Source of the DNA: Olivibacter sp. SDN3
Lineage (GTDB): Bacteria; Bacteroidota; Bacteroidia; Sphingobacteriales; Sphingobacteriaceae
Direction of reading: 5' to 3'
Assembly (NCBI RefSeq): GCF_014334135.1
Contig: NZ_CP060497.1
Location: 2,232,001-2,296,000 of the forward strand
Length of the DNA: 64,000 bases
The notes beneath the pieces are model-generated. The model saw nothing but the letters and a program-made list of their open reading frames with translations, was not told where the DNA came from and made no database searches. Every line of letters starts with the position of its first letter. The stretch's first letter is position 1. Below are positions 1 through 64,000 of this stretch, piece after piece. The position numbers were made by a program, and so were the translations under genes.

Positions 1-45
1 GCGCTTTCGGCACTTTCTATCGTTGCGATTATTATCACTCGTTAA
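1..45 (+). CDS. C-terminal tail of a probable polysaccharide export (Wza-like) protein, partial
   Basis: Frame 1 is open from the window edge to a TAA at 43-45 and encodes 14 residues, ALSALSIVAIIITR, a hydrophobic run ending in a basic residue. Bacteroidota Wza/BexD-type outer-membrane export proteins often end in such a C-terminal hydrophobic helix and usually sit directly upstream of the wzc gene, as here (11 bp before its ATG). The position and hydrophobic tail are seen; the family is inferred from context. Too short to be sure. Confidence 0.4.
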   Translation, partial: ALSALSIVAIIITR

Positions 46-56
46 TACTGTTTATA

Positions 57-2414
57 ATGGTACATCAACAATCAAATCTTCCGCCATATGGTTATGGTGT
101 TGAAGAAACACCTCCAAAGGGTTTCCGGGAATTGTGGCAAAAATATAGCTACCACTGGCCGCTGTTTTTCTGCTGTTTGTTTTTTGCACTAACGGCCGCT
201 TTTCTCTATGTGCGTACCTTGCAGCCTGTTTTTCATGTAAAGGCCAAAATAGGTATTAAAGACGAAAAAAAGTCGACTATGGAGAAATTTGCCTTGGAAG
301 AATTAAATATTGCGGGCAGCCCGAAACAAGCAGAAAGTGAGGTAGAAATAATCAAATCCAGAGCACTTATTCAACGTGTCATTAATGATTTGCAACTTTA
401 TGTGCATTATTCATTGGATGAGACATATCGCTCAATTGATTTATATAACACTACGCCGATAGTTTTTAACTGGCTGGAAAAGCATGGGCAAATGCGGGCC
501 CGCACTTATGCCATTACCATAATTGATCAACAACAATTTGAGTTGACCAAAGAAAACGGCGACGTTTTACATGGAACTTTTGATGATCATTTTTCCAGCG
601 ACATCGGCTTATGGAAACTGGATGTGACGCCTCACCTTGATGAGTTTATCGGCCGCACCATTATATTGGAACTCCATCGGTTGCCCAATATGATCAGCCA
701 TTACCAAAATGAAATTGCGGTTACACTAAATAAACAGGCGCCGATTATCGATCTTTCCCTAAATGATGTGGTGCCCGAGAGGGGGGAAGCGGTATTGAAT
801 CATCTGATTGCTGCCTATAAAAATTATAATGTTATTGATAAAAACCAGGAAACCGAAAATACATTGAAATTTATTGATGATCGTTTAATATCGATTACGG
901 GCGAATTGAATAATGTGGAGCGGGATGTGGAAGGATATAAGAGCAGTATCGGACTTACGGATATATCGTCGAAATCACAATATTACTTGGAAAATGTGCA
1001 ACTGAATGACGCACGTATGAACGAAGTGGACGTGCAACTGAATGTGATAGATGGTATCGAAGCTTATGTATACAACAGCGAGGCGGAGGGCACTCCCGCA
1101 ACTATCGGGATTACCGACCCTGGTTTAATCGGTTTAGTTGAACAGCTTTCAAAGTTGCAGATACAGAAGCAGAAACTTTTAGCTACCACCCCTGAAGGTA
1201 ACCCAATCTTTGCACCGATCAATAAACAGATCAATAGTACTAAAGTTGCTTTGAACGAAACGATTAAAGGAATTAAATCATCCTTGCTGGCAACACGTAA
1301 GCAATTGGAAAAAAACAACAATAAATTCGAATCCTCGATCCGGAATATACCCGGGCAGGAAAGAAAATATGTAAGTATTAAAAGGCAACAAGGAATCAAA
1401 GAAAGCTTATATGTTTATTTACTACAAAAAAGAGAAGAAGTGGCGATGAGTTACGCTTCGACCATTACGGATGCAAGAACAATAGAAGAAGCCTATTATG
1501 AAGAACCAAAAACTGAAAAGAGTTTTCCTTTTGCTATCGCCTTGCTGACAGGTTTTATGTTGCCGATAGGACTCATTTATAGTCGCGAGCTGATTAGAAA
1601 CAAAGTGCTCACCAAGAAAGATATTGAAGCGATTACCGCCGTACCGGTTATTTGCGAATTGATCCAGACAGAGAAAAATGCGTCGATTGTATTACAAAGT
1701 GATAAACGTTATGCCATCAGCGAACAGATGCGTGTACTACGTACCAACTTATTACAGGAGCATTATGAGCGAGTAGACGGAAAAGTAACGCTATTTACTT
1801 CTAGTATTGCCGGTGAAGGGAAAAGTTTTGTGGTGAGCAACATGGGGGTAGCATTGGCCGCTTCCGGTAAAAAGACCATCATTCTGGAACTTGATTTGCG
1901 AAAGCCACGTATTAGTAAGATTTTCGAAATGGATAATGTAGCCCCGGGGCTGAGCAGTCTCCTGGCCGGAGAAGTTGCAAAGGAGGATATCATTTTAGCC
2001 TCTAGCTTACAACGGGATTTATATGTTATGCCTTCAGGGCCTGTCCCGGAAAATCCTTCCGAATTATTGGAGAGTGAACGGATGAAGCAGTTGCTGACAG
2101 AGCTGCGAAATGAATACGATCATATCCTAATCGATTCTCCTCCACTTCATTTGGTAACAGACGCCTTGATTTTAGCACCTTTGACAGAACTCAGTTTATA
2201 CGTAGTGCGCCATAATTATACACCCAAAGAGGAGCTGAAATTTGTGGATGAGGTTTATAAAGCAAATAAATTACCGAATATGAAGCTGGTTTTTAATGGT
2301 GTACAGATGGATAAACGCTTTGGCTATTCGTTGGATTATTCTTACTATGCCGAAAAATCCAGTAAGCAATCTTTTTGGCATGCTATATTTGGCAATTTTT
2401 TCAATAGGTTCTAG
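57..2414 (+). CDS. wzc: Wzc-type polysaccharide co-polymerase / BY-kinase
   Basis: A 785-aa inner-membrane protein that controls chain length and export of an exopolysaccharide and carries a cytoplasmic bacterial tyrosine kinase. One membrane segment lies at about residues 34-53. A long periplasmic Wzz/GNVR region with coiled-coil character follows, then a second membrane segment near 490-510. The C-terminal kinase has Walker A (AGEGKS, about 583-590), Walker A' (ELDLRKPR, about 611-618) and Walker B (ILIDSPP, about 687-694). A tyrosine-rich tail (GYSLDYSYY, about 756-764) is the expected autophosphorylation cluster. Fusion of the Wzz and kinase parts in one chain is the Gram-negative arrangement. 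The next gene starts 5 bp downstream, so the two are probably co-transcribed. Confidence 0.93.
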   Translation: MVHQQSNLPPYGYGVEETPPKGFRELWQKYSYHWPLFFCCLFFALTAAFLYVRTLQPVFHVKAKIGIKDEKKSTMEKFALEELNIAGSPKQAESEVEIIKSRALIQRVINDLQLYVHYSLDETYRSIDLYNTTPIVFNWLEKHGQMRARTYAITIIDQQQFELTKENGDVLHGTFDDHFSSDIGLWKLDVTPHLDEFIGRTIILELHRLPNMISHYQNEIAVTLNKQAPIIDLSLNDVVPERGEAVLNHLIAAYKNYNVIDKNQETENTLKFIDDRLISITGELNNVERDVEGYKSSIGLTDISSKSQYYLENVQLNDARMNEVDVQLNVIDGIEAYVYNSEAEGTPATIGITDPGLIGLVEQLSKLQIQKQKLLATTPEGNPIFAPINKQINSTKVALNETIKGIKSSLLATRKQLEKNNNKFESSIRNIPGQERKYVSIKRQQGIKESLYVYLLQKREEVAMSYASTITDARTIEEAYYEEPKTEKSFPFAIALLTGFMLPIGLIYSRELIRNKVLTKKDIEAITAVPVICELIQTEKNASIVLQSDKRYAISEQMRVLRTNLLQEHYERVDGKVTLFTSSIAGEGKSFVVSNMGVALAASGKKTIILELDLRKPRISKIFEMDNVAPGLSSLLAGEVAKEDIILASSLQRDLYVMPSGPVPENPSELLESERMKQLLTELRNEYDHILIDSPPLHLVTDALILAPLTELSLYVVRHNYTPKEELKFVDEVYKANKLPNMKLVFNGVQMDKRFGYSLDYSYYAEKSSKQSFWHAIFGNFFNRF

Positions 2415-2419
2415 TTGCA

Positions 2420-3439
2420 ATGAAAATACTTTTTTTTACCACTCCTGTAGAAGACTATTTAGGCGATGCGGTGTTGATAGGTCTGCGAAAAATTTATGGT
2501 GCGGATTGTATTGATTTTCCGAAACAAGATATTCTCTACCGAGAATGCCCAAAGCATATGATGCACCAGGTTCGCGGAAACGGATTTACCTTATATACGG
2601 GCTTATTGGAAGACATAGCGGTCGACCGTTTTAATATCGAATACAAGTTGGAAAATAACTATTTTGATCTGATCATTTTTAGCGATATACAGCGTCAATT
2701 TGGCTGGTTCCTACATTTTCGTCCATGGCTACACATGAAAAACACGTTAATTATGGATGGTTTTGATACACCTCATCCTTATCCGGCGCGTGGACGCTGG
2801 TGGCGTAAACCATATTATTGGTTTTTACCAACAGCACATCGCTCATTTTTATATTTTAAAAGGGAATGGACGCCAAATACATATTTTCATCTTTGGATGC
2901 GTTTTTTGCCTATCAAACTGAGAGGCTTCATTTCCCGTCCCAAAAACCTGCGGACAATTGCCTTTAGTATGCCGGAGGAGAAAATTATAGCTGAGCTTCC
3001 CCGGAAGACAAAAGACTTTCCAAAGCATATCGTTGACCCTGAAGTTGCCACACAAGTGGAAGGAAGCTATACAAATTATGCTTTTGAGAAAGAGCAGGCA
3101 TACTATGAGGATCTTCGGCAATCGCGTTTTGGTATTACCACGAAACGTGAAGGTTGGGATTGCCTCAGGCACTATGAAATTGCTGCGAACGGTGCGGTCA
3201 TGTGCTTTAAAGATTTAGACGAAAAACCAGCTACTTGCGCACCACATGGTTTAGTTGACAGTGTAAATTGCATTGCTTATAAAGATTACACAGACCTGAA
3301 AAATAAGATAGAAAGGCTTACGCCTGCACAATATGAAAAACTACAGCGGAACAGTTTGCAATGGGCTAGAGATAACAGCAGTATGAAACGAGCGAAAGAA
3401 CTCCTTGAATTTTTTCCTCAAATTAAAAAGGCCATATAA
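2420..3439 (+). CDS. Glycosyltransferase-like protein of the exopolysaccharide cluster
   Basis: A 339-aa soluble protein with no signal peptide. The N-terminus (MKILFFTTPVEDYLGDAV) looks like the first beta-alpha unit of a Rossmann-type GT-B fold. The C-terminal third (GITTKREGWDCLRHYEIAANG, then a DLKNKIERL helix) resembles the sugar-nucleotide domain of exostosin/group-1-like glycosyltransferases, in which a conserved Glu contacts the donor. It sits between wzc and the flippase gene with gaps of 5 and 11 bp, which supports a role in building the repeat unit. Donor and acceptor cannot be read from the sequence. A GT fold is likely; the exact family is uncertain. Confidence 0.6.
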   Translation: MKILFFTTPVEDYLGDAVLIGLRKIYGADCIDFPKQDILYRECPKHMMHQVRGNGFTLYTGLLEDIAVDRFNIEYKLENNYFDLIIFSDIQRQFGWFLHFRPWLHMKNTLIMDGFDTPHPYPARGRWWRKPYYWFLPTAHRSFLYFKREWTPNTYFHLWMRFLPIKLRGFISRPKNLRTIAFSMPEEKIIAELPRKTKDFPKHIVDPEVATQVEGSYTNYAFEKEQAYYEDLRQSRFGITTKREGWDCLRHYEIAANGAVMCFKDLDEKPATCAPHGLVDSVNCIAYKDYTDLKNKIERLTPAQYEKLQRNSLQWARDNSSMKRAKELLEFFPQIKKAI

Positions 3440-3450
3440 TAGCTGTTATC

Positions 3451-4989
3451 GTGAGTGTAGCAAAGAGAGTACTTTCAGGCAGTGTAGCTTCTTGGATGCA
3501 AATCGGGGTCACTGTTATTTCACAACTTGTGCTGGTGCCACTGTATCTGACCTATTGGGATGTAGCCACCTATGGTGTGTGGATCAGTGTACAGGCATTG
3601 GTTACTTTACTTACCATGCTGAGTTTCGGGCATCAGAACTTTTTAGGGTTTGAATTTTTGAGATTAGGAATAGCTAACAGACAGCAATTGGGTCTGCAGT
3701 TCTGGTCGGGTATCTGGGCCGCTTTTTTTATAGGTGTTGTGGAGTTGGGAATGATGCTGCTGTTACATTTTACAGGAATTCTCCACTTCTTACTCTCAGA
3801 TGCCGCTCTGCTTGACCAACTCTTGGTGAAAGAAGCGGGCCTTGTGTTAGCTATGCAAGGTTTTGTTTGGATGATAACGGGTAGTGTGGGCGGCGTATTG
3901 GTCCGTTTGATGGCCGTATTCAATTACTTTCCTCGTTTGGCTTGGTGGGGGGTACTACTTGCCTTTATAACGGCGTTGGCGCCCGCATTGGCCGTGATGA
4001 TAGGGGGAGGTTTGTTTTCAGCAGGACTGTTCCTGGGTATCGCTACTTTGCTATACAATGGCTTCCTTTTCTTAGATATCTACCGTTTAATGCGTAGAGA
4101 AGGTATAACATATACGCGTCCATCGATAAAAACCGCTTGGCAAAACGTTGTGCGTTCGCTGGCGCTATTTATTAAAAATTTGTTGGAGAATTGCCGTATC
4201 GGTGGTGTACGTATCCTGCTAGCACCACTGGCAGGTAATCAAGCGCTGGTGAGCTTTTCTACTATACGCACCGGGGCTAATTTTGTTATGCAGGGACTGA
4301 ATACCATTATGCATCCGATGATGCCCGAACTGATGCGTTTCTTACACCAACGCGATCAGACGAGGAGTGAGACCGCGTTTGGAACCATTTGGATTATTAT
4401 TATAGCAATCATGGCTCCCGGAGTAGTGATATTGCAGACTTTTATTGCGCCTTTTTTTGAGCTATGGACAAAAGGAAAGGTGGTTTTCGATCCGGTTCTT
4501 TTTGCATTGCTATCCATCGGTGTACTGCTCTACGCTGCGGCTCAACCTGCCATAGCAATTGTTATGGGAAACAATCTGTTGAAAGTACAAATGAAATTAT
4601 CAGCGTTAGCAGCGACTGTCGTTATAGGCGTGATGTTGGCTTTAGTTCCTGCTTTAGGTATTGTAGGGGCTGGTATTGCCCTGTTGCTAGCAGAGCTTAT
4701 GGTAACGATAGGTTACAAGATGACCGCAAAAAAGTGGCTTGCTGAAAATGGCCTCAGTTGGCCAAGACGGTCTGCTGAACGTGTCTATGTAGCCATTATA
4801 TTGGCAAGCGTCAGTATGGCAATGCTTATCGCCTTTCCGGCCGCTCAATACTATACGTTTGCAGGTAGCATGTGCCTGTTATGCTTAAATTTAGCCAAAT
4901 ATTGGCAGACCTTACCTGTGTTTACCAGAACCCGAACGAAAGAACTTTTGCGCAGAATCCCCTTGATGAAGAAGTGGGTGACGGCCTGA
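3451..4989 (+). CDS. Wzx-like repeat-unit flippase (MATE/polysaccharide-transport superfamily)
   Basis: A 512-aa polytopic inner-membrane protein with roughly 12-14 hydrophobic segments spread along its length. It opens with KRVLSGSVASWMQIGVTVIS, a start typical of RfbX/Wzx polysaccharide transporters, and has a basic C-terminus. Family members flip undecaprenyl-diphosphate-linked repeat units across the inner membrane. It is the only flippase candidate in the cluster and is accompanied by a separate Wzy-like polymerase (6183-7817) and the Wzc co-polymerase, which together imply the Wzx/Wzy pathway rather than an ABC-transporter or synthase route. The lipid-linked substrate is unknown. Confidence 0.85.
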   Translation: MSVAKRVLSGSVASWMQIGVTVISQLVLVPLYLTYWDVATYGVWISVQALVTLLTMLSFGHQNFLGFEFLRLGIANRQQLGLQFWSGIWAAFFIGVVELGMMLLLHFTGILHFLLSDAALLDQLLVKEAGLVLAMQGFVWMITGSVGGVLVRLMAVFNYFPRLAWWGVLLAFITALAPALAVMIGGGLFSAGLFLGIATLLYNGFLFLDIYRLMRREGITYTRPSIKTAWQNVVRSLALFIKNLLENCRIGGVRILLAPLAGNQALVSFSTIRTGANFVMQGLNTIMHPMMPELMRFLHQRDQTRSETAFGTIWIIIIAIMAPGVVILQTFIAPFFELWTKGKVVFDPVLFALLSIGVLLYAAAQPAIAIVMGNNLLKVQMKLSALAATVVIGVMLALVPALGIVGAGIALLLAELMVTIGYKMTAKKWLAENGLSWPRRSAERVYVAIILASVSMAMLIAFPAAQYYTFAGSMCLLCLNLAKYWQTLPVFTRTRTKELLRRIPLMKKWVTA

Positions 4990-5038
4990 ATGTCATAGCA
5001 AAAGCGATTGACAATCTATTAATTATTGCCATTCAAAC

Positions 5039-6163
5039 ATGAAGAGGATCGTAATCTTCTATCCGCATATCGACGAGTACGGCGGAATAGAAAGAAATAT
5101 TATTGGCTTGAGTATTAAAATATTAGATCAAGGTTTTATACCCGTATTGCTATGTTTTTACGATCGTATAAAAATGGATAACTATCAGGAAGGTTTACAG
5201 GTCGAAATGCTAGGTGACCACTGGAACCCGCTCGTTAAATCTAAACAATTACAGCGGTGGCTACTTAAGAACAAAGGCAGCATTTTAGGCTTACCGCTAT
5301 TTTTTAGCGGAAAAGCCGGATTTTACGCGGCATGGCCCTTCCGTAAATCCTATACCTACGCTTTGCATTTTACTGATCCGCCTAGTTTGTTGAAAGCGGA
5401 AAAAGAACAGGCCCGGATTATTCGATATCTGTCTATGCCTAGAACGAAGTTCGCTTCCTGGTTAACAGCAAAGGGCGTAAAATGTGCCGATGTTTGTCTG
5501 ACCATGACCTATTGGAACGCAAGGGAACTGCATCAGAGCTATTCCCGGAATTTTGAAGTGATTTATCAGGGTGGCGTGCCACCAATTACTGGTAGACATC
5601 CATTTCGCAAGCGTTGTGTGGGAAATACTTTACGTTTATTTTCGATTTGCAGATTAACACATTCGAAAAATTTAAACTGGATCTTGCTGGCCGCAAAAAA
5701 CTTGCAGGAACGGTTCGCTGCTAAAGGCTGGTTTGAAAAACTGGAGATCGTGATTGCCGGGAAAGGGCCGGATCTTGACAAACTGATTGCCTTAACGCGC
5801 GATCTGAAATTGGAGCAGCACGTGCGTTTTCCCGGATTTTTAAATGAGGAAGAAGTGGAAGAAGAGTATCGATGGGCTGATCTGTTTTTGGTGCCGGCGA
5901 AGCAAGGATATGGTTTGCCGGTTTTAGAGGCGCTTTATCGATATATACCAGTAGTACAAAACAGGGAGTCGCGTATTTCGGAGATGTTGGCAGAAAATGC
6001 CTGGGTAGCCGTAAGCGATGATCACATAACATCTTTTACTGATGCTATTGAAGCACATGTGACGGCTATACGTGAGCGTTATCCTGATGAAACGTTGCTG
6101 AAAGATTTAATGACTGAAGATAAATGGGCAACCCGTGTCGGTAAATACTGTACTTGGTGGTAA
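5039..6163 (+). CDS. GT4 family glycosyltransferase
   Basis: A 374-aa GT-B glycosyltransferase. The N-terminus (FYPHIDEYGGIERN) is the glycine-rich acceptor-side loop of GT4 enzymes. The C-terminal domain carries VIAGKGPDLDKL and the donor-binding segment GYGLPVLEAL (290-299). The usual E-x7-E pair is incomplete: the second Glu is E297, but the first position is Gln289. It probably adds one hexose to the lipid-linked repeat unit on the cytoplasmic face. It overlaps the longest open frame of the next gene by 29 bp, but not that gene's likely ATG start at 6183. Confidence 0.85.
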   Translation: MKRIVIFYPHIDEYGGIERNIIGLSIKILDQGFIPVLLCFYDRIKMDNYQEGLQVEMLGDHWNPLVKSKQLQRWLLKNKGSILGLPLFFSGKAGFYAAWPFRKSYTYALHFTDPPSLLKAEKEQARIIRYLSMPRTKFASWLTAKGVKCADVCLTMTYWNARELHQSYSRNFEVIYQGGVPPITGRHPFRKRCVGNTLRLFSICRLTHSKNLNWILLAAKNLQERFAAKGWFEKLEIVIAGKGPDLDKLIALTRDLKLEQHVRFPGFLNEEEVEEEYRWADLFLVPAKQGYGLPVLEALYRYIPVVQNRESRISEMLAENAWVAVSDDHITSFTDAIEAHVTAIRERYPDETLLKDLMTEDKWATRVGKYCTWW

Positions 6164-6182
6164 CCCGATTAAAAATTTAAAT

Positions 6183-7817
6183 ATGCGTTATCTTACTTCT
6201 GCTCCGATTTTTTTCGTCACAGAAAGCAACACTTTTCTAAATAATCTCCTGAGAGGTTCGTGGATAGTTTTGGGATCTTGCGTAGCATTACAATGCCTTT
6301 TTTTTCCTGGATGGGTCAATCTAATGGCCATGGCGCATGTATTTATCGGATGGGTACTTGTCGCGCATATTTATTTTAAAAATCGTGTGTTGAAAACATA
6401 TCCCTTGTCTTCATTTTTGGTCCTTGGTTTTTGTTGTACACAGCTTTATTTTCCTTTGTTATTTACTACGATAGAAGCAAAACCACTGGTATACAACCTG
6501 GATGTGCCAGCACAGGTATTTATGCATACGCTCTTAGCACTAATCGTATTACTGCTAAGCCATTGGATCTATCGGTCAATCACTTTCGATAGGGCTGTTA
6601 GGCCGGGGAGGGGTTCAGGTCTCTTAAAACGCTTGCATTTTTTTACACCGCCATCCAACGTGCAGGTATGGATGATGGGGTTATTGGGCTTAGGGGCAAC
6701 CTTTGTATCTTCCTTCATCCTAAGGGACGGAGGCGATAAGGATGTGGGAGTTCTGGGAAAGATGGTGGAGGCGCTTGCGCCTTTTACTTACGCGCCTTTT
6801 TTCATCCCTTTTGGCAAGTTATATGGACAGCATAAAATTCTGCCAAAAGGTTTTGCCTTTAAATTGATCATGTTTACGATTGCCCTCTTCGTTGTGAGTA
6901 TTGGCAAAAACAGTCGCGGTGCTTTTATGATCGGGTTTACATCATTGGGTTTTGCTTTTGCATTGGGAATGATACTCGGCGTGATAAAAATAAAGCTGAT
7001 AACCTGGAAGAATATATTTTTTGCTGTTGGAACAATATGGTTGCTTACTGGGCCCTTCTCCGATTTGGGAAAAGCAATGGTGATTGTCAGGCATCAAAGA
7101 AATGAGATACCTAAGTCTGAATTTATTCGATTGACCTGGGAGGCTTTTAAAGATAAAAAGCTGATTCGTAAATATGATCAAGATGCTAAATTAGAAGAGA
7201 GTGATTGGGATGAAACATATTTGGACAATATTTTTTTAGCACGATTTTGTAATATCAAGTTCAATGACGCAAGCTTGTTGCTTGCGAGGGACTTAGGCTA
7301 TGGAAATGCCGATATGCGTAGATTTTCAACTGATCGTGTATGGACAATACTTCCTCAACCCTTACTGAATGTACTGCACCCTAGATTAGATAAGGAAGGG
7401 CTAAGCAGTCAATCCTTCGGTGATCAATTGCGGTATTTGGTTGTAAAAAACGAATTCATTATTGGTTTCTTTGTTACAGGGCATTTATCCGGTACGGGTA
7501 TGGCTGCTTTCGGTTGGTGGTACCTCCTGATTTTGGCATTGGCAATTATACCCGCTTTCTTTTTGTTAGACCTTTTACATGTTAAAAAGTACGTGAACAA
7601 CAGCAATGGACAAACGGAAATTTCGATCGGCAGGCGGTTCAGTCTATGTGCACTGGTAAATCTAACTGCGATCTTTCAATTTTTGCCTGCAGAAAGTGTG
7701 ATGGAAGTTTTACAATATTTGATAAGAGGGTGGTTTCAATTGGTGCTACTTTACGCTTTCCTATTTTTCTTCACACAAAAGATCACCGAAGGGCTTAAAA
7801 ACTTCAGATTCTTCTAA
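6183..7817 (+). CDS. Wzy-like oligosaccharide repeat-unit polymerase
   Basis: A polytopic membrane protein of 544 aa with about ten to twelve hydrophobic segments and a large hydrophilic loop in the middle (about residues 305-400, containing several Arg/Asp residues). That topology is typical of Wzy polymerases, which join flipped repeat units in the periplasm; Wzy proteins share little sequence. The frame is open from 6135, but that start lies inside the preceding gene. ATG 6183, 20 bp after the upstream stop, is preferred. No O-antigen ligase motif was recognised with confidence. Function is inferred from topology and from its place between glycosyltransferase genes. Confidence 0.7.
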   Translation: MRYLTSAPIFFVTESNTFLNNLLRGSWIVLGSCVALQCLFFPGWVNLMAMAHVFIGWVLVAHIYFKNRVLKTYPLSSFLVLGFCCTQLYFPLLFTTIEAKPLVYNLDVPAQVFMHTLLALIVLLLSHWIYRSITFDRAVRPGRGSGLLKRLHFFTPPSNVQVWMMGLLGLGATFVSSFILRDGGDKDVGVLGKMVEALAPFTYAPFFIPFGKLYGQHKILPKGFAFKLIMFTIALFVVSIGKNSRGAFMIGFTSLGFAFALGMILGVIKIKLITWKNIFFAVGTIWLLTGPFSDLGKAMVIVRHQRNEIPKSEFIRLTWEAFKDKKLIRKYDQDAKLEESDWDETYLDNIFLARFCNIKFNDASLLLARDLGYGNADMRRFSTDRVWTILPQPLLNVLHPRLDKEGLSSQSFGDQLRYLVVKNEFIIGFFVTGHLSGTGMAAFGWWYLLILALAIIPAFFLLDLLHVKKYVNNSNGQTEISIGRRFSLCALVNLTAIFQFLPAESVMEVLQYLIRGWFQLVLLYAFLFFFTQKITEGLKNFRFF

Positions 7818-7833
7818 AAACCTTTACCTAACA

Positions 7834-8874
7834 ATGGCTAGTATTCTCTATTTAGGAGATGACCATTCGTCATCTACCGCTGCTCACCGTGCGCAAGCCT
7901 TGAGGCGCATTGGTCACACCGTGTCTCATTGGAATCCTGAAAAAGCAGTTGCTGAAGAGCTAAAAAACAGCCTAAAGAATTTTCTGCACTACCGCACAGG
8001 ATATCGTTTTTTACAGCAAAAGCTAGCTTTTTTTTTGCAGGGAGTGATGGCGAAGAAAAGCGATTATGACTTGATATGGGTGGATAGTGGTGAGTTCTTC
8101 GGGTTAAAATGTTTGCAACTGCTAAAAGCGTACGCGCTACCGATTATTCTTTACAATATAGATGACCCTACGGGAAAGCGAGATCAAGGCAGGTTCCAAT
8201 CGCTTAAAAAAGCTATTGGGTATTATGATTTGGTAGTAGTTGTTCGCGAGGAAACAGCAGAAGAGTGTCGGCTACTTGGGGCAAAAAATGTCATGCGTGT
8301 TTACAGAAGCTATGATGAGGAGGCTCATAAGCCTTATACTGATATAGGCGATATACCCATGGATTATAGGTCAGAAGTAGCCTTCATAGGCACTTGGATG
8401 AGAAATGAAAAGCGCGATGAGTTTTTGGTGAAACTTCTACAGCAGGGGATCCCGCTAAGTATTTGGGGCGATAGGTGGCAGAAATCAGGCTATTGGAAAG
8501 TCCTAAAAAAAGCCTACCGGGGAGGGGCATTAGGTGGCAGGAATTACGTTGCTGCTATGCAAGGAGCGAACATATGCTTGGGATTCTTATCCAAAGGGAA
8601 TAGGGATCTCCATACTACCCGTTCCTTAGAAATTCCATACGCTGGCGGAGTGTTGTGTGCAGAACGTACTTCGGAACATAAAAGGATGTATGTAGATGGC
8701 CATGAGGCAGTTTTTTGGACAGATGTGGAGGAGTGTGTTGAGGTGTGTCAAAAGCTGCTGGGCGACAATTACTACTGCGAGCAGCTTCGCTCCGCTGGAA
8801 TGGGCAAGGTCCGTACACTGAGGTTGGGTAACGAGGACGTATGCCGCGAAATTCTTCAACATCTACAGGCGTAA
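7834..8874 (+). CDS. CgeB-like group-1 glycosyltransferase
   Basis: A 346-aa soluble protein. The N-terminal half has the alternating strand/helix pattern of a GT-B fold (SILYLGDDHSSSTAAHRAQAL at the start; YDLIWVDSGEFF; ILYNIDDPTGKRD). The C-terminal part matches the CgeB/DUF3880-associated group-1 glycosyltransferase pattern: NICLGFLSKGNRDLHTTRSL, then EIPYAGGVLCAERT with the acidic donor-contact Glu. It starts 16 bp after the polymerase gene and is read in the same direction. It probably adds a sugar to the exopolysaccharide repeat unit; the sugar is unknown. Confidence 0.78.
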   Translation: MASILYLGDDHSSSTAAHRAQALRRIGHTVSHWNPEKAVAEELKNSLKNFLHYRTGYRFLQQKLAFFLQGVMAKKSDYDLIWVDSGEFFGLKCLQLLKAYALPIILYNIDDPTGKRDQGRFQSLKKAIGYYDLVVVVREETAEECRLLGAKNVMRVYRSYDEEAHKPYTDIGDIPMDYRSEVAFIGTWMRNEKRDEFLVKLLQQGIPLSIWGDRWQKSGYWKVLKKAYRGGALGGRNYVAAMQGANICLGFLSKGNRDLHTTRSLEIPYAGGVLCAERTSEHKRMYVDGHEAVFWTDVEECVEVCQKLLGDNYYCEQLRSAGMGKVRTLRLGNEDVCREILQHLQA

Positions 8875-8899
8875 CCAAAAAATCTAAATAGTTATCATT

Positions 8900-10117
8900 A
8901 TGAAAATCGTTTTTTTCGCACATCCTGCCTATCAAGAGCAGGATAGTATGATTCGTTTTACCGAAATGCTTTGCAAGGGAATGACAGCAAGGGGACATGA
9001 AGTGGAGTTATGGCAACCAAAGGCATCATTTGTCGAAAAATTTGGAAAGAATGGCTTCGTAAAAAAGTGGCTCTCGTACATCGATATGTTCTTGTTGTTT
9101 CCACAGCAAGTGAAAAACAAAATAAGGTCTTGCTCAGAAGATACTTTGTTTATTCTGACCGACCATGCATTGGGGCCGTGGATTCCCTTAGTAAAGAATC
9201 GCCTACATATGGTGCATTGCCATGACTTTCTGGCGCAGCGGTCTGCTGCCAATGAAATTGATGGTGTCAGAATTAGTTTCACCGGGAAGATATACCAACA
9301 ATATATCAGGTTCGGCTATACAAGGGCTAAACACTTCATATCCGTTTCTTCTAAAACGGATGAAGACCTTAAACGGTTTATGGCAAATAAGATCTTTACT
9401 TCGACAGTTGTTTACAACGGTTTAAACCGAGTCTTCACACCGCAAGATCCTATTATTGCCCGAAAACATATGAGCAGGATTACAGGTATCCCTCTGTCTG
9501 ATGGTTACCTTATGCATATTGGCGGTAATGCGTGGTATAAGAATAGACTGGGAGTTATTGATATCTATAATGCCTGGCGAAAATTCAGTAATTTATCTTA
9601 TCCGTTGCTAATGATTGGGAAGTCTCCGGATAAAGCATTGGAAGAAAAACATCTTTCATCACCCTATCGAAAAGACATTATTTTTCTAACTGACTTTAAT
9701 GATAATACCGTTCGTACGGCCTATGCCGGAGCTCAAATGCTATTATTTCCTTCATTGGCAGAAGGCTTTGGCTGGCCGATTGTCGAAGCCCAGGCCTCAG
9801 GATGTCTTGTGCTGACGACAGAAGAGGCGCCTATGACGGAAGTGGCCGCCTCGAGTGGAATATATATAAAAAAGATGCCAAATGAAGTAGATGCTATCTC
9901 CTTATGGGCAATAAAGGCAGCAAAGACAGTAGATGATTTTATGCGAATATCTAAATCTGAACGTGAAAAGCTGGTGTCGAAAGGCATTTTAAACGCCCAT
10001 CGGTTCGATTCGGATCGGTGTCTAGACCAAATTGAAAAGGCCTATCTAGAAGTATGCTGCGGGCAATCCCTTGTAAATATTACGTCGGACGCGCTTGGTA
10101 TGCAATTACAAAATTAG
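8900..10117 (+). CDS. GT4 family glycosyltransferase
   Basis: A 405-aa GT-B enzyme. The first strand (MKIVFFAHPAYQEQDS) and the central linker (YLMHIGGNAWYKNRLGVI) are typical of mannosyl/glucosyl GT4 enzymes. The donor site has an intact E-x7-E motif, EGFGWPIVE, with E288 and E296, unlike the GT4 at 5039-6163. It is the fourth glycosyltransferase-like gene in the cluster and lies 25 bp after the CgeB-like gene. A 267-bp stretch without a convincing gene follows it, so this may be the end of a first transcription unit. Confidence 0.87.
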   Translation: MKIVFFAHPAYQEQDSMIRFTEMLCKGMTARGHEVELWQPKASFVEKFGKNGFVKKWLSYIDMFLLFPQQVKNKIRSCSEDTLFILTDHALGPWIPLVKNRLHMVHCHDFLAQRSAANEIDGVRISFTGKIYQQYIRFGYTRAKHFISVSSKTDEDLKRFMANKIFTSTVVYNGLNRVFTPQDPIIARKHMSRITGIPLSDGYLMHIGGNAWYKNRLGVIDIYNAWRKFSNLSYPLLMIGKSPDKALEEKHLSSPYRKDIIFLTDFNDNTVRTAYAGAQMLLFPSLAEGFGWPIVEAQASGCLVLTTEEAPMTEVAASSGIYIKKMPNEVDAISLWAIKAAKTVDDFMRISKSEREKLVSKGILNAHRFDSDRCLDQIEKAYLEVCCGQSLVNITSDALGMQLQN

Positions 10118-10384
10118 TGTAAAGCTGATGGAAATATCAGGGATAATAGCAGTGTAAACTCAATGGAGTTGCATGTCAAGACTTAAGAAATTCTATTAAC
10201 GGGTTACAGCAAGTGAACATATCCCATGAAGCATCAAGCTTAGGTGATCCAAAAGCATCATTTTTCAAGAGAATTCGTTCGCTGTGCACGCATAGGGGAG
10301 GAAAAATGTTTGTCGCTATCACAACGGATTAATTCTTCGGTTAATAAAACAGTTGTTAAAAACTATAAATTTAATACGTAAACA

Positions 10385-10993
10385 ATGGGTATAATATATA
10401 AAACAATGGGTACGCACAATGTTGATACCTATACTGGAGCTTCTTTTTCACTGAGTAATAGATTAAGACGCCTTCTTTGGAATATCACCTATCACTTGTT
10501 TTTCCGATATTCTCCTAGACCTTTTCACAGCTATAGATCTACGATTTTACGCTGTTTCGGAGCTAAAGTTGGCAAAGCAGTTCACGTTTACCCCGGCGTA
10601 AAGATTTGGGCGCCATGGAATCTGATACTTAAAGATGAATGTGGTGTCGCCAATGGAGTTGAACTCTATTCACAAGACCTGATCACTATCGGTTACCGTG
10701 CCATTATATCGCAAGGGAGTTATTTATGTACAGGGTCGCATGATTATACTAAAGCAGGCCATCCGCTTTTTACCAAACCGATAGTTGTCGGAGATCGCGC
10801 ATGGGTCGCTTCCTATTGTTTTGTGCACCCTGGCGTTACAATTGGTGAAGGTTCCGTAATCGGGGCGAGAGCAGTGGTGGTGAAGGATATGCCAAAATGG
10901 ACAGTATGTGCCGGGCACCCTTGTCAGGTGATAAAAAAACGGGTAATGACCGATGGACTTGAAAATCAACAGACACTATTTGTAAAAGGTTAG
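10385..10993 (+). CDS. WcaF-like exopolysaccharide O-acetyltransferase
   Basis: A 202-aa left-handed beta-helix acetyltransferase. Hexapeptide-type turns are visible (VYPGVKIWAPWNLILKDE; VVGDRAWVASYCFVHPGVTIGEGSVIGARAVV). The segment GSHDYT holds the likely catalytic His119. The aromatic/basic N-terminal region before the helix (LLWNITYHLFFRYSPRPFHSYR) is a feature of the colanic-acid WcaF group. It would transfer acetyl from acetyl-CoA to a sugar of the repeat unit. Two in-frame ATGs seven codons apart (10385 and 10406) lie in an identical 11-bp context, so the start is uncertain. Confidence 0.85.
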   Translation: MGIIYKTMGTHNVDTYTGASFSLSNRLRRLLWNITYHLFFRYSPRPFHSYRSTILRCFGAKVGKAVHVYPGVKIWAPWNLILKDECGVANGVELYSQDLITIGYRAIISQGSYLCTGSHDYTKAGHPLFTKPIVVGDRAWVASYCFVHPGVTIGEGSVIGARAVVVKDMPKWTVCAGHPCQVIKKRVMTDGLENQQTLFVKG

Positions 10994-11131
10994 CTAAACA
11001 ACGATTCATACTCGCGAAATGATTTCAATTTTTAATATCGAAAAAACCGAATAACTATTAAATAGTAAATCTCATCAAAATTTAGGGTTTGATTGTAAAC
11101 AATATCTAAACCAAAGAATTATTAGCTATTT

Positions 11132-12166
11132 ATGAATGCTAAACCTATCATTGCTATTGTCACACCCGTTTGGAATGGCATGCCTTTTATTAAAGAATGT
11201 GTGGCTTCTGTGTTGTCCCAAGACTTCGCGGATTGGGAATTATTGATTAGCGATAACGGATCTACCGATGGTACGATAGACTATCTCTTGACCTTGACCG
11301 ACAAACGCATCAAAGTTTTTTTGCAGCAGGAGAATCTGGGGATTATGGGAAATCTAAATTTCTTGTTCCTACAAGTCAGCGCCCCCATTACGCAGATATT
11401 GTGTGCAGACGATTATTTGTCGTCAGAGACTTCCTTGCGTCATATTTCGCGCTATTGGAAGACTGCTCCCAATAGTTTGGGTTTCGTAACCTTTAAGGAA
11501 CAGGGATGGGCTGCTCAAGTCCGATCGGAGGCAGTTGCGCTGGAAGACCGCATTATTCCGGAAGTATTGCCGGTTGGCCAGGCAGACCTTTGGTTTTTCG
11601 TCTGCGGAAATTTTATCCGAAACCTTTCAAATGTAAGCTTAAGGACGACTATAGTGCGCGAGCTTGGCGGTTTTTCAGAAGCTTTCCCAGCGGCGGGCGA
11701 TTTTGAATTTTGGGTTAGGGCCTCTAAAAATTATGCTATAGGGGTAAAAAATCAGGATTTAATCTGCGTGAGGTTGCACACGCGTGCAGCTTCTAATTAC
11801 CTGACGATGAAAGGACAGGTTTTTGAGCAGTTGCTGGCTATTTACGGACAGTTGATCCAACGACTATCACCTACTCATGACATCAGACAGCTGCAGCGTT
11901 ATTTCAACCTTACGGTTTGTGCAAGTTATTATTATATCGGATTAAAATTGATCTTACATGGTAATTTTCAATACCTAAAAACGCTTTTTAAGGCCAACAT
12001 GTTCCCTGCCTGGTCTAAATGGACTTTATTAGTGTCCTGTATTCCGGTTACCATGGTTAACAGAAAACAAAGACTTAAAGTGAGGCTCATGAAATATATG
12101 CTTTCCGGAAGTAAGATCCAGGAAAAGCGAGCTTCCAAGAAATTATTGGCGAATAAACTGGGCTAA
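11132..12166 (+). CDS. GT2 family glycosyltransferase
   Basis: A 344-aa GT-A enzyme. It opens with [20 protein letters not shown], followed by [12 protein letters not shown], the nucleotide-binding part of GT2. ILCADDYL supplies the metal-binding acidic motif at about residue 92. A later GDFEFW segment fits the catalytic/acceptor loop of the family. The C-terminal 80 residues are basic with one hydrophobic stretch and may contact the membrane. It lies just ahead of the nucleotide-sugar cassette and may use the sugar that cassette makes, though this is only a positional argument. Confidence 0.87.
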
Positions 12167-12237
12167 AACGATCAGTAGAACTCTACATCACCTATACATT
12201 TAACTTAAATCTTTCATCTAAACTTAAAACAAACATT

Positions 12238-13065
12238 ATGAAAGCAGTAATCCTTGCCGGAGGCTATGGCACCCGGATCTCTGAGGAGAGTGGCGTTCGG
12301 CCTAAACCTATGGTTGAGATTGGGGGTAAACCTATACTCTGGCACATCATGAAAATTTACGACACCTATGGTATCAATGAGTTTATCATTTGTTGCGGTT
12401 ATAAAGGGCATGTAATTAAAGAATACTTCGCTAATTATGCCCTCAACCATTCGGATATAACCTTCGATCTCACAAAAAACAGCATGGAAATCCATAAAAA
12501 CTATAACGAACCTTGGAAGGTCACGCTGGTAGATACCGGTTATAACAGTATGACAGGAGGCCGTCTGAAAAGAGTGAAAGAATATATTGGTAACGAAACG
12601 TTTTGCATGACCTATGGCGACGGTTTAAGTGATGTAAATCTTCATGCTCTGCTTAGTTTTCATCGGGCTCATGGCGCTTGGGCAACACTTACGGCTGTGC
12701 AGCAACCCGGTCGTTTCGGCGCGTTTAACCTGGGTAGCGAAGAGGTAAAAATTGATTCTTTTCAGGAAAAGCCACATGGCGTGCAGATGCCATGGATTAA
12801 CGGTGGGTTTTTTGTGCTCGAACCCGAAGTACTGGATTACATCGATGGAGATGATACCATATGGGAGCGCGAACCTTTAGAGAATCTGGCGGCTAATGGT
12901 CAACTGGCAGCCTATAGGCATGAGGGCTTCTGGCAACCCATGGATACGCTGCGAGATAAAACGGTATTGGACGAATTGTGGAAAGCAGGAAAGGCACCTT
13001 GGCACGAACAGTCGTTGGCTTTGAACATTCTGAAAAGTCAACAAGTTACTACCAAAAGCAATTGA
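12238..13065 (+). CDS. rfbF: Glucose-1-phosphate cytidylyltransferase
   Basis: A 275-aa nucleotidyltransferase that makes CDP-glucose from CTP and glucose-1-phosphate. The diagnostic N-terminus is present ([33 protein letters not shown]), as is [10 protein letters not shown], the metal-site aspartate region. [20 protein letters not shown] and the C-terminal [11 protein letters not shown] segment are close to characterised RfbF proteins, and the length is typical. It is the first gene of a four-gene nucleotide-sugar cassette, with 28 bp to the next gene. CDP-glucose normally feeds a CDP-glucose 4,6-dehydratase (RfbG), but no clear RfbG is encoded in the window. Confidence 0.95.
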
Positions 13066-13093
13066 TAAGTAAACAAATAAACTTCATTTTATT

Positions 13094-14167
13094 ATGAAAA
13101 TATTAATTACAGGAAACATGGGCTATGTAGGGCCTAGAGTGGTAAACCGGCTGCGAAATAGTTATCCCAATGCCAAACTGATTGGGTACGATATGGGCTA
13201 TTTCGGTACTTGCCTGACCAATGCTTCAGTATTGCCGGAAAGTAAACTTGACATGCAGTATTATGGTGATGTACGCGATATGCCACCGGAACTGCTCTAT
13301 GGGGTAGATGCCGTTGTACATTTAGCAGCTATATCCAATGATCCAATGGGATTGAAGTATGAAGAGGTAACTTTCAATGTGAACTATCGATCGAGTATAA
13401 AATTAGCTGAAATGGCCAAGGAAGCGGGCGTTCGCTCATTTATCTTTGCCTCTAGCTGTAGCATGTATGGAGAAAGTGGAGAAGATGTTAAAACCGAAGC
13501 GTCCACACTAAACCCGCTAACGGCTTATGCACGTTCCAAAGTGTTAACGGAAGAAGGATTAAGTCAATTGGTAGATGATGGCTTTACGGTAACATGCTTG
13601 CGTTTCGCCACAGCCTGCGGAATGAGCGAACGTTTAAGACTTGATTTGGTGTTGAATGATTTTGTAGCCAGTGCTGTAGCTACAGGAACAGTGCAAATAT
13701 TGAGTGATGGCAGTCCCTGGAGACCTCTGATTCATGTAAATGATATGGCTAAAGCAATAGACTGGGCAATTGATCGCTGGCCGGAGAATGGAGGTGCCTT
13801 TTTAGCGGTAAATGCAGGTAGCGATACTTGGAATTACCGAGTAATTGAACTAGCGGGGATGGTCGCAGATATTATTCCGGGAGTAACCGTTTCCCTAAAC
13901 CGGGAAGCAGCACCAGATAAACGCTCTTATCGGGTGAGCTTTGAACGTTATAAAACATTGGCACCCTATTATCAGCCTTCTTACACCTTAGCCAGTACAA
14001 TTGAGGAGCTGGCCGATAACCTACGACAAATGGCATTCAAAGATGCTCATTTTCGTAACTCAAAACTGATGCGATTGCAGATGCTAAATTATCTACAGGA
14101 AACAGATGAAATTAACAGCGAGCTGGAATGGCAACAAAAAATGCAAAAGGTTTGGGCGGAATCATGA
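13094..14167 (+). CDS. NAD(P)-dependent epimerase/dehydratase-family (extended SDR) nucleotide-sugar enzyme
   Basis: A 357-aa extended SDR. The dinucleotide motif is GNMGYVG (7-13), VDAVVHLAAIS follows at 71-81, and the catalytic pair is Y145/K149 (YARSK). The segment before it reads SSCSMYG (120-126). Sugar 4,6-dehydratases such as RfbG or RmlB normally have an Asp-Glu pair here (STDEVYG type), so this protein looks more like an epimerase or reductase than a dehydratase. It lies between rfbF and an RmlC-like gene and probably acts on a CDP-sugar. The exact reaction is not readable from the sequence. Confidence 0.85.
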   Translation: MKILITGNMGYVGPRVVNRLRNSYPNAKLIGYDMGYFGTCLTNASVLPESKLDMQYYGDVRDMPPELLYGVDAVVHLAAISNDPMGLKYEEVTFNVNYRSSIKLAEMAKEAGVRSFIFASSCSMYGESGEDVKTEASTLNPLTAYARSKVLTEEGLSQLVDDGFTVTCLRFATACGMSERLRLDLVLNDFVASAVATGTVQILSDGSPWRPLIHVNDMAKAIDWAIDRWPENGGAFLAVNAGSDTWNYRVIELAGMVADIIPGVTVSLNREAAPDKRSYRVSFERYKTLAPYYQPSYTLASTIEELADNLRQMAFKDAHFRNSKLMRLQMLNYLQETDEINSELEWQQKMQKVWAES

Positions 14168-14189
14168 TAGTCGTTTAATACTAAAACAA

Positions 14190-14726
14190 ATGATCTTTAC
14201 AGAAACAAAATTGAAAGGCGCTTATATTATAGATATAAAGCCCATGGAAGATGAACGTGGTTTTTTTAGCCGCGGATATTGCCAGCAGGAATTTAAGGAA
14301 CACCAGTTGAGCATTCAGGTTGCACAAACTAACTTTAGCTTCAATAAGAAAAAAGGTACGCTACGTGGAATGCACCTGCAATCCGCTCCTTTTGAGGAAA
14401 CAAAATTAGTGCGCTGTACTAGTGGTGCTATTTACGATGTTATCGTAGATATGCGCGAAGGCTCCACAACCTATAAACAGTGGATTAGTGTAGAACTTAC
14501 AGGTCATAGTTACCGAATGCTCTATGTTCCGGAAGGTTTCGCGCATGGTTTTATCACCTTGAAGGATGACACAGACGTTACTTATCAGGTCAGCCAGTTT
14601 TATACACCTGGTTTTGAAAAAGGCTATCGTTGGGACGATCCCGCTTTCTCGATCGAATGGCCAGTACAACCGAGCGTAATTTCTTTAAAAGATCAGGAGC
14701 ACCCTCTTCTGATGATGGAAGTATAA
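14190..14726 (+). CDS. RmlC-like cupin (dTDP-4-dehydrorhamnose 3,5-epimerase family)
   Basis: A 178-aa cupin of the usual RmlC length. The active-site strand RGMHLQ places the catalytic His at H62. YVPEGFAHGF (112-121) and GYRWDDP (145-151) are the other family signatures. The frame extends upstream to 14106, inside the SDR gene; ATG 14190, 22 bp after that gene's stop, gives a standard N-terminus (MIFTETKLKGAYII). No rmlA, rmlB or rmlD is present here, so the substrate is more likely a CDP-4-keto-sugar made by this cassette than dTDP-4-keto-rhamnose. Either epimerisation or isomerisation is possible. Confidence 0.88.
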   Translation: MIFTETKLKGAYIIDIKPMEDERGFFSRGYCQQEFKEHQLSIQVAQTNFSFNKKKGTLRGMHLQSAPFEETKLVRCTSGAIYDVIVDMREGSTTYKQWISVELTGHSYRMLYVPEGFAHGFITLKDDTDVTYQVSQFYTPGFEKGYRWDDPAFSIEWPVQPSVISLKDQEHPLLMMEV

Positions 14727-14748
14727 TTTAATTTATTATAACATAAAT

Positions 14749-16065
14749 ATGATCATCATAGATACTGCTTTGGCCAAGCGCCAAAGAGAAGGAAACCCTA
14801 TTAAAGTTGCCATGGTAGGAGCAGGCTTCATGGCCCAAGGAATTGCGCTGCAAATCTGTAACTATGTGCAAGGAATGGAGCTGGTGGCAATAGCCAACAG
14901 AAATGTTGAAAAAGCAAAGAAAATATATCAAACAGCTGGCCAATCTTCGATAGAAATAGTAGATAATGTCGTTGAATTGGAACAAAGAATCAAACAAGGT
15001 CAAGTAAGTGTTTCAACCAATCCTTTTTTACTTTGTGAAGCTGATGGTATAGATGCCATTATCGAAGTGACTGGCGCTGTTGAACATAGCGCGCAAGTAG
15101 CAATGGCTGCCATTAGTCACCGGAAACACCTGATATTGATGAATGCTGAGTTGGACGGCACCATTGGGCCAATATTGAAGGTCTATGCTGATGAGGCGGG
15201 TGTGGTGTATACTAATGCGGATGGCGATCAGCCGGGGGTTACCATGAATCTTTACCGATTTGTAAAAGGTTTAGGGGTGAAGCCCGTCCTTTGCGGGAAT
15301 ATTAAAGGACTGCATGATCCTTACCGAAACCCCACTACTCAACAGGCTTTTGCCGAAAAATGGGGACAAAACCCATCAATGGTAACCTCTTTTGCTGATG
15401 GAACCAAGATTTCTTTCGAACAGGCAATCATTGCCAATGGCACCGGTATGCGTGTGGCTAAACGAGGGATGCACGGACCGACAGTACCCAGCGGCACACC
15501 GTTAAAGGAGATAACGGATAGGTATCCGCTACAAGACTTATTAAAAGGTCCAGGCATAGTTGATTATGTTGTGGGGGCGGAGCCTGGTCCTGGAGTCTTC
15601 GTGCTGGGAACACACGAACATCCTTTACAGCAACATTACCTTAATCTATATAAATTAGGAGAAGGACCTCTTTATCTTTTTCACACACCTTATCACCTTT
15701 GTCATTTTGAAGTGCCGCAAACGGTCGCACGTGCTGTATTATTTAATGACGCAGCTTTGGCTCCTATAGATAAACCCTATGTGGAAGTTGTTGCGGCGGC
15801 CAAGGTAGATTTAAAAGCTGGCGATGTCCTGGACGGCATAGGTCATTATATGACCTATGGTTTGTGTGAAAACGCGGAAGTACGTCTTAAGGAAAATCTC
15901 CTACCTATAGGTTTGGCAGAAAATTGTATTGTTAAACACGATGTGCCTAAAGATCAGGTTCTTACTTACGAAGATGTTATTGTGCCAGAGGGGAGGCTAG
16001 TCGATAAACTATATCTGCAACAACAGGCGTATTTTAGAAGAGATCTTCGGCTTAATACCGTTTAG
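14749..16065 (+). CDS. SAF-domain NAD(P)-dependent dehydrogenase (homoserine-dehydrogenase-like)
   Basis: A 438-aa protein. The N-terminal Rossmann domain has VAMVGAGFMAQGIAL (20-34), related to homoserine dehydrogenase and GFO/IDH-type oxidoreductases. The middle contains a conserved GDQPGVTMNLYRFVKGLG segment. The C-terminus (LAENCIVKHDVPKDQVLTYED) is a SAF domain, as in antifreeze-like sialic-acid synthases, where it contacts a bound sugar. Such proteins recur beside rfbF, SDR and RmlC-like genes in surface-polysaccharide loci and are poorly characterised. It probably performs a redox or carbon-branch step on the CDP-sugar. It starts 22 bp after the cupin gene. Confidence 0.8.
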   Translation: MIIIDTALAKRQREGNPIKVAMVGAGFMAQGIALQICNYVQGMELVAIANRNVEKAKKIYQTAGQSSIEIVDNVVELEQRIKQGQVSVSTNPFLLCEADGIDAIIEVTGAVEHSAQVAMAAISHRKHLILMNAELDGTIGPILKVYADEAGVVYTNADGDQPGVTMNLYRFVKGLGVKPVLCGNIKGLHDPYRNPTTQQAFAEKWGQNPSMVTSFADGTKISFEQAIIANGTGMRVAKRGMHGPTVPSGTPLKEITDRYPLQDLLKGPGIVDYVVGAEPGPGVFVLGTHEHPLQQHYLNLYKLGEGPLYLFHTPYHLCHFEVPQTVARAVLFNDAALAPIDKPYVEVVAAAKVDLKAGDVLDGIGHYMTYGLCENAEVRLKENLLPIGLAENCIVKHDVPKDQVLTYEDVIVPEGRLVDKLYLQQQAYFRRDLRLNTV

Positions 16066-16106
16066 CAAGAAAAAACCTAATCAACAAAACCCTAAAAATC
16101 AACCTT

Positions 16107-17408
16107 ATGTTAATTCGCGAACTTAATGATACCAAAAAACGTGTACTGGTTTTAGGTATCAATTTTAAACCTGAACTTACCGGTATCGGTAAATATACCG
16201 GAGAAATGACCGAATGGCTGGTCGAAAATGGATACAGTTGTACGGTGGTAACATCATTTCCCTATTACCCCAATTGGAAAATTCAAAAACCATATAGAGG
16301 GCTGCTTTTCAAAAAGGAAGTAAAATATGATGGTCGTCTACAAATATATAGATGTCCGTTGTATGTGCCGGGGTTACCCTCTGGCCTGAAACGTATTTTA
16401 CAGGAACTCACCTTCTTTCTTACTTCTTTGGTAATGTTATGTTATCTCTTATTTAAGAAAGGCCATCAACAAATCTTTTGTATGGCTCCACCTTTTCATT
16501 TGGGGTTCTTGGCTATATTCTACCGTTTTTTCAAGGGTGGTGAAATTGTTTACCACATTCAGGATCTTCAGATAGAGGCTTCGAGAGATTTGCAGGTTAT
16601 ACGCTGGAAAGGATTGTTTAGCTTGCTATTCGCCTTGGAGAAAACGATCTTAAAGCAGGTGAACTTTGTGAGTACCATCTCCGATGGCATGTGCAAGAAG
16701 ATAGCCGATAAGGTAAATAAGAAAGTGCTTTTTTTTCCGAATTGGGTGGATACAGATGTTTTTTTTCCTCTGGCAAGTAAGTTGGGATTGAAAGAACGAT
16801 GGGGATTTAAACCATCCGATATATTGGTGTTATATTCAGGGAGCATAGGTGAGAAACAAGGCTTGGATAGTTTAATTAATATTGCAAAACAATTAAAGGG
16901 GGAAGAACAGATAAAATTTATTATATCTGGAAATGGTCCTTATAAGGAAAAATTGTCGCAGTTAGCTTTAGATGCAGGGTTGAATAATGTACATTTCTTA
17001 TCGTTGCAACCGGTGCATCTTTTCAATGAATTCTTAAATATGGCTGATGTACATTTAATTTTACAGAAAAAGAATGTGTGCGACTTGGTAATGCCTTCAA
17101 AGTTATTGGCAATACTTTCTTCCGGAGGTTTGCCTTTAGTTACTGCAGAAGAAGGAACATCGCTTCATACGGTGATTAAAAAGCATGAAATGGGATTAGT
17201 AGTGGCTTGCGAGGAAGAAGAATCGCTGAAAAAGGCTATACTGGATAGCTGTTCATCTGACTATTCAAAATTGGTTACTAACGGTAGGCGGTTTGCTGAG
17301 GAATTTCTTAATCGAAATTATGTTATCCAAAATCTAATGTCACAGTTGGAAGGGCCGAAGATTGTAGATCTACCAAAATTAGAATACGCGGATTTGAAGA
17401 ATGCGTGA
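16107..17408 (+). CDS. WcaI-like colanic-acid-type glycosyltransferase
   Basis: A 433-aa GT4 enzyme. The N-terminus (VLVLGINFKPELTGIGKYTG) and VVTSFPYYPNWKI are hallmarks of the WcaI group. The linker holds LVLYSGSIGEKQGLDSL and the donor region has PSKLLAILSSGG and GLVVACEEEES. The C-terminal donor domain is complete and the length is usual for the group (about 400-430 aa). WcaI adds a hexose, fucose in E. coli, to the lipid-linked repeat unit. No GDP-fucose genes are present here, so another donor is likely. It is the last gene of the locus, and an intrinsic terminator lies 41 bp downstream. Confidence 0.87.
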   Translation: MLIRELNDTKKRVLVLGINFKPELTGIGKYTGEMTEWLVENGYSCTVVTSFPYYPNWKIQKPYRGLLFKKEVKYDGRLQIYRCPLYVPGLPSGLKRILQELTFFLTSLVMLCYLLFKKGHQQIFCMAPPFHLGFLAIFYRFFKGGEIVYHIQDLQIEASRDLQVIRWKGLFSLLFALEKTILKQVNFVSTISDGMCKKIADKVNKKVLFFPNWVDTDVFFPLASKLGLKERWGFKPSDILVLYSGSIGEKQGLDSLINIAKQLKGEEQIKFIISGNGPYKEKLSQLALDAGLNNVHFLSLQPVHLFNEFLNMADVHLILQKKNVCDLVMPSKLLAILSSGGLPLVTAEEGTSLHTVIKKHEMGLVVACEEEESLKKAILDSCSSDYSKLVTNGRRFAEEFLNRNYVIQNLMSQLEGPKIVDLPKLEYADLKNA

Positions 17409-17448
17409 CTGTAGCGTAAATCTATTAATTAGTTGCCGTATTTTTTTG

Positions 17449-17478
17449 AAAGCCAGCATGATGAATGCTGGCTTTTTT
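17449..17478 (+). terminator. Intrinsic terminator ending the exopolysaccharide locus
   Basis: A perfect 11-bp stem (AAAGCCAGCAT / ATGCTGGCTTT) with a 5-nt loop is followed by a T-run that merges with the 3' arm. It lies 41 bp after the stop of the WcaI-like gene. Confidence 0.85.
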
Positions 17479-17931
17479 GTTTAGTGAACATTTTCAACGA
17501 AGCCCCATAATGTTACGAAATTATTAATCCAAAACAAGCCGGCAAATTATTCGTTATAAAAAGAGCAATAATTTCTGTTTATTGTATGTCGTTATTTATC
17601 AGTGTTTAACGATATAATAAAGCAAGTAGAAAGACGTTGTAAAGTTTAAGGGGGGGGATGACTACTATGAAAAACATAATGATTGGCCAATGCTTGGCTA
17701 GCATGTTAAATTAATTTTAAGGATCTAAAATTATTTACAGATGAAAACACAAGCAAAAAGCAAGCACAAAGGGAAACTTTCAATCAATTTTCTTCATTTC
17801 GTGATAAAGGCTTTCCATTGCTGACCCAGAAGCAATAAACGTTAAATAATCGGTTAATTAAGTAGGTAAAATGTCTTGCAGATGCAATTATTATGCGTCT
17901 AGGGATTACTATGCATTAAACTTTTGAAGAC
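17479..17931 (+). other. Leader region upstream of the bacteriocin-export operon, with short reading frames
   Basis: An AT-rich gap holding the promoter region of the HlyD/ABC genes. It contains a run of eight G residues (17650-17657) directly before an ATG that opens an 18-codon frame (17658-17714; second ATG at 17667). A 27-codon frame follows at 17741-17824; its product is Lys-rich and ends in Cys. A third frame, without an ATG, runs from 17710 to about 17841 and overlaps the second. None has a well-placed ribosome site, so they may be leader peptides, relics or chance. No clear TAnnTTTG box was found. Confidence 0.4.
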
Positions 17932-19122
17932 ATGAGTGAAAAAATGATTTTTCCGGCCGAGATTGCTGAGTTTACGGTGGAACATCACTTCTATCAACAT
18001 AACGCAAGAAGTAAAATTATTTATTTGATCGTGCTGTTTTTTTTTGTTGCAGCTGTTGTTTCTCTTTTTTTTATTCGTGTAAACATCAGTGTAAATGGAA
18101 ATGGTATCCTCACCTCAGTAAATGAACGCAATATGGTCAAAGCTCCGGCCTCTGGTAGAATAAATAAGGTGTACGTTCGGTTGAACCAACCGATAAAAGC
18201 GGGTGAAATATTGTTTAGTATCCAGTCGGATATTTTGGAAGAGCAAGCGGGATACTTGTCAAAACGAAGAGAAGAGATCCACCAGCGGATAAAAGACTTG
18301 GAGAAATTGACATTGTTGAAGCCCGTTGTACCTGAAGGCAATGACATGATCTTACAGTCGCCATTATACAGCCAGCAACTCAATTTGTATAAACAACAAT
18401 ACCAGGAAGCGCAGCTCCAGCTGAAGAATACCGAGACAACGTATCAACGGAATAAAATCCTGCACGGTAAAAAGGTAATATCTGATGCGGAATTCGATAA
18501 AGTGCAATTTGAGTACGATAAGGCACTAAGTAGCAAAAAACTGATTTATGAACAGCAAATGAGCCAATGGCATGCCGATCTCAATGATCTGCATGCGGAG
18601 CTGATGGAGCTGTCGTCACAGAAAGAGCGTTTTGATCATGAGCAAGACCAATATACGGTAAAGGCTCCAATCAATGGGTCAATACAACAGTTTAATGGGA
18701 TACTGCCGGGCAATTTTGTGAATATAGGCGAAACAGTAGCTGAAATATCTCCTGATTCTGGTTTGATCGCTAACGTGCATGTACGTCCAAAGGACATTGG
18801 TTTGTTACAACAGGATATGCCTGTAAATCTTCAGATAGATGCCTTTAACTATCATGAATGGGGAATGGTAAAGGGTGAGGTGATGGATATATCCAAAGAT
18901 GTGTATCTGGATGAGCATCAAGGTCCACTGTTTCAGGTAAAATGTAAGTTGAACAGCAATACGTTATCCTTGCCTAATGGCTATGAGGGTGAGTTAAAAA
19001 AAGGTATGAGTATTCAGGCGCGTTTTCAAGTGACCAAGCGTACCCTCTTTCAGCTACTCTATGATAAGGTAGACAATTGGCTAAATCCTGCGCAGAGACA
19101 AGCAACTGATTTGCAAACATAA
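17932..19122 (+). CDS. HlyD-family secretion adaptor of a bacteriocin exporter
   Basis: A 396-aa membrane-fusion protein. A single N-terminal membrane segment lies at about residues 24-46. A biotinyl-lipoyl half-motif follows (VKAPASGRINKVYVRLNQPIKAGE), then a coiled-coil hairpin of about 140 residues. The second lipoyl half and beta-barrel follow (YTVKAPINGSIQQFNG; DMPVNLQIDAFNYHEWG). In type 1-like export the protein bridges the ABC exporter and the outer membrane. It is 10 bp upstream of the C39-peptidase ABC gene, the usual pairing for double-glycine peptide export. No TolC-like gene is visible in the window; the outer-membrane partner may be shared. Confidence 0.9.
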   Translation: MSEKMIFPAEIAEFTVEHHFYQHNARSKIIYLIVLFFFVAAVVSLFFIRVNISVNGNGILTSVNERNMVKAPASGRINKVYVRLNQPIKAGEILFSIQSDILEEQAGYLSKRREEIHQRIKDLEKLTLLKPVVPEGNDMILQSPLYSQQLNLYKQQYQEAQLQLKNTETTYQRNKILHGKKVISDAEFDKVQFEYDKALSSKKLIYEQQMSQWHADLNDLHAELMELSSQKERFDHEQDQYTVKAPINGSIQQFNGILPGNFVNIGETVAEISPDSGLIANVHVRPKDIGLLQQDMPVNLQIDAFNYHEWGMVKGEVMDISKDVYLDEHQGPLFQVKCKLNSNTLSLPNGYEGELKKGMSIQARFQVTKRTLFQLLYDKVDNWLNPAQRQATDLQT

Positions 19123-19132
19123 GACGAATACG

Positions 19133-21319
19133 ATGGCTAAGATAAAGATAAAACAACACGATATTACCGACTGTGGTGCTGCATGCCTCGTATCCGTTGC
19201 GGCCCATCATAAACTGAAAGTACCGATAGCTCGTATCAGGCAATATGCCAACACCGATAAAAAGGGCACGAGTGTAAAAGGAGTGATTGATGCCGCTAAT
19301 AAAATTGGCTTTACAGCAAAAGGTGTAAAAGGGCCTTTGGAGAGTCTCTTTAAAATTCCTTTACCAGCTATAGCACACGTGGTTTATAAGGATGGTTTAC
19401 ATCATTATGTGGTTATTTATAAAGTAACCCCAGCATATATCCAGGTGATGGATCCAGCTGATGGGTTGGTGCATAGGCTGTCGCATGATGAATTTGAAGC
19501 ACAATGGAGTAATATTCTGATATTATTGGCCCCTAGTGAGCACTTTAATGAAGGAAATGAAACGATATCTGTAGCCCGTAGGTTTGCCTTCTTATTGAAG
19601 CCACATCGCTCAACGCTACTTCAAGTGCTATTTGGTTCAGTAGTTTATACCATTCTCGGTCTTTCTACCGCCATTTTTGTGCAAAAAGTGGTGGATCAGG
19701 TATTGCCCAATAGTAATTTTAACCTGCTGAATCTTATGGGCGTGGTTATGGTGGTATTGCTATTGCTACAATTTTTTATCAATCATGCGAAAACATTGTT
19801 TACGCTGAAAAGCGGTCAGCAGATTGATGCACGCCTTATCTTAGGATACTATAAGCATTTACTCAAACTCCCACAGCAATTCTTTGATACCATGCGAGTG
19901 GGAGAGATTATCTCCCGCATCAATGATGCAGTGAAAATACGGGCTTTTATTAATGACGTACTGGTGAATTTTGCCGTTAACATTTTCATCGTGGTTTTTT
20001 CCTTCATCCTGATGTTCACTTATTACTGGAAATTAGCGTTGATCATGCTATTGCTTATCCCTATCTACGGACTGATCTATTATATTTCTGATCGCTTGAA
20101 CAAAAAAACACAGCGGGCAATGATGGAGCGTTCTGCCGATCTAGAGAGCCAGCTGGTCGAGTCGGTCAATGCAGTCGGAACAGTCAAACGTTTTGGACTG
20201 GAAGGATTTGCCAACATGAAAACCGAAAACCGCTTTATTAAGCTGCTGCAAACCGTCTACCGCTCATCTGTTAATAATTTATGGATAACCAACTCAGGTA
20301 GCTTCTTTTCCAGCTTGTTTACCATCATTTTGCTCTGGTCAGGGGCCGCCTTCGTACTACATGGGCGGATTACTCCGGGGGAGTTACTTTCGTTTTACGC
20401 AATAATAGGATACTTTACCGGCCCTGTCAGTTCACTTATTGAGATGAACAGAAGTATTCAGGATGCGGTTATTGCAGCCGATAGGCTTTTCGAAATTATG
20501 GACCTTGAGCGGGAGGAGACAGCTGAAAAGGCCGTGTTAAGAGCAGCGGATATGGGAGAAATTGTTTTTAAGGATGTGACCTTTTGCTATGGGTCAAGGC
20601 CTCCCGTGTTTACATCGCTTAATTTACAGTTGCCAAAGGGTGCGGTGACGGCGGTGGTGGGTGAAAGTGGTTCCGGGAAAACAACACTCCTTTCGCTTTT
20701 GCAACGTATCTACCCGATACAGGCAGGAGGTATATATATAGGTAAGCTGGATATTAAATATGTACAGACTGAAAGTCTCCGCAGGCTGGTTGCAGTTGTG
20801 CCACAGCAGATCGACTTGTTTGCAGGAAGTGTTATAGAAAATATTGCTGTAGGAGAGTTGTCGCCCGATATGAATAGGATGGTCACGATCTGTTCTGAAT
20901 TGGGTGTGCTGCCCTTCATAGAACAATTACCTAATGGTTTTAACACCTACCTTGGTGAGAATGGGGCGGCACTTTCTGGTGGGCAACGGCAGCGCTTGGC
21001 TATTGCCAGGGCATTGTACCGAGAACCGGAAATCCTGATTCTAGATGAAGCAACCTCGTCGCTCGACTCTTCTTCAGAAGAATATATCCAACGGGCAGTA
21101 GCGAATTTACGCGACCGAGGTAAAACGGTTATTCTTATCGCACATCGTTTGAGTACGGTGATAAACGCTGATAAGATTGTAGTGTTGCAACAAGGGCAAG
21201 TGATGGAAGAAGGCAATCACGGCTCACTGATGCAGCGTAAAGGAGTTTACTATAAAATGTGGCAACCTCAGATACCGGAGCAAGTTGTATCTGGTCTCAA
21301 CCACGTTGCTAGTTTATAA
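19133..21319 (+). CDS. Bacteriocin-type C39-peptidase ABC exporter
   Basis: A 728-aa fused peptidase/permease/ATPase that cleaves double-glycine leaders and exports the cores. The C39 peptidase (1-130) has QHDITDCGAAC with catalytic C14, H91 (HHYVV) and D107 (DPADG), so it appears active. Six membrane helices lie at about 160-440. The ATPase has Walker A GESGSGKT (about 510-517), signature LSGGQ (about 614), Walker B ILILDEA (about 634) and an IAHRLSTV switch. All catalytic residues are intact. It follows the HlyD gene by 10 bp, and two genes with Gly-Gly leaders lie 0.5-0.9 kb downstream; these are the natural substrates. Confidence 0.95.
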   Translation: MAKIKIKQHDITDCGAACLVSVAAHHKLKVPIARIRQYANTDKKGTSVKGVIDAANKIGFTAKGVKGPLESLFKIPLPAIAHVVYKDGLHHYVVIYKVTPAYIQVMDPADGLVHRLSHDEFEAQWSNILILLAPSEHFNEGNETISVARRFAFLLKPHRSTLLQVLFGSVVYTILGLSTAIFVQKVVDQVLPNSNFNLLNLMGVVMVVLLLLQFFINHAKTLFTLKSGQQIDARLILGYYKHLLKLPQQFFDTMRVGEIISRINDAVKIRAFINDVLVNFAVNIFIVVFSFILMFTYYWKLALIMLLLIPIYGLIYYISDRLNKKTQRAMMERSADLESQLVESVNAVGTVKRFGLEGFANMKTENRFIKLLQTVYRSSVNNLWITNSGSFFSSLFTIILLWSGAAFVLHGRITPGELLSFYAIIGYFTGPVSSLIEMNRSIQDAVIAADRLFEIMDLEREETAEKAVLRAADMGEIVFKDVTFCYGSRPPVFTSLNLQLPKGAVTAVVGESGSGKTTLLSLLQRIYPIQAGGIYIGKLDIKYVQTESLRRLVAVVPQQIDLFAGSVIENIAVGELSPDMNRMVTICSELGVLPFIEQLPNGFNTYLGENGAALSGGQRQRLAIARALYREPEILILDEATSSLDSSSEEYIQRAVANLRDRGKTVILIAHRLSTVINADKIVVLQQGQVMEEGNHGSLMQRKGVYYKMWQPQIPEQVVSGLNHVASL

Positions 21320-21371
21320 TGCCGTACTACAGAATAATATAGGAGTTTTTATAATTAAAATTTAAGGAAAG

Positions 21372-21695
21372 ATGAAGCTATTTATGTATATCGATCGGAT
21401 CAACCACTTACACCAGCTGATTAAAAGAAAAAGTACAGGCACTCCGGAGATGTTGGCCAAAAAGTTAAATCTTTCGGTCTCCCGAGTACATCAGATTATT
21501 GAAGAACTTAAGATTATGCAAGTACCCATTGCTTACTCACGAACCATGAAAAGTTACTATTATACCAACGCCTACGAGGTGTTGATCGATGTGCAACTGA
21601 AGCCTTTGAATGATCATGAATACCAACAAGTAGGAGGTTTTCGAAACCAAATAACTAGTTTTAGGCACTTTTTTAAAAATTTTCTTTCCCTGTAA
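21372..21695 (+). CDS. Small winged-helix/HTH protein, putative regulator of the peptide genes
   Basis: A 107-aa protein with a helix-turn-helix at about residues 20-55 (GTPEMLAKKLNLSVSRVHQI), followed by a YSRTMKSYYYT wing of HTH_11 type. The rest (residues 70-107) is basic and unassigned. AAGGA lies just before the ATG, a good ribosome site for this genome. Short proteins of this type often accompany bacteriocin-export genes in Bacteroidota. The gene sits between the exporter and the peptide genes, and inverted repeats lie 33-71 bp downstream of its stop, so local regulation of the peptide promoter is a reasonable inference, not shown. Confidence 0.75.
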   Translation: MKLFMYIDRINHLHQLIKRKSTGTPEMLAKKLNLSVSRVHQIIEELKIMQVPIAYSRTMKSYYYTNAYEVLIDVQLKPLNDHEYQQVGGFRNQITSFRHFFKNFLSL

Positions 21696-21725
21696 TTTTA
21701 TTAGATCGAAAGAATCTACCTTAGT

Positions 21726-21766
21726 ATTGTTAAATGTTAACAGCTAAACTCAAAGCTAAATTTGAG
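21726..21766 (+). promoter_or_regulatory. Candidate promoter and operators for the peptide genes
   Basis: A TAAATTTG box at 21757-21764 exactly fits the Bacteroidota -7 consensus TAnnTTTG and lies 30 bp upstream of the first peptide ATG. Two inverted repeats surround it: TGTTAA-ATG-TTAACA (21728-21742) and CTCAAA-N6-TTTGAG (21749-21766), the second overlapping the -7 box. No clear -33 TTTG lies at the right distance. The layout suggests a regulated promoter, possibly acted on by the HTH protein at 21372-21695. Confidence 0.45.
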
Positions 21767-21794
21767 ATTGTTCAATGCATTAAATTTTAATTTT

Positions 21795-21998
21795 ATGGAA
21801 GCACTAAAAATGGAAAATTACGGAGTTCAAGAGTTAAGTTTAACAGAGATGGAAGAAAACAACGGTGGATTATTCCCCCTTGTTATTGCTGGAGTAACAA
21901 TTTCTGCTAAGGCGGCAGGATGGACCGCTGCCGGAGCTGGAGCAGCAGGTATATTCGGAGCCGGGGCCTACGTGGGCTATAAGGAAGCTGGAAAGTAA
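21795..21998 (+). CDS. Double-glycine leader peptide 1, putative class II bacteriocin precursor
   Basis: A 67-aa precursor. The leader is about 25 residues and ends in LSLTEMEENNGG, a standard double-glycine leader recognised by C39 peptidases. The predicted 42-residue core (LFPLVIAGVTISAKAAG onward) is rich in Gly and Ala and hydrophobic. It has a GxxxG motif (GAYVG) near its end and a short charged tail (YKEAGK). There is no Cys. The frame is open from a TTG at 21762; ATG 21795 is preferred, and a second ATG at 21810 would shorten the leader by five residues. The neighbouring exporter and second peptide support a bacteriocin or signalling peptide. Confidence 0.78.
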   Translation: MEALKMENYGVQELSLTEMEENNGGLFPLVIAGVTISAKAAGWTAAGAGAAGIFGAGAYVGYKEAGK

Positions 21999-22036
21999 AT
22001 AACCGTATGGTATAACTTTTAAAAAATGATAATATC

Positions 22037-22246
22037 ATGAAAAACAAAGCGTTAAATAATATAGATACCCTAGGGCTAACAGAATTAACTGAAGTGGAAC
22101 ATCACGAGGTGCATGGTGGAATTGGTTTTCTAGCAGCAGCGGGAGCCGGCTTTTTAGCAATAGGCGCTGCCGCAGCTGCAGGAACAGCTATTTACGGAGC
22201 TGGCAAGGCCGCCGGAGAATTTGCTTACCATGTGATTAACGATTAA
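22037..22246 (+). CDS. Double-glycine leader peptide 2, putative class II bacteriocin precursor
   Basis: A 69-aa precursor. The leader has 28 residues and ends in LTELTEVEHHEVHGG. The predicted core has 41 residues, starts IGFLAAAGAGFLAIG, and is almost entirely Ala/Gly/hydrophobic up to AIYGAGKAAGEF, with a GxxxG motif (GKAAG). It has no Cys, so lanthionine or disulfide formation is excluded. It lies 38 bp after peptide 1 and probably shares its transcript. Two similar cores encoded side by side, each with GxxxG, fit a two-peptide (class IIb) bacteriocin whose chains pair in the target membrane; activity is inferred. Confidence 0.8.
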   Translation: MKNKALNNIDTLGLTELTEVEHHEVHGGIGFLAAAGAGFLAIGAAAAAGTAIYGAGKAAGEFAYHVIND

Positions 22247-22253
22247 GAAGGCT

Positions 22254-22379
22254 ATGGAAAAATACGCATATTTGTTAGAAAATAAATTCGTTCAAATAGC
22301 ATTATTTCTCCTTGCTGTTTATTTTATCTATCAGCTGGGGAAGAATTTTGGTGAGTTCTTATATTATGTAACCCACTAA
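22254..22379 (+). CDS. 41-aa single-span membrane peptide, candidate immunity protein
   Basis: ATG 22254 opens a 41-codon frame only 7 bp after peptide 2. The product has one clear membrane segment (VQIALFLLAVYFIYQLG, about 13-29) flanked by charged ends and no leader motif. The intrinsic terminator at 22404-22452 follows its stop, so it is the last gene of the peptide operon. Small membrane proteins encoded right after class II bacteriocin genes commonly give self-immunity. That role is inferred from position and topology; it could also be a third exported peptide or an accessory factor. Confidence 0.6.
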   Translation: MEKYAYLLENKFVQIALFLLAVYFIYQLGKNFGEFLYYVTH

Positions 22380-22403
22380 TATTTCTTTACCTTTTTTAAT
22401 AAT

Positions 22404-22452
22404 AAATCCTCCCTTAATGCTTACTGGGCATATCAAACATGGGGGGATTTTT
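22404..22452 (+). terminator. Intrinsic terminator of the peptide operon
   Basis: Outer arms AAATCCTCCC (22404-22413) and GGGGGGATTT (22441-22450) pair over 10 bp with one G-U wobble. An inner ATGC/GCAT stem lies in the loop, and a short T-run follows. It lies between the peptide operon and the convergent ATP-grasp gene. Confidence 0.7.
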
Positions 22453-22474
22453 AATGAAGCATTAGCTCGCTCAT

Positions 22475-23332
22475 TTAAATTTTTCCAGGGCAATACTGGT
22501 CCCAATAACTAATTAGCAATTTTTTTCCGTATGCGCTAAACCCTTGACCCATACCGGGAGTAGGGGTGAATTCTCCAAAAACGGCCCCTTTACACGTCGC
22601 ATAGAAATCTATTCTTACAAAGATTTCATAAGCCTTACTTAGCTTTTGTGCTTGCTGTACCATCTCGTCAAAACATGCTGGTTTGACCTGGCCATCACGC
22701 ATAGGGTAAGTGGTATGAAGTGGTTTCATCTTGTTCCATTGGGTGTCATAAAAACATCCAAAACCAGCTTTCGGACTTAATCGATTGATTACATGACAAG
22801 TGGCAATATGGCCGTTAAAGCACATAAATTTATAGTCATCCAAGATGCGGAAAGTGCCATCCGTTGATTGCAGGAACTCTTCTACTAAAAATTCAATAGC
22901 TGGGTTTGTCTGCCTAACCGATTGGCAATATGTTATGATTTCTTTGGGTGTATACGTTTTTCCATCGAATAAATTTAGACCATCTTTCATGATGAATACA
23001 TTGTTGGAATTATGGCCAACGCTTGGACGAATGACATAATTTTCAGGTAGGGCCGAGAAATCCAGATAGTTCATATCTTTCCCTTTCCAGTAAAGGTCTG
23101 GCACTTGGCAGCCATTTAATATGGCAAATTCGCGGGCGTTATATTTATTGCTCAATTTACGCTGCCAATAGGTCGTGTTTTTCCAGTTGGTCATTGCGTC
23201 AGACGCAGTCATAGGCATATTCCTTACAGTTTCACTACAGGGATCACTCCAAAATGCGTGGTGTCGGTTTCGGATTCTTCGAGGCAGTTCCCCCTGGCTG
23301 TCTAGAAAATCACGGATACGTTTTATCATCAC
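22475..23332 (-). CDS. TupA-like ATP-grasp protein
   Basis: A 285-aa soluble protein with an ATP-grasp fold of the TupA type, known from surface-polymer (teichuronopeptide/capsule) loci. Visible parts are KYNAREFAILNG (N-terminal region), ENYVIRPSVGHNSNNVFIMKD (nucleotide-binding loop), FLVEEFL, DDYKFMCFNGHI, and the metal-binding end FVRIDFYATCKGAVFGEFTPTPG. Enzymes of this fold join a carboxylate to an amine or other nucleophile using ATP. It converges on the peptide operon across the terminator and could modify a polysaccharide from region 1 or a peptide; context does not decide. Confidence 0.75.
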   Translation of the reverse strand: MMIKRIRDFLDSQGELPRRIRNRHHAFWSDPCSETVRNMPMTASDAMTNWKNTTYWQRKLSNKYNAREFAILNGCQVPDLYWKGKDMNYLDFSALPENYVIRPSVGHNSNNVFIMKDGLNLFDGKTYTPKEIITYCQSVRQTNPAIEFLVEEFLQSTDGTFRILDDYKFMCFNGHIATCHVINRLSPKAGFGCFYDTQWNKMKPLHTTYPMRDGQVKPACFDEMVQQAQKLSKAYEIFVRIDFYATCKGAVFGEFTPTPGMGQGFSAYGKKLLISYWDQYCPGKI

Positions 23333-23638
23333 CAGTTAATATAGATTTAGTATAATGTTTTGTTAAAATTACGTAAAAAGTTACGGCATGGTTTGCCGAA
23401 AAATAGCACAAATCACTTCTCATTTTTTCTTCATATTCTTCACACATTCCTTCATTTTTTTCGCATGGTATGCTAGAGCTAATCTTATGCTAATATTGTT
23501 TTAATCTTTAACGTTTGTTTTGTTACCAAATAAAGAAATCCAAACTGGTAGCAATCTCGTTTATTAAGAGATAGAGCAAGCCTATACAATTTGTAAGCCT
23601 ATTTTAATTAATTGAACATCTACTAGAAAACATGTTTT
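23333..23638. other. Divergent intergenic region
   Basis: An AT-rich 306-bp gap between the divergent ATP-grasp and DUF4394 genes. It must hold a promoter for each. The nearest match to the Bacteroidota -7 box on the + strand is TACAATTTG (23585-23593), one base too long. No gene, repeat or hairpin of note is seen. Confidence 0.4.
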
Positions 23639-25171
23639 ATGAGAAGAACTAAAATTTTACTTACCCTGGTGGTTACAGTAACCGCCTTTTGTATATTATC
23701 CTGTAATCGAAACAGAGATGATGAATGGCGGATGGATGCGCCAAACTTGGAGTACTTTGTGCTCACAGGCGATAATGAACTGATGCTCTATAACGCACAG
23801 GCAGCAAATGTTCAGGGGAATCGATTGAGTATAACCGGCTTATCCAGTGGAGAGCACTTGTTGTCTATCGATTTTCGACCAGCTACTGGTCAGCTTTATG
23901 CGGTGAGCAGTGCAAGCAGGTTATATGTTGTTAATTTGGCTACTGGTGTGGCTACCGCAGTTGGTGCTGAACCTTTTAGCCCGGCTATTGAAGGCGATAT
24001 CGTATCCATTGATTTTAATCCTACAGTTGATCGTATACGATTGGTTACGAACAGCGGGCAAAACCTGCGATTAGATCCGGAGACAGGTGTGGTGGCAGCG
24101 ACTGATGGAAATATTAATGGTGCGTCTGGAGCACAGATAGCCGGGGTGGCTTACCAGGATAATTTTGCAGGAGCCACTTCGACCGTGTTATACGATATTG
24201 ATGTAACGTCCAACAAATTATTTAAACAAGACCCGCCAAATGATGGAACTTTGGTAGAAGTAGGTGATTTAGGTGTGGACATCACAGCTGTACATGGTTT
24301 TGATATCTCTGTATATGAAAATATAGCCTTGGCCACATTGGAAATCAATGGGCAACAACTGTTATGTACCATTAATCTGAGTAGCGGAGCTGCACAGATT
24401 GTCTCAGATCCTATTAGTGGCGGTTTTAGAAGCATGGCACTCCCTACACGTCTAGTAGGCTATGCGGTGGATGATGAGAATGTCCTGCATATTGTAAATC
24501 CGGAAAACATGGATGTGATTTCAAAGGAACTCACTGGAATGGTGTCTGGAGATGAAATTGTTGGCTTAGATTTTCGCCCACTTAATGGTCAATTATATGC
24601 CTTGGGAAGCGCTAGTCGTATTTATACAGTGAATACGAGTTCAGGCGAACTAAGCCCTGTAGGGACCGCGGCCTTTAGCACGCTGTTGGAAGGGGATGAT
24701 TTTGGCTTTGACTTCAATCCAACTGTCGACCGTATTCGTATCATAAGCAATACCGGTCAGAATTTACGGGTACATCCCGAAACAGGGGCTTTAGTAGAAG
24801 TAGATGGACGACTGAATCCTGATGAACCTGCTGCGACAGCTACCGCCTATACCAACAATTATCCAGAGGCATTGGGCAGTGGAGATGCCACTACAGAGAT
24901 GTTTGTGATCGATGCGGCAACTAGCACGCTCTTTAAACAAGACCCGCCGAACGATGGTGTGTTAACCGCGGTCGGACCTTTAGGCATTGATGTGGAGGCG
25001 GGCAGCGGTTTTGATATTAGCGCTGCAAGCAACAGCGGGTATGCTATTCTGACGGCTGGTGGCCAAACCGGATTATACGGAATTGATCTTGGCTCTGGGG
25101 CCGCTAATATGATAGGTAACTTCCCTAAACCGGTAAAAGGATTTACAGTTGGAACGGGAATCGGCTTTTAA
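23639..25171 (+). CDS. Lipoprotein with two DUF4394 repeats
   Basis: A 510-aa predicted lipoprotein with a signal sequence and lipobox (CILSC, Cys at about 22). The mature part is two copies of a DUF4394 unit, about residues 35-265 and 275-505. Each copy contains a FRP.(T/N)GQLYA strand, then (F/D)NPTVDRIR, GQNLR.(D/H)PETG, LFKQDPPNDG and GFDIS. The repeats suggest a beta-propeller or paired beta-domain on the cell surface. Members of this family have no known activity. It is a single gene with its own terminator (25203-25247), upstream of but not clearly joined to the SusC/SusD pair. Confidence 0.88.
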   Translation: MRRTKILLTLVVTVTAFCILSCNRNRDDEWRMDAPNLEYFVLTGDNELMLYNAQAANVQGNRLSITGLSSGEHLLSIDFRPATGQLYAVSSASRLYVVNLATGVATAVGAEPFSPAIEGDIVSIDFNPTVDRIRLVTNSGQNLRLDPETGVVAATDGNINGASGAQIAGVAYQDNFAGATSTVLYDIDVTSNKLFKQDPPNDGTLVEVGDLGVDITAVHGFDISVYENIALATLEINGQQLLCTINLSSGAAQIVSDPISGGFRSMALPTRLVGYAVDDENVLHIVNPENMDVISKELTGMVSGDEIVGLDFRPLNGQLYALGSASRIYTVNTSSGELSPVGTAAFSTLLEGDDFGFDFNPTVDRIRIISNTGQNLRVHPETGALVEVDGRLNPDEPAATATAYTNNYPEALGSGDATTEMFVIDAATSTLFKQDPPNDGVLTAVGPLGIDVEAGSGFDISAASNSGYAILTAGGQTGLYGIDLGSGAANMIGNFPKPVKGFTVGTGIGF

Positions 25172-25202
25172 ATAAATGTATTCAGCCTAAAGGGATGTAA
25201 AT

Positions 25203-25247
25203 AAAAAACGGGAGCTTGCGCAATTATTGCGCAGGCTCCCGTTTTTT
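25203..25247 (+). terminator. Strong intrinsic terminator after the DUF4394 gene
   Basis: A near-perfect stem of about 20 bp. Outer arms ACGGGAGC / GCTCCCGT, inner arms TGCGCAA / TTGCGCA and a 3-nt loop are flanked by A6 on the left and T6 on the right, so it could work in both directions. Confidence 0.92.
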
Positions 25248-25365
25248 ATTTGTCTTTAAAGTTGTTGTTTTTGTGTGTTTTTGGTGTTTTTGTTACATGA
25301 TTTTTAATAAAAAGGCTGTTTTAATCGTTGTTTTATAAAGTTTTATGTGTTTTTTTTGATTTTTG

Positions 25366-25397
25366 TATTGCAAATATCAATTTGATGTATAAATTTG
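25366..25397 (+). promoter_or_regulatory. Candidate Bacteroidota sigma-ABfr promoter for the susC/susD pair
   Basis: A perfect -7 box TAAATTTG at 25390-25397 has a TATTG at 25366-25370 as a weak -33 element, 19 bp away. The predicted start of transcription is near 25404, giving an untranslated leader of about 40 nt before the susC ATG at 25446. The surrounding 200 bp is unusually T-rich on this strand. Confidence 0.45.
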
Positions 25398-25445
25398 ATT
25401 TAAAAAAACTCTTTTTCAATCAAAAACAACCAAATCGACGAACAT

Positions 25446-28400
25446 ATGAAGCAAAAATTACTAATTAAAATCTGTTGTTTCCTGTTTTTTTGTGTGTCAA
25501 ATGCTTTTGCGCAGCAAAAAACCGTTACAGGTACAGTTTACGGCACAGAGGGGAGCCCTTTGCCGGGCGTAAGCGTTGTAGTCATGGGTACCGTACAAGG
25601 TACGATGACCGATGCGGATGGACATTATTCAATCGAAGTTGCGGAAGGCAATTCCCTGGTGTTCTCCTACATAGGTATGGTAAGTGCACAGCGGGAAGTA
25701 GGACCGGGAATCACGTCTATCGACATACAATTGGAAGCTGCGTCTTCTAATTTGGATGAGGTAATCGTGGTAGGTTATGGTACGCAAAGTAAAAGGAGGT
25801 TGACGGATAACATTGCCAAACTTTCCGCTTCCGATATCGCTGAAATTCCTTCTCCTGCTTTTCAGAACACACTGGCAGGGAAGGCAGCAGGTGTGCAGGT
25901 TACGCAAACTAACGGGAAAGTGGAAGGCGGTATTAATATCCGTATACGCGGTGTGGCAAGTGTAGGCGCCGGTTCTCAACCTTTGTATGTGCTGGATGGC
26001 ATGCCTCTGATTAATAGCGATGAGTCAAACAATTCAGCTCCACAAAACCCTTTACTGACCTTAAGCCCCAATGAAATAGAATCCATTGATATTTTGAAAG
26101 ATGCTTCGGCAGCAGCCATATACGGGTCCCGTGGTGCAAATGGTGTCGTTTTGATTACCACCAAGCGTGGGAAATCGGGTACAAGCAATATTTCCGCAAA
26201 TGTTTCGCATGGTTTCAGTAGCCCTACAAACAAAAGAGAGTGGTTAAATGCCGCAGAATATGTGGAGTTAATCGGCGAATCCTTACGGAATAGGTACGGT
26301 GAAGAGGATGGAACCGAGCGTTTGGAATCTTTTTTAGACTATTACTCAGCTGGAACCGATTGGCGAAATGGGGAGGTGGATACCGATTGGCAGAGTGAGG
26401 CGCTGCGAAATGGGTATGTAACAGATGGTGATTTAGCGTTTTCCGGTGGTAACGAAAAGACCAGCTATTTCTTTTCCGGTGCTTACAACAATACCAAAGG
26501 TATCATACGTGGCAATGATCTGGATCGGATCACTTCCCGTGCTAACGTGTCGCATAAATTCAGCGACAAATTTACAGCTGGAGCCAATCTTAGTTTTTCA
26601 AGGACAACCATTGACCGTATCGCGAACGATAATGCTTTCGTTACCCCCATGCAAGCCGTAGCCCTGTCTCCAATATCGCCTGCTTATTTGCCGGATGGAG
26701 AACCAAATGGCAATACCGTATACGCAAACTTTTTACTGCACGATAAATATGCTTTTTATCGTACGAATATCCGACGGGTAACCGGTAAGGCTTTTGGTGA
26801 ATATCGGTTTTTGCCTGAGCTTAAGTTCAATACAGATTTTGGATACGATTTATATTATCAGACGGAAGATAATTACACAGGGCGCTTGGCGCCGTTCCAA
26901 TCCACCAATGGAGAGGGCTATGCTTCCAGCGTAGGTACAGAATCTTATATCACCAGTAATTATTTTACGTTTAGCAAAAACTTTAACAGCGTGCATGACC
27001 TCGAAGTGGTTGCTGGTATGGAGTATAACGATACCCGCAGACGCTTTCAAAGTGTAACAGGAATTCAATTTCCTTCGGATGACTTCCAAACAATTGATGG
27101 GGCCGCTGAAATTACCGCGGGCAGTGGATCGAATACGGGCTACAGTTTCTTGTCTTACTTTGCCCGTGGAACGTATGCCTTCAATGATAAATATTTATTG
27201 AAGGCCAGTGTGCGGCGGGATGGGTCTTCCCGTTTTGGTCGCAATTACCGTTATGGAACGTTCTCCGCCGTGTCTGCAGGGTGGATCCTGTCGGAAGAGA
27301 ACTTCCTGAAAGATTCGCAAACCCTGTCTTTTCTGAAACTAAGAGCGAGCTGGGGCCAATCCGGGAATGCGGAGATTGATGATTTTGCCTCACGGGCATT
27401 ATTTAATGCGGTTACTTACAATCAACGTCCAGGGATAGCACCTATACAGGCAGCCAATCCATTTTTAACTTGGGAAAGTGTCGATCAATATGATGTGGGA
27501 GTAGAATATGGGTTTTTGGATAACCGTATTTCGGGAGAGATCGATTATTATGTTAAGCAGTCGGACGGACTATTATTTGATGTACCGCTACCGGGCACAT
27601 CGGGTATCCGTACCCTTACCCAAAATATTGGTTTAATGGAAAATAAAGGATGGGAATTTGTTGTTAACACGGAGAATGTAGCAAAAGATGATTTCAAATG
27701 GAATACCAGTTTTAATATTTCCAATAATCGAAACCGTATAAAGGAACTACCTAATGGAGTAGATGTCATAACTGGCCAAAATATCCTTCGGGAAAATGAA
27801 GTACTCAACGCATTCTACTTGGTAGAATATGCCGGTGTGGACCCGGCCAATGGAGATGCTTTATATTACCTGAATTCCGATAATGGAGATGGCACGATCA
27901 ATAGGGAAACGACCAATAGCTTCAATGCGGCTAACCGTATCGTTGCTGGCTCACCGATTCCGAACTGGATAGGTGGTTTAACCAATACCATGCAGTACAA
28001 AGCGTTCGATTTCAGCTTCACCTTTCAGGGAGAATGGGGAGCAAGTATTTATAATTCGGGAGGTGTTTATCAATCGGCTAATGGTGATTATTACGACAAT
28101 CAGTCGCGCGATCAGTTGCGCAGATGGCAGAACCCCGGTGATATAACCGATGTTCCACAGGCACGCTTTGGCTTAGGAAACGGCGCTGTGAATTCAACAA
28201 GATACCTGCAAAAAGCGAATTTTATCCGCTTGAGGAATCTGAATTTGGGTTATACCATTCCTCGTAGTGCCACCGAAAGAATAGGGGTGAAAACCTTGCG
28301 AGTGTATTTCACGGCATTCAACCTGCTTACCTTTACTAATTATGATGGTTATGACCCTGAAGCAAGAAGTGATGCTGATGGAACGAATCCTGCAGGAACT

Positions 28401-28478
28401 TCAGTTGCCAGAGGATTGGATTTTTACTCGGCCCCTGCAGCCAAAACATATTCATTTGGTGTTAATATAGGTTTTTAG
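25446..28478 (+). CDS. SusC/RagA-family TonB-dependent outer-membrane transporter
   Basis: A 1010-aa outer-membrane barrel protein. A signal peptide ends near residue 22 (NAFAQ). A carboxypeptidase-regulatory-like domain follows (about 26-105, VTGTVYGTEGSPLPGVSVVV). The plug starts with VIVVGYGTQSKR (about 106-117) and carries LKDASAAAIYGSRGANGV, the SusC signature. The rest is the 22-strand barrel, ending in a terminal Phe (GVNIGF). There is no STN domain, so signalling to an anti-sigma factor is not expected. It imports oligomers too large for porins, using TonB energy and the SusD partner encoded 10 bp downstream. No enzyme gene adjoins it, so the substrate is unknown. Confidence 0.95.
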   Translation: MKQKLLIKICCFLFFCVSNAFAQQKTVTGTVYGTEGSPLPGVSVVVMGTVQGTMTDADGHYSIEVAEGNSLVFSYIGMVSAQREVGPGITSIDIQLEAASSNLDEVIVVGYGTQSKRRLTDNIAKLSASDIAEIPSPAFQNTLAGKAAGVQVTQTNGKVEGGINIRIRGVASVGAGSQPLYVLDGMPLINSDESNNSAPQNPLLTLSPNEIESIDILKDASAAAIYGSRGANGVVLITTKRGKSGTSNISANVSHGFSSPTNKREWLNAAEYVELIGESLRNRYGEEDGTERLESFLDYYSAGTDWRNGEVDTDWQSEALRNGYVTDGDLAFSGGNEKTSYFFSGAYNNTKGIIRGNDLDRITSRANVSHKFSDKFTAGANLSFSRTTIDRIANDNAFVTPMQAVALSPISPAYLPDGEPNGNTVYANFLLHDKYAFYRTNIRRVTGKAFGEYRFLPELKFNTDFGYDLYYQTEDNYTGRLAPFQSTNGEGYASSVGTESYITSNYFTFSKNFNSVHDLEVVAGMEYNDTRRRFQSVTGIQFPSDDFQTIDGAAEITAGSGSNTGYSFLSYFARGTYAFNDKYLLKASVRRDGSSRFGRNYRYGTFSAVSAGWILSEENFLKDSQTLSFLKLRASWGQSGNAEIDDFASRALFNAVTYNQRPGIAPIQAANPFLTWESVDQYDVGVEYGFLDNRISGEIDYYVKQSDGLLFDVPLPGTSGIRTLTQNIGLMENKGWEFVVNTENVAKDDFKWNTSFNISNNRNRIKELPNGVDVITGQNILRENEVLNAFYLVEYAGVDPANGDALYYLNSDNGDGTINRETTNSFNAANRIVAGSPIPNWIGGLTNTMQYKAFDFSFTFQGEWGASIYNSGGVYQSANGDYYDNQSRDQLRRWQNPGDITDVPQARFGLGNGAVNSTRYLQKANFIRLRNLNLGYTIPRSATERIGVKTLRVYFTAFNLLTFTNYDGYDPEARSDADGTNPAGTSVARGLDFYSAPAAKTYSFGVNIGF

Positions 28479-28488
28479 AAGAAAGAAA

Positions 28489-29856
28489 ATGAAAAGATTT
28501 AGCTATAAATATAAGATGGTAGCATTAGGCCTTATACTATGCGGTCTAATGGCCTGTAATAAACGACTGGACATCGAACCGGAACAGTCTATTCCCACAG
28601 AAGTCGCTTTGTCAACGTCCCAAAACATTGAAAATCTTCTTACGGGTGCTTATAATAGAGCAGGGAGAATAGATATGTATGGAGGACGCTTACAACTGCT
28701 GTCGGATCTCTATGGATTTACGGATCAAGCAGCTTGGTACGGCACCTTTCAACAACCCAGACAGGTTTTTAACAAAAGTGTCTTGGTCGATAATTCATTC
28801 GTCAGTGCTTATTGGCTGGACGCCTACACCTTAGTTAATATGACAAATTTGATTATTGATCACCTGGAAATTGTTGATGAGGATATTCGAGCAGATGTTT
28901 CGGGAGGGGCTAAGTTTTTGCGAGGGCTGACTTATTTCGATCTGGTAAGAATGTTCGGTGCTCCTTATGAAGAAGGTCAAGCAAATAGTCAGCTTGGTGT
29001 ACCAATTGCCTTAAGTGGCATTGTTGATTATACCGGAAACTTGGAAGTGGCACGCAATACCGTTCAGGAAGTATATGCACAGGTGATCACAGATTTGAAC
29101 GATGCGTTTGAGGAATTACCAGAGTCGAATGGCGCTTTAGCAAATAGATACACGGCTAAAGCACTACTAGCCCGTGTCTACTTACAGCAGGGAAACTATG
29201 CGGAAGCAAGAGATGCTGCCGACGAAGTGATCCTTAACAGTGGCCATTCACTCACTAATACCTATGCAGCAGCTTTCAATAATGATGCGAATTCCAGCGA
29301 AGATCTATTCGCGATTCAGGTAACCAGTCAGGATGATGCAGTGACCCGAGAGAACCAGCTTATCGTGCATTATGCTGATCAGGCAAACGGAGGTCGCGGG
29401 GGCGATGTGGCGGTAGAGGGCTACGTGGATCTGTTTGACTCTGATACCGACGTGCGTGGTGACTTCTTCTATGTGAGTAGAGACTATGGTGATTTACTGA
29501 CGTCTAAGTATACCAACCAGTTTGGCAACATTCCCGTCATTCGTCTTGCCGAAATGTATTTGATAAGAGCCGAAGCAAATTTACGCTTGGGTACAAGCAT
29601 TGGTGCTTCGCCGGCAGCGGATATCAATACTATCCGTAGTCGTGCAAATGCCAGTTCAAAATCATCGGTGACTTTGGATGACATTCTGTTGGAACGGGAG
29701 CTTGAACTTGCTTTTGAAGGTTTCTTGATTCACGATTTGAAAAGAACAGGTCGTGCCATAGGAGAATTCTCTTATGATAATAACGCATTAGTATATCCAA
29801 TTCCACAAAGAGAGATGGATGCCAACTCCTTATTGGTACAAAACCCAGGTTACTGA
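28489..29856 (+). CDS. SusD/RagB-family nutrient-binding lipoprotein
   Basis: A 455-aa surface lipoprotein with lipobox LMACNKR (Cys at about 24). The SusD-like N-terminal part and the TPR-like helices are visible (FLRGLTYFDLVRMFGAPY; AKALLARVYLQQGNYAEARDAA). The C-terminal domain has the standard ending (ELELAFEGFLIHDLKRTG, YPIPQREMDANSLLVQNPGY). SusD caps the SusC barrel and delivers ligand. At 455 residues it is on the short side. It shares a transcript with the upstream susC gene and is followed by a strong terminator, so the pair forms a two-gene operon. Confidence 0.95.
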   Translation: MKRFSYKYKMVALGLILCGLMACNKRLDIEPEQSIPTEVALSTSQNIENLLTGAYNRAGRIDMYGGRLQLLSDLYGFTDQAAWYGTFQQPRQVFNKSVLVDNSFVSAYWLDAYTLVNMTNLIIDHLEIVDEDIRADVSGGAKFLRGLTYFDLVRMFGAPYEEGQANSQLGVPIALSGIVDYTGNLEVARNTVQEVYAQVITDLNDAFEELPESNGALANRYTAKALLARVYLQQGNYAEARDAADEVILNSGHSLTNTYAAAFNNDANSSEDLFAIQVTSQDDAVTRENQLIVHYADQANGGRGGDVAVEGYVDLFDSDTDVRGDFFYVSRDYGDLLTSKYTNQFGNIPVIRLAEMYLIRAEANLRLGTSIGASPAADINTIRSRANASSKSSVTLDDILLERELELAFEGFLIHDLKRTGRAIGEFSYDNNALVYPIPQREMDANSLLVQNPGY

Positions 29857-29889
29857 TACCCAAGAGAGCCTCTAGATTTACCTAAAATG

Positions 29890-29944
29890 AGCTGTCCAGA
29901 AGTGGCTGTTGTAGAACTAGCCACTCTTGGACAGCTTCTTTTTT
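29890..29944 (+). terminator. Intrinsic terminator after the susC/susD pair
   Basis: Outer arms AGCTGTCCA (29890-29898) and TGGACAGCT (29928-29936) and inner arms AGTGGCT / AGCCACT form a long interrupted stem. A TTCTTTTTT tail follows. Confidence 0.88.
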
Positions 29945-30035
29945 ATACTGCAAATTTAAATTTTGGTATTTGAACTTTTTGAAGGCTCAACAATTAAACG
30001 GCTGTTTTTATCCCCGATCGCTAAGTAATAGAAAC

Positions 30036-30917
30036 TTAATTTGGTAGGACTTGCTTCACCAATAAAATACTTAAGTGCGTTGATCGCTGTATCAATTCAT
30101 TGGCCACACTGCCCATAAAAAGTCCGGTCAGTGAGCTAGCACCCTTTACACCTAGGATGAGTGTTGCCGCTCCAGATCGCTCCGCATATTGTATGATTGT
30201 AGAAGCAATGTTTTTCTCTTGAGCATCAACAACGGTTAAGGGGGGCAGATCCGGATGCGCCTTTGCCCATTTTTTTTGTTTTGCCTGGGTCTCTTCTTTC
30301 AATATCTTCTTGATTTCCTTTTCACTGGGTCCAGGGAAAAATTGCCAGGATATTTTTGCTATATGAATAGGCTCAAAAGTAAGTTGCTCTTGTTGGTTGT
30401 GATGCAGGAGCTGTTGCCCAATGCGGCCTACAATTTGGCTATACTTGGAAAAATCAATAGCTCCAATAATTTTTTTTGGAGAATGATCAAAGGTTTCCGG
30501 AACCAACAGCGTAGCGCAAGGAAGCATTCTGATTAACTTTTGAGGAAGCCCCCCGCTACCTTCATGTTCCTGCTTATTACCGAGTAATACGAGGTGGGGA
30601 CTTATCCTTTTACTAATGTCCAAAAAGGCAGTTTCACTAAAAGATGAAGTGGTAACAGTTATTTGGTAAGGCTCCTCTATAAGGTAGCCTTTGCTGATGA
30701 GTGCACTTAATTTTTTGCTCACACTAGCCTTTATTTTTTCCAACATCTCGGGCGATCGTAGTTCTTCAGGGAGCTCACTCACTTTTACATTATGTAAGAA
30801 GGTGATGTGGGCAATAGGATATAACTTACGTGCAACCGAAAGATAGTCGATAAGTGCAGCGTCCATTTCTGAGAGGTCAAGCCCCATAAGAAGACGTATG
30901 CTTTTTGCTGGTTCCAT
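30036..30917 (-). CDS. Tandem-domain universal stress protein (UspA family)
   Basis: A 293-aa cytoplasmic protein made of two Usp-like halves. The N-terminal half (RLLMGLDLSEMDAALIDYL) has lost most of the nucleotide loop. The C-terminal half ends with the ATP-binding pattern G-x2-G-x9-G-S (G256, G259, G269, S270; GVKGASSLTGLFMGS), so that domain probably binds ATP. It lies 18 bp downstream of the BCCT transporter gene and is likely co-transcribed, which suggests a role tied to osmotic or energy stress or to transporter control. Usp genes beside transporters are common; the specific function is inferred. Confidence 0.88.
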   Translation of the reverse strand: MEPAKSIRLLMGLDLSEMDAALIDYLSVARKLYPIAHITFLHNVKVSELPEELRSPEMLEKIKASVSKKLSALISKGYLIEEPYQITVTTSSFSETAFLDISKRISPHLVLLGNKQEHEGSGGLPQKLIRMLPCATLLVPETFDHSPKKIIGAIDFSKYSQIVGRIGQQLLHHNQQEQLTFEPIHIAKISWQFFPGPSEKEIKKILKEETQAKQKKWAKAHPDLPPLTVVDAQEKNIASTIIQYAERSGAATLILGVKGASSLTGLFMGSVANELIQRSTHLSILLVKQVLPN

Positions 30918-30935
30918 GACTATATTAATAAATGA

Positions 30936-32516
30936 TCATTCTTTTTCATCCAATAAATCCTGTATGATGTCGCGATAACTCCTTTCCTGATGTACCTGTA
31001 ATTTTTTTTGCTTACGTCGGTATGCTTCCTCTAAACCTTGATAAAGACTGTAACACATGATCAATAGGATAATAGCAAAAGGCAGGCCGGCAATAATAAC
31101 CGCAGTCTGTAGGGCTTCCAATCCGCCACCCCATAAAAGCACAATAGCGATGATACCCTGTAAAAATGCCCAAAATATGCGCTGAATTACTGGGGTTTGT
31201 GGAGCATTGCCTGAAGTAATGTTGTCTACTACCAGCGCGCCCGAATCGGAGGAAGTGATAAAAAAGAATGCTACTAGCAGAATGGCCAGCACGGAGAGTA
31301 AGCCTGTCCACGGTATTTTTTGTAAGAAAACGAACAAGGCTGTAGACAGATTGTCTTTCACTGCAGTGACCAAGCTGCTATCCCCGTCAAGGATGAAATG
31401 TAGTGCTGTACCACCAAAAATAGTCATCCACAAGAGCGTAATCAGTGCTGGAGCAAGAAGAACACCTAACACAAATTCTCTTACGGTTCGTCCTTTGGAT
31501 ATGCGTGCAATAAAGCTACCCACAAATGGTGACCAAGCGATCCACCAGGCCCAATAAAATACAGTCCATTTGTTTTGCCATCCGCTATCGCTATAAGCAT
31601 CGTTCCACGTACTTATTTCAATTAAATCGGCCAGGTAAGCTCCCGTGTGCTGAAAATAACTCTTCAGCAGAAAAACAGAAGGACCCAGGCAAAAAACCAA
31701 AAGCATCAATACCAATGCCATGATCATATTCCCCTGACTTAGCAGCTTAATACCCTTGTCGAGACCAGATACCACTGATAATGTCGCTATGGAAATGACA
31801 ACAAGAATGAGCCAGGCCTGTAGACTAATGGATATATCCCAACCGAATAGAAAGTTGAGTCCGGCATTCATCTGCTGCACACCTAAGCCCAGAGAAGTAG
31901 ACAAGCCAAAGATGGTAGCTATAACAGAAAAAATATCGATAATGTGCCCCCACCATCCATGAATCCGTTCACCCAGAAAGGGGTAGAATAACGAGCGGAA
32001 GGTAAGTGGAAGTTTGCTGTTAAAAGAGAAAAAGGCCAATGCCAATCCTACCAGTGAATAAATGCCCCAAGCATGTAGCCCCCAATGTAAACTAGTAAAT
32101 TCCATAGACTGCATGGCCCTGACCGCGGGGTCTGCTGTCGGTCTGGGTGGTTCCGAAAAGTGAGATACAGGCTCCGCTACACTAAAGAACATAATGCCTA
32201 TGCCCATACCAGCACTGAACAGCATGGCAAACCAGGCTAAAGTGCTGAACTCAGGTTCGGCATGATCTCCTCCTAAGCGAATGTTCCCATATTTGCTAAA
32301 AGCTAGGTATAGGCAGTAAATCAATATGAAGTTAACCGCTAAGATAAAAAACCATCCTAAATTATCGGTAATGGCCAACTGGGCACTGGCGAACCATTCA
32401 TCTATCGATTCCTGAAAGAATAAGCAGAAACCTATGCTCGCAATTATGAATGATAACGATGTGTAGAAGACAGGTCTGTTTACTACCAATCTGAAGGACG
32501 TAATATTTTTTAGCAT
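30936..32516 (-). CDS. BCCT-family betaine/choline/carnitine-type transporter
   Basis: A 526-aa inner-membrane transporter with about 12 membrane helices. Family hallmarks are [18 protein letters not shown], in place of the usual GMGIG..F..(A/G)EP, and the tryptophan-rich signature [20 protein letters not shown] followed by [16 protein letters not shown] carriers import trimethylammonium compounds with Na+ or H+. The C-terminal tail is charged ([16 protein letters not shown]), as in osmosensing members. The frame can be extended to a TTG at 32543; ATG 32516 gives a normal N-terminus. No betaine-synthesis genes adjoin, so uptake as an osmoprotectant is the simplest role. Confidence 0.93.
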
Positions 32517-32540
32517 AGTGAGTGATTTGCTTCGATGGTA

Positions 32541-32575
32541 CAAAATATACGAAAATCATTATTGGAGCAACAAAA
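32541..32575 (-). promoter_or_regulatory. Candidate promoter of the BCCT/Usp operon
   Basis: Read on the minus strand, a TTTTGTTG (32575-32568) could be the -33 element and TATATTTTG (32549-32541) the -7 box, 18 bp apart, with the BCCT ATG at 32516. The -33 lies in one arm of an inverted repeat, CAACAAA-N11-TTTGTTG (32568-32592), which could be a regulator site. Confidence 0.35.
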
Positions 32576-32686
32576 CAAATGATAATTTGTTGAAACAGCT
32601 CGTGTTTAAATGAGAAGCGGCCTCGTTATGCTCATGATATGTTGTTAATAAAAAGATATGACGGTTAAAATATTTTTCATAAAGCA

Positions 32687-33850
32687 TTAATTTATTTCAA
32701 GTTCATCTTTTGTCGGTAATGTCGAAAATGGATGATGAGGTTCTGTTTGATACCAAAACGCAACAGAACTGATGTCTGATTGCTGCGTGCGATACATCAG
32801 ATCGTTTTTGAGACCAAGATCCTGAATAGTTACTTTGAGGTCTTTATCGAAACGAATGGGATCCATAATGTGCCAGCGATACATGCCGAAACGCTGCTGG
32901 GATTGATATACACCATCAGGTTTAATAACTTGATGTAAGCCGGCATAGGCTGTGGAGAAGGGAACATACTGACCTTCCACTTCAAAACAATAAGAGCCCC
33001 CGAAATAGTCTTCTGTACCTGTTCCGCTGATGGTAGGGAAGGCGCTGTCGCCATCGAGATAAAACTTGACTTCTCCTTCACCCCACCAGCCTTTGTTATT
33101 GGTGCCCCAAGCAATGTACGTGCCTACATAATGGCCTTTACCTTTGATATCTGTTACAATGGTATGCAATGCTTTCTCGGTTGGGTTTGACCGCTGGAAC
33201 TGGGCATGGAAATAGGCGGCGTCAGTCGGAACTTCCGTTAGGGTATAGTCGATTTGGTAAAACAAAACCATCTGCTCAGTAGCTATGTTTTCTACAGTTA
33301 CCCTGCACTTTTTCCGAAAAGGCATCGGCCAGTAGCAGTTGAACGCACTTCCAGGGTTAACGGTTACCGGTATAGAATTTAGGTGTGCGTATTGACTCCA
33401 ACCCATGCCGAAGAAATCACCTAGCGGACACTCTACCGACGGAGCTTCTTCTCCATCCCAATATATCCGAAGGATGGAAAAACGCCAATTACCCGTAGCT
33501 GTCATCCAGATATGTTGAATAGCTCCCGGGCCTTCCATATCAGCGATAGTGAACGTCTCACCGGACTCGATTTTGATATACGGATTAAGTTTCCACCCCT
33601 GTCCTAAATGTTTAGCGGAAGGGGCATTATTGGCTCGGTTTCTATGCACGCTGTCGGCTAAAGTGGCTTTGGCTCCATCACCCTTACCTCCTGTGAAGTT
33701 CTCAGGGGTAATGGACCTTGTTTTTGCGTCTGATAAACGGTAAATGTTACCCATGTTTAATTGGAGGCCATCGAATGGATAAGACTGCCGTGCCCAACTA
33801 AATGAATAGGCTATGAGGTATAAAAACATGACAGAAAATAAAGCTTTCAT
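32687..33850 (-). CDS. GH172-family (DUF2961) glycoside hydrolase, secreted
   Basis: A 387-aa protein with a signal peptide (about 1-20) and a DUF2961 domain across the rest. Signatures are NMGNIYRLSDAKTRSITPEN, GPGAIQHIWMT, CPLGDFFGMGW, WWGEGEVKFYLDGD (about 255-268) and GTGTEDYFGGSY (276-287). The Glu residues near 258-260 and at 280 are the candidate catalytic pair. Characterised GH172 enzymes act on furanosides: difructose dianhydride I and alpha-D-arabinofuranosides. They assemble as trimers or larger. The gene follows a PhyH-type gene by 42 bp on the same strand. The substrate is probably an arabinofuranose- or fructofuranose-containing glycan. Confidence 0.88.
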   Translation of the reverse strand: MKALFSVMFLYLIAYSFSWARQSYPFDGLQLNMGNIYRLSDAKTRSITPENFTGGKGDGAKATLADSVHRNRANNAPSAKHLGQGWKLNPYIKIESGETFTIADMEGPGAIQHIWMTATGNWRFSILRIYWDGEEAPSVECPLGDFFGMGWSQYAHLNSIPVTVNPGSAFNCYWPMPFRKKCRVTVENIATEQMVLFYQIDYTLTEVPTDAAYFHAQFQRSNPTEKALHTIVTDIKGKGHYVGTYIAWGTNNKGWWGEGEVKFYLDGDSAFPTISGTGTEDYFGGSYCFEVEGQYVPFSTAYAGLHQVIKPDGVYQSQQRFGMYRWHIMDPIRFDKDLKVTIQDLGLKNDLMYRTQQSDISSVAFWYQTEPHHPFSTLPTKDELEIN

Positions 33851-33892
33851 AAATATAGATCTACATCGTACTCATCAAATAATTACTATATG

Positions 33893-34789
33893 CTATTGGC
33901 TTAACGCGGATTCTGGGTTTAACAATGGAAAGAATTGGCCTTGCATTTTTTCTCCTTTGTGGATTATGGGGACGCCTTGTAATACCTCTTCATTGCTGTT
34001 GGATAGGGTGCCATCGGCAAAAACATTTAGTACAAGGGCCCGGCGTGAACGGTCGGAAGTGTTGGCGTACGATCCATGCACGAGAAGTGGGTGATGAAAG
34101 GTTCCATATCCTTGCTTCATGACTATTGGGATAGGCTGAAAAGCCTGCTTTTGCTGATCATCGAGGTAGTCGAAAAGACCTTCCATATCTCCTGCTAGCT
34201 CTGGCTTGTCTAAGAGACCCCATTTATGGCTTCCGGGAACATAGTAGAGACAACCGTTTTCGGTACTGGCGTCGTCTAAACCCATCCAGCAGGTGAGGTG
34301 TTGCATGGGTACGGTACGCGTCCAGTAGGAATAATCCTGATGCCAAGCTACGACACCGCCGTGCTGTGCCGGTTTACAAAAAAGCTGATCATGCCAAAAC
34401 CGTATCCTTTGCCCGTTCAATAACTGTTTTGCTGCCACGACAAAAGCAGGGTTCCACAGTACGTCGTGGAAACCGGGACTTATACGCCAAGCGCCAAGGG
34501 CGTGGAAAAGTATAGCATTGGGGTCTGTCGACTCATTGGAGTTGAATTCATAAAATAGCTGGTTGCCGGGATGCGAAGGGTCGGTTATTGCTGCAAGCTC
34601 GTTATTCAGTGCCGCTACCTGTTGATCATTCAGCAGCTTGATATTGCTGAGATAGCCATATTCATGAAAGAAATCAACTTGCTCCTGGGTCAAACGGTAC
34701 TGCTCCCAATCTTTTGGGCTTTGGGGCCATTGGAATAAATCGGTTATTTGTTCGTGATAGTGGGAAAGATCTTTTGCTGTTGTCTTCAT
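33893..34789 (-). CDS. Phytanoyl-CoA dioxygenase (PhyH)-family Fe(II)/2-oxoglutarate oxygenase
   Basis: A 298-aa soluble protein of the PhyH group. The iron ligands are H150 and D152 (AWHQDYSYW) and H238 (HPLLVHGS); R249/R250 is placed to hold 2-oxoglutarate. All three ligands are present, so it should be active. There is no signal peptide, so it is cytoplasmic. Bacterial members hydroxylate varied small molecules; the substrate cannot be told. It is divergent from an AraC regulator (240 bp apart) and upstream of the GH172 gene, so it may handle a released sugar or an attached group inside the cell. Confidence 0.87.
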   Translation of the reverse strand: MKTTAKDLSHYHEQITDLFQWPQSPKDWEQYRLTQEQVDFFHEYGYLSNIKLLNDQQVAALNNELAAITDPSHPGNQLFYEFNSNESTDPNAILFHALGAWRISPGFHDVLWNPAFVVAAKQLLNGQRIRFWHDQLFCKPAQHGGVVAWHQDYSYWTRTVPMQHLTCWMGLDDASTENGCLYYVPGSHKWGLLDKPELAGDMEGLFDYLDDQQKQAFQPIPIVMKQGYGTFHHPLLVHGSYANTSDRSRRALVLNVFADGTLSNSNEEVLQGVPIIHKGEKMQGQFFPLLNPESALSQ

Positions 34790-35029
34790 CTTTTACTTTC
34801 AGTTTTAATCCAGGTTCCGCGTTAGGAGTTCAAACGAATGCGGATTTTGGTGTTAATAGATCGTCAAATTTAAATGCCTGTAAGGCTTTTGTATTTGCTG
34901 ATCTTAACAAAAGAGTAACCTATTTTGCATTAAATTGTAGGTGTTTGTTTCAAAAAATATAAAATTAAGGTATATTTACGCAAGGCAATTTGCCCTAACC
35001 AATTCCAAATACCTAACATAGTTTCTTCG

Positions 35030-35887
35030 ATGAAAGCGTTATATGAGGCAATATCACCGTTGGAATCAAATTCCTTTAATGTGTTTTTACAGCAAAAAAA
35101 AGAGTTTGATTACCCTTGGCATTATCATCCTGAATTTGAAATAACCTATATTTTGTCGAGTAGAGGAGTAAGATATGTAGGAAATAATTTTGATGATTTC
35201 TATGAAAACGATCTGGTAATGGTGGGGTCTAATTTGCCACATTGCTGGAAGAATACAGGAAAACAACCTAACCATGCCAGTGCCATTGTTATTCAATGGA
35301 GGGCTGATTTCCTAGGAGAGGACTGGTTTCAGGCAAAAGAGTTTGAGGCTATTGGGAAGTTAATAGCGCTTTCGGAGAAAGGAATAAGGTTCAGAGAAGA
35401 GATCGCCCTTCAATTAAGACCATTAATGCTTGAAATGATCGATCTTCCCCCCTTTAAGCGCTTAATAACATTGCTGGAAATTATGCACCGATTAGCAGAA
35501 ACAGCTTCTTATACTGTTTTATGTGAAGAAGGTTTTAAACATATACTCAACTATCGCGAAAATGAACGGGTAAATACCATCCTTCAATTTGTGAAAAATA
35601 ACTATGCAACGAAGATTACGCTTTTGGAAGTAGCGGCTCAGGTATGCATGACAGAAGAGGCCTTTTCGCGCTTTTTTAGTAAGATCATGAAGAAACCTTT
35701 CTTTTCTTTTCTTAATGAATATAGAATAAATGTAGCCTGTAAGCTGTTGATAGATACCGACCTACAGGTTGCTCAAATTTGTTATACCTCCGGTTATGAA
35801 AGCCTTCCTTTTTTTTATAGGCAGTTTAAGAAATTTAAAGGGTGTGCACCGCAAGTTTATCGTATACAGTATCGCAAAATCTGCTAA
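35030..35887 (+). CDS. AraC-family transcriptional regulator
   Basis: A 285-aa regulator. The N-terminal cupin-like sensing domain (FDYPWHYHPEFEITYILSS; LPHCWKNTG) carries the HxH..E pattern of sugar-sensing AraC proteins. The C-terminal two-HTH domain is complete: ITLLEVAAQVCMTEEAFSRF, then LQVAQICYTSGYESLPFFYR and the end FKKFKGCAPQVYR. It is divergent from the PhyH/GH172 genes and converges with the serine hydrolase gene, leaving 4 bp between stops. It likely controls one or both flanking operons in response to a sugar; the ligand is not known. Confidence 0.93.
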   Translation: MKALYEAISPLESNSFNVFLQQKKEFDYPWHYHPEFEITYILSSRGVRYVGNNFDDFYENDLVMVGSNLPHCWKNTGKQPNHASAIVIQWRADFLGEDWFQAKEFEAIGKLIALSEKGIRFREEIALQLRPLMLEMIDLPPFKRLITLLEIMHRLAETASYTVLCEEGFKHILNYRENERVNTILQFVKNNYATKITLLEVAAQVCMTEEAFSRFFSKIMKKPFFSFLNEYRINVACKLLIDTDLQVAQICYTSGYESLPFFYRQFKKFKGCAPQVYRIQYRKIC

Positions 35888-35891
35888 GCAT

Positions 35892-37130
35892 TTATTCATC
35901 GTCTTTTAGAAATGAACCATAAGCCATAGCCTTGAACACCGACTGTATTTCTTCCCAAGAACTGTTGGGGTGTTTTTGCGTATAAATCAGGCCAATCATT
36001 TCATTGTTGGGATCTACCCAATAATGCGTTCCAAAATAACCGCCACCGGCATATGTGCCTTCGTTCCACGGGCCTACCACACTTCCTTTTTTGGTAATTA
36101 CACTAAAGCCGAAACCTATACGGTCTGGACCACCGAGGAAAACGTCGGGAGCCTGATCGGAAGTCATCAAACGGACGCTATTCGGACTAAGGAGGCGAAA
36201 TTCTTTCTGTCTCCCTCCTTGAAGCAAGGCTTGTAAAAAGACGGCATAATCTGCAATAGTACTACACAGGCCCGCTCCGCCCGAATAATAGGTTCCCGTT
36301 GTTACCAATGGATAATGCTGATAGTTGTTTTTTTGGAGCATGGTTTCTGCTTGTTCATTTTCGGTGTATAACGTCACTAATCGCTCGTGTTTTTGCTTGG
36401 GTAAGTAAAAATGCGTGTCCTGCATCCCCAAAGGTTCAAATATCCGTTCACGGAAAAAATCGTCCAAAGACTTACCGGAGATGCATTCGATGAGGTAGCC
36501 TAAAACATCAATACTTAAACCGTAAGTAAAGGCTTCTCCTGGTTCGTGCAGGAGTGGAAACTGAGCCAATGCTTTCATTTTATCGCCGAGTACAATGCGG
36601 CGTTTTTCAAAACCCGCCGGGATGTCTGCCTTGGCATAAATCGCTTTAGCTTCTTCACTTCCGATACCTGCATACCCGATACCGGAAGTATGTGTGAGCA
36701 GATGTCTAATGGTAATTTCCTTTTTTGCGGGAACGGTAGTGTAACTGGTGTCTGGGGCATGATAGGATTTAAGTACCTCCATATGTTTAAATGCTGGAAT
36801 ATATTTAGCGATAGGGTCATCTAACAGTAGTTTACCTTCTTCATACAGCATCATGATGCCCGTGCAGGTAATCGCCTTGGTTTGGGATGCAATGCGAAAA
36901 ATATGATCGTGCTGTAAAGGAGTCTGTCGTTCTCTATCGCTGAAACCGATGCTGGCCTGATAAATAATTTTGCCTCTTTTCAGCACTAGTGCGTTTATCC
37001 CAGCAACTTGGTTGCTATCTACGTATTTTTGCAGGGCTTGCGTAATACGATGTGCTAACACTTCCTGCGCAAAAGAAGCTGGAGCAGCTACGAAATAAAT
37101 ACAGACGATAATTAAAATTCTTAGGTACAT
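35892..37130 (-). CDS. Secreted serine hydrolase of the class C beta-lactamase/esterase (EstB-like) family
   Basis: A 412-aa secreted protein with a signal peptide of about 21 residues (APASFAQ). The S-x-x-K motif is S82-Q-T-K85, and the Y-G-L-S motif is at Y203-S206. The HLLTHTSG segment (143-150) and GGGYFGTHYWVDP near the end are typical of EstB-type esterases; the Lys-Thr-Gly box is replaced by GTHYW. It is more likely an esterase than a beta-lactamase. It is the last gene of the susC-led minus-strand operon (6 bp after the preceding gene), which suggests removal of ester groups from the glycan in the periplasm. Confidence 0.85.
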   Translation of the reverse strand: MYLRILIIVCIYFVAAPASFAQEVLAHRITQALQKYVDSNQVAGINALVLKRGKIIYQASIGFSDRERQTPLQHDHIFRIASQTKAITCTGIMMLYEEGKLLLDDPIAKYIPAFKHMEVLKSYHAPDTSYTTVPAKKEITIRHLLTHTSGIGYAGIGSEEAKAIYAKADIPAGFEKRRIVLGDKMKALAQFPLLHEPGEAFTYGLSIDVLGYLIECISGKSLDDFFRERIFEPLGMQDTHFYLPKQKHERLVTLYTENEQAETMLQKNNYQHYPLVTTGTYYSGGAGLCSTIADYAVFLQALLQGGRQKEFRLLSPNSVRLMTSDQAPDVFLGGPDRIGFGFSVITKKGSVVGPWNEGTYAGGGYFGTHYWVDPNNEMIGLIYTQKHPNSSWEEIQSVFKAMAYGSFLKDDE

Positions 37131-37136
37131 ATTGGT

Positions 37137-38324
37137 TTAATATTTAACCCGTATAAAACGTGGTCTACAATGATTAGGATGTTGGTATAATTTATTTTCA
37201 AAATCAAAGGCGTTGACATTGTAGCTGATCAGTAGCTCTCCCGGTGTTGAAAGATGTGGATGTGCTTTGGCATTATACGTGTAAAAGTCAATGTCTTCAT
37301 AAATTTCGGGTGTTTCATAAACTTTCTTGAAAGGAAAGAATGGTCCAATAGGTGTTTTGGCAACCTGTATGGCAATTGAAGGCGAGTTGGTGTCTACCTG
37401 AAAAGCGGCGATAACACGACCATCTTCCATAAAACTTACACTCATCTCATTCGATATTCGGTCGGTGATCGCAGCGGATTCGTCAATTGATGAGTTCCAC
37501 GACTGACCATCCCAGTAGGTCCAGGCTTGGAAGTCTTCAAAAAGCTCTTCCTCTACTCTTGCTACCAGCAGCTCTTTATTCGTTCCACGGATGCCATAAA
37601 CATAAATATATCCATCGGGTTGAGGTGCTCCTGCACCTGTTGTGTTAGCCAAAACGTTGATGCCGAAAACTGATTTACCTTTTTTGCCGATGTGAAACAG
37701 CGGAGTATCCATTTGCCGCTGCTCGTTGAAGGGAGGTTGACTACCTTTGGGTATAGCGATGAGATTGACACCAACATCTTCGAAGGGGAATGCACCTTCA
37801 GGAAGATTTCTGATGCGGTAGGCGAAGATGTAAATGGTGCTGTCTAAGCGATGGTTGAAGAAACCATCGCCCAGCCAGTAATACTCATTTACCTGGGCTT
37901 CCGGAGTATGAGGTTCGAATACCGATCGGGCTTTTCCGTCGTCATCTTTTGCCCAGAAGAAATCCATTTTTTCTTTGTCAGGATCGCCACCGGTCAGATA
38001 AGCAATAGAGTTGTGTACCATCTCCCATCCTTGCTGTAAGGAATCGTCTTCAATGTCTCCGATAATCGTATCGCTAAACCAGAAGAGCGTTTTTGTTTGC
38101 TGGGCTTCACCTGGTCTTTCTACGCCGTTCAGGGGTACGCAGTAGATACCATCTGCGCCGATCCAACCTTTTTTGTTGAGGAGCAGATTACTCCACTCAG
38201 GCGACGATTCGGCTATTACTTGTGTTTTTGCTGCCTCTTGCTCGGTTGTCTGTTGGCATCCCGTACAAAAAACTATTAGATATAAAGTGCTGTACAGGTA
38301 TGCTTGGAATAACGTCTGTTTCAT
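37137..38324 (-). CDS. Surface lipoprotein of an uncharacterised propeller-like family, copy 2
   Basis: A 395-aa lipoprotein (lipobox FCTGCQQ, Cys at about 23). Recognisable blocks are GADGIYCVPLNG, FWFSDTIIGD, YYWLGDGFFNH, RQMDTPLFHIG, GAPQPDGYIYVYG, TDRISNEMS and GELLISYNVN, ending in RPRFIRVKY. Regular beta-strand blocks with conserved Asp/Glu suggest a beta-propeller like GH43 or GH32. Families such as DUF5005 or DUF4185 (GH183) come to mind, but which applies cannot be settled by eye. It is a tandem paralogue of the gene at 38333-39577. It is in the susC operon, so glycan hydrolysis or binding is likely. Confidence 0.65.
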   Translation of the reverse strand: MKQTLFQAYLYSTLYLIVFCTGCQQTTEQEAAKTQVIAESSPEWSNLLLNKKGWIGADGIYCVPLNGVERPGEAQQTKTLFWFSDTIIGDIEDDSLQQGWEMVHNSIAYLTGGDPDKEKMDFFWAKDDDGKARSVFEPHTPEAQVNEYYWLGDGFFNHRLDSTIYIFAYRIRNLPEGAFPFEDVGVNLIAIPKGSQPPFNEQRQMDTPLFHIGKKGKSVFGINVLANTTGAGAPQPDGYIYVYGIRGTNKELLVARVEEELFEDFQAWTYWDGQSWNSSIDESAAITDRISNEMSVSFMEDGRVIAAFQVDTNSPSIAIQVAKTPIGPFFPFKKVYETPEIYEDIDFYTYNAKAHPHLSTPGELLISYNVNAFDFENKLYQHPNHCRPRFIRVKY

Positions 38325-38332
38325 TGTCGAGT

Positions 38333-39577
38333 TTATTTGAACTTTACTTTAATAAATCGTGGGCGGTACAGATCTGGATGTGTTTTAATGTCGTTCCAGA
38401 AATCGAGGGAATTGACATTATAACTAATGAGTAGCTCGTTTTTCTTCGAAAGGTTATAATGTGTTTTGGCATTATATACGATGAAGTTTTTATTGATTTC
38501 GCTCTCTTTGCAGTCCCACAGCTCTTTGATAGGTCCAAATGGTCCTACGGGACTGAGGCCAATGCGTAACCCTACTTTTGACCCCATACCATCCGTCTGA
38601 AAAACGAGTGCATAGCGGCCGTCGGGAAGCGGCGTCAAGCTAAGCTCATTGGATGCTCTATCTGTAATATGGGCCACTTGATTCATATCGGTATTCCATT
38701 CCTGCCCATCCCAAAAGCGCCACGCATCAAAGTTTTCAAAATCTTTAGGTTTTACACGGGCTGCCATCACGTTCTTTTCCTTTCCACGTACGCCATATAC
38801 GTATACATAACCATCGGGCTGTGGCGCTCCTGCTTTTTCCGTGTTTACAAAAATACCCGCTCCAAACGATCCGTAGTCACTTTTTTCTTCTCCTACCTGT
38901 AGAAAAAACGGTGTATCCATTTGACGTTGATCCGTAAATGGAGGTGTACTGCCGTTGGGAATGGCGATCAGTGTATTACCAACCTCTTCAAATCCGAATA
39001 CGGCTGCACCGGTGTTTCGGATGCGATATCCAAAAATGTAGGTGGTATTGTCAAGCTCATGGTTGACGAAGCCGTCGCCCAGCCAATAGTACTCGCCCTT
39101 TTTCGTATTGGGGGTACTAGGTACAAAAATTGCATTTGGTTTTCCCTCTTGGTCTTTCGCCCAGTGGAATTGTATGTTTTCTTCTTTGGGTTCTGTCCCT
39201 TTTAAAGTGGCTACCGAGTTGTTGATCATTACATAACCCGGTTGTAGCTGACCATCTTTAATTTCTCCCAGCATGGTGTCGCTGAAGAGTAGAAGAGTTT
39301 CGGTATCCTTAGCAGATCCTGTGGTATCTACGCCATTCATGGGGATGGCAAAAATACCATCTGCACCGAACCATCCGTTGTTCCGTTTGAATAGATTGGT
39401 CCACTCCTGCGCCTCTTCCACGGTAAATTGAAGATTAACGGTATCTGTTAATAAGGCCTCCTCATCTGCTGAGTTAGGGTTTTGTTGTTGCTGGCAACTT
39501 ATGGTCAGGAATACCAAAGAAAGGAAGAATAAAAAGCTTTTTGTTCGATTTTTAGTGTGTATGGGTTGCTGGTTCAT
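38333..39577 (-). CDS. Surface lipoprotein of an uncharacterised propeller-like family, copy 1
   Basis: A 414-aa lipoprotein (lipobox LTISCQQ, Cys at about 28). It shares the same blocks with its neighbour: GADGIFAIPMNG, LLFSDTMLGE, YYWLGDGFVNH, RQMDTPFFLQ, GAPQPDGYVYVYG, TDRASNELS and ELLISYNVN, ending RPRFIKVKFK. Roughly half of the residues match between the copies. The acidic positions in FSDT, WLGDG, QMDTP and SNE are kept in both, so both are probably functional. The ribosome would pass to the next copy across only 8 bp. It is the first gene after susD, a place often held by a surface endo-acting enzyme. Confidence 0.65.
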   Translation of the reverse strand: MNQQPIHTKNRTKSFLFFLSLVFLTISCQQQQNPNSADEEALLTDTVNLQFTVEEAQEWTNLFKRNNGWFGADGIFAIPMNGVDTTGSAKDTETLLLFSDTMLGEIKDGQLQPGYVMINNSVATLKGTEPKEENIQFHWAKDQEGKPNAIFVPSTPNTKKGEYYWLGDGFVNHELDNTTYIFGYRIRNTGAAVFGFEEVGNTLIAIPNGSTPPFTDQRQMDTPFFLQVGEEKSDYGSFGAGIFVNTEKAGAPQPDGYVYVYGVRGKEKNVMAARVKPKDFENFDAWRFWDGQEWNTDMNQVAHITDRASNELSLTPLPDGRYALVFQTDGMGSKVGLRIGLSPVGPFGPIKELWDCKESEINKNFIVYNAKTHYNLSKKNELLISYNVNSLDFWNDIKTHPDLYRPRFIKVKFK

Positions 39578-39671
39578 AATGTATTCTTTTAAGGTCTATA
39601 ATGTTTCGGGTAATTTAAGTTTTATAAATCTTGGATGAAAGAACTTTGGGTTCGAAATGCTCATATTAAAG

Positions 39672-41174
39672 TCAATAACCGTTAGCAGGCAGATGCTCAT
39701 TCAGATCACGTTCTTCTAGTGGTATAGGAAAGAGGTAGTTTCTGGCAGCTGGTGTTACGCCAGGTTTTGCTATGGGTACGGCGGTTTCTAATGTTCCTGT
39801 ACGCACCAAATCAAACCAACGGTGTCCTTCTGCTACAAATTCCATTCGACGTTCTTGAAGTATAGCTTGTCGGATAGCGTCACGTCCCAGATTGGTGTAG
39901 TCTGGTAGTGTGTTTTGGTAAGTTGATCCATCAAAACGGGCTCTTCTACGAATTATGTTCAGGTAAGTGAGCGCAGCTTCCGTCTGATTGAGCTCATTGG
40001 CCGCTTCTGCATAGGTTAACAGTACATCGGCATAGCGTATTACCGGAAAGTCTGCTTCAGTACCTCCAGCATTGGGTTCGGCAAGGCTATCCCAATATTT
40101 TCTGATATATGGCATGATAGAGGTTGTAGATCCATCCTGATTATTGATTTCCGTTATAAATGTCACTGCTCGTCTTCTATCATTCGGTTCAAAAACATCG
40201 TATAGCTGTTGCGTGGGATATTGCCAGCCTTGTGCATTAACTCCAGGGATCATTCCAGTAAGTTCTCGGGGAAGGAGGCGGATGTTCTGTTGTCCATCCT
40301 CCCAGAAAATAATAGCTCCACCAGCAAATCCAAAACCGACGGAAAAAACAGCCTCTTTGCCTCCACGGTTGCCGATGCTGAATGCTTGGGCGTAATCATC
40401 CCACAAACCATATTCATGCCTCGGCTCATTGATAATTTCAAGGGCTTTGGCCGCCGCTTGTTCCCAGTTCGCTAACGTGAGGTATACTTTGGCTAATAAG
40501 GCTTTTGCTGCACCAGTGGTTGCCCTGCCTCTGCCGTTACCCGCTGGGTAGCTAAAGGGGAGCGCTTCGGCTTCCTCGAGGTCTGCTATAATCTGTTGAT
40601 AGATAATTTCTACAGCTGCTACCTCAGGAACGAGAGGCTCTTCTTCCTGTAGAACAAGGGGTATACTACCAAACATACGCACCATGTTGAAATACAGTAA
40701 AGCACGTAAAAACCGAGCTTCTCCTATCAGTCGGGTACGTAGAGTGCCATCCATGTCAATTGCCGGAATGCGCTCAATGGCAATGTTAGCAACGGTTATC
40801 GCTTTGTAATGGATACGCCATATCTCCAGTAACGCACTATTCTGGGAGGCATACGTGAAGTTTGCCAATTGATCGAGCGCTGGAGCTCCGGGTTGTTGGT
40901 TATGGAGCTCATCGGAAGCTAAACCGGCTGCAACCCAAAAGGAGCTATGATAAACCCCAGCAAAGGAGCCTTCATTGATAGCATTTAAGTAGGCATAAAT
41001 CGAATTAACTGCAGAAATAGCGTCGTCTGCAGTAGTATAGAAGTTAGCCGTGGAGACAAAATTTTTGGGATCTTCCTCCAGAAATTTTTTACAACCGGAA
41101 TATAGCAAGCCAAATGCCAGGATTAAGCCTGTTTTATAAAGATTTTTCAGCGTATTCATAGCGTGTAATTGCAT
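39672..41174 (-). CDS. SusD/RagB-family nutrient-binding lipoprotein
   Basis: A 500-aa surface lipoprotein. The lipobox is LLYSGCKK (Cys at about 28). The fold is marked by FLRALLYFNMVRMFGSIPLV, a TPR-like AAKALLAKVYLTLANWEQAA, and the C-terminal ERRMEFVAEGHRWFDLVRTG and LFPIPLEERDLNEH. ATG 41159 (MNTLKNLYK) would give a cleaner signal sequence than ATG 41174; both are in frame. It lies 5 bp after the susC stop, so the pair is co-transcribed, and it caps the SusC barrel for glycan capture. Paralogous to, but clearly different from, the other two SusD proteins of the window. Confidence 0.95.
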   Translation of the reverse strand: MQLHAMNTLKNLYKTGLILAFGLLYSGCKKFLEEDPKNFVSTANFYTTADDAISAVNSIYAYLNAINEGSFAGVYHSSFWVAAGLASDELHNQQPGAPALDQLANFTYASQNSALLEIWRIHYKAITVANIAIERIPAIDMDGTLRTRLIGEARFLRALLYFNMVRMFGSIPLVLQEEEPLVPEVAAVEIIYQQIIADLEEAEALPFSYPAGNGRGRATTGAAKALLAKVYLTLANWEQAAAKALEIINEPRHEYGLWDDYAQAFSIGNRGGKEAVFSVGFGFAGGAIIFWEDGQQNIRLLPRELTGMIPGVNAQGWQYPTQQLYDVFEPNDRRRAVTFITEINNQDGSTTSIMPYIRKYWDSLAEPNAGGTEADFPVIRYADVLLTYAEAANELNQTEAALTYLNIIRRRARFDGSTYQNTLPDYTNLGRDAIRQAILQERRMEFVAEGHRWFDLVRTGTLETAVPIAKPGVTPAARNYLFPIPLEERDLNEHLPANGY

Positions 41175-41179
41175 TATTA

Positions 41180-44100
41180 TTAAAAACCAATATTTAATCC
41201 GAAAAGCAAGGTTTTGGCCATGGGGTAACTGCCGTAATCAGCCCCAATGAAGGTGGTGCTTTGGCCATAGAAATTCACCTCTGGGTCGTAGCCTTTATAC
41301 TTCGTCCAAGTAAAAAGGTTAGTTCCACTTACATATACGCGCAAGCTTTTCATTCGAAGATTTCGAAGCAGATTTTCGGGTAGCGTATACCCCAGCACGA
41401 TGTTTCGCAGACGGATATAGGAAGCATCTTCAACAATGGTCGATGAGAAGGTGTTGACGTCAAGACTGCCGCTTGCTAAAGCCCTTGGGTATAGGTTACT
41501 AGGGTTGTCCGGTGTCCATCGGTTGAGTGCCGCCTCGGCTAGCGCGTTTTGTTCGCCATTGAAGTTTTGCAGTTCGAAGGAATTGAAGTTAGCCAACTGG
41601 TTACCTTGGGAACCCTGAAAGAAAAAGCTGAAATCAATGTTTTTATAAGTAAAAGAATTGTTGATACCCCAGGTGAAATCTGCTTGAGCATTTCCGATGA
41701 GTGTACGGTCATTCTCGTCAATTACGCCGTCATCATTGATGTCGCGGTACCTACGATCGCCCGCCCTGGCTCGAGAGGCAGGATTGGGGGAAGAGGCCTC
41801 TTGCCCTCTCAATACGGCGCTACTGGCGGCCTCTTCATCTGTCTGGAATATACCGTCGAAAATATATCCGTAGAAGGAACCAATGGGTTCACCTACCCGT
41901 AAAATACTCCAACCGGGGGCAAAGCCTCCCTGTAAAATATCATCATCGCTGTTGAGCCTGGTAACCTGATTTCTATTGACAGAAAAATTGATCGCAGTAT
42001 TCCAGTTTAGTTTTCCGGTGGTGTTTACCGTCCGAATGTCTAAGTCGAAGCCTTTATTCTCCACGTTTCCAATGTTGAGAATCGATGTAATAAAACCGCT
42101 GGTAGACGGGATGGGGGTAGAGAGCAGTAGGTCGGTGGTTTTTTTATGGTAGTAGTCGGCCGTAATGGTGACTCTGCTCTGAAAAAGAGAGGCGTCTAAG
42201 CCAATATCTAGCTGTTGGGTACTTTCCCATTTTAACCGGTTGTTTGCATAGTTGAGCGGTTCTTTACCTTTATAAACTTCACTGCCTTGAGAACTGTTGA
42301 AGACACCCTCGCCAAAAGGGCCTACCAAGGGAATGGATTGATAAGGTGCGATCGCCTGGTTTCCGATCAATCCATAACTTGTTCTTACCTTAAGGTCGTT
42401 GAATACATTTACATTTTGCATGAAGGTTTCATCGGAGAGTCGCCAGGCGAATGCTCCTGAAGGAAAGAAACCATATTTATTTTCACTTCCAAATTTTGAA
42501 GAGCCGTCCATCCTGCCACTGAGCGTGAAAAGATATTTGTCATCCAGTGTATAGTTGATGCGGCTAAGGTAAGATACCATGCTCCAGGAGGATTCTCCAT
42601 TGGCCGGCGGTTGATGATTAAGTCCTGATCGGATATCGTGATAACCAGTGCGGTTATCAGAAAAACCAAAAGAGAGCATGTTGCTGTTTTCTTGAAAAAA
42701 CTTTTGTATCATATTACCCGCTACAATGTTTAGCTGATGTTTAGTGTTGATGGTTTTATTATAAGTGATCGTATTTTCGTTGAGCCAGGTTAATGCTTGA
42801 CTATTACCAATCCCTACTTCACCCTCACTGCTATGTGCCCGTTTTAGGAAGTTAGGCACAAAGGAATTCTCTTTGGTAAAATATTGGTCGATACCAAAGC
42901 TAGTTTTAAATTCCAGCCCTTCAATGATTTTAAAATTCGCAAAAGCATTTCCCAATATTCTGGAGCTTTGGCTGACGGTTTCCATCTCGCGGTCGGCCAC
43001 CGGATTGCTTAACCCCCTGCCTCTGTCGTCTTCAAAGGTGTAACCCCCAGGGCCATTGGGATCATAAATTGGTTGTACCGGATTAAAAAGGAGGGCAGAG
43101 GTTGTGATGCCGGGCAATAAAGTGCCTAAGTTGGTCAATACACCGCTGGTTGCTAATCGGCTATAGGTAAAGTTGGTCCCTACAGCAAGTCTTTCCGTTA
43201 ACTGTCGGTTTAGATTGGCCCGGAAAGAATAGCGGTCATAGTCAGAGTTTGCAATAATTCCCTTTTGCGAGAAGTAACCTCCGGAGAGCGCATACTGTGT
43301 TTTGGCATCGCCACCGGAAAGCGACGCCTGATAGGTAGCCATTGGCGCATCTCTTAGAATCTCATCTTGCCAATTGGTGCCTTCTCCTAGATTCTGAGGG
43401 TTTACATACACAGGAGTGGCATTTGCGTTGAGCTGGGCTTCATTTACCAGGTCTGCAAACTGGGCAGCATTGAGCACTTCCACTTTATTGGATATACGTT
43501 GCATACCGTAGTAACTTTCGAAGTTAATGGCAGAAGTACCCTCTTTCCCTTTTTTTGTAGTAATCAATATCACTCCATTGGCGCCTCTCGAGCCATAAAT
43601 GGCAGAGGCTGACGCATCTTTTAGAATTTCGATTGATTCGATATCATTAGGATTAATTGCCGATAAAGGATTGATGCTGGGGCTTCTATTGGTGCCCGCT
43701 CCAATACCTTCGCTATTGACCAACATACCGTCTATCACATACAGAGGCTCGTTACCTGCATTGATGGAACTGGTTCCCCGAATACGGATAGAAGTTTGTC
43801 CACCCGGTTGCCCCGAAACCTGCGTAACTTGTACCCCAGCAGCGCGCCCCTGCAATGCCTGGTCGATGGAGGTGGCAGGGATTGCCTGGAGTTCTTCAGC
43901 TTTAACAGAAGAGACAGACCCGGTAAGGTCACTCTTTTTAGCGGTACCATATCCTATAACCACAATTTCGGAAAGCTCTTCCGATTGAGCGGCCTGCATC
44001 ACGATCGAAATCGTGGTCTGGTCAGCTACGTCAATCTCTTGGCTATTAAAACCAATGGAAGTGAAAACCAATGTAACGTCGTCCTTAGGCAGATTAATGG

Positions 44101-44335
44101 TGTAATATCCGTTGTCGTTCGAGGTGGCTCCCCTGGCCGTGCCCTTAACTTTAATAGTAACCCCCGGCAGAGGAGTTCCATTGTTCGCTGTTATCCTGCC
44201 GCTAATTATTCTTTCCTGCTGTAATATACCGCTGAACGAAGAAACGGAGTGTCGGGGAAGCGCTATTGCATAACTGCTGCCTAGTAGCAAGTAGCAGCTA
44301 AAAAACAGCCATTTCATTTGTTGATTTTTTCTCAT
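41180..44335 (-). CDS. SusC/RagA-family TonB-dependent outer-membrane transporter
   Basis: A 1051-aa outer-membrane protein. A signal sequence (about 1-26) is followed by a short Ser-rich stretch, then the carboxypeptidase-regulatory-like domain (about 43-125, ISGRITANNGTPLPGVTIKV). The plug starts at IVVIGYGTAKKSDLTGSV (about 124-141) and has the signature LKDASASAIYGSRGANGV. The barrel follows and ends in Phe (GLNIGF). There is no STN domain. It heads an operon of five genes (susC, susD, two paralogous lipoproteins, serine hydrolase) with gaps of 5, 94, 8 and 6 bp. Confidence 0.95.
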   Translation of the reverse strand: MRKNQQMKWLFFSCYLLLGSSYAIALPRHSVSSFSGILQQERIISGRITANNGTPLPGVTIKVKGTARGATSNDNGYYTINLPKDDVTLVFTSIGFNSQEIDVADQTTISIVMQAAQSEELSEIVVIGYGTAKKSDLTGSVSSVKAEELQAIPATSIDQALQGRAAGVQVTQVSGQPGGQTSIRIRGTSSINAGNEPLYVIDGMLVNSEGIGAGTNRSPSINPLSAINPNDIESIEILKDASASAIYGSRGANGVILITTKKGKEGTSAINFESYYGMQRISNKVEVLNAAQFADLVNEAQLNANATPVYVNPQNLGEGTNWQDEILRDAPMATYQASLSGGDAKTQYALSGGYFSQKGIIANSDYDRYSFRANLNRQLTERLAVGTNFTYSRLATSGVLTNLGTLLPGITTSALLFNPVQPIYDPNGPGGYTFEDDRGRGLSNPVADREMETVSQSSRILGNAFANFKIIEGLEFKTSFGIDQYFTKENSFVPNFLKRAHSSEGEVGIGNSQALTWLNENTITYNKTINTKHQLNIVAGNMIQKFFQENSNMLSFGFSDNRTGYHDIRSGLNHQPPANGESSWSMVSYLSRINYTLDDKYLFTLSGRMDGSSKFGSENKYGFFPSGAFAWRLSDETFMQNVNVFNDLKVRTSYGLIGNQAIAPYQSIPLVGPFGEGVFNSSQGSEVYKGKEPLNYANNRLKWESTQQLDIGLDASLFQSRVTITADYYHKKTTDLLLSTPIPSTSGFITSILNIGNVENKGFDLDIRTVNTTGKLNWNTAINFSVNRNQVTRLNSDDDILQGGFAPGWSILRVGEPIGSFYGYIFDGIFQTDEEAASSAVLRGQEASSPNPASRARAGDRRYRDINDDGVIDENDRTLIGNAQADFTWGINNSFTYKNIDFSFFFQGSQGNQLANFNSFELQNFNGEQNALAEAALNRWTPDNPSNLYPRALASGSLDVNTFSSTIVEDASYIRLRNIVLGYTLPENLLRNLRMKSLRVYVSGTNLFTWTKYKGYDPEVNFYGQSTTFIGADYGSYPMAKTLLFGLNIGF

Positions 44336-44748
44336 GTATTTTATTTTAAAAGGTCGTCAATTGGAGCAAAAAAGCATCACCGAACTCCTTGTGGCCGGAG
44401 GAGAGTCAACGGGCTGATGACGCCTTTGCATATAAAATGTATATGATCTAAGCTGCTATTTAAGCCAGTAATGTTTTTTACTTACATGATGTTATAATTG
44501 ATATTTCAAAGCTACCGTACGCTTTTTTAGCAGTGTTTGCCTTTTTTGATAAATTATTAACTTATTTTGTGTGGCTTTAGGGAGAAGTTCCTACAGCATA
44601 GATTACGTTATTTCCGCTATATAAACAGATTCAAACGGTAGAGGAGAAAACAAAAATGAATTTACCTGTTTTGTCACCAATGAATAGATGATCCCGATAG
44701 AATTTAAGTTTCGTTTAGGATTTTTCTGATTGTAAAAAAAAATAAAAA
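44336..44748. other. Divergent promoter region of the susC-led operon and the GH43 gene
   Basis: A 413-bp gap without a gene. On the minus strand, TAGCTTTG (44514-44507) matches the TAnnTTTG -7 box and would give a leader of about 165 nt for susC; no good -33 lies at the usual distance. Nothing comparable was found just before the GH43 ATG, where the sequence is A-rich (GTAAAAAAAAATAAAAA). No repeat or clear hairpin was seen. Confidence 0.4.
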
Positions 44749-46311
44749 ATGAACCCGATTGTTAAACTATTTGTTGTTTATATTTTTTGTTGTTTTATGT
44801 TTGAAGGCGCAGTCGTACACGGTCAGCGTTTAGGAATAAACCCAGCTGTACCGGGAGACTTTGCCGATCCTTCGGTAATCCGTGCAGGCGAGTTGTATTA
44901 TGCTACTGGAACTTCGTCCGAGTGGGCACCGCACTTTCCTTTGTTCAAATCCTCAGATCTTCAGGAATGGGAACAGGCGGGCTACCTATTGATGGAGACC
45001 CCAGAGTGGGCAAGTGCCTCTTTCTGGGCACCCGAATTGTTTTATCACCAAGATATGTTCTACCTCTACTATACTGCCAGGCGTAAGTCAGATGGCGTTT
45101 CTTGCATAGGGGTAGCTACCAGTCCTTCAATGGATCAACCGTTTAAAGACCATGGTGTGCTGATTGCTTATGGTAGTGAAGCTATTGATGCATTTGTGTT
45201 TGATGACAATGGTCAATTGTATATCACCTGGAAAGCTTACGGGCTGGATGAGCGTCCTATCGAGATTCTGGGAGCGTCCCTATCTGCTGATGGCTTGAAA
45301 CTTAACGATGATACATTTACACTGTTGAAGGATGAACAGGGGATAGGTATTGAAGGGCAATGTTTGGTGAAAAGGAATGAATATTATTATCTTTTGTATT
45401 CCGCTGGCGCCTGCTGTGGTTTAAAGTGCGATTATAATGTAAGAGTTGCCCGTTCAAAAAGTGTGACTGGGCCTTACGAAGATTTTGAAAAGAATCCCAT
45501 CTTAGCGGAAAATAGTGAGTGGCAATGCCCTGGACATGGTACACTCGTGAGCACGCCTGAAGGAAAAGATTATTATATGTACCATGCCTATCGAAAAAGC
45601 GACAATGTTTTTACCGGGCGACAGGGCCTGTTGGATGAGTTGTATTGGGAGGAGGCTAGTGAATGGCCTTATTTTGATGTTGACGGAAAATCTTTAGGTA
45701 TTATAGCAGAAGATCTTAAGAAAAAAGAATGGAGCGATGACTTTACCGGCAAGGGATTGGCGGATCTCTGGCAATGGGATTTCAGACATGCAAGTCCTAA
45801 AACGTCAATCAATGAGGGCGTGTTACTTCTATCAGGAGAGACAGATTCCGAGAATCTGGTAGGGACAGCGCTGACTATCCGACCAGCTTATGGAGAATAC
45901 GCTGTTACAACGGAAGTAACCAATCAAAATGCGTCGCTGAAGTCCTTGGTAGTATATGGTGATATGGATCAGGCGATAGGTGTGGGAGTGCGTGATGGAC
46001 ATGTAGAATTATGGGAAGTCAAAGATGGAAAAAGACAAGTTTTTCAGCAGAAGCAAATTGCACAGGGATCTCCTGTACAGTTGAAAATTGAAGCGCAGGA
46101 AGGAGCAATTTATCGGTTCTTTTACAAACAGCAAAACCAGCCTAATTGGACGGAATTAAAAGATGTAGCAGAATATCCTTATAAGGCCAGTTTTTTGCCG
46201 CCGTGGGATAGAAGTCCGCGTCCGGGATTGGTACATCAAGGAGAGTTAGCCGATCATGCATCTTTTTCAAATTTTACCATTACTTATGGAACGGTATCTG
46301 GAGTTTTATGA
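44749..46311 (+). CDS. GH43-family glycoside hydrolase with C-terminal beta-sandwich, secreted
   Basis: A 520-aa secreted enzyme with a signal peptide ending near VVHGQ (about 25). The five-bladed propeller carries the three GH43 residues: base D40 (FADPSVI), pKa modulator D147 (AIDAFVF) and acid E202 (IEGQCLV). A second domain (about 325-520) starts at WSDDFTGKGLADLWQWDF and resembles the beta-sandwich attached to many arabinofuranosidases and xylosidases. GH43 members mostly cleave alpha-L-arabinofuranosides, beta-xylosides or galactofuranosides. It is divergent from the susC-led operon, so it is the + strand arm of the locus. Confidence 0.9.
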   Translation: MNPIVKLFVVYIFCCFMFEGAVVHGQRLGINPAVPGDFADPSVIRAGELYYATGTSSEWAPHFPLFKSSDLQEWEQAGYLLMETPEWASASFWAPELFYHQDMFYLYYTARRKSDGVSCIGVATSPSMDQPFKDHGVLIAYGSEAIDAFVFDDNGQLYITWKAYGLDERPIEILGASLSADGLKLNDDTFTLLKDEQGIGIEGQCLVKRNEYYYLLYSAGACCGLKCDYNVRVARSKSVTGPYEDFEKNPILAENSEWQCPGHGTLVSTPEGKDYYMYHAYRKSDNVFTGRQGLLDELYWEEASEWPYFDVDGKSLGIIAEDLKKKEWSDDFTGKGLADLWQWDFRHASPKTSINEGVLLLSGETDSENLVGTALTIRPAYGEYAVTTEVTNQNASLKSLVVYGDMDQAIGVGVRDGHVELWEVKDGKRQVFQQKQIAQGSPVQLKIEAQEGAIYRFFYKQQNQPNWTELKDVAEYPYKASFLPPWDRSPRPGLVHQGELADHASFSNFTITYGTVSGVL

Positions 46312-46333
46312 CTTTAAACTTGTTCAAGTGTTG

Positions 46334-46996
46334 CTATTTATTGGTGTTATTTTCCTTTATTTTGGTGGCAAAGTCTTTACCTACTTTGCCTGCTTTACTA
46401 GCGAGATTAACGACTTTATTGCCAGCTCCACTTAGCATTTGCTGTAAACGTTCGCCATCGTCGGTCTTAAAGTCCTTCAATGAAGTTATCTCATTGATGC
46501 CGGAAATGTCGAACTGTAAATAGGGCGCTTCCGGAAAACCGAAGGACTTGGCAATAAAAACAGTGGGTACCCTTACCCTTTTTGTATTGTATTCTTTTAC
46601 AGCGTGATTGTATTTCTCACGCGACTGTTGAATGTTCAGTTCGCAAGCTTGTATACTGTCTATTAAACGATGGTATTGTTCACTTGCCTTCAAATTGGGG
46701 AATTTCTCTGCGATGCCCTGAACGGTGGCCAAAACGGTTCCAGATTGTTGGTAAGAATTGGCCATGTTGGCAGTAGAAGTATCCTGAGATACCTTGAGTT
46801 GCACTAATTGCTCACCCTCTTGATAATTCTTGACCACATCAATTAATTGATTGATCGAAGCGAGTTTTTTACTTAGCGCAACTTGAATGTTTGAGCCATT
46901 CGCCCTTACATCTTGCGCAAGTTTTTGTAAACTGTTATAAGAACTTACTGTACCAAACAACAGACCTAGAATAAGCAGGGTAAATAAAATCAACAT
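46334..46996 (-). CDS. LemA-family protein
   Basis: A 220-aa protein with one N-terminal membrane segment (LILFTLLILGLLFGTVSSY, about 2-20) and an alpha-helical body. It has SYNSLQKLAQDVRANGSNIQ and AEKFPNLKASEQYHRLIDSI, which fit the LemA pattern (YN.L......V..A.S.I.V.L; FP.L.A...F..L). LemA proteins are widespread, small, N-out membrane-anchored helical proteins of unsettled function. The extra C-terminal 60 residues (YLQFDISGINEITSLKDF onward) are polar and less typical. It is read on its own, 22 bp from the convergent GH43 gene. Confidence 0.82.
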   Translation of the reverse strand: MLILFTLLILGLLFGTVSSYNSLQKLAQDVRANGSNIQVALSKKLASINQLIDVVKNYQEGEQLVQLKVSQDTSTANMANSYQQSGTVLATVQGIAEKFPNLKASEQYHRLIDSIQACELNIQQSREKYNHAVKEYNTKRVRVPTVFIAKSFGFPEAPYLQFDISGINEITSLKDFKTDDGERLQQMLSGAGNKVVNLASKAGKVGKDFATKIKENNTNK

Positions 46997-47088
46997 AATA
47001 TTTTATATTTTTTCTCCTTCGATATACGAAGGAATGTCAATTTAAGAAAAAAGTCAAGCTTGATTTATTAAGCGATTATAGGTATTGC

Positions 47089-47877
47089 TTATCCGTTTCT
47101 TTTTGAACGATAAATGACGCTTTGAATTTTTTGTAGAAAACCATCTTTTCGACGTGTTGCTACAGGTAGCTCATGGCCATCTTGGAGAATAACGGTGCCC
47201 CCCTTTCCTTTATGATAACGAAGAACATATTGGAGGTTGACGAGGTGCGACTGATGGATACGATAAAAATGATGGGGGGATAGTAGATGTTCAAACTCCT
47301 TGATGGTTTTAGCCACCATGATATTTTTTCCATTAACGAGAAATATCGTGGTATAATTTACATCGCTCTGGCAACGGGTAATCTCTGTTATATTCAGTAA
47401 TTCAAAACCCTGTAAGGAGGGAACCATTATCTTCGAAAGCCCTTGCTTAAACAAAGATAAATTGTTAAATAAAAGCTCAAGTTGTGCATGGTGCTGCTTG
47501 GCTTCGTATAAATTTTTTCTTTTTTCCACAGCCACGATCAAATCCTCCGGATCGATCGGTTTAAGCAGGTAATCCAGGGCGCTGAATTTAATTGCCTGTA
47601 GGGCATACCGCTCGTAAGCTGTAGTAAATATCACCGAAAAACTGGGTTGATCAAAACGCCGTAACAACTCGAAACCAGTATTTTCGCCTATTTCGATGTC
47701 AAGAAATATCAAATCCGGTTGAGTGGATTGTATCGCGTTGAATCCTTCCTCAAACTGTTGGGCATGCCCTAATATTCGGATATCGTCTCCGCAGTGATGC
47801 GCCAAAAGCTGCGTCAATCGTTCGATGGCGTGTGCTTCATCATCAATTATTAACGTACGTATCATACAATCGCTCAT
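47089..47877 (-). CDS. LytTR-type response regulator
   Basis: A 262-aa regulator. The receiver domain (about 5-125) has acidic D12/D13, phosphoacceptor D60 (LIFLDIEIG), T85/T86 and K106 (LLKPIDP). The C-terminal LytTR DNA-binding domain (about 155-260) includes YRIHQSHLVNLQYVLRYHKG and LPVATRRKDGFLQKI. The start ATG at 47877 overlaps the stop of the histidine kinase gene in ATGA, so translation is probably coupled. A second in-frame ATG lies at 47865. LytTR regulators of this type bind as dimers at promoters of cell-surface or secreted-protein genes; no target is evident here. Confidence 0.93.
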   Translation of the reverse strand: MSDCMIRTLIIDDEAHAIERLTQLLAHHCGDDIRILGHAQQFEEGFNAIQSTQPDLIFLDIEIGENTGFELLRRFDQPSFSVIFTTAYERYALQAIKFSALDYLLKPIDPEDLIVAVEKRKNLYEAKQHHAQLELLFNNLSLFKQGLSKIMVPSLQGFELLNITEITRCQSDVNYTTIFLVNGKNIMVAKTIKEFEHLLSPHHFYRIHQSHLVNLQYVLRYHKGKGGTVILQDGHELPVATRRKDGFLQKIQSVIYRSKRNG

Positions 47878-49916
47878 ACTATAGGTAATTTTACCGTCAC
47901 GCGCGTGCCGGGTGTCAAGTCGTTGATACTGATATCTGCCGTATGGCTTCCATTTTCGTTGCTTAAGAGTTGCAGGCGTTCCCGTGTAAGCTGTATGCCA
48001 TAGGATTTTCTTTTTTGTGCGCGCCGGACCTTACGACCTTTCCCATTATCTTCGATGGTACATAGCAAGTGCTGGTTTTGCTGAAGGATAGTGATATTCA
48101 GATGTCCAAGGCTTGTACCGTCAGAAAAACCATGCCATATACTGTTTTCTACAAAAGGCTGAAGAATTAAAGGAGGTACGCTGGTATTTTCAATGTCTAT
48201 GGCCGGATCTACCGTTATGCTGTATGCAAAAGTATTGTTCATACGCATCTGTTCAAGTTTGATATAATGCGTGAGCAGGTCCAGTTCATCTTCAAGCGGA
48301 ATAAGTTTTTCTTGTGAATATTCAAGTGTAGTACGCATGAGCTTGGCGAACTTTGTGAGGTAATAGTCGGCTTGCTTGTAATCCTGCTTTAGAATATAAT
48401 GACTAATGGAGTTCAGGCAGTTGAAAATAAAATGAGGGTTCATCTGTAAACGGAGTACCTTCATCTCCGTATCACTTATTTTTGTTTGCAGTAGAAGTTC
48501 CTGCTGCCGCTGCCGGTAATTTTGGCGTTTTTTATAAATAATAAAAGCGATCACTCCAAGTAACAGTAAAAATGTAGCGCATATAATAATCAATTTTTGT
48601 TGCGTACGCTCACGCTGTAGCATCAACTGGTTCTGGAGCTCTTTTCTGTCGGCTTCAAACTGTAATTCTTTTTTAACAATGGCTATCTTACGGTCTTCCC
48701 CTAAGAGGGTATCTTTTAACGAGGCGTAGCGATGAAGGCTTTTTAGCGCTTCCGGATGTTCTTGTAACTGTTCGTGAACCTTACTGATGAAATACATCAA
48801 ATGCATTTCTCTTTCTTTCAGTTCACTTGATTGTGCATAGCTAAGTGCTTTCTGTGCGAGGCTTAGGGTTATGGAGAGACGATTTGCTGCTCCATATCCA
48901 CCATGCTGGAGTGTGCTGTCGGGAGCAGCTTCGATGGCCTCTGCCCAAGAAGTATATAGTGCGCTCATAGCGTTTGGGTCTGGGCTATGGACAAACAGGC
49001 TATCGGCTTTTCTGAAGAATAAAAAGGCTTCCGGATAATGCTTCATGCCCGCATAAACCGTAGCGATCCCTGTTAAACACCGCGCTTCGCCTCTTGGGTA
49101 TCCTGCCTCTTGGTTGATCAGCAAGGCTTCTTTAAATAGGTTAAGTGCTTTTGTTTGGTTACCTTGTTCATCATACAGCGAAGCGATATTGGCAAGCAGA
49201 TTGCTTTTGGATAGGGCATTTTGGCCATTCATATAACCTGCTAAGGCCTGATTGTAATAATGTAAGGCTTTAGCGTAATTACCCATCTTTTTATGAACAA
49301 GACCGATATTTTCAAGCGCAAGCTGGGAAATGTACTGTTCATTACCCTCAAGCGCCATCTGATGGGATTTTTGAAAAAAATGGAGCGCTTCGGGATAGTT
49401 GGCCAAATGTAAATGAATAGCGCCTGTACTGTTCAGTGCATTACTCAAACGTTGTTGGTCACCAGCTTTTTCTAAGAGCAGATTAACCTGTTGCCGTATT
49501 GCAAGGGCTTTTCCGTATTCACCCCTATCGGTATACAACAAGGCTAAGTTATGTTGTGCACTGGCTTCGTTGATCACCTGCTTCCGCTGCCGGGCGGTTT
49601 GTATGGCTTTTTTAAACCAGATGATGGCCAGTGAATCTTGACCGCTTTGGTGAAGGTTTAAGGCTTTGTAGCTGTACGCTTTTGCTAATCTGATATCCTG
49701 TTGTGTTTCTTGTGCCAGCCTGATGGCTTCTTCAGCGTAACGGATACCGGCATTAGGATCTGTTGAAGAGTTGTAGAATGCGAGATCGATCAAGAGCGTT
49801 ATTCTTGCCGTATCGTTAAGGTTATTTTGTGCAAGCTGCTGCCGAAGGGAGTCTATAGTTGCTTGCAGTGCCACAGTAAATGACAGGTAGCATAAGAAAA
49901 AGCCCAAGCTGCGCAT
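47874..49916 (-). CDS. TPR-containing sensor histidine kinase (LytS/YehU-type HisKA)
   Basis: A 680-aa sensor. A signal sequence (about 1-19) leads to a periplasmic TPR array (about 40-400) with repeats such as YPEALHFFQKSHQMALEGNEQ and NYAKALHYYNQALAGYMNG. A coiled linker, a single membrane segment (about 442-461) and a His-kinase domain follow, with QMNPHFIFNCLN holding H495. The ATP-binding end includes VENSIWHGF and EDNGKGRK, followed by SYGIQLTRERLQLL. The TPR part probably senses a protein or peptide in the periplasm. The regulator gene directly follows with a 4-bp overlap. Confidence 0.92.
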   Translation of the reverse strand: MRSLGFFLCYLSFTVALQATIDSLRQQLAQNNLNDTARITLLIDLAFYNSSTDPNAGIRYAEEAIRLAQETQQDIRLAKAYSYKALNLHQSGQDSLAIIWFKKAIQTARQRKQVINEASAQHNLALLYTDRGEYGKALAIRQQVNLLLEKAGDQQRLSNALNSTGAIHLHLANYPEALHFFQKSHQMALEGNEQYISQLALENIGLVHKKMGNYAKALHYYNQALAGYMNGQNALSKSNLLANIASLYDEQGNQTKALNLFKEALLINQEAGYPRGEARCLTGIATVYAGMKHYPEAFLFFRKADSLFVHSPDPNAMSALYTSWAEAIEAAPDSTLQHGGYGAANRLSITLSLAQKALSYAQSSELKEREMHLMYFISKVHEQLQEHPEALKSLHRYASLKDTLLGEDRKIAIVKKELQFEADRKELQNQLMLQRERTQQKLIIICATFLLLLGVIAFIIYKKRQNYRQRQQELLLQTKISDTEMKVLRLQMNPHFIFNCLNSISHYILKQDYKQADYYLTKFAKLMRTTLEYSQEKLIPLEDELDLLTHYIKLEQMRMNNTFAYSITVDPAIDIENTSVPPLILQPFVENSIWHGFSDGTSLGHLNITILQQNQHLLCTIEDNGKGRKVRRAQKRKSYGIQLTRERLQLLSNENGSHTADISINDLTPGTRVTVKLPIV

Positions 49917-50040
49917 AAGTGGTTGATTAGGTGGTGATCCGGTTAAAATTACGCAAAAAATAAGTAATAAGTAGCGAAAAATAAATGGTCCTTGTGTTAT
50001 GGTGTAATCTTGAGTAATTTAATGTGCAAATTACAGTAAT

Positions 50041-51894
50041 ATGTGGAAGTACTTGATGATGGCATTGCTTTTCTTGCCTGGAAACAGTGGTGCCCAAACG
50101 AAAGCGAAAACAACTCAGGAAGCGGTTGAACAAGTGAAGCAAAATGTAGAAACATTAAAAAATCTATTTCGCAAAAAAAGTAAGGATTCAGCAAAGGAAG
50201 GGCAAGGAGAGCCGCAGGGAATGCAAGAAAGTACCATCTCACCCTTAAACGTGCAAGTGGTGGTGGGATACTATCATGTGCTGGCGATAGCCGACGGTGT
50301 CTTATATGGTTGGGGAGATAATACACAGGGGCAACTTGGTTTAGGGGTATTAAGTAAGGAATATACACCAAGACAAATTGGAACTACCAACGACTGGAAG
50401 ATGGTTGCGGCGGCTTTTTTTCATAGTTTGGCGATAAAACAAGATGGGTCCTTATGGGCGTGGGGTTGGGGAAATAGTGCCGAAATGGGACTTGGACAAG
50501 GTAACTCGAAGGCACATTATCCTACACAGGTAGGTATAGACAACGACTGGAGGATTGTTTCGACAGCCTCAAGCAATAGTGTGGGGTTGAAAAATGATGG
50601 TACACTATGGGTGTGGGGATCGAACGTCAATGCCTGCTTAGGTGTAGGAAAAACTGCTAATTCGAGCGTTTATATCCCCACAAAGGTAGGAACTGATCAA
50701 GATTGGAATCAGGCAGTGGCTGGACAGCATGTAAATTTTGCAATAAAAAGCAATGGTACTTTATGGGCTTGGGGAAGGAATACCGGTAGCAATATATTGG
50801 GTATACGGACAGTTAACGATGTGGTGCAGGTGCCTACGCAGGTAGGGGTGGATAGTGACTGGGAAAATGTTTATGTACATAGTCGGCATGGGGGAGCCAG
50901 TGTGGTTGCGGTAAAAAAGGACGGCACCGTCTGGACATGGGGATCAAACCGCTCTGGAAAACTAGGTTTGGGTGATGAGCAGGAGCGACTTTACCCGGAA
51001 AGACTAACGGTAGAAGGTAATTGGATCGACTTTGCCTTTGGCGATAACTATACCATAGCCTTGGAGGGCGATGGTTCTTTATGGCATAGCGGAAACTACC
51101 AACGCTATAATGCGACTAAAATCGGTGAAGAATCGGGCTCGACAGTACTAAAAAGAATGCATATCAATGGCAGATGGCGAGAGGCACATTTGGGAATGAA
51201 TTTTACGGCTTTGGTCGATCTGCAAGGAAATATCTGGACTTATGGGATCAATGCAAATGGCCAATTGGGATGGGGCGTCAAAGAAAGCAGCGACAAGCTG
51301 GTTAAGGTTGCCCTGCCTACACCTGTTATCGCGAATAAAACAACCAATTATGCATCTGGTGATAATGGACAGTTAAGCCAAGGCGCGGCCTTGCTGTTTG
51401 GAGATTTAAAGTGCAAGCTAAGTATTGCGGAGAAAAACAGTATATATAGTCAATTGGGTTTTGCTGTAGCGGATGACGGTAAACGGTTTATCCTTGGAGC
51501 AGAGGCAAAGGACTACCCTTTTGAAGCGTATGTTTTCCCCACAGACCTAAATAAAGATGGTATGGAAGAGTATTTCATCTTATATGGCAACTCATATACC
51601 TCAGGAATGACCGGGAGCAATATCATTGCTTTTTTAAAGGTGAGTGGCGGTGCGGATTATCAGGCCTACCTGGGTTTTCCCGGTACTTTACCCGACGTGT
51701 TGGAAGCAGCTGGTGAAGAGTGGCCGGATCTGGTTATTGGCGGACCGGGCTTTGAGCTTCCTGTTTGGCGATGGGACGGAGGGAAATATAATTTTCATCG
51801 AAAAATAAGTAGCTCAGATCTGGCCAAATCAGGTTCCGTGAATATTGAAGATGTCAGCAAAAAATATCTGGCAATTGACGCCGTACTAAGGTAA
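50041..51894 (+). CDS. Secreted RCC1-repeat protein
   Basis: A 617-aa protein with a signal peptide (about 1-19, NSGAQ). A charged helical stretch (about 20-60) precedes at least five RCC1 blades (about 75-430), each with W.WG.N..GQLG-type turns, for example YGWGDNTQGQLGLG, WAWGWGNSAEMGLG and WTWGSNRSGKLGLG. The C-terminal 170 residues hold FPTDLNKDGMEEYFILYG, which resembles a Ca-binding or VCBS-like loop. RCC1 propellers bind proteins or other ligands; no enzyme activity is implied. It is divergent from the two-component system and overlaps the next gene's 3' end by 9 bp on the other strand. Confidence 0.85.
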   Translation: MWKYLMMALLFLPGNSGAQTKAKTTQEAVEQVKQNVETLKNLFRKKSKDSAKEGQGEPQGMQESTISPLNVQVVVGYYHVLAIADGVLYGWGDNTQGQLGLGVLSKEYTPRQIGTTNDWKMVAAAFFHSLAIKQDGSLWAWGWGNSAEMGLGQGNSKAHYPTQVGIDNDWRIVSTASSNSVGLKNDGTLWVWGSNVNACLGVGKTANSSVYIPTKVGTDQDWNQAVAGQHVNFAIKSNGTLWAWGRNTGSNILGIRTVNDVVQVPTQVGVDSDWENVYVHSRHGGASVVAVKKDGTVWTWGSNRSGKLGLGDEQERLYPERLTVEGNWIDFAFGDNYTIALEGDGSLWHSGNYQRYNATKIGEESGSTVLKRMHINGRWREAHLGMNFTALVDLQGNIWTYGINANGQLGWGVKESSDKLVKVALPTPVIANKTTNYASGDNGQLSQGAALLFGDLKCKLSIAEKNSIYSQLGFAVADDGKRFILGAEAKDYPFEAYVFPTDLNKDGMEEYFILYGNSYTSGMTGSNIIAFLKVSGGADYQAYLGFPGTLPDVLEAAGEEWPDLVIGGPGFELPVWRWDGGKYNFHRKISSSDLAKSGSVNIEDVSKKYLAIDAVLR

Positions 51895-52299
51895 GCTGGC
51901 GGATGACCATACCAATTCGGGTTTTCCATCTTTGCATAGGATCTGATCTGGTGGAGAAGGCACACTGCAATCGGAGTAAACTGGCCATTTTTTATTGTAT
52001 GCCAACTCTTTATGAGTGTACTCGTTCACTTTCTTCAAAAAACTGTTGGTGTCTAATTTGGTAGAATAAGCAATGTGACCTGTTGGACCACCGCAGGCTT
52101 TACTACCAATGGCCGTAACGCGCCAGTCTTCAGCGTTTTCACAAATGTGCGACAGCGACAATGCTTCAATTTCTTGTCGCAGTTCATCAAGTTGCCTCCT
52201 TTCTTCTTCTTGACTTAGTTCCAGACCATTTTTGTCGCAGGAAATGAAAGGTAATAAGACATAGCCTAATAAAAAAAATGCTAGTATTCGTCTCATCAT
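51886..52299 (-). CDS. Small Cys-containing lipoprotein, hypothetical
   Basis: A 137-aa predicted lipoprotein with lipobox PFISCDK (Cys21). The mature part starts with a charged helix (LSQEEERRQLDELRQEIEAL) and has four further Cys residues (HICEN, KACGG, YSDCS, ILCKD), which could make two disulfides. The C-terminal half contains SKACGGPTGHIAYSTK. No family was recognised with certainty. It converges with the RCC1 gene, and their 3' ends overlap by 9 bp. The function is unknown; the Cys pattern suggests a small disulfide-stabilised periplasmic or surface domain. Confidence 0.6.
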   Translation of the reverse strand: MMRRILAFFLLGYVLLPFISCDKNGLELSQEEERRQLDELRQEIEALSLSHICENAEDWRVTAIGSKACGGPTGHIAYSTKLDTNSFLKKVNEYTHKELAYNKKWPVYSDCSVPSPPDQILCKDGKPELVWSSASLP

Positions 52300-52507
52300 G
52301 GTGTTAGTTTTAATGGTTAGTTGCTGTTATAACGGCTGTCATGTCTGAAATGTTACAAACAACCATTTTTTAGCGGCAATTCCATTCAGGAGTATGGATA
52401 AATTTTATTTAGGGCAATTAGATTAAATGATCTAATTGCTTTGCTTTTTATCAAAGATTATTATTATTGTAGCACAATTCAAAGGAGTGTGCAAGAAATA
52501 ACCAACC

Positions 52508-53923
52508 ATGATAAATAAAGCGTTTTTTAGTGTTATTGTTTTTTTTGCAATCAATTTTTGTTTTGCGCAAAGTGAAAATCAACGTCCCAATATCGTATTT
52601 ATCCTAGCCGACGATTTGGGGTATGGCGATTTGGGTGTATATGGACAACAGATCATAAAAACACCTCATATCGATCGTTTGGCAGAACAAGGTATGCGAT
52701 TTACGGAGTTCTATGCGGGCACTTCTGTTTGCGCGCCCTCTCGTTCGGCATTACTAACCGGGCAACATACTGGGCACACGTATATTAGAGGGAATAAGGA
52801 AATTGAACCAGAGGGGCAAGAACCTTTGGCAGATTCGGTACAAAGCTACGCACAACTTTTAAAAGAGGCGGGTTATGTTACCGGAGCTTTCGGGAAATGG
52901 GGCTTAGGAATGGTAGGCACTTCAGGGGCACCTTTAAAAAAAGGCTTTGATACTTTTTTTGGATATATTTGTCAGCGGCAGTCGCATCGCTATTATCCTA
53001 CGCATTTGTGGCATAATGAACAAAAAGTGATGCTCGAAGGTAATGATTTAGCCCATAAAGTGCATTATGCGCCAACCTTGATTCAGGAAAAGACGTTGCA
53101 ATTTATCGAGGAGCATCAACAAGAACCATTCTTCCTCTTTATACCCACGGTTTTACCTCATGCCGAACTTCAGGGGCCGGAAGATGAATATTACAAAATG
53201 TATGAAAATAGTTTTGAAGAACACCCTTATAAAGGAAATGATTACGGCCCGAACGCAACGGTTGCCGGCTATGCGGGAGTGGAGAAGCCACGAGCTACAT
53301 TTGCTGCAATGGTTAGCCGTATGGATGCCTATGTAGGGGAGGTGCTAGCTAAATTGGATGAATTGGGACTTACGGAAAATACCTTAGTTATCTTTAGCAG
53401 TGATAACGGCGCCCACCGGGAGGGAGGAGCCGATCCAATATTTTTCAATAGTTCAGGTGGTTTGCGTGGTTTTAAAAGAGATTTATATGAAGGTGGGATC
53501 AAAACACCCTACATTGTTCGGTGGCCAGGAAAAATCAGAGCAAGAAGTGAAAGTGCCTTCATCGGCTCTTTCTGGGATGTGATGCCTACTTTATTGGATA
53601 TTGCAGGCACCCCGAAAGCGAATTACACGGATGGCGTTTCTTTATTGCCTATCCTGTTGGGAGATGAGTCGGCCCAAGAGGCACATGCTTATTTATATTG
53701 GGAATTCCATGAAGACGGTGGTAGGCAAGCTATACGGATAGGTAATTGGAAGGGAATCCGCCTGCAAGTAGCCAAGAATCCCAAAGGCCCTATTGAGTTG
53801 TATAATTTGTTGGAAGACCCCAGGGAAGAACATGATGTAGCTGCTTCTCATCCTGCGATAGTCAAACAGATCAGCGACTATATGGAAGAGGCGCACACGC
53901 CAAGCAAATTATTCCCTTTTTAA
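52508..53923 (+). CDS. Secreted sulfatase (type I, FGly-dependent)
   Basis: A 471-aa sulfatase with a signal peptide (about 1-20). The metal-site aspartates are D35 and D36 (ILADDLGYGD). The formylglycine site is C75-A-P-S-R79, followed by SALLTGQHTGH, the full sulfatase signature; the enzyme needs a maturase encoded elsewhere. GKWGLGM, LPHAEL and VIFSSDNGAHREGG (metal-binding Asp/Asn) are the remaining core motifs. S1-family sulfatases remove sulfate from glycans or aryl esters. It lies between the small lipoprotein and pseudouridine synthase genes and has no sulfated-glycan neighbours, so the substrate is open. Confidence 0.93.
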   Translation: MINKAFFSVIVFFAINFCFAQSENQRPNIVFILADDLGYGDLGVYGQQIIKTPHIDRLAEQGMRFTEFYAGTSVCAPSRSALLTGQHTGHTYIRGNKEIEPEGQEPLADSVQSYAQLLKEAGYVTGAFGKWGLGMVGTSGAPLKKGFDTFFGYICQRQSHRYYPTHLWHNEQKVMLEGNDLAHKVHYAPTLIQEKTLQFIEEHQQEPFFLFIPTVLPHAELQGPEDEYYKMYENSFEEHPYKGNDYGPNATVAGYAGVEKPRATFAAMVSRMDAYVGEVLAKLDELGLTENTLVIFSSDNGAHREGGADPIFFNSSGGLRGFKRDLYEGGIKTPYIVRWPGKIRARSESAFIGSFWDVMPTLLDIAGTPKANYTDGVSLLPILLGDESAQEAHAYLYWEFHEDGGRQAIRIGNWKGIRLQVAKNPKGPIELYNLLEDPREEHDVAASHPAIVKQISDYMEEAHTPSKLFPF

Positions 53924-53992
53924 CATAAGGCCTGTTTTTACGGAGTCTGCACTGATTCTCTGCGCCTTATAGAGTTATTGGTGTTTCTTTTC

Positions 53993-54703
53993 TTAAGCCA
54001 TGGCCAATGATGTTCGCTGATAAAAGCTTTCAAATTTTCTCCAGGCATGATACACAGGTAGGCCTGCCTTGATTGTTGTTTTCTCCTGATGAATGGGATG
54101 ATCAAAGGTGAGCTCTTTAGCATGTAACAAAATAGAGGGTCTGCTGCCTTCCCGAGGAAAACCGTATTTATAATCGCCCACAATAGGACAGCCCATAGAT
54201 GCCAATTGTACCCTGATCTGATGTGTCCGACCGGTGATTGGGAATACTTCTATTAAATGATAACCGTCAACCTCACCCAGTAACTGGTAATCAAGTTCTG
54301 CTCTAAGGCCATCACGGCAGGGTTCGTTGTAAACAGTGCTGATATTTTCTTCGCGATTGCGTGTTAGCCAATGTACCAGTTTGTCCTTTTCTTTTGCTGG
54401 CGCCTGACGTACAACTGCCCAGTAGGTTTTCCTTATCTTTCTATATTTAAATAATCGCTGCATACCTTGTAGGCCTTCTTCGGTTTTAGCAAACATGAGT
54501 GCCCCACTTACCGGTCGATCTAATCGATGGACGGCCTGTGCCCGCATTGGCCGTGCATAAGTATCTGACAAGTGCTGACTGAGCAATTCGTCTAAAGGCA
54601 CATCATCATTAGACACTTTTTCTACTAAATAGTTGGCCGGTTTGTTCAGAGCAATTAAATGTTGATCTTCGTAAATGATATTTTGATAGATAATAGGCTG
54701 CAT
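53993..54703 (-). CDS. RluA-family pseudouridine synthase
   Basis: A 236-aa RNA pseudouridine synthase. The catalytic motif is HRLDRPVSG with D62; KTYWAVV and GRTHQIRVQLASMG are the other family signatures, and PIVGDYKYGFPREG lies near the end. It lacks the N-terminal S4 domain of RluC/RluD and is short, so it is closer to TruC/RluA-like enzymes that modify tRNA or 23S rRNA at single sites. It is a housekeeping gene among accessory ones. A terminator-like hairpin lies 18-49 bp before its start, so expression could be controlled by early termination. Confidence 0.9.
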   Translation of the reverse strand: MQPIIYQNIIYEDQHLIALNKPANYLVEKVSNDDVPLDELLSQHLSDTYARPMRAQAVHRLDRPVSGALMFAKTEEGLQGMQRLFKYRKIRKTYWAVVRQAPAKEKDKLVHWLTRNREENISTVYNEPCRDGLRAELDYQLLGEVDGYHLIEVFPITGRTHQIRVQLASMGCPIVGDYKYGFPREGSRPSILLHAKELTFDHPIHQEKTTIKAGLPVYHAWRKFESFYQRTSLAMA

Positions 54704-54720
54704 AGAACTTCCTTTTTTAT

Positions 54721-54752
54721 CAAAAAAACACCTTAAACCTTAAACAAGGTGT
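54721..54752 (-). terminator. Terminator-like hairpin in the leader of the pseudouridine synthase gene
   Basis: Read on the minus strand, ACACCTT (54752-54746) pairs with AAGGTGT (54734-54728) around an 11-nt loop, and a run of seven T follows. It is only 18 bp upstream of the ATG. Nothing on the minus strand lies just upstream to be terminated, so attenuation is possible. Confidence 0.5.
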
Positions 54753-54975
54753 ATGCCATTTAAAAAACGTTTATACCGAGAAAAGGTTCTACTGAATTTT
54801 TTTCCGTTTTTATTACTTATGCTTGACCTTTGCTTGTCAAATAGTCAGCGCAAAGTATCGTAAATCCAAATCCTATAAAGAGTTGTTTCCTTAAATAAAT
54901 ATGTATTACCTTTAACCTGGTTAAAAATACGGAACGCTTGAAAACCTATAGCATTAGAAGTTAACAGCCCACTAC

Positions 54976-55560
54976 ATGGAAATTGTAGAAGACCATATAT
55001 TGCTACAACAGCTATTATCCGGGAAAACGAATGCCTATGATATCGTATATGATAAATATTGGGAAGGCTTGTTCCTGTATACCATGCGTATTGTAAAAGA
55101 CGCAGGTGACGCTGAGGATTTAGTACAAGAGTCATTCATGGCCCTGTGGCGGATGAATACCAAGCTTGGCCAAATTCAATCATTGAAAGCTTACCTCTTC
55201 GCGGTTGCTAGAAATAAAGCACTTAAACATATACAGGCTAATGTTCAGAAACTGGATTATGTAGATTCACTGGTTCAGTATTTTTCTGATAAATCGGAAA
55301 ACCCGGAGGAAAAAGTGGTGCTGAAAGAATTAAATGCTTTTATCGATCATGAAATAGATAAATTACCGGAGAAAATGAAGGAAGTGTTCTTGCTGAGCAG
55401 AAAAGAACATTTATCTTATAAAGAGATAGCCGAACGGCTTGGGATTTCCGATGAGACGGTAAGAAAACAGATTCATCGTTCGCTGAAATACTTAAAAACA
55501 AAAATTAATAGGGAATACCTGTCTAGCGTTGCCATACTCCTAATCTGTAAATATTTATAA
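54976..55560 (+). CDS. ECF RNA polymerase sigma factor
   Basis: A 194-aa sigma-70 family protein with only regions 2 and 4. Region 2 spans about 20-85 and includes YDKYWEGLFLYTMRIVKDAG and EDLVQESFMALWR. Region 4 spans about 135-185, LPEKMKEVFLLSRKEHLSYK, then IAERLGISDETVRKQIHRSL. This is the Bacteroidota ECF type found with FecR and SusC genes. It is followed by a fecR gene 131 bp downstream, and then by an STN-type susC, the standard trans-envelope signalling set. It is likely released from the anti-sigma when the glycan binds the SusC. Confidence 0.94.
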   Translation: MEIVEDHILLQQLLSGKTNAYDIVYDKYWEGLFLYTMRIVKDAGDAEDLVQESFMALWRMNTKLGQIQSLKAYLFAVARNKALKHIQANVQKLDYVDSLVQYFSDKSENPEEKVVLKELNAFIDHEIDKLPEKMKEVFLLSRKEHLSYKEIAERLGISDETVRKQIHRSLKYLKTKINREYLSSVAILLICKYL

Positions 55561-55691
55561 CTGTGTAACTTCTCTTTATTTTAAAATTATTATATTCATT
55601 TACAGTTGTTTATGTTTTTGTTGGCGGTGGCTGTACCACTAATCGCTTAAAATCTACTCTTCTATATTAATCCAAGTGAACGATAGCTTCT

Positions 55692-56879
55692 ATGAACCGA
55701 AATGATATTGAGAATTTACTAAAACGTTATAGTGAAAATAAATGTTCCGCAAGAGAAATCCAGTTACTTGAAGAGTGGGCGGATATTCGGTCGAGGAAGA
55801 CTTATTGGGAATGGACAGATGGAGAACAGCGAATGACGACCGGATCTCGTATCAAAAAGCAGTTAAAGCAGATGGGTTACGGTGGGTCTGGAGAAAAAAC
55901 GAAACGAATCTATCGTTTGAAAACTATCAGTATCGCGGCCTCTATTTTATTAGTGGTATCCATGCTCTATTATGGCTACGGAACATTCATAGTTGATTCT
56001 GATAAAACCAAGCTCCTTCAAACAGGTACATTACGGGAGGCTGTTTTGCCGGGAACCAAAACAGCGACCCTAACCTTGTCAAACGGATCGCGGATAAAAC
56101 TGGCTGAAACTACAACGGGAGAGATCGCTCAAGAATCAGGTATTCGTATTTCCAAAAACGAAGACGGAGAAATTGTATACGATACAAGAGGCGTATCTCC
56201 TGTAAAAAATAAAAATCAAGCGAATGTCTATAATATAGTTTCCACTCCCCGTGGAGGTCAATATAAGGTGATATTACCCGATGGCACTAAGGTATGGCTC
56301 AATGCGGCTTCATCGCTTCGTTATCCAGCGTGCTTTGATATCACGGAAAGACGCGTGCAATTGCTTGGTGAAGCGTATTTTGAAGTCAATGGTCAGCATA
56401 GTGGTGAAAGCCAAGAAAAAGTGCCCTTTATTGTGTCCTCAGAACAGCAGGAAACGCTTGTTACCGGTACTCATTTTAATATTAATGCCTATCCGGATGA
56501 AAGTCGGATAGTCACCACACTATTAGAAGGGAGCGTTGAGGTGAAAAAAGGAGGACAGCAAATGGCTTTAGCGCCGGGGCAGCAAGTGGTTAATTTTAAG
56601 CAACACAAGCTCTTGAAGAAGAATGATATTGATGCCAGTTTAGCCATATCATGGAAGAATGGCTACTTTACTTTTGAAGACCAGAATATTCAAACCATCA
56701 TGAAAAATATATCCCGATGGTACGATGTCGATATCATCTTTCAGGGAGATAGCCCGAAAAGGAAAATAGGAGGCACCTTTTCTAGGTCGAAAAGTTTGGA
56801 TGATTTATTGAAATATCTTGAAGACTTAGCAAAGGTGCGTTTTAAAAAAGAAGGAAGGAGGGTTATTGTGATGACTTAA
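55692..56879 (+). CDS. FecR-family anti-sigma factor
   Basis: A 395-aa single-span membrane protein. The N-terminal cytoplasmic part (about 1-75) binds the sigma factor; the membrane segment is at about 78-96 (ISIAASILLVVSMLYYGYG). The periplasmic FecR domain (about 185-290) contains YNIVSTPRGGQYKVILPDGT, VWLNAASSLRYP and VQLLGEAYFEV. A C-terminal DUF4974 domain (about 320-395) ends with LDDLLKYLEDLAKVRFKKEG. It links the STN domain of the downstream SusC to the upstream ECF sigma factor. No unusual residue is seen. Confidence 0.94.
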   Translation: MNRNDIENLLKRYSENKCSAREIQLLEEWADIRSRKTYWEWTDGEQRMTTGSRIKKQLKQMGYGGSGEKTKRIYRLKTISIAASILLVVSMLYYGYGTFIVDSDKTKLLQTGTLREAVLPGTKTATLTLSNGSRIKLAETTTGEIAQESGIRISKNEDGEIVYDTRGVSPVKNKNQANVYNIVSTPRGGQYKVILPDGTKVWLNAASSLRYPACFDITERRVQLLGEAYFEVNGQHSGESQEKVPFIVSSEQQETLVTGTHFNINAYPDESRIVTTLLEGSVEVKKGGQQMALAPGQQVVNFKQHKLLKKNDIDASLAISWKNGYFTFEDQNIQTIMKNISRWYDVDIIFQGDSPKRKIGGTFSRSKSLDDLLKYLEDLAKVRFKKEGRRVIVMT

Positions 56880-57011
56880 GGAGTATTTAAGCATAATAAT
56901 TACCAAACAAACCAGAAGTGGGGAAACACCTCTGGTTAAAGCTTAAAATAGCCATATTAGGTAATTAACCAATTGTAACATATTATTTATTAATTATAAC
57001 CTAATATTCAA

Positions 57012-60000
57012 ATGTATAAAAAAAATACTGCATTTACGTGCAGCAGGAAGACCTATGCTTTCATTAAACGTCTATTCGTCATGAAATTATGTGTTATGTT
57101 GTTTTTTGCTACCATTTTGCAGGCTAAAGCAACTGTTTTTGCGCAGAATGCGAGCATTAAGGTGAAGAATGCATCCATCAAAACGGTAATAAAAACACTA
57201 AGGGAACAAACGGGCTATGATTTCCTCTATGCTACGGAAGACTTAGAAAGATCAAAGCCGGTGAGTCTTGATTTTTATGATGTCTCTTTAAGAGAGATTC
57301 TAGACGCATGCTTTAAGGAACAGCCGCTAACTTATCGCATCGATCATACGACGGTGCTTATCAAACCAACCGTTCCCTTGAGCATTGCCAGCGCAAGGCA
57401 AGTAACGGTTACCGGCAAAGTAGTAGATGTTGATGGTGAACCCCTACCTTCAGTTTCTATTAGTGTGAAGGAGAATCCGAACATCGGAACCGGCACTGAC
57501 GAAAACGGCGTTTTTGCTTTAGATGTACCAAGCAATAGTGTATTGGTTGTGTCGTATGTAGGGTTTCGCACACAGGAGGTGCCCCTGAATAATCAAACCG
57601 ACGTGCTGATTGTTTTAGAGGCTGATGCTACGGAGTTGGAAGAAGTCGCTGTTGTGGGTTTCGGAACACAACGAAAGGTTTCCTTGATCGGAGCACAATC
57701 AACAGTGAGTCCGAATGAATTAAAATTGCCGGTGGCGAGTCTTACCCAGTCCCTGGCAGGTAGGCTTGCTGGGGTAGTAGGCGTTCAGCGAAGTGGAGAA
57801 CCGGGGCGAAGTACGGCAGATATTTGGATCCGGGGGATTGCTACTTTTGGCGGCAACTCCAGTGCGCCATTGGTACTGGTAGATGGCGTGGAACGTTCGA
57901 TCAATAACCTTGATCCTGAAGATATTGAATCCTTCACGGTATTGAAAGATGCTTCCGGAACGGCTGTTTATGGTGTTAGGGGGGCAAACGGTGTAATCTT
58001 GGTGAAAACCAAATCCGGAAAAATCGGAAAACCACAGATTTTCTTCGACTACAATGAAGGAATAAGCACTTTTACCCGTAGGCCGAAACTTGCTGATGGT
58101 ATCACTTATATGAATATGGCAAATGAAGCAAGCGTGGGAAGAGGGCTTTCAGAGCGATACAGTCAAGAGTATATCAACAACACGGCCTCCGGTATTGACC
58201 CTTTACTTTACCCGAATGTGAACTGGATGGACGAGATATTTAACGAAACGAGCAGAAACAGACGCGCCAATCTCAATGCAGGTGGTGGAGTGGAGAATGC
58301 ACAGTATTATGTATCGCTTGCTTATTTCAACGAAACGGGTTTTCTGAGAACAGATGATCTGGAACAGTATAATTCCGCCCTGGATTTTAAACGCTATAAT
58401 TTTACCAGTAACCTCAACCTAAAATTAACGGCTACAACTCGACTGGATTTAGGCCTGCAGGGCTTCGTTTCCAATGGCAATTATCCAGGCGAAAATACAG
58501 AAGATATTTTTGGTTCGGCCTTTGACGTATCGCCCGTAGAGTATCCCGTGATGTATCCTGGGGGTTTTATACCGGGTAGAGCTGCACAAGGGGGGTTCCG
58601 AAACCCTTATGCCGATTTAACCCGAAGGGGCTATCGTACGGAATTTAGAAATCAACTCTATTCGAATATCCGCTTAACTCAAGATCTGGCGATGCTCACG
58701 GAAGGACTTAATGTGAGTGCCATGTTTTCTTTTGATGCTTATAATGAGAATTTTATCAAACGATCGAAACGGGAAAGCACTTATTTTCCCGACATGAATC
58801 GGCCTTATAATGAAGACGGAAGCTTGAATTTAGTAGAAACATTTAATAGCGGCGGAAATTATTTGGGATATGACCCCCATAGAGCAGGTAATAGGCGTTT
58901 TTATACCGAGGCGTCTGCCAATTATGATCGTGGTTTTGGGAAACATCGTGTGGGAGGTTTGGCGTTATTTTATACACAGGATTATAATAACCCCTTTGCT
59001 GGCAGCTTTACGTCTTCCATTCCGGAGCGTCAGGTAGGGCTGGCTATGCGGGGCACATATTCATATGACGATCGCTATTTCGTTGAACTCAATGCAGGAT
59101 ATAACGGCTCGGAACTTTTTGCTCCCGGAAACCGCTACGGTTTCTTTCCTGCCTTCGGGTTGGGCTGGGTACCTTCCAACGAAAAGTTTTTTGAACCGCT
59201 AAAAGGGGCTGTTTCCTTCTTAAAATTCAGGTATTCAGACGGGGTGACAGGTATTGGCCGTATAGGCGATGGAAACGGGAGACGATTTGCTTATCTTACT
59301 TTGGTAGCCGACAATGCGTTAGGTTATGCTTTGGGTAGAGGATTTCAGAATACCGGTGGTATCAATGTAACCGATTATGGCGTGGATATTCGTTGGGCCG
59401 AATCACGGAAACAGAATTTAGGTGTAGAAATAAGAACATTAAAAGATAACCTTTACCTCATATTTGACATTTTTAGGGAGAATAGAACAGGCATATTCTT
59501 GCAGCGGCAATCAGTTCCGAGCTTCATTGGACTCGAAAATGCACCTTTTGGGAATTTGGGTGTGGTGGATAACAGAGGTTTTGATGCAACGCTTGAATAC
59601 AATTTTCAGCTAGGGCAGGTTAATCTCGGACTGCGTGGAAATATTACCTATAACATGGATAAATTGGTGAACGACGATCGGCCTGAGCAACCGTATCCGT
59701 GGATGAGCTATCTTGGAAATAACGTGTTATCCCGCTATGGCTATATAGCCGAAAAACTATTTGATACACAAGAGGAAATCGATAATAGTGCGGTTCCGGG
59801 TGATCGCTCAAAGATACGACCTGGAGACATTAAATTTGCTGATCTGAATGGTGACGGCCTCATAAACGATTATGATCGAACACGGATCGGCCGCGGAGAT
59901 GTACCTACAACCGTATACGGCTTTGGATTTGATTTCTCCTACAAAGGCTTTGCCCTCAGTACCTTGTTTCAAGGAGTGCATGATGCAGATGTCATGTTGG

Positions 60001-60395
60001 GCGGTTCGGCAATTATTCCTTTCAATGGCGGTGGCGGTTTAAGCAATTCTTACAGTAACATAACCGATCGATGGACACCCGAAAATCCACGCCAAGATGC
60101 CTTTTATCCAAGACTTGCTTACGGTGAAGACCAGAATTTCAATAATATCCAATCAAACAGTTGGTGGGTGAAGGATATAAGTTTTTTGCGGCTAAAGTCA
60201 GCACAGATCAGCTATAATCTACCACGGCATTTCACGAACAAATTCGGCATACAGAATGCCGCTGTATACCTGATCGGTATGAACTTGTTAACCTTCAGTA
60301 AATTCAATCTGTGGGATCCGGAACTAAATACCAGCAATGGAAGTAAGTATCCATTGGCCGCTACCTTATCTCTCGGTTTAAATCTTAAATTTTAA
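57012..60395 (+). CDS. STN-domain SusC/RagA-family TonB-dependent transducer
   Basis: A 1127-aa outer-membrane protein. A signal sequence (about 1-45, ending TVFAQ) is followed by an STN/secretin-TonB domain (about 46-122, KNASIKTVIKTLREQTGYDF), which contacts FecR. A carboxypeptidase-regulatory-like domain (about 130-213, VTGKVVDVDGEPLPSVSISV), a plug (about 214-330, VAVVGFGTQRK; LKDASGTAVYGVRGANGV) and a barrel that ends in Phe follow. The STN domain and the upstream sigma/anti-sigma genes show that uptake is coupled to transcription. The neighbouring GH76 points to alpha-mannan-derived oligosaccharides as cargo. Confidence 0.95.
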   Translation: MYKKNTAFTCSRKTYAFIKRLFVMKLCVMLFFATILQAKATVFAQNASIKVKNASIKTVIKTLREQTGYDFLYATEDLERSKPVSLDFYDVSLREILDACFKEQPLTYRIDHTTVLIKPTVPLSIASARQVTVTGKVVDVDGEPLPSVSISVKENPNIGTGTDENGVFALDVPSNSVLVVSYVGFRTQEVPLNNQTDVLIVLEADATELEEVAVVGFGTQRKVSLIGAQSTVSPNELKLPVASLTQSLAGRLAGVVGVQRSGEPGRSTADIWIRGIATFGGNSSAPLVLVDGVERSINNLDPEDIESFTVLKDASGTAVYGVRGANGVILVKTKSGKIGKPQIFFDYNEGISTFTRRPKLADGITYMNMANEASVGRGLSERYSQEYINNTASGIDPLLYPNVNWMDEIFNETSRNRRANLNAGGGVENAQYYVSLAYFNETGFLRTDDLEQYNSALDFKRYNFTSNLNLKLTATTRLDLGLQGFVSNGNYPGENTEDIFGSAFDVSPVEYPVMYPGGFIPGRAAQGGFRNPYADLTRRGYRTEFRNQLYSNIRLTQDLAMLTEGLNVSAMFSFDAYNENFIKRSKRESTYFPDMNRPYNEDGSLNLVETFNSGGNYLGYDPHRAGNRRFYTEASANYDRGFGKHRVGGLALFYTQDYNNPFAGSFTSSIPERQVGLAMRGTYSYDDRYFVELNAGYNGSELFAPGNRYGFFPAFGLGWVPSNEKFFEPLKGAVSFLKFRYSDGVTGIGRIGDGNGRRFAYLTLVADNALGYALGRGFQNTGGINVTDYGVDIRWAESRKQNLGVEIRTLKDNLYLIFDIFRENRTGIFLQRQSVPSFIGLENAPFGNLGVVDNRGFDATLEYNFQLGQVNLGLRGNITYNMDKLVNDDRPEQPYPWMSYLGNNVLSRYGYIAEKLFDTQEEIDNSAVPGDRSKIRPGDIKFADLNGDGLINDYDRTRIGRGDVPTTVYGFGFDFSYKGFALSTLFQGVHDADVMLGGSAIIPFNGGGGLSNSYSNITDRWTPENPRQDAFYPRLAYGEDQNFNNIQSNSWWVKDISFLRLKSAQISYNLPRHFTNKFGIQNAAVYLIGMNLLTFSKFNLWDPELNTSNGSKYPLAATLSLGLNLKF

Positions 60396-60421
60396 CACGC
60401 TATACGCTTAATGATACATTT

Positions 60422-62230
60422 ATGAAAACAGTCCTAAATATTGTAATGATTACCGTTCTGATCCTTACCAGCGCTTGTCAGAAGGGTTTTCTTGATCAGG
60501 TTCCGGATGATCGTCTAACTTTAGAAGAAACTTTTGCTAATCGGATAACGGCAGAAAAATTTCTGAATAATGTGTATTCGCGTATTCCGAATGAATTCGG
60601 ACAGCGTAATCCCGGAGGTGATGAAAATGCAGGCCTTTGGACCGGAGGTTCCGACGAGGCCGAGTATGTCTGGGGTTTTGTACAATCGAATAATATGAAT
60701 ATCGGCAATTGGGACGCAACTTCTGGTTTTGTCGGAGATTTTTGGACGAATTATTACAGAGGTATACGTTCGGCGAGTTTCTTTATGACTAATGTGCATC
60801 TGGTGCCGGATATGTCTGAAGCATTAAAAACACAGTATCTTGCCGAGGCAAGGGCACTTCGGGCCATGTATTATTTTTACATGATGCGATTATTTGGCCC
60901 AGTTATTATTCTTGGAGAAGAGGTTATCGAGCCGGATGCACCGATAGAGCAGGTACAATTGCCCCGAAATACCATGGAAGAGTGCGTCCAGTATGTTGCC
61001 AATGAATTGGAATTGGCCGCAGCGGACCTTCCGGTAGTTCCATCAAATGATAATAATTTTGGCCGCATCACCAAAGGTATTGCCATGGCTTTCCGCGCGC
61101 AAACGTTTCTATTGGCCGCAAGTCCTTTATTCAATGGTAATACTGACCTTGCAGGCTTGCAAAATTTAGATGGTACGCCGTTGGTCGGCCAAAGTTATGA
61201 TGCCGGTAAATGGCAACGTGCTGCCGACGCCTATCGTGCATTTATTGCCGAGTTTGTGCCGGGAACTTATGATCTTTTCCGTAAAAATGATGTTGACGGC
61301 AATTTTGATGCTTATCTTTCCTGTCGTGATCTGTTTCTTACCGATTGGCATCAGGAGGTTATCCTTTGCCGTGTAGGAAATTCGATGACTGCCCGCCAGT
61401 ACGAAATGACACCCTATCATAATGGCTATGAACGGGAGTTTAGAGGCAGTGGCGGTTTAGGTGCCACGCAAAATCAGGTGGATGCTTTTTTTATGGCTAA
61501 TGGAAGAAGTATAGACGACCCCATATCTGGATACCTAGAAGATGGTTTTGCAGAGGAAGCAACGCAATACACGGAAGAAGGTACTTATAATCAATGGGTG
61601 AATAGAGAACCTCGTTTCTATGTAAACATTACGTATAATGGTAGTATTTGGTTAAACACCAATGGTGGAGTGCGTATTGTAACAGAATTGTACAATAATG
61701 GCAATTCAGGAAGAGCGACTGGAGGCAATGATTATTCACCAACCGGATATATAGTACGTAAAGCAATGGGCTTGGGCGATTGGGATGCAGGTCAGCGAAC
61801 CAATATACTATATCGGCTGGGAAACGTGTTTTTAGATTATGTCGAAGCACTTAACGAGGCGGATCCCGGTAACGCTGACATATTGAGGTACCTGAACTTA
61901 ATTCGTGAGCGTGCCGGCATACCCAACTACGGGTCGGCCGAACTACCTGCTCCTGATGGCCAAGACGCTATGCGAGCGGCTATTTGGAAAGAACGTAGAG
62001 TAGAATTGGCTTTTGAGAATGTACGTTTTTTCGATACTCGTAGATGGAAAATAGCTGAAGAAACCGATAATGGTCCGATCTACGGGCTCGATATCAACAG
62101 CAACCTACCCGATTTTCTAAATGTGGTGCCTTTTGAAACCCGAGTGTTCAATAAGAGACATTATCTATTTCCGATACCTGCAAATGACATCAATGTTGAT
62201 CGCTTACTGGTGCAGAACCCCGGCTGGTAA
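60422..62230 (+). CDS. SusD/RagB-family nutrient-binding lipoprotein
   Basis: A 602-aa surface lipoprotein, larger than the other two SusD proteins here. The lipobox is LTSACQK (Cys at about 19). Family blocks are AEARALRAMYYFYMMRLFGP (about 140-160), GIAMAFRAQTFLLAASPLFN and the C-terminal WKERRVELAFENVRFFDTRR with YLFPIPANDINVDRLLVQNP. It starts 26 bp after susC and should be co-transcribed. It caps the SusC barrel and binds the glycan before transport. Confidence 0.95.
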   Translation: MKTVLNIVMITVLILTSACQKGFLDQVPDDRLTLEETFANRITAEKFLNNVYSRIPNEFGQRNPGGDENAGLWTGGSDEAEYVWGFVQSNNMNIGNWDATSGFVGDFWTNYYRGIRSASFFMTNVHLVPDMSEALKTQYLAEARALRAMYYFYMMRLFGPVIILGEEVIEPDAPIEQVQLPRNTMEECVQYVANELELAAADLPVVPSNDNNFGRITKGIAMAFRAQTFLLAASPLFNGNTDLAGLQNLDGTPLVGQSYDAGKWQRAADAYRAFIAEFVPGTYDLFRKNDVDGNFDAYLSCRDLFLTDWHQEVILCRVGNSMTARQYEMTPYHNGYEREFRGSGGLGATQNQVDAFFMANGRSIDDPISGYLEDGFAEEATQYTEEGTYNQWVNREPRFYVNITYNGSIWLNTNGGVRIVTELYNNGNSGRATGGNDYSPTGYIVRKAMGLGDWDAGQRTNILYRLGNVFLDYVEALNEADPGNADILRYLNLIRERAGIPNYGSAELPAPDGQDAMRAAIWKERRVELAFENVRFFDTRRWKIAEETDNGPIYGLDINSNLPDFLNVVPFETRVFNKRHYLFPIPANDINVDRLLVQNPGW

Positions 62231-62290
62231 AATATACACAAGTACTTCATAAAAAATACGTTAAATAGGAAATACTAATTAATTATAAAA

Positions 62291-63451
62291 ATGAATAAGT
62301 TGAATAGAATAGTAAAAAAATCGCTTATCAAATATAGCGTAGGAATAATACTGCTTTATATTACAGTTTGTAGCATTGCTTGTTCCGAAAAAATGGTCGA
62401 TCCTATGGCGGCATCTCTTTCACTGACAGAAGAGCAATCGTATACAGCCGCAGATGCCACAGCCGCTTTTAATGCATTTAATACATACTATTATAATCCT
62501 ACGGCAAAATTGTATTATAGCAATACCGATCAGGATGATATAGGTGCTATATGGACACAAGCTATTTATTGGGACATAGCTATGCATCGCTATATACGCA
62601 CAGGTGATGAGGTAGATTTAAGTTTGGTGCATGACATTTATCAAGGAGGATACGATCAGTATGATGGATATAACTGGGAAAATACGACGGAATGGTTTAT
62701 CTATGATGATATCATGTGGTGGGTGATTGCATTGGCCAGAGCGTATGAGTTGACAGAGAATCCCGTATACCTCGAAAAATCAATCAGTGGTTTCGCCCGT
62801 GTTTGGCGTGATTCATACGATCCGGTGGACGGGGGGATGTATTGGTCTTTTGATCATACTGGAAAAAATGCCTGTATCAATTATCCTACAGTAATAGCGG
62901 CGATGCGTTTGTACCATATTACCGGTGAAGTAGATTACTTAGATAAAGCAAAGGATATCTATGCTTGGTCTAAAGAAAACCTTTTCAATAACAGCAATGG
63001 GCAGGTAGCCGATCATAAGATTGGCGATAATCCTCCAGGCTATGAAGACTATACGTATAATCAGGGAACTTGCATCGGCGCTGCGGTAATGCTTTATCAG
63101 GCGACAGACAGTTCGGCTTACTTAGATGACGCTGTTAAGGCAGCAGACTACACAAAAAATGAAATGTCCGATGCTAGCGGCATCCTACCCGCGGAAGGCG
63201 ATTGGAATGAACAGGGTGTGCTTAAATCTATTTTTGCACATTATATCCACCTGCTGATTGAAGAAGCTGATCAGGATCAATACCGGGCATGGATATATGA
63301 TAATATTAACAGCGCTTGGCGGAATCGAGATACTGCACGAGGTATTATGCATCGTGATTATACAGCGCCCTGTCCTACAGGTGTAGTGCAGTCATATGAG
63401 TCTAGCAGTGGCGTCGCGTTTATGCAATTGTTCGATCCGTTAACAGAATAG
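62291..63451 (+). CDS. GH76-family endo-alpha-1,6-mannanase-like lipoprotein
   Basis: A 386-aa lipoprotein with lipobox CSIAC (Cys31). The (alpha/alpha)6 barrel of GH76 is clear: AFNTYYYNPTAKLYY at the start, IWTQAIYWDIAMHRY, and the catalytic pair D139-D140 in EWFIYDDIMWWVIA. Later blocks include GGMYWSFDHTGKNACIN and YTYNQGTCIGAAVMLYQAT. GH76 enzymes are endo-acting on alpha-1,6-mannan, such as the backbone of yeast mannan. With STN-type SusC/SusD it forms a small locus for alpha-mannan. Surface exposure is likely but not shown. Confidence 0.92.
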   Translation: MNKLNRIVKKSLIKYSVGIILLYITVCSIACSEKMVDPMAASLSLTEEQSYTAADATAAFNAFNTYYYNPTAKLYYSNTDQDDIGAIWTQAIYWDIAMHRYIRTGDEVDLSLVHDIYQGGYDQYDGYNWENTTEWFIYDDIMWWVIALARAYELTENPVYLEKSISGFARVWRDSYDPVDGGMYWSFDHTGKNACINYPTVIAAMRLYHITGEVDYLDKAKDIYAWSKENLFNNSNGQVADHKIGDNPPGYEDYTYNQGTCIGAAVMLYQATDSSAYLDDAVKAADYTKNEMSDASGILPAEGDWNEQGVLKSIFAHYIHLLIEEADQDQYRAWIYDNINSAWRNRDTARGIMHRDYTAPCPTGVVQSYESSSGVAFMQLFDPLTE

Positions 63452-63473
63452 TCAGCTACAAAAACAAATAATT

Positions 63474-64000
63474 ATGCAGCCTCTTAAAAAGCATCCATTA
63501 CTGCGATCATTGTGGTTATTGGGATTGATAGTCGCAGGGAATATGGCCTTTGCACAACTTCAGCAAAAAGAAAAAACGGCGTTTCAAGTTGCCGCTCCAT
63601 GGAAAGAAACCTATGATATACGAGCCGATGTGGCTATCGTTTATGGCATTAATGATGCAGGAGGAAATTTTGAAGAGCGGGTAAAAGGCTATCGGGATAA
63701 AGGTTATAATGTGCAGTTTATGACAGGTATTGCCTGGGGGCAATACCAAGATTTTTTCCTGGGGCAATTCGATGGAAAAACCCATTGGGAAGATGGGCAG
63801 GTAACCAGGGAGGGTGATACGATCTGGCATGGTCATCACGTACCCTATATCGTACCATCTAAGGACTACCTTACTTATATAAAAACGCATATTAAACGTG
63901 CCATTGATGCCGGCGTTTCTGCTATTTATCTGGAGGAACCTGAATTTTGGGCCAGGGCGGGTTATAGTGATTCGTTCAAAAAGGAGTGGCAAAAATACTA
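63474..64000 (+). CDS. Secreted protein of unknown family, partial (cut by the window edge)
   Basis: ATG 63474 opens a frame that stays open to the window end (175 residues seen). A signal peptide is clear (LWLLGLIVAGNMAFAQ, cleavage near 27). The mature part looks like a TIM-barrel glycoside hydrolase: IRADVAIVYGINDAGGNFEE, GYNVQFMTGIAWGQYQDF, and AGVSAIYLEEPEFWARAGYS, with acidic residues at a strand end. No family could be assigned. It is 22 bp after the GH76 gene and part of that operon, so a further mannan-active enzyme is a fair guess. Confidence 0.7.
   Translation, partial: MQPLKKHPLLRSLWLLGLIVAGNMAFAQLQQKEKTAFQVAAPWKETYDIRADVAIVYGINDAGGNFEERVKGYRDKGYNVQFMTGIAWGQYQDFFLGQFDGKTHWEDGQVTREGDTIWHGHHVPYIVPSKDYLTYIKTHIKRAIDAGVSAIYLEEPEFWARAGYSDSFKKEWQKY

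Follow-up and report, generated by a model that had tools for sequence, protein, structure and literature searches.

A SusC-led locus of Olivibacter sp. SDN3 with two GH183-like DUF4185 proteins and an ExoMA1-like GH172 as a candidate D-arabinan PUL

Which glycan a SusC-led locus of Olivibacter sp. SDN3 harvests was examined in a window of 64,000 nucleotides, the whole stretch of DNA that was analyzed. The original prediction had placed nine open reading frames at 32687-46311; all are present, and profile searches verified their families (Table 1). The layout agrees with the predicted five-gene susC operon, with gaps of 5, 94, 8 and 6 bp and the order SusC-SusD-DUF4185-DUF4185-family VIII esterase on the minus strand; its three non-Sus genes encode two DUF4185 proteins (D1 and D2) and an esterase/beta-lactamase-fold protein (Bla). 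GH172 lies outside this operon, 42 bp after PhyH in a unit divergent from AraC, and GH43 is divergent from susC. These four genes had been grouped with the operon; the adjacency holds, while PhyH and AraC are assigned to the locus by position only. SusC/SusD, DUF4185 and GH172 thus occur together in the window, with GH172 adjacent in a separate unit, which is the combination expected of a D-arabinan PUL of the PUL42 kind. BLASTp at 1e-20 found no GH92, GH116 or fucose isomerase in the window.

Table 1. Genes of the locus, with window coordinates, strand and profile evidence.
Feature	Coordinates	Strand	Evidence
GH172 (DUF2961), putative periplasmic exo-alpha-D-arabinofuranosidase	32687..33850	-	PF11175 1.4e-95
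PhyH-type Fe/2-oxoglutarate oxygenase	33893..34789	-	PF05721 3.4e-37; HxD at 150
AraC-type regulator with cupin domain, divergent from PhyH	35030..35887	+	PF12833 (HTH) 1.4e-19; PF07883 2.3e-06
Bla, family VIII esterase/beta-lactamase-fold serine hydrolase, last operon gene	35892..37130	-	Beta-lactamase PF00144 1.2e-67
D2, second DUF4185 protein	37137..38324	-	PF13810 above cut-off
D1, DUF4185, GH183-like propeller, putative endo-D-arabinofuranosidase	38333..39577	-	PF13810 above cut-off
SusD-like glycan-binding lipoprotein	39672..41174	-	PF07980 1.6e-38; SGC lipobox-like start in sequence
SusC/RagA TonB-dependent glycan importer, first operon gene	41180..44335	-	SusC/RagA TIGR04056 5e-282
GH43 with C-terminal GH43_C2-like domain	44749..46311	+	PF04616 2.6e-74; GH43_C2 just below cut-off

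GH172 matches DUF2961/PF11175 at 319.8 bits, above the curated cut-off of 27 bits. It scores 385 bits (3.7e-114) with ExoMA1 and 149-158 bits with the other three solved members, and we classify it on sequence as ExoMA1-like, a putative exo-alpha-D-arabinofuranosidase. It retains E258, E280 and D281, the two Glu aligning with the catalytic E233 and E254 of DgGH172c (PMC10115798). Both Glu are invariant in 16/16 alignment rows (20 available), and the four rows that a motif filter removed (GTGLED: L088, L098, L100 and L102) likewise retain them. Counted from the alignment, Cys288 occupies the place of ExoMA1 Asn253, which excludes fructose (PMC10509167). By alignment the same place holds Cys in DgGH172c and 4kq7 and Gly in alphaFFase1, and it is Asn or Asp in 29 of the 29 other order-level GH172 loci read. 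Because Cys288 stands instead of Asn/Asp, the specificity of GH172 may differ. A rule that DUF4185-linked GH172 proteins never carry Asn here was rejected: the window has Cys and genome G581 Gly, but Cesiribacter has Asn and one of two copies in genome G534 has Asp. The closest GH172 found here (70%) belongs to Cesiribacter sp. SM1 locus L304. Across 18 GH172 neighborhoods, two of which (L088 and L098) also supplied reference proteins, DUF6786 occurs in 11, fucose isomerase in six and GH116 in three.

The profile check for GH183 placed both D1 (48.2 bits) and D2 (56.5 bits) above the curated DUF4185 cut-off of 39.5 bits (Pfam; E-values of 3.5e-15 and 1.2e-12 for the two proteins), and both are likely lipoproteins. 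D1 is predicted to have the GH183 endo-D-arabinanase fold: a fold search with its predicted model (pLDDT 90.2) returned 4hbs at Z 34.2 (23% identity, the closest solved fold) and EndoMA1 at Z 28.2, after which Z falls to 20.2. The D1 model is therefore nearer 4hbs than EndoMA1 by fold, as D1 is by profile (68.7 vs 36.3 bits). We know of no activity for 4hbs (BACOVA_04882). This putative hydrolase is a named structural relative of EndoMA1, and the catalytic set of GH183 consists of a nucleophile Asp, an acid/base Asp and a third Glu (PMC10509167). By alignment rather than superposition, D73/D100/E311 of D1 and D58/D85/E293 of D2 occupy these places, and D73, D100 and E311 are invariant across 32 rows, both window proteins among them. 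D2 matches EndoMA1 at 5.2e-06 (phmmer), over the C-terminal half only.

D1 and D2 appear to form a branch apart from the actinobacterial DUF4185 proteins, with 24 rows (99/98) in their clade and nine (100/99) in the other, in a tree that has long branches, a midpoint root and no biochemically tested or D. gadei sequences among its rows. They also differ from EndoMA1 in detail. D1 has no room for a CBM-like domain, its model aligning to EndoMA1 6-326 only, and 27 residues separate the two Asp in D1 and D2, compared with 18 in EndoMA1. Arg198, which serves subsites -3/-2 of EndoMA1 (PMC10509167), has no Arg counterpart in D1 or D2 by alignment; basic residues lie nearby, in a loop whose alignment is unsure. 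A tblastn search of phages gave no match to D2, and a literature search, with subscription journals mostly outside it, found nothing on the D1/D2-type branch of DUF4185 and no description of a lipoarabinomannan PUL with GH92.

An alignment-based scan of genome contigs gave 291 D1 relatives, and the analysis continued with the best 80; a single-protein D1 scan gave none. Among these best 80 named loci, relatives of SusC (55-65% identical) lie beside DUF4185 in 18 and relatives of SusD (51-65%) in 17. D1-type genes often stand beside a GH92 alpha-mannosidase, a class I mannose-6-phosphate isomerase, a ROK kinase and esterases. GH92 occurs in 41 of the best 80 loci and in 11 of 20 order-level loci, two sets that share genomes, and elsewhere in 1/18 GH172, 0/8 GH43 and 0/10 PhyH loci. 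Three loci whose DUF4185 belongs to the clade of the actinobacterial proteins carry a GH38 alpha-mannosidase and an esterase; since DUF4185 of the other clade is thus also accompanied by alpha-mannosidase, mannose and D-arabinan may go together.

GH172 was found in none of the best 80 of 291 D1 neighborhoods and none of the 20 order-level ones, some of which end at contig edges. Among the loci read, D1-type genes are linked to GH172 only in the window, in G581 and, 21 kb apart, in Cesiribacter. On contig C122 of G581 one strand carries FAAH-DUF6786-MFS-SDR-amidohydrolase-SASA-GH92-DUF4185-Bla, continuing as DUF4432-SDR-MR_MLE-SGL-GH116-GH172 (10/15 genes checked by Pfam). In Cesiribacter sp. 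SM1 a D1/D2 PUL (L118) lies on one contig about 21 kb from L304, a PUL of the order SusC-SusD-GH43-GH172-GH43-GH43. Such a GH172 is absent from 14/28 D1-bearing genomes of the order, from 8/59 in the genus and from 15/24 genomes with DUF4185 that lie beyond the order or were reached through loci. D1 and GH172 co-occur among genus genomes (51/59 vs 45/90; OR 6.4, p 4e-6), but a control GH43 behaves alike (17/59 vs 6/90; OR 5.7, p 4e-4), so this co-occurrence is not specific and was not counted as evidence.

A second locus of the same genome (L088), at 0.72 Mb, encodes a GH172 paralogue, GH116 and, above NCBIfam cut-offs, fucose isomerase (TIGR01089), ribulokinase (TIGR01234) and L-fucose dehydrogenase (NF052481), which by their profiles suggest a D-arabinose-type route. 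The SDR, MR_MLE and lactonase genes of the conserved DUF4185 PUL were also considered as a D-arabinose pathway and dropped, their NCBIfam scores favoring no one sugar. The furanoside direction of the original prediction is supported by the ExoMA1-like GH172, the two GH183-like operon genes and this second locus with its GH172 paralogue. It had left mycobacterial-type D-arabinan and plant arabinan side by side; D-arabinan is the better fit, and the mannose link shifts the likely glycan.

The SxxK serine motif is the defining mark of family VIII esterases, and Bla carries it as S82QTK behind a signal-peptide-like start. Its nearest solved chain is 7pp3, an esterase (1e-64), with Est-Y29 at about 1e-44, and a Bla-type gene lies directly beside DUF4185 in four other loci. 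The closer relatives of GH43 have neither GH172 nor DUF4185 nearby in eight of eight neighborhoods, and it was considered as an unrelated neighbor. This was dropped because Cesiribacter and two Rufibacter each have a relative at 37% no more than 3 kb away from GH172, and GH43 is retained as a probable locus member.

The cell walls of mycobacteria are characterized by D-arabinan, for which, to our knowledge, only a small number of cleaving enzymes have been described. PUL42 of Dysgonomonas gadei is a known D-arabinan PUL that likewise joins GH172 (three copies) and DUF4185 enzymes in one locus and uses a fucose isomerase on D-arabinan (PMC10115798). In Olivibacter the fucose isomerase is in the second locus, about 1.5 Mb away from the window locus, and the window GH172 is nearer ExoMA1 than DgGH172c; the window carries a family VIII esterase, PhyH and AraC. 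The EndoMA1/ExoMA1/ExoMA2 set of Microbacterium arabinogalactanolyticum (PMC10509167) is matched by the ExoMA1-type GH172, the GH183-like fold predicted for D1 with its catalytic residues, and a GH116 in the Olivibacter genome. A DUF4185/GH92/mannose-6-phosphate isomerase PUL of Rufibacter, Hymenobacter, Chitinophagaceae and Cyclobacteriaceae shares related SusC, SusD, D1 and D2, whereas the window lacks its ROK, mannose-6-phosphate isomerase, sugar MFS, SASA and GH92 and has Bla and GH172 instead. While a D-arabinan PUL is already known, the D1/D2 branch of DUF4185 and its mannose link appear to be new.

From the gene order, the families, the predicted D1 fold, the conserved catalytic residues, the second locus and the recurring partners, we favor with moderate confidence a PUL for a D-arabinan-bearing glycan that probably bears mannose too, the lipoarabinomannan or arabinomannan of mycobacteria-like Actinomycetota. 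D1 and D2 would make internal cuts in D-arabinan at the cell surface, Bla would clear the chain of blocking acyl groups (succinate, for example), and SusC/SusD would take in the fragments. In the periplasm GH172 may then release terminal alpha-D-arabinofuranose and GH43 trim another furanoside, the units being presumably co-regulated, and free D-arabinose would be passed on to the isomerase and ribulokinase that the second locus encodes.

It is rather unlikely that D1 and D2 are not arabinanases at all and instead cleave a different bond in a glycan that bears alpha-mannose, with GH172 a neighbor that serves a separate function. The mannose-related company of D1-type genes, the lack of GH172 in the D1 neighborhoods surveyed, the separate clade and a nearest solved fold that is an uncharacterized protein would all suit such a role, but the Asp/Asp/Glu set is retained, G581 and Cesiribacter link D1-type genes to GH172, and alpha-mannosidases accompany DUF4185 of the other clade as well. 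That the D-arabinofuranose glycan is non-mycobacterial, for example pili, lipopolysaccharide or exopolysaccharide of Gram-negative soil bacteria, we judge improbable: most tested GH172 and some tested DUF4185 proteins act on the pilin D-Araf oligosaccharides of P. aeruginosa PA7 (PMC10115798), yet the repeated alpha-mannosidase partners would fit arabinomannan better. Plant arabinan is a less likely substrate, and a plant L-arabinan or fructan locus is the least probable reading of all. The best NCBIfam models for GH43 are endo-1,5-alpha-L-arabinanases, far below cut-off (90.1 vs 480 bits), GH172 lies within GH43-rich PULs of Cesiribacter, Rufibacter and Litoribacter, and Cys288 is smaller than the fructose-barring Asn of ExoMA1. 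Against this stand the ExoMA1-like GH172, the DUF4185 pair and the FucI and ribulokinase locus, and DgGH172c, with Cys at the same place, acts on pNP-alpha-D-Araf and arabinogalactan (PMC10115798).

More speculatively, D1 and D2 may be the first members of an endo-furanosidase family that is new and forms the sister group of GH183, directed at mannose-capped D-arabinan or at a linkage that no known enzyme cuts. Together with alpha-mannosidases, mannose catabolism and deacylases it would recur across soil Bacteroidota, in one case on a plasmid of Hymenobacter, and would make up a system dedicated to harvesting lipoarabinomannan. The -1 pocket of the adjacent GH172 would be reshaped, with Cys in the window and Gly in G581; we regard this reading as possible but doubtful. 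If an endo-D-arabinanase-fold branch tied to mannose removal is indeed widespread in Bacteroidota, it would supply new reagents for taking lipoarabinomannan apart and would point to mycobacterial envelopes as a common food source of these bacteria, and the locus yields a short list of proteins for expression.

Among 10 PhyH neighborhoods, none contains GH172 and two repeat the divergent PhyH/AraC pair; a single genome has a PhyH and a GH172 at a distance of 5.4 kb.

All nine open reading frames of the original prediction are present in the sequence, and its susC-led operon of five genes proved to be SusC-SusD-D1-D2-Bla (intergenic gaps of 5, 94, 8 and 6 bp), where D1 and D2 are DUF4185 proteins and Bla is a beta-lactamase-fold protein whose nearest solved relatives mostly carry esterase names. 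The remaining genes adjoin as proposed; the PhyH oxygenase and GH172 genes, 42 bp apart, form a second unit separate from the susC operon. The AraC gene is divergent from this unit (240 bp between starts) and GH43 from susC (413 bp). The window spans positions 2232001-2296000 of contig C1 in a 6.1 Mb genome (G000). A PhyH/AraC pair without GH172 also occurs in L229 and L230; the sole hint of PhyH and GH172 together outside the window, among the loci compared, is L291, whose PhyH is 71% identical to that of the window.

Coordinates of features in the window and in compared loci
Feature	Location	Coordinates
DUF4394 protein, then second SusC/SusD pair	window	23639-29856
Scanned genes, no glycosidase among them	window	23639-32543
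D2	window	37137-38324
D1	window	38333-39577
LytTR response regulator and TPR histidine kinase pair, directly beyond the locus	window	47089-49916
GH172 paralogue	L088	9386-10576
Stretch with another GH172 and, 5.4 kb from it, PhyH	L291 (G581:C157)	8214-15662
DUF4185/mannose PUL	L270 (NZ_CP010056.1)	78322-98615
DUF4185 gene amid WXG100 and EsaB/YukD genes	L271 (Tsukamurella plasmid)	952-5421
~690 aa protein	L098	16630-18711
~690 aa protein	L275	7495-9567

The window GH172 matches ExoMA1, a Microbacterium exo-alpha-D-arabinofuranosidase (PMC10509167), at 385 bits across nearly the full length; the remaining three solved members score 149-158 bits. Both catalytic glutamates (E258, E280) and the neighbouring D281 are conserved. 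At the place of ExoMA1 Asn253, reported to exclude fructofuranosides (PMC10509167), the alignment puts Cys288 (position counted off the printed alignment); a Cys also aligns there in Dysgonomonas gadei DgGH172c, for which activity on pNP-alpha-D-Araf and arabinogalactan is reported (PMC10115798). The same place is Asn or Asp in 29/29 other order-level GH172 loci (L059-L087, the 29 with loci among 38 other places listed) and Asn in the genome's own paralogue (L088). In the GH172 of L088, L098, L100 and L102, GTGLED replaces GTGTED at one catalytic Glu.

D1 and D2 exceed the Pfam DUF4185 cut-off of 39.5 bits (48.2 and 56.5). A fold search with the predicted D1 structure (pLDDT 90.2, pTM 0.86) returned 4hbs (BACOVA_04882; Z 34.2) and the GH183 endo-D-arabinanase EndoMA1 (28.2), then an entry at 20.2 and M. 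tuberculosis AraH2 at 19.0. D73, D100 and E311 of D1 align with the two Asp and one Glu reported as essential in EndoMA1 (PMC10509167); neither D1 nor D2 shows an Arg at the place aligned with EndoMA1 Arg198, in a loop of uncertain alignment with basic residues close by. Because of the Asp/Asp/Glu set and the D1 fold, the pair look like GH183 enzymes, with membership and substrate putative. In a tree of 48 rows, all sequences without biochemical characterisation, D1 and D2 fall within a 24-row clade (99/98), separate from a 9-row clade (100/99) of DUF4185 from plasmids of Nocardia, Gordonia, Tsukamurella and Tateyamaria and from five other Bacteroidota loci; the Asp-Asp spacing is 27 in D1 versus 17-18 in five rows of that other clade. 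The Tsukamurella plasmid gene has neighbours of the type VII secretion kind. The small genome G046 (3.9 Mb) has nine DUF4185 matches, whose neighbours in their several settings include SASA, sulfatase, Bla and GH92. L236, L242 and L243 encode DUF5005/DUF4185-like proteins of 550-637 aa, those of L236 and L242 with ricin-type lectin domains and those of L242 and L243 with GH92 close by.

Neighbourhoods of the best 80 of 291 D1 relatives hold SusC at >45% identity in 18, SusD and D2 in 17 each, and the full trio in 13 (L108-L114, L118-L120, L150, L163, L170). DUF4185 PULs of Rufibacter, Hymenobacter, Chitinophagaceae and Cyclobacteriaceae add varying sets of genes: ROK kinase, class I mannose-6-phosphate isomerase (named from the Hymenobacter sp. 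DG25B record), sugar MFS, SASA esterase, DUF4432, SDR, MR_MLE, lactonase and GH92. GH92 lies close to D1 in 41/80 of these best 80 of 291 and in 11/20 order-level loci, sets that have genomes in common and from two of whose loci the GH92 references were drawn; control neighbourhoods gave 1/18 (GH172), 0/8 (GH43) and 0/10 (PhyH). Other-clade DUF4185 of L273, L275 and L277 accompany a GH38 alpha-mannosidase and an esterase, and L274 and L276 have proteins similar to these partners in length. One DUF4185/mannose PUL (L270) is on a 169 kb Hymenobacter plasmid, followed likewise by a LytTR/histidine kinase pair; given this location, such PULs may transfer between strains.

The original prediction of an arabinofuranose-rich glycan, possibly D-arabinan or plant arabinan, can probably be narrowed. 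From the ExoMA1-like GH172 and the DUF4185 pair, we consider it somewhat probable that this is a real, coherent D-arabinan locus, a kind already known, since D. gadei PUL42 is reported to have GH172 with DUF4185 acting on D-arabinan (PMC10115798); the window likewise pairs the two. DUF4185 and GH172 are joined at three places among the loci compared: the window, G581 contig C122 and Cesiribacter sp. SM1. Contig C122 (G581 is of the same genus as G010) carries, on one strand with gaps of <=390 bp, FAAH-DUF6786-MFS-SDR-amidohydrolase-SASA-GH92-DUF4185-Bla-DUF4432-SDR-MR_MLE-SGL-GH116-GH172. G534 has DUF4185-Bla on one short contig and SGL-GH172-GH172 on another; together they look like such a cluster split by assembly. 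In Cesiribacter a D1/D2 PUL (L118) is followed, ~21 kb from D1, by SusC-SusD-GH43-GH172-GH43-GH43 (L304), whose GH172 is the closest to the window's among those compared (70%) and one of whose GH43 enzymes is 37% identical to the window's. If D-arabinan is the substrate, a mannose-bearing form is the likelier one; judged by the partners, mannose, alpha-/beta-D-arabinofuranose and deacylases would be the set that lipoarabinomannan needs.

Against a simple D-arabinan account, GH172 was found in 0/80 D1 neighbourhoods (best 80 of 291) and 0/20 order-level ones, some of them truncated at contig ends, and such a GH172 is absent from 14/28 D1-bearing genomes of the order and from 15/24 DUF4185-bearing genomes outside it or reached by loci. 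GH43-rich GH172 PULs without DUF4185 (Rufibacter L305, L306; Litoribacter L307) could target L-arabinan or galactofuranose; one GH43_31 enzyme is a reported galactofuranosidase (PMC10115798). Genus co-occurrence of D1 and GH172 (OR 6.4) was rejected as a specific link, D1 with control GH43 being of similar strength (OR 5.7).

At 0.72 Mb the genome has a second locus (L088), where the GH172 paralogue (64-66%) lies in a run that also includes DUF6786, L-fucose isomerase, MFS, ribulokinase, GH116, SusC/SusD, L-fucose dehydrogenase and a protein resembling fuconolactonases. Isomerase, kinase and dehydrogenase exceed NCBIfam cut-offs; the fuconolactonase-like protein falls under its own (291 versus 400 bits). 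The isomerase and ribulokinase fit a route from D-arabinose via D-ribulose to D-ribulose-5-phosphate. Across 18 GH172 neighbourhoods, one around the genome's own paralogue and 17 selected from elsewhere, blastp at 1e-20 found DUF6786 in 11, fucose isomerase in 6, amidohydrolase in 6, FAA hydrolase in 5 and GH116 in 3, with L088 and L098 counted by construction as sources of the reference proteins. The genome's two more distant DUF2961 loci (L089, L090) belong to different PULs. The ~690 aa proteins of L098 and L275, which have no Pfam match and lie within GH172 or DUF4185 clusters, are possible candidates for new glycosidases.
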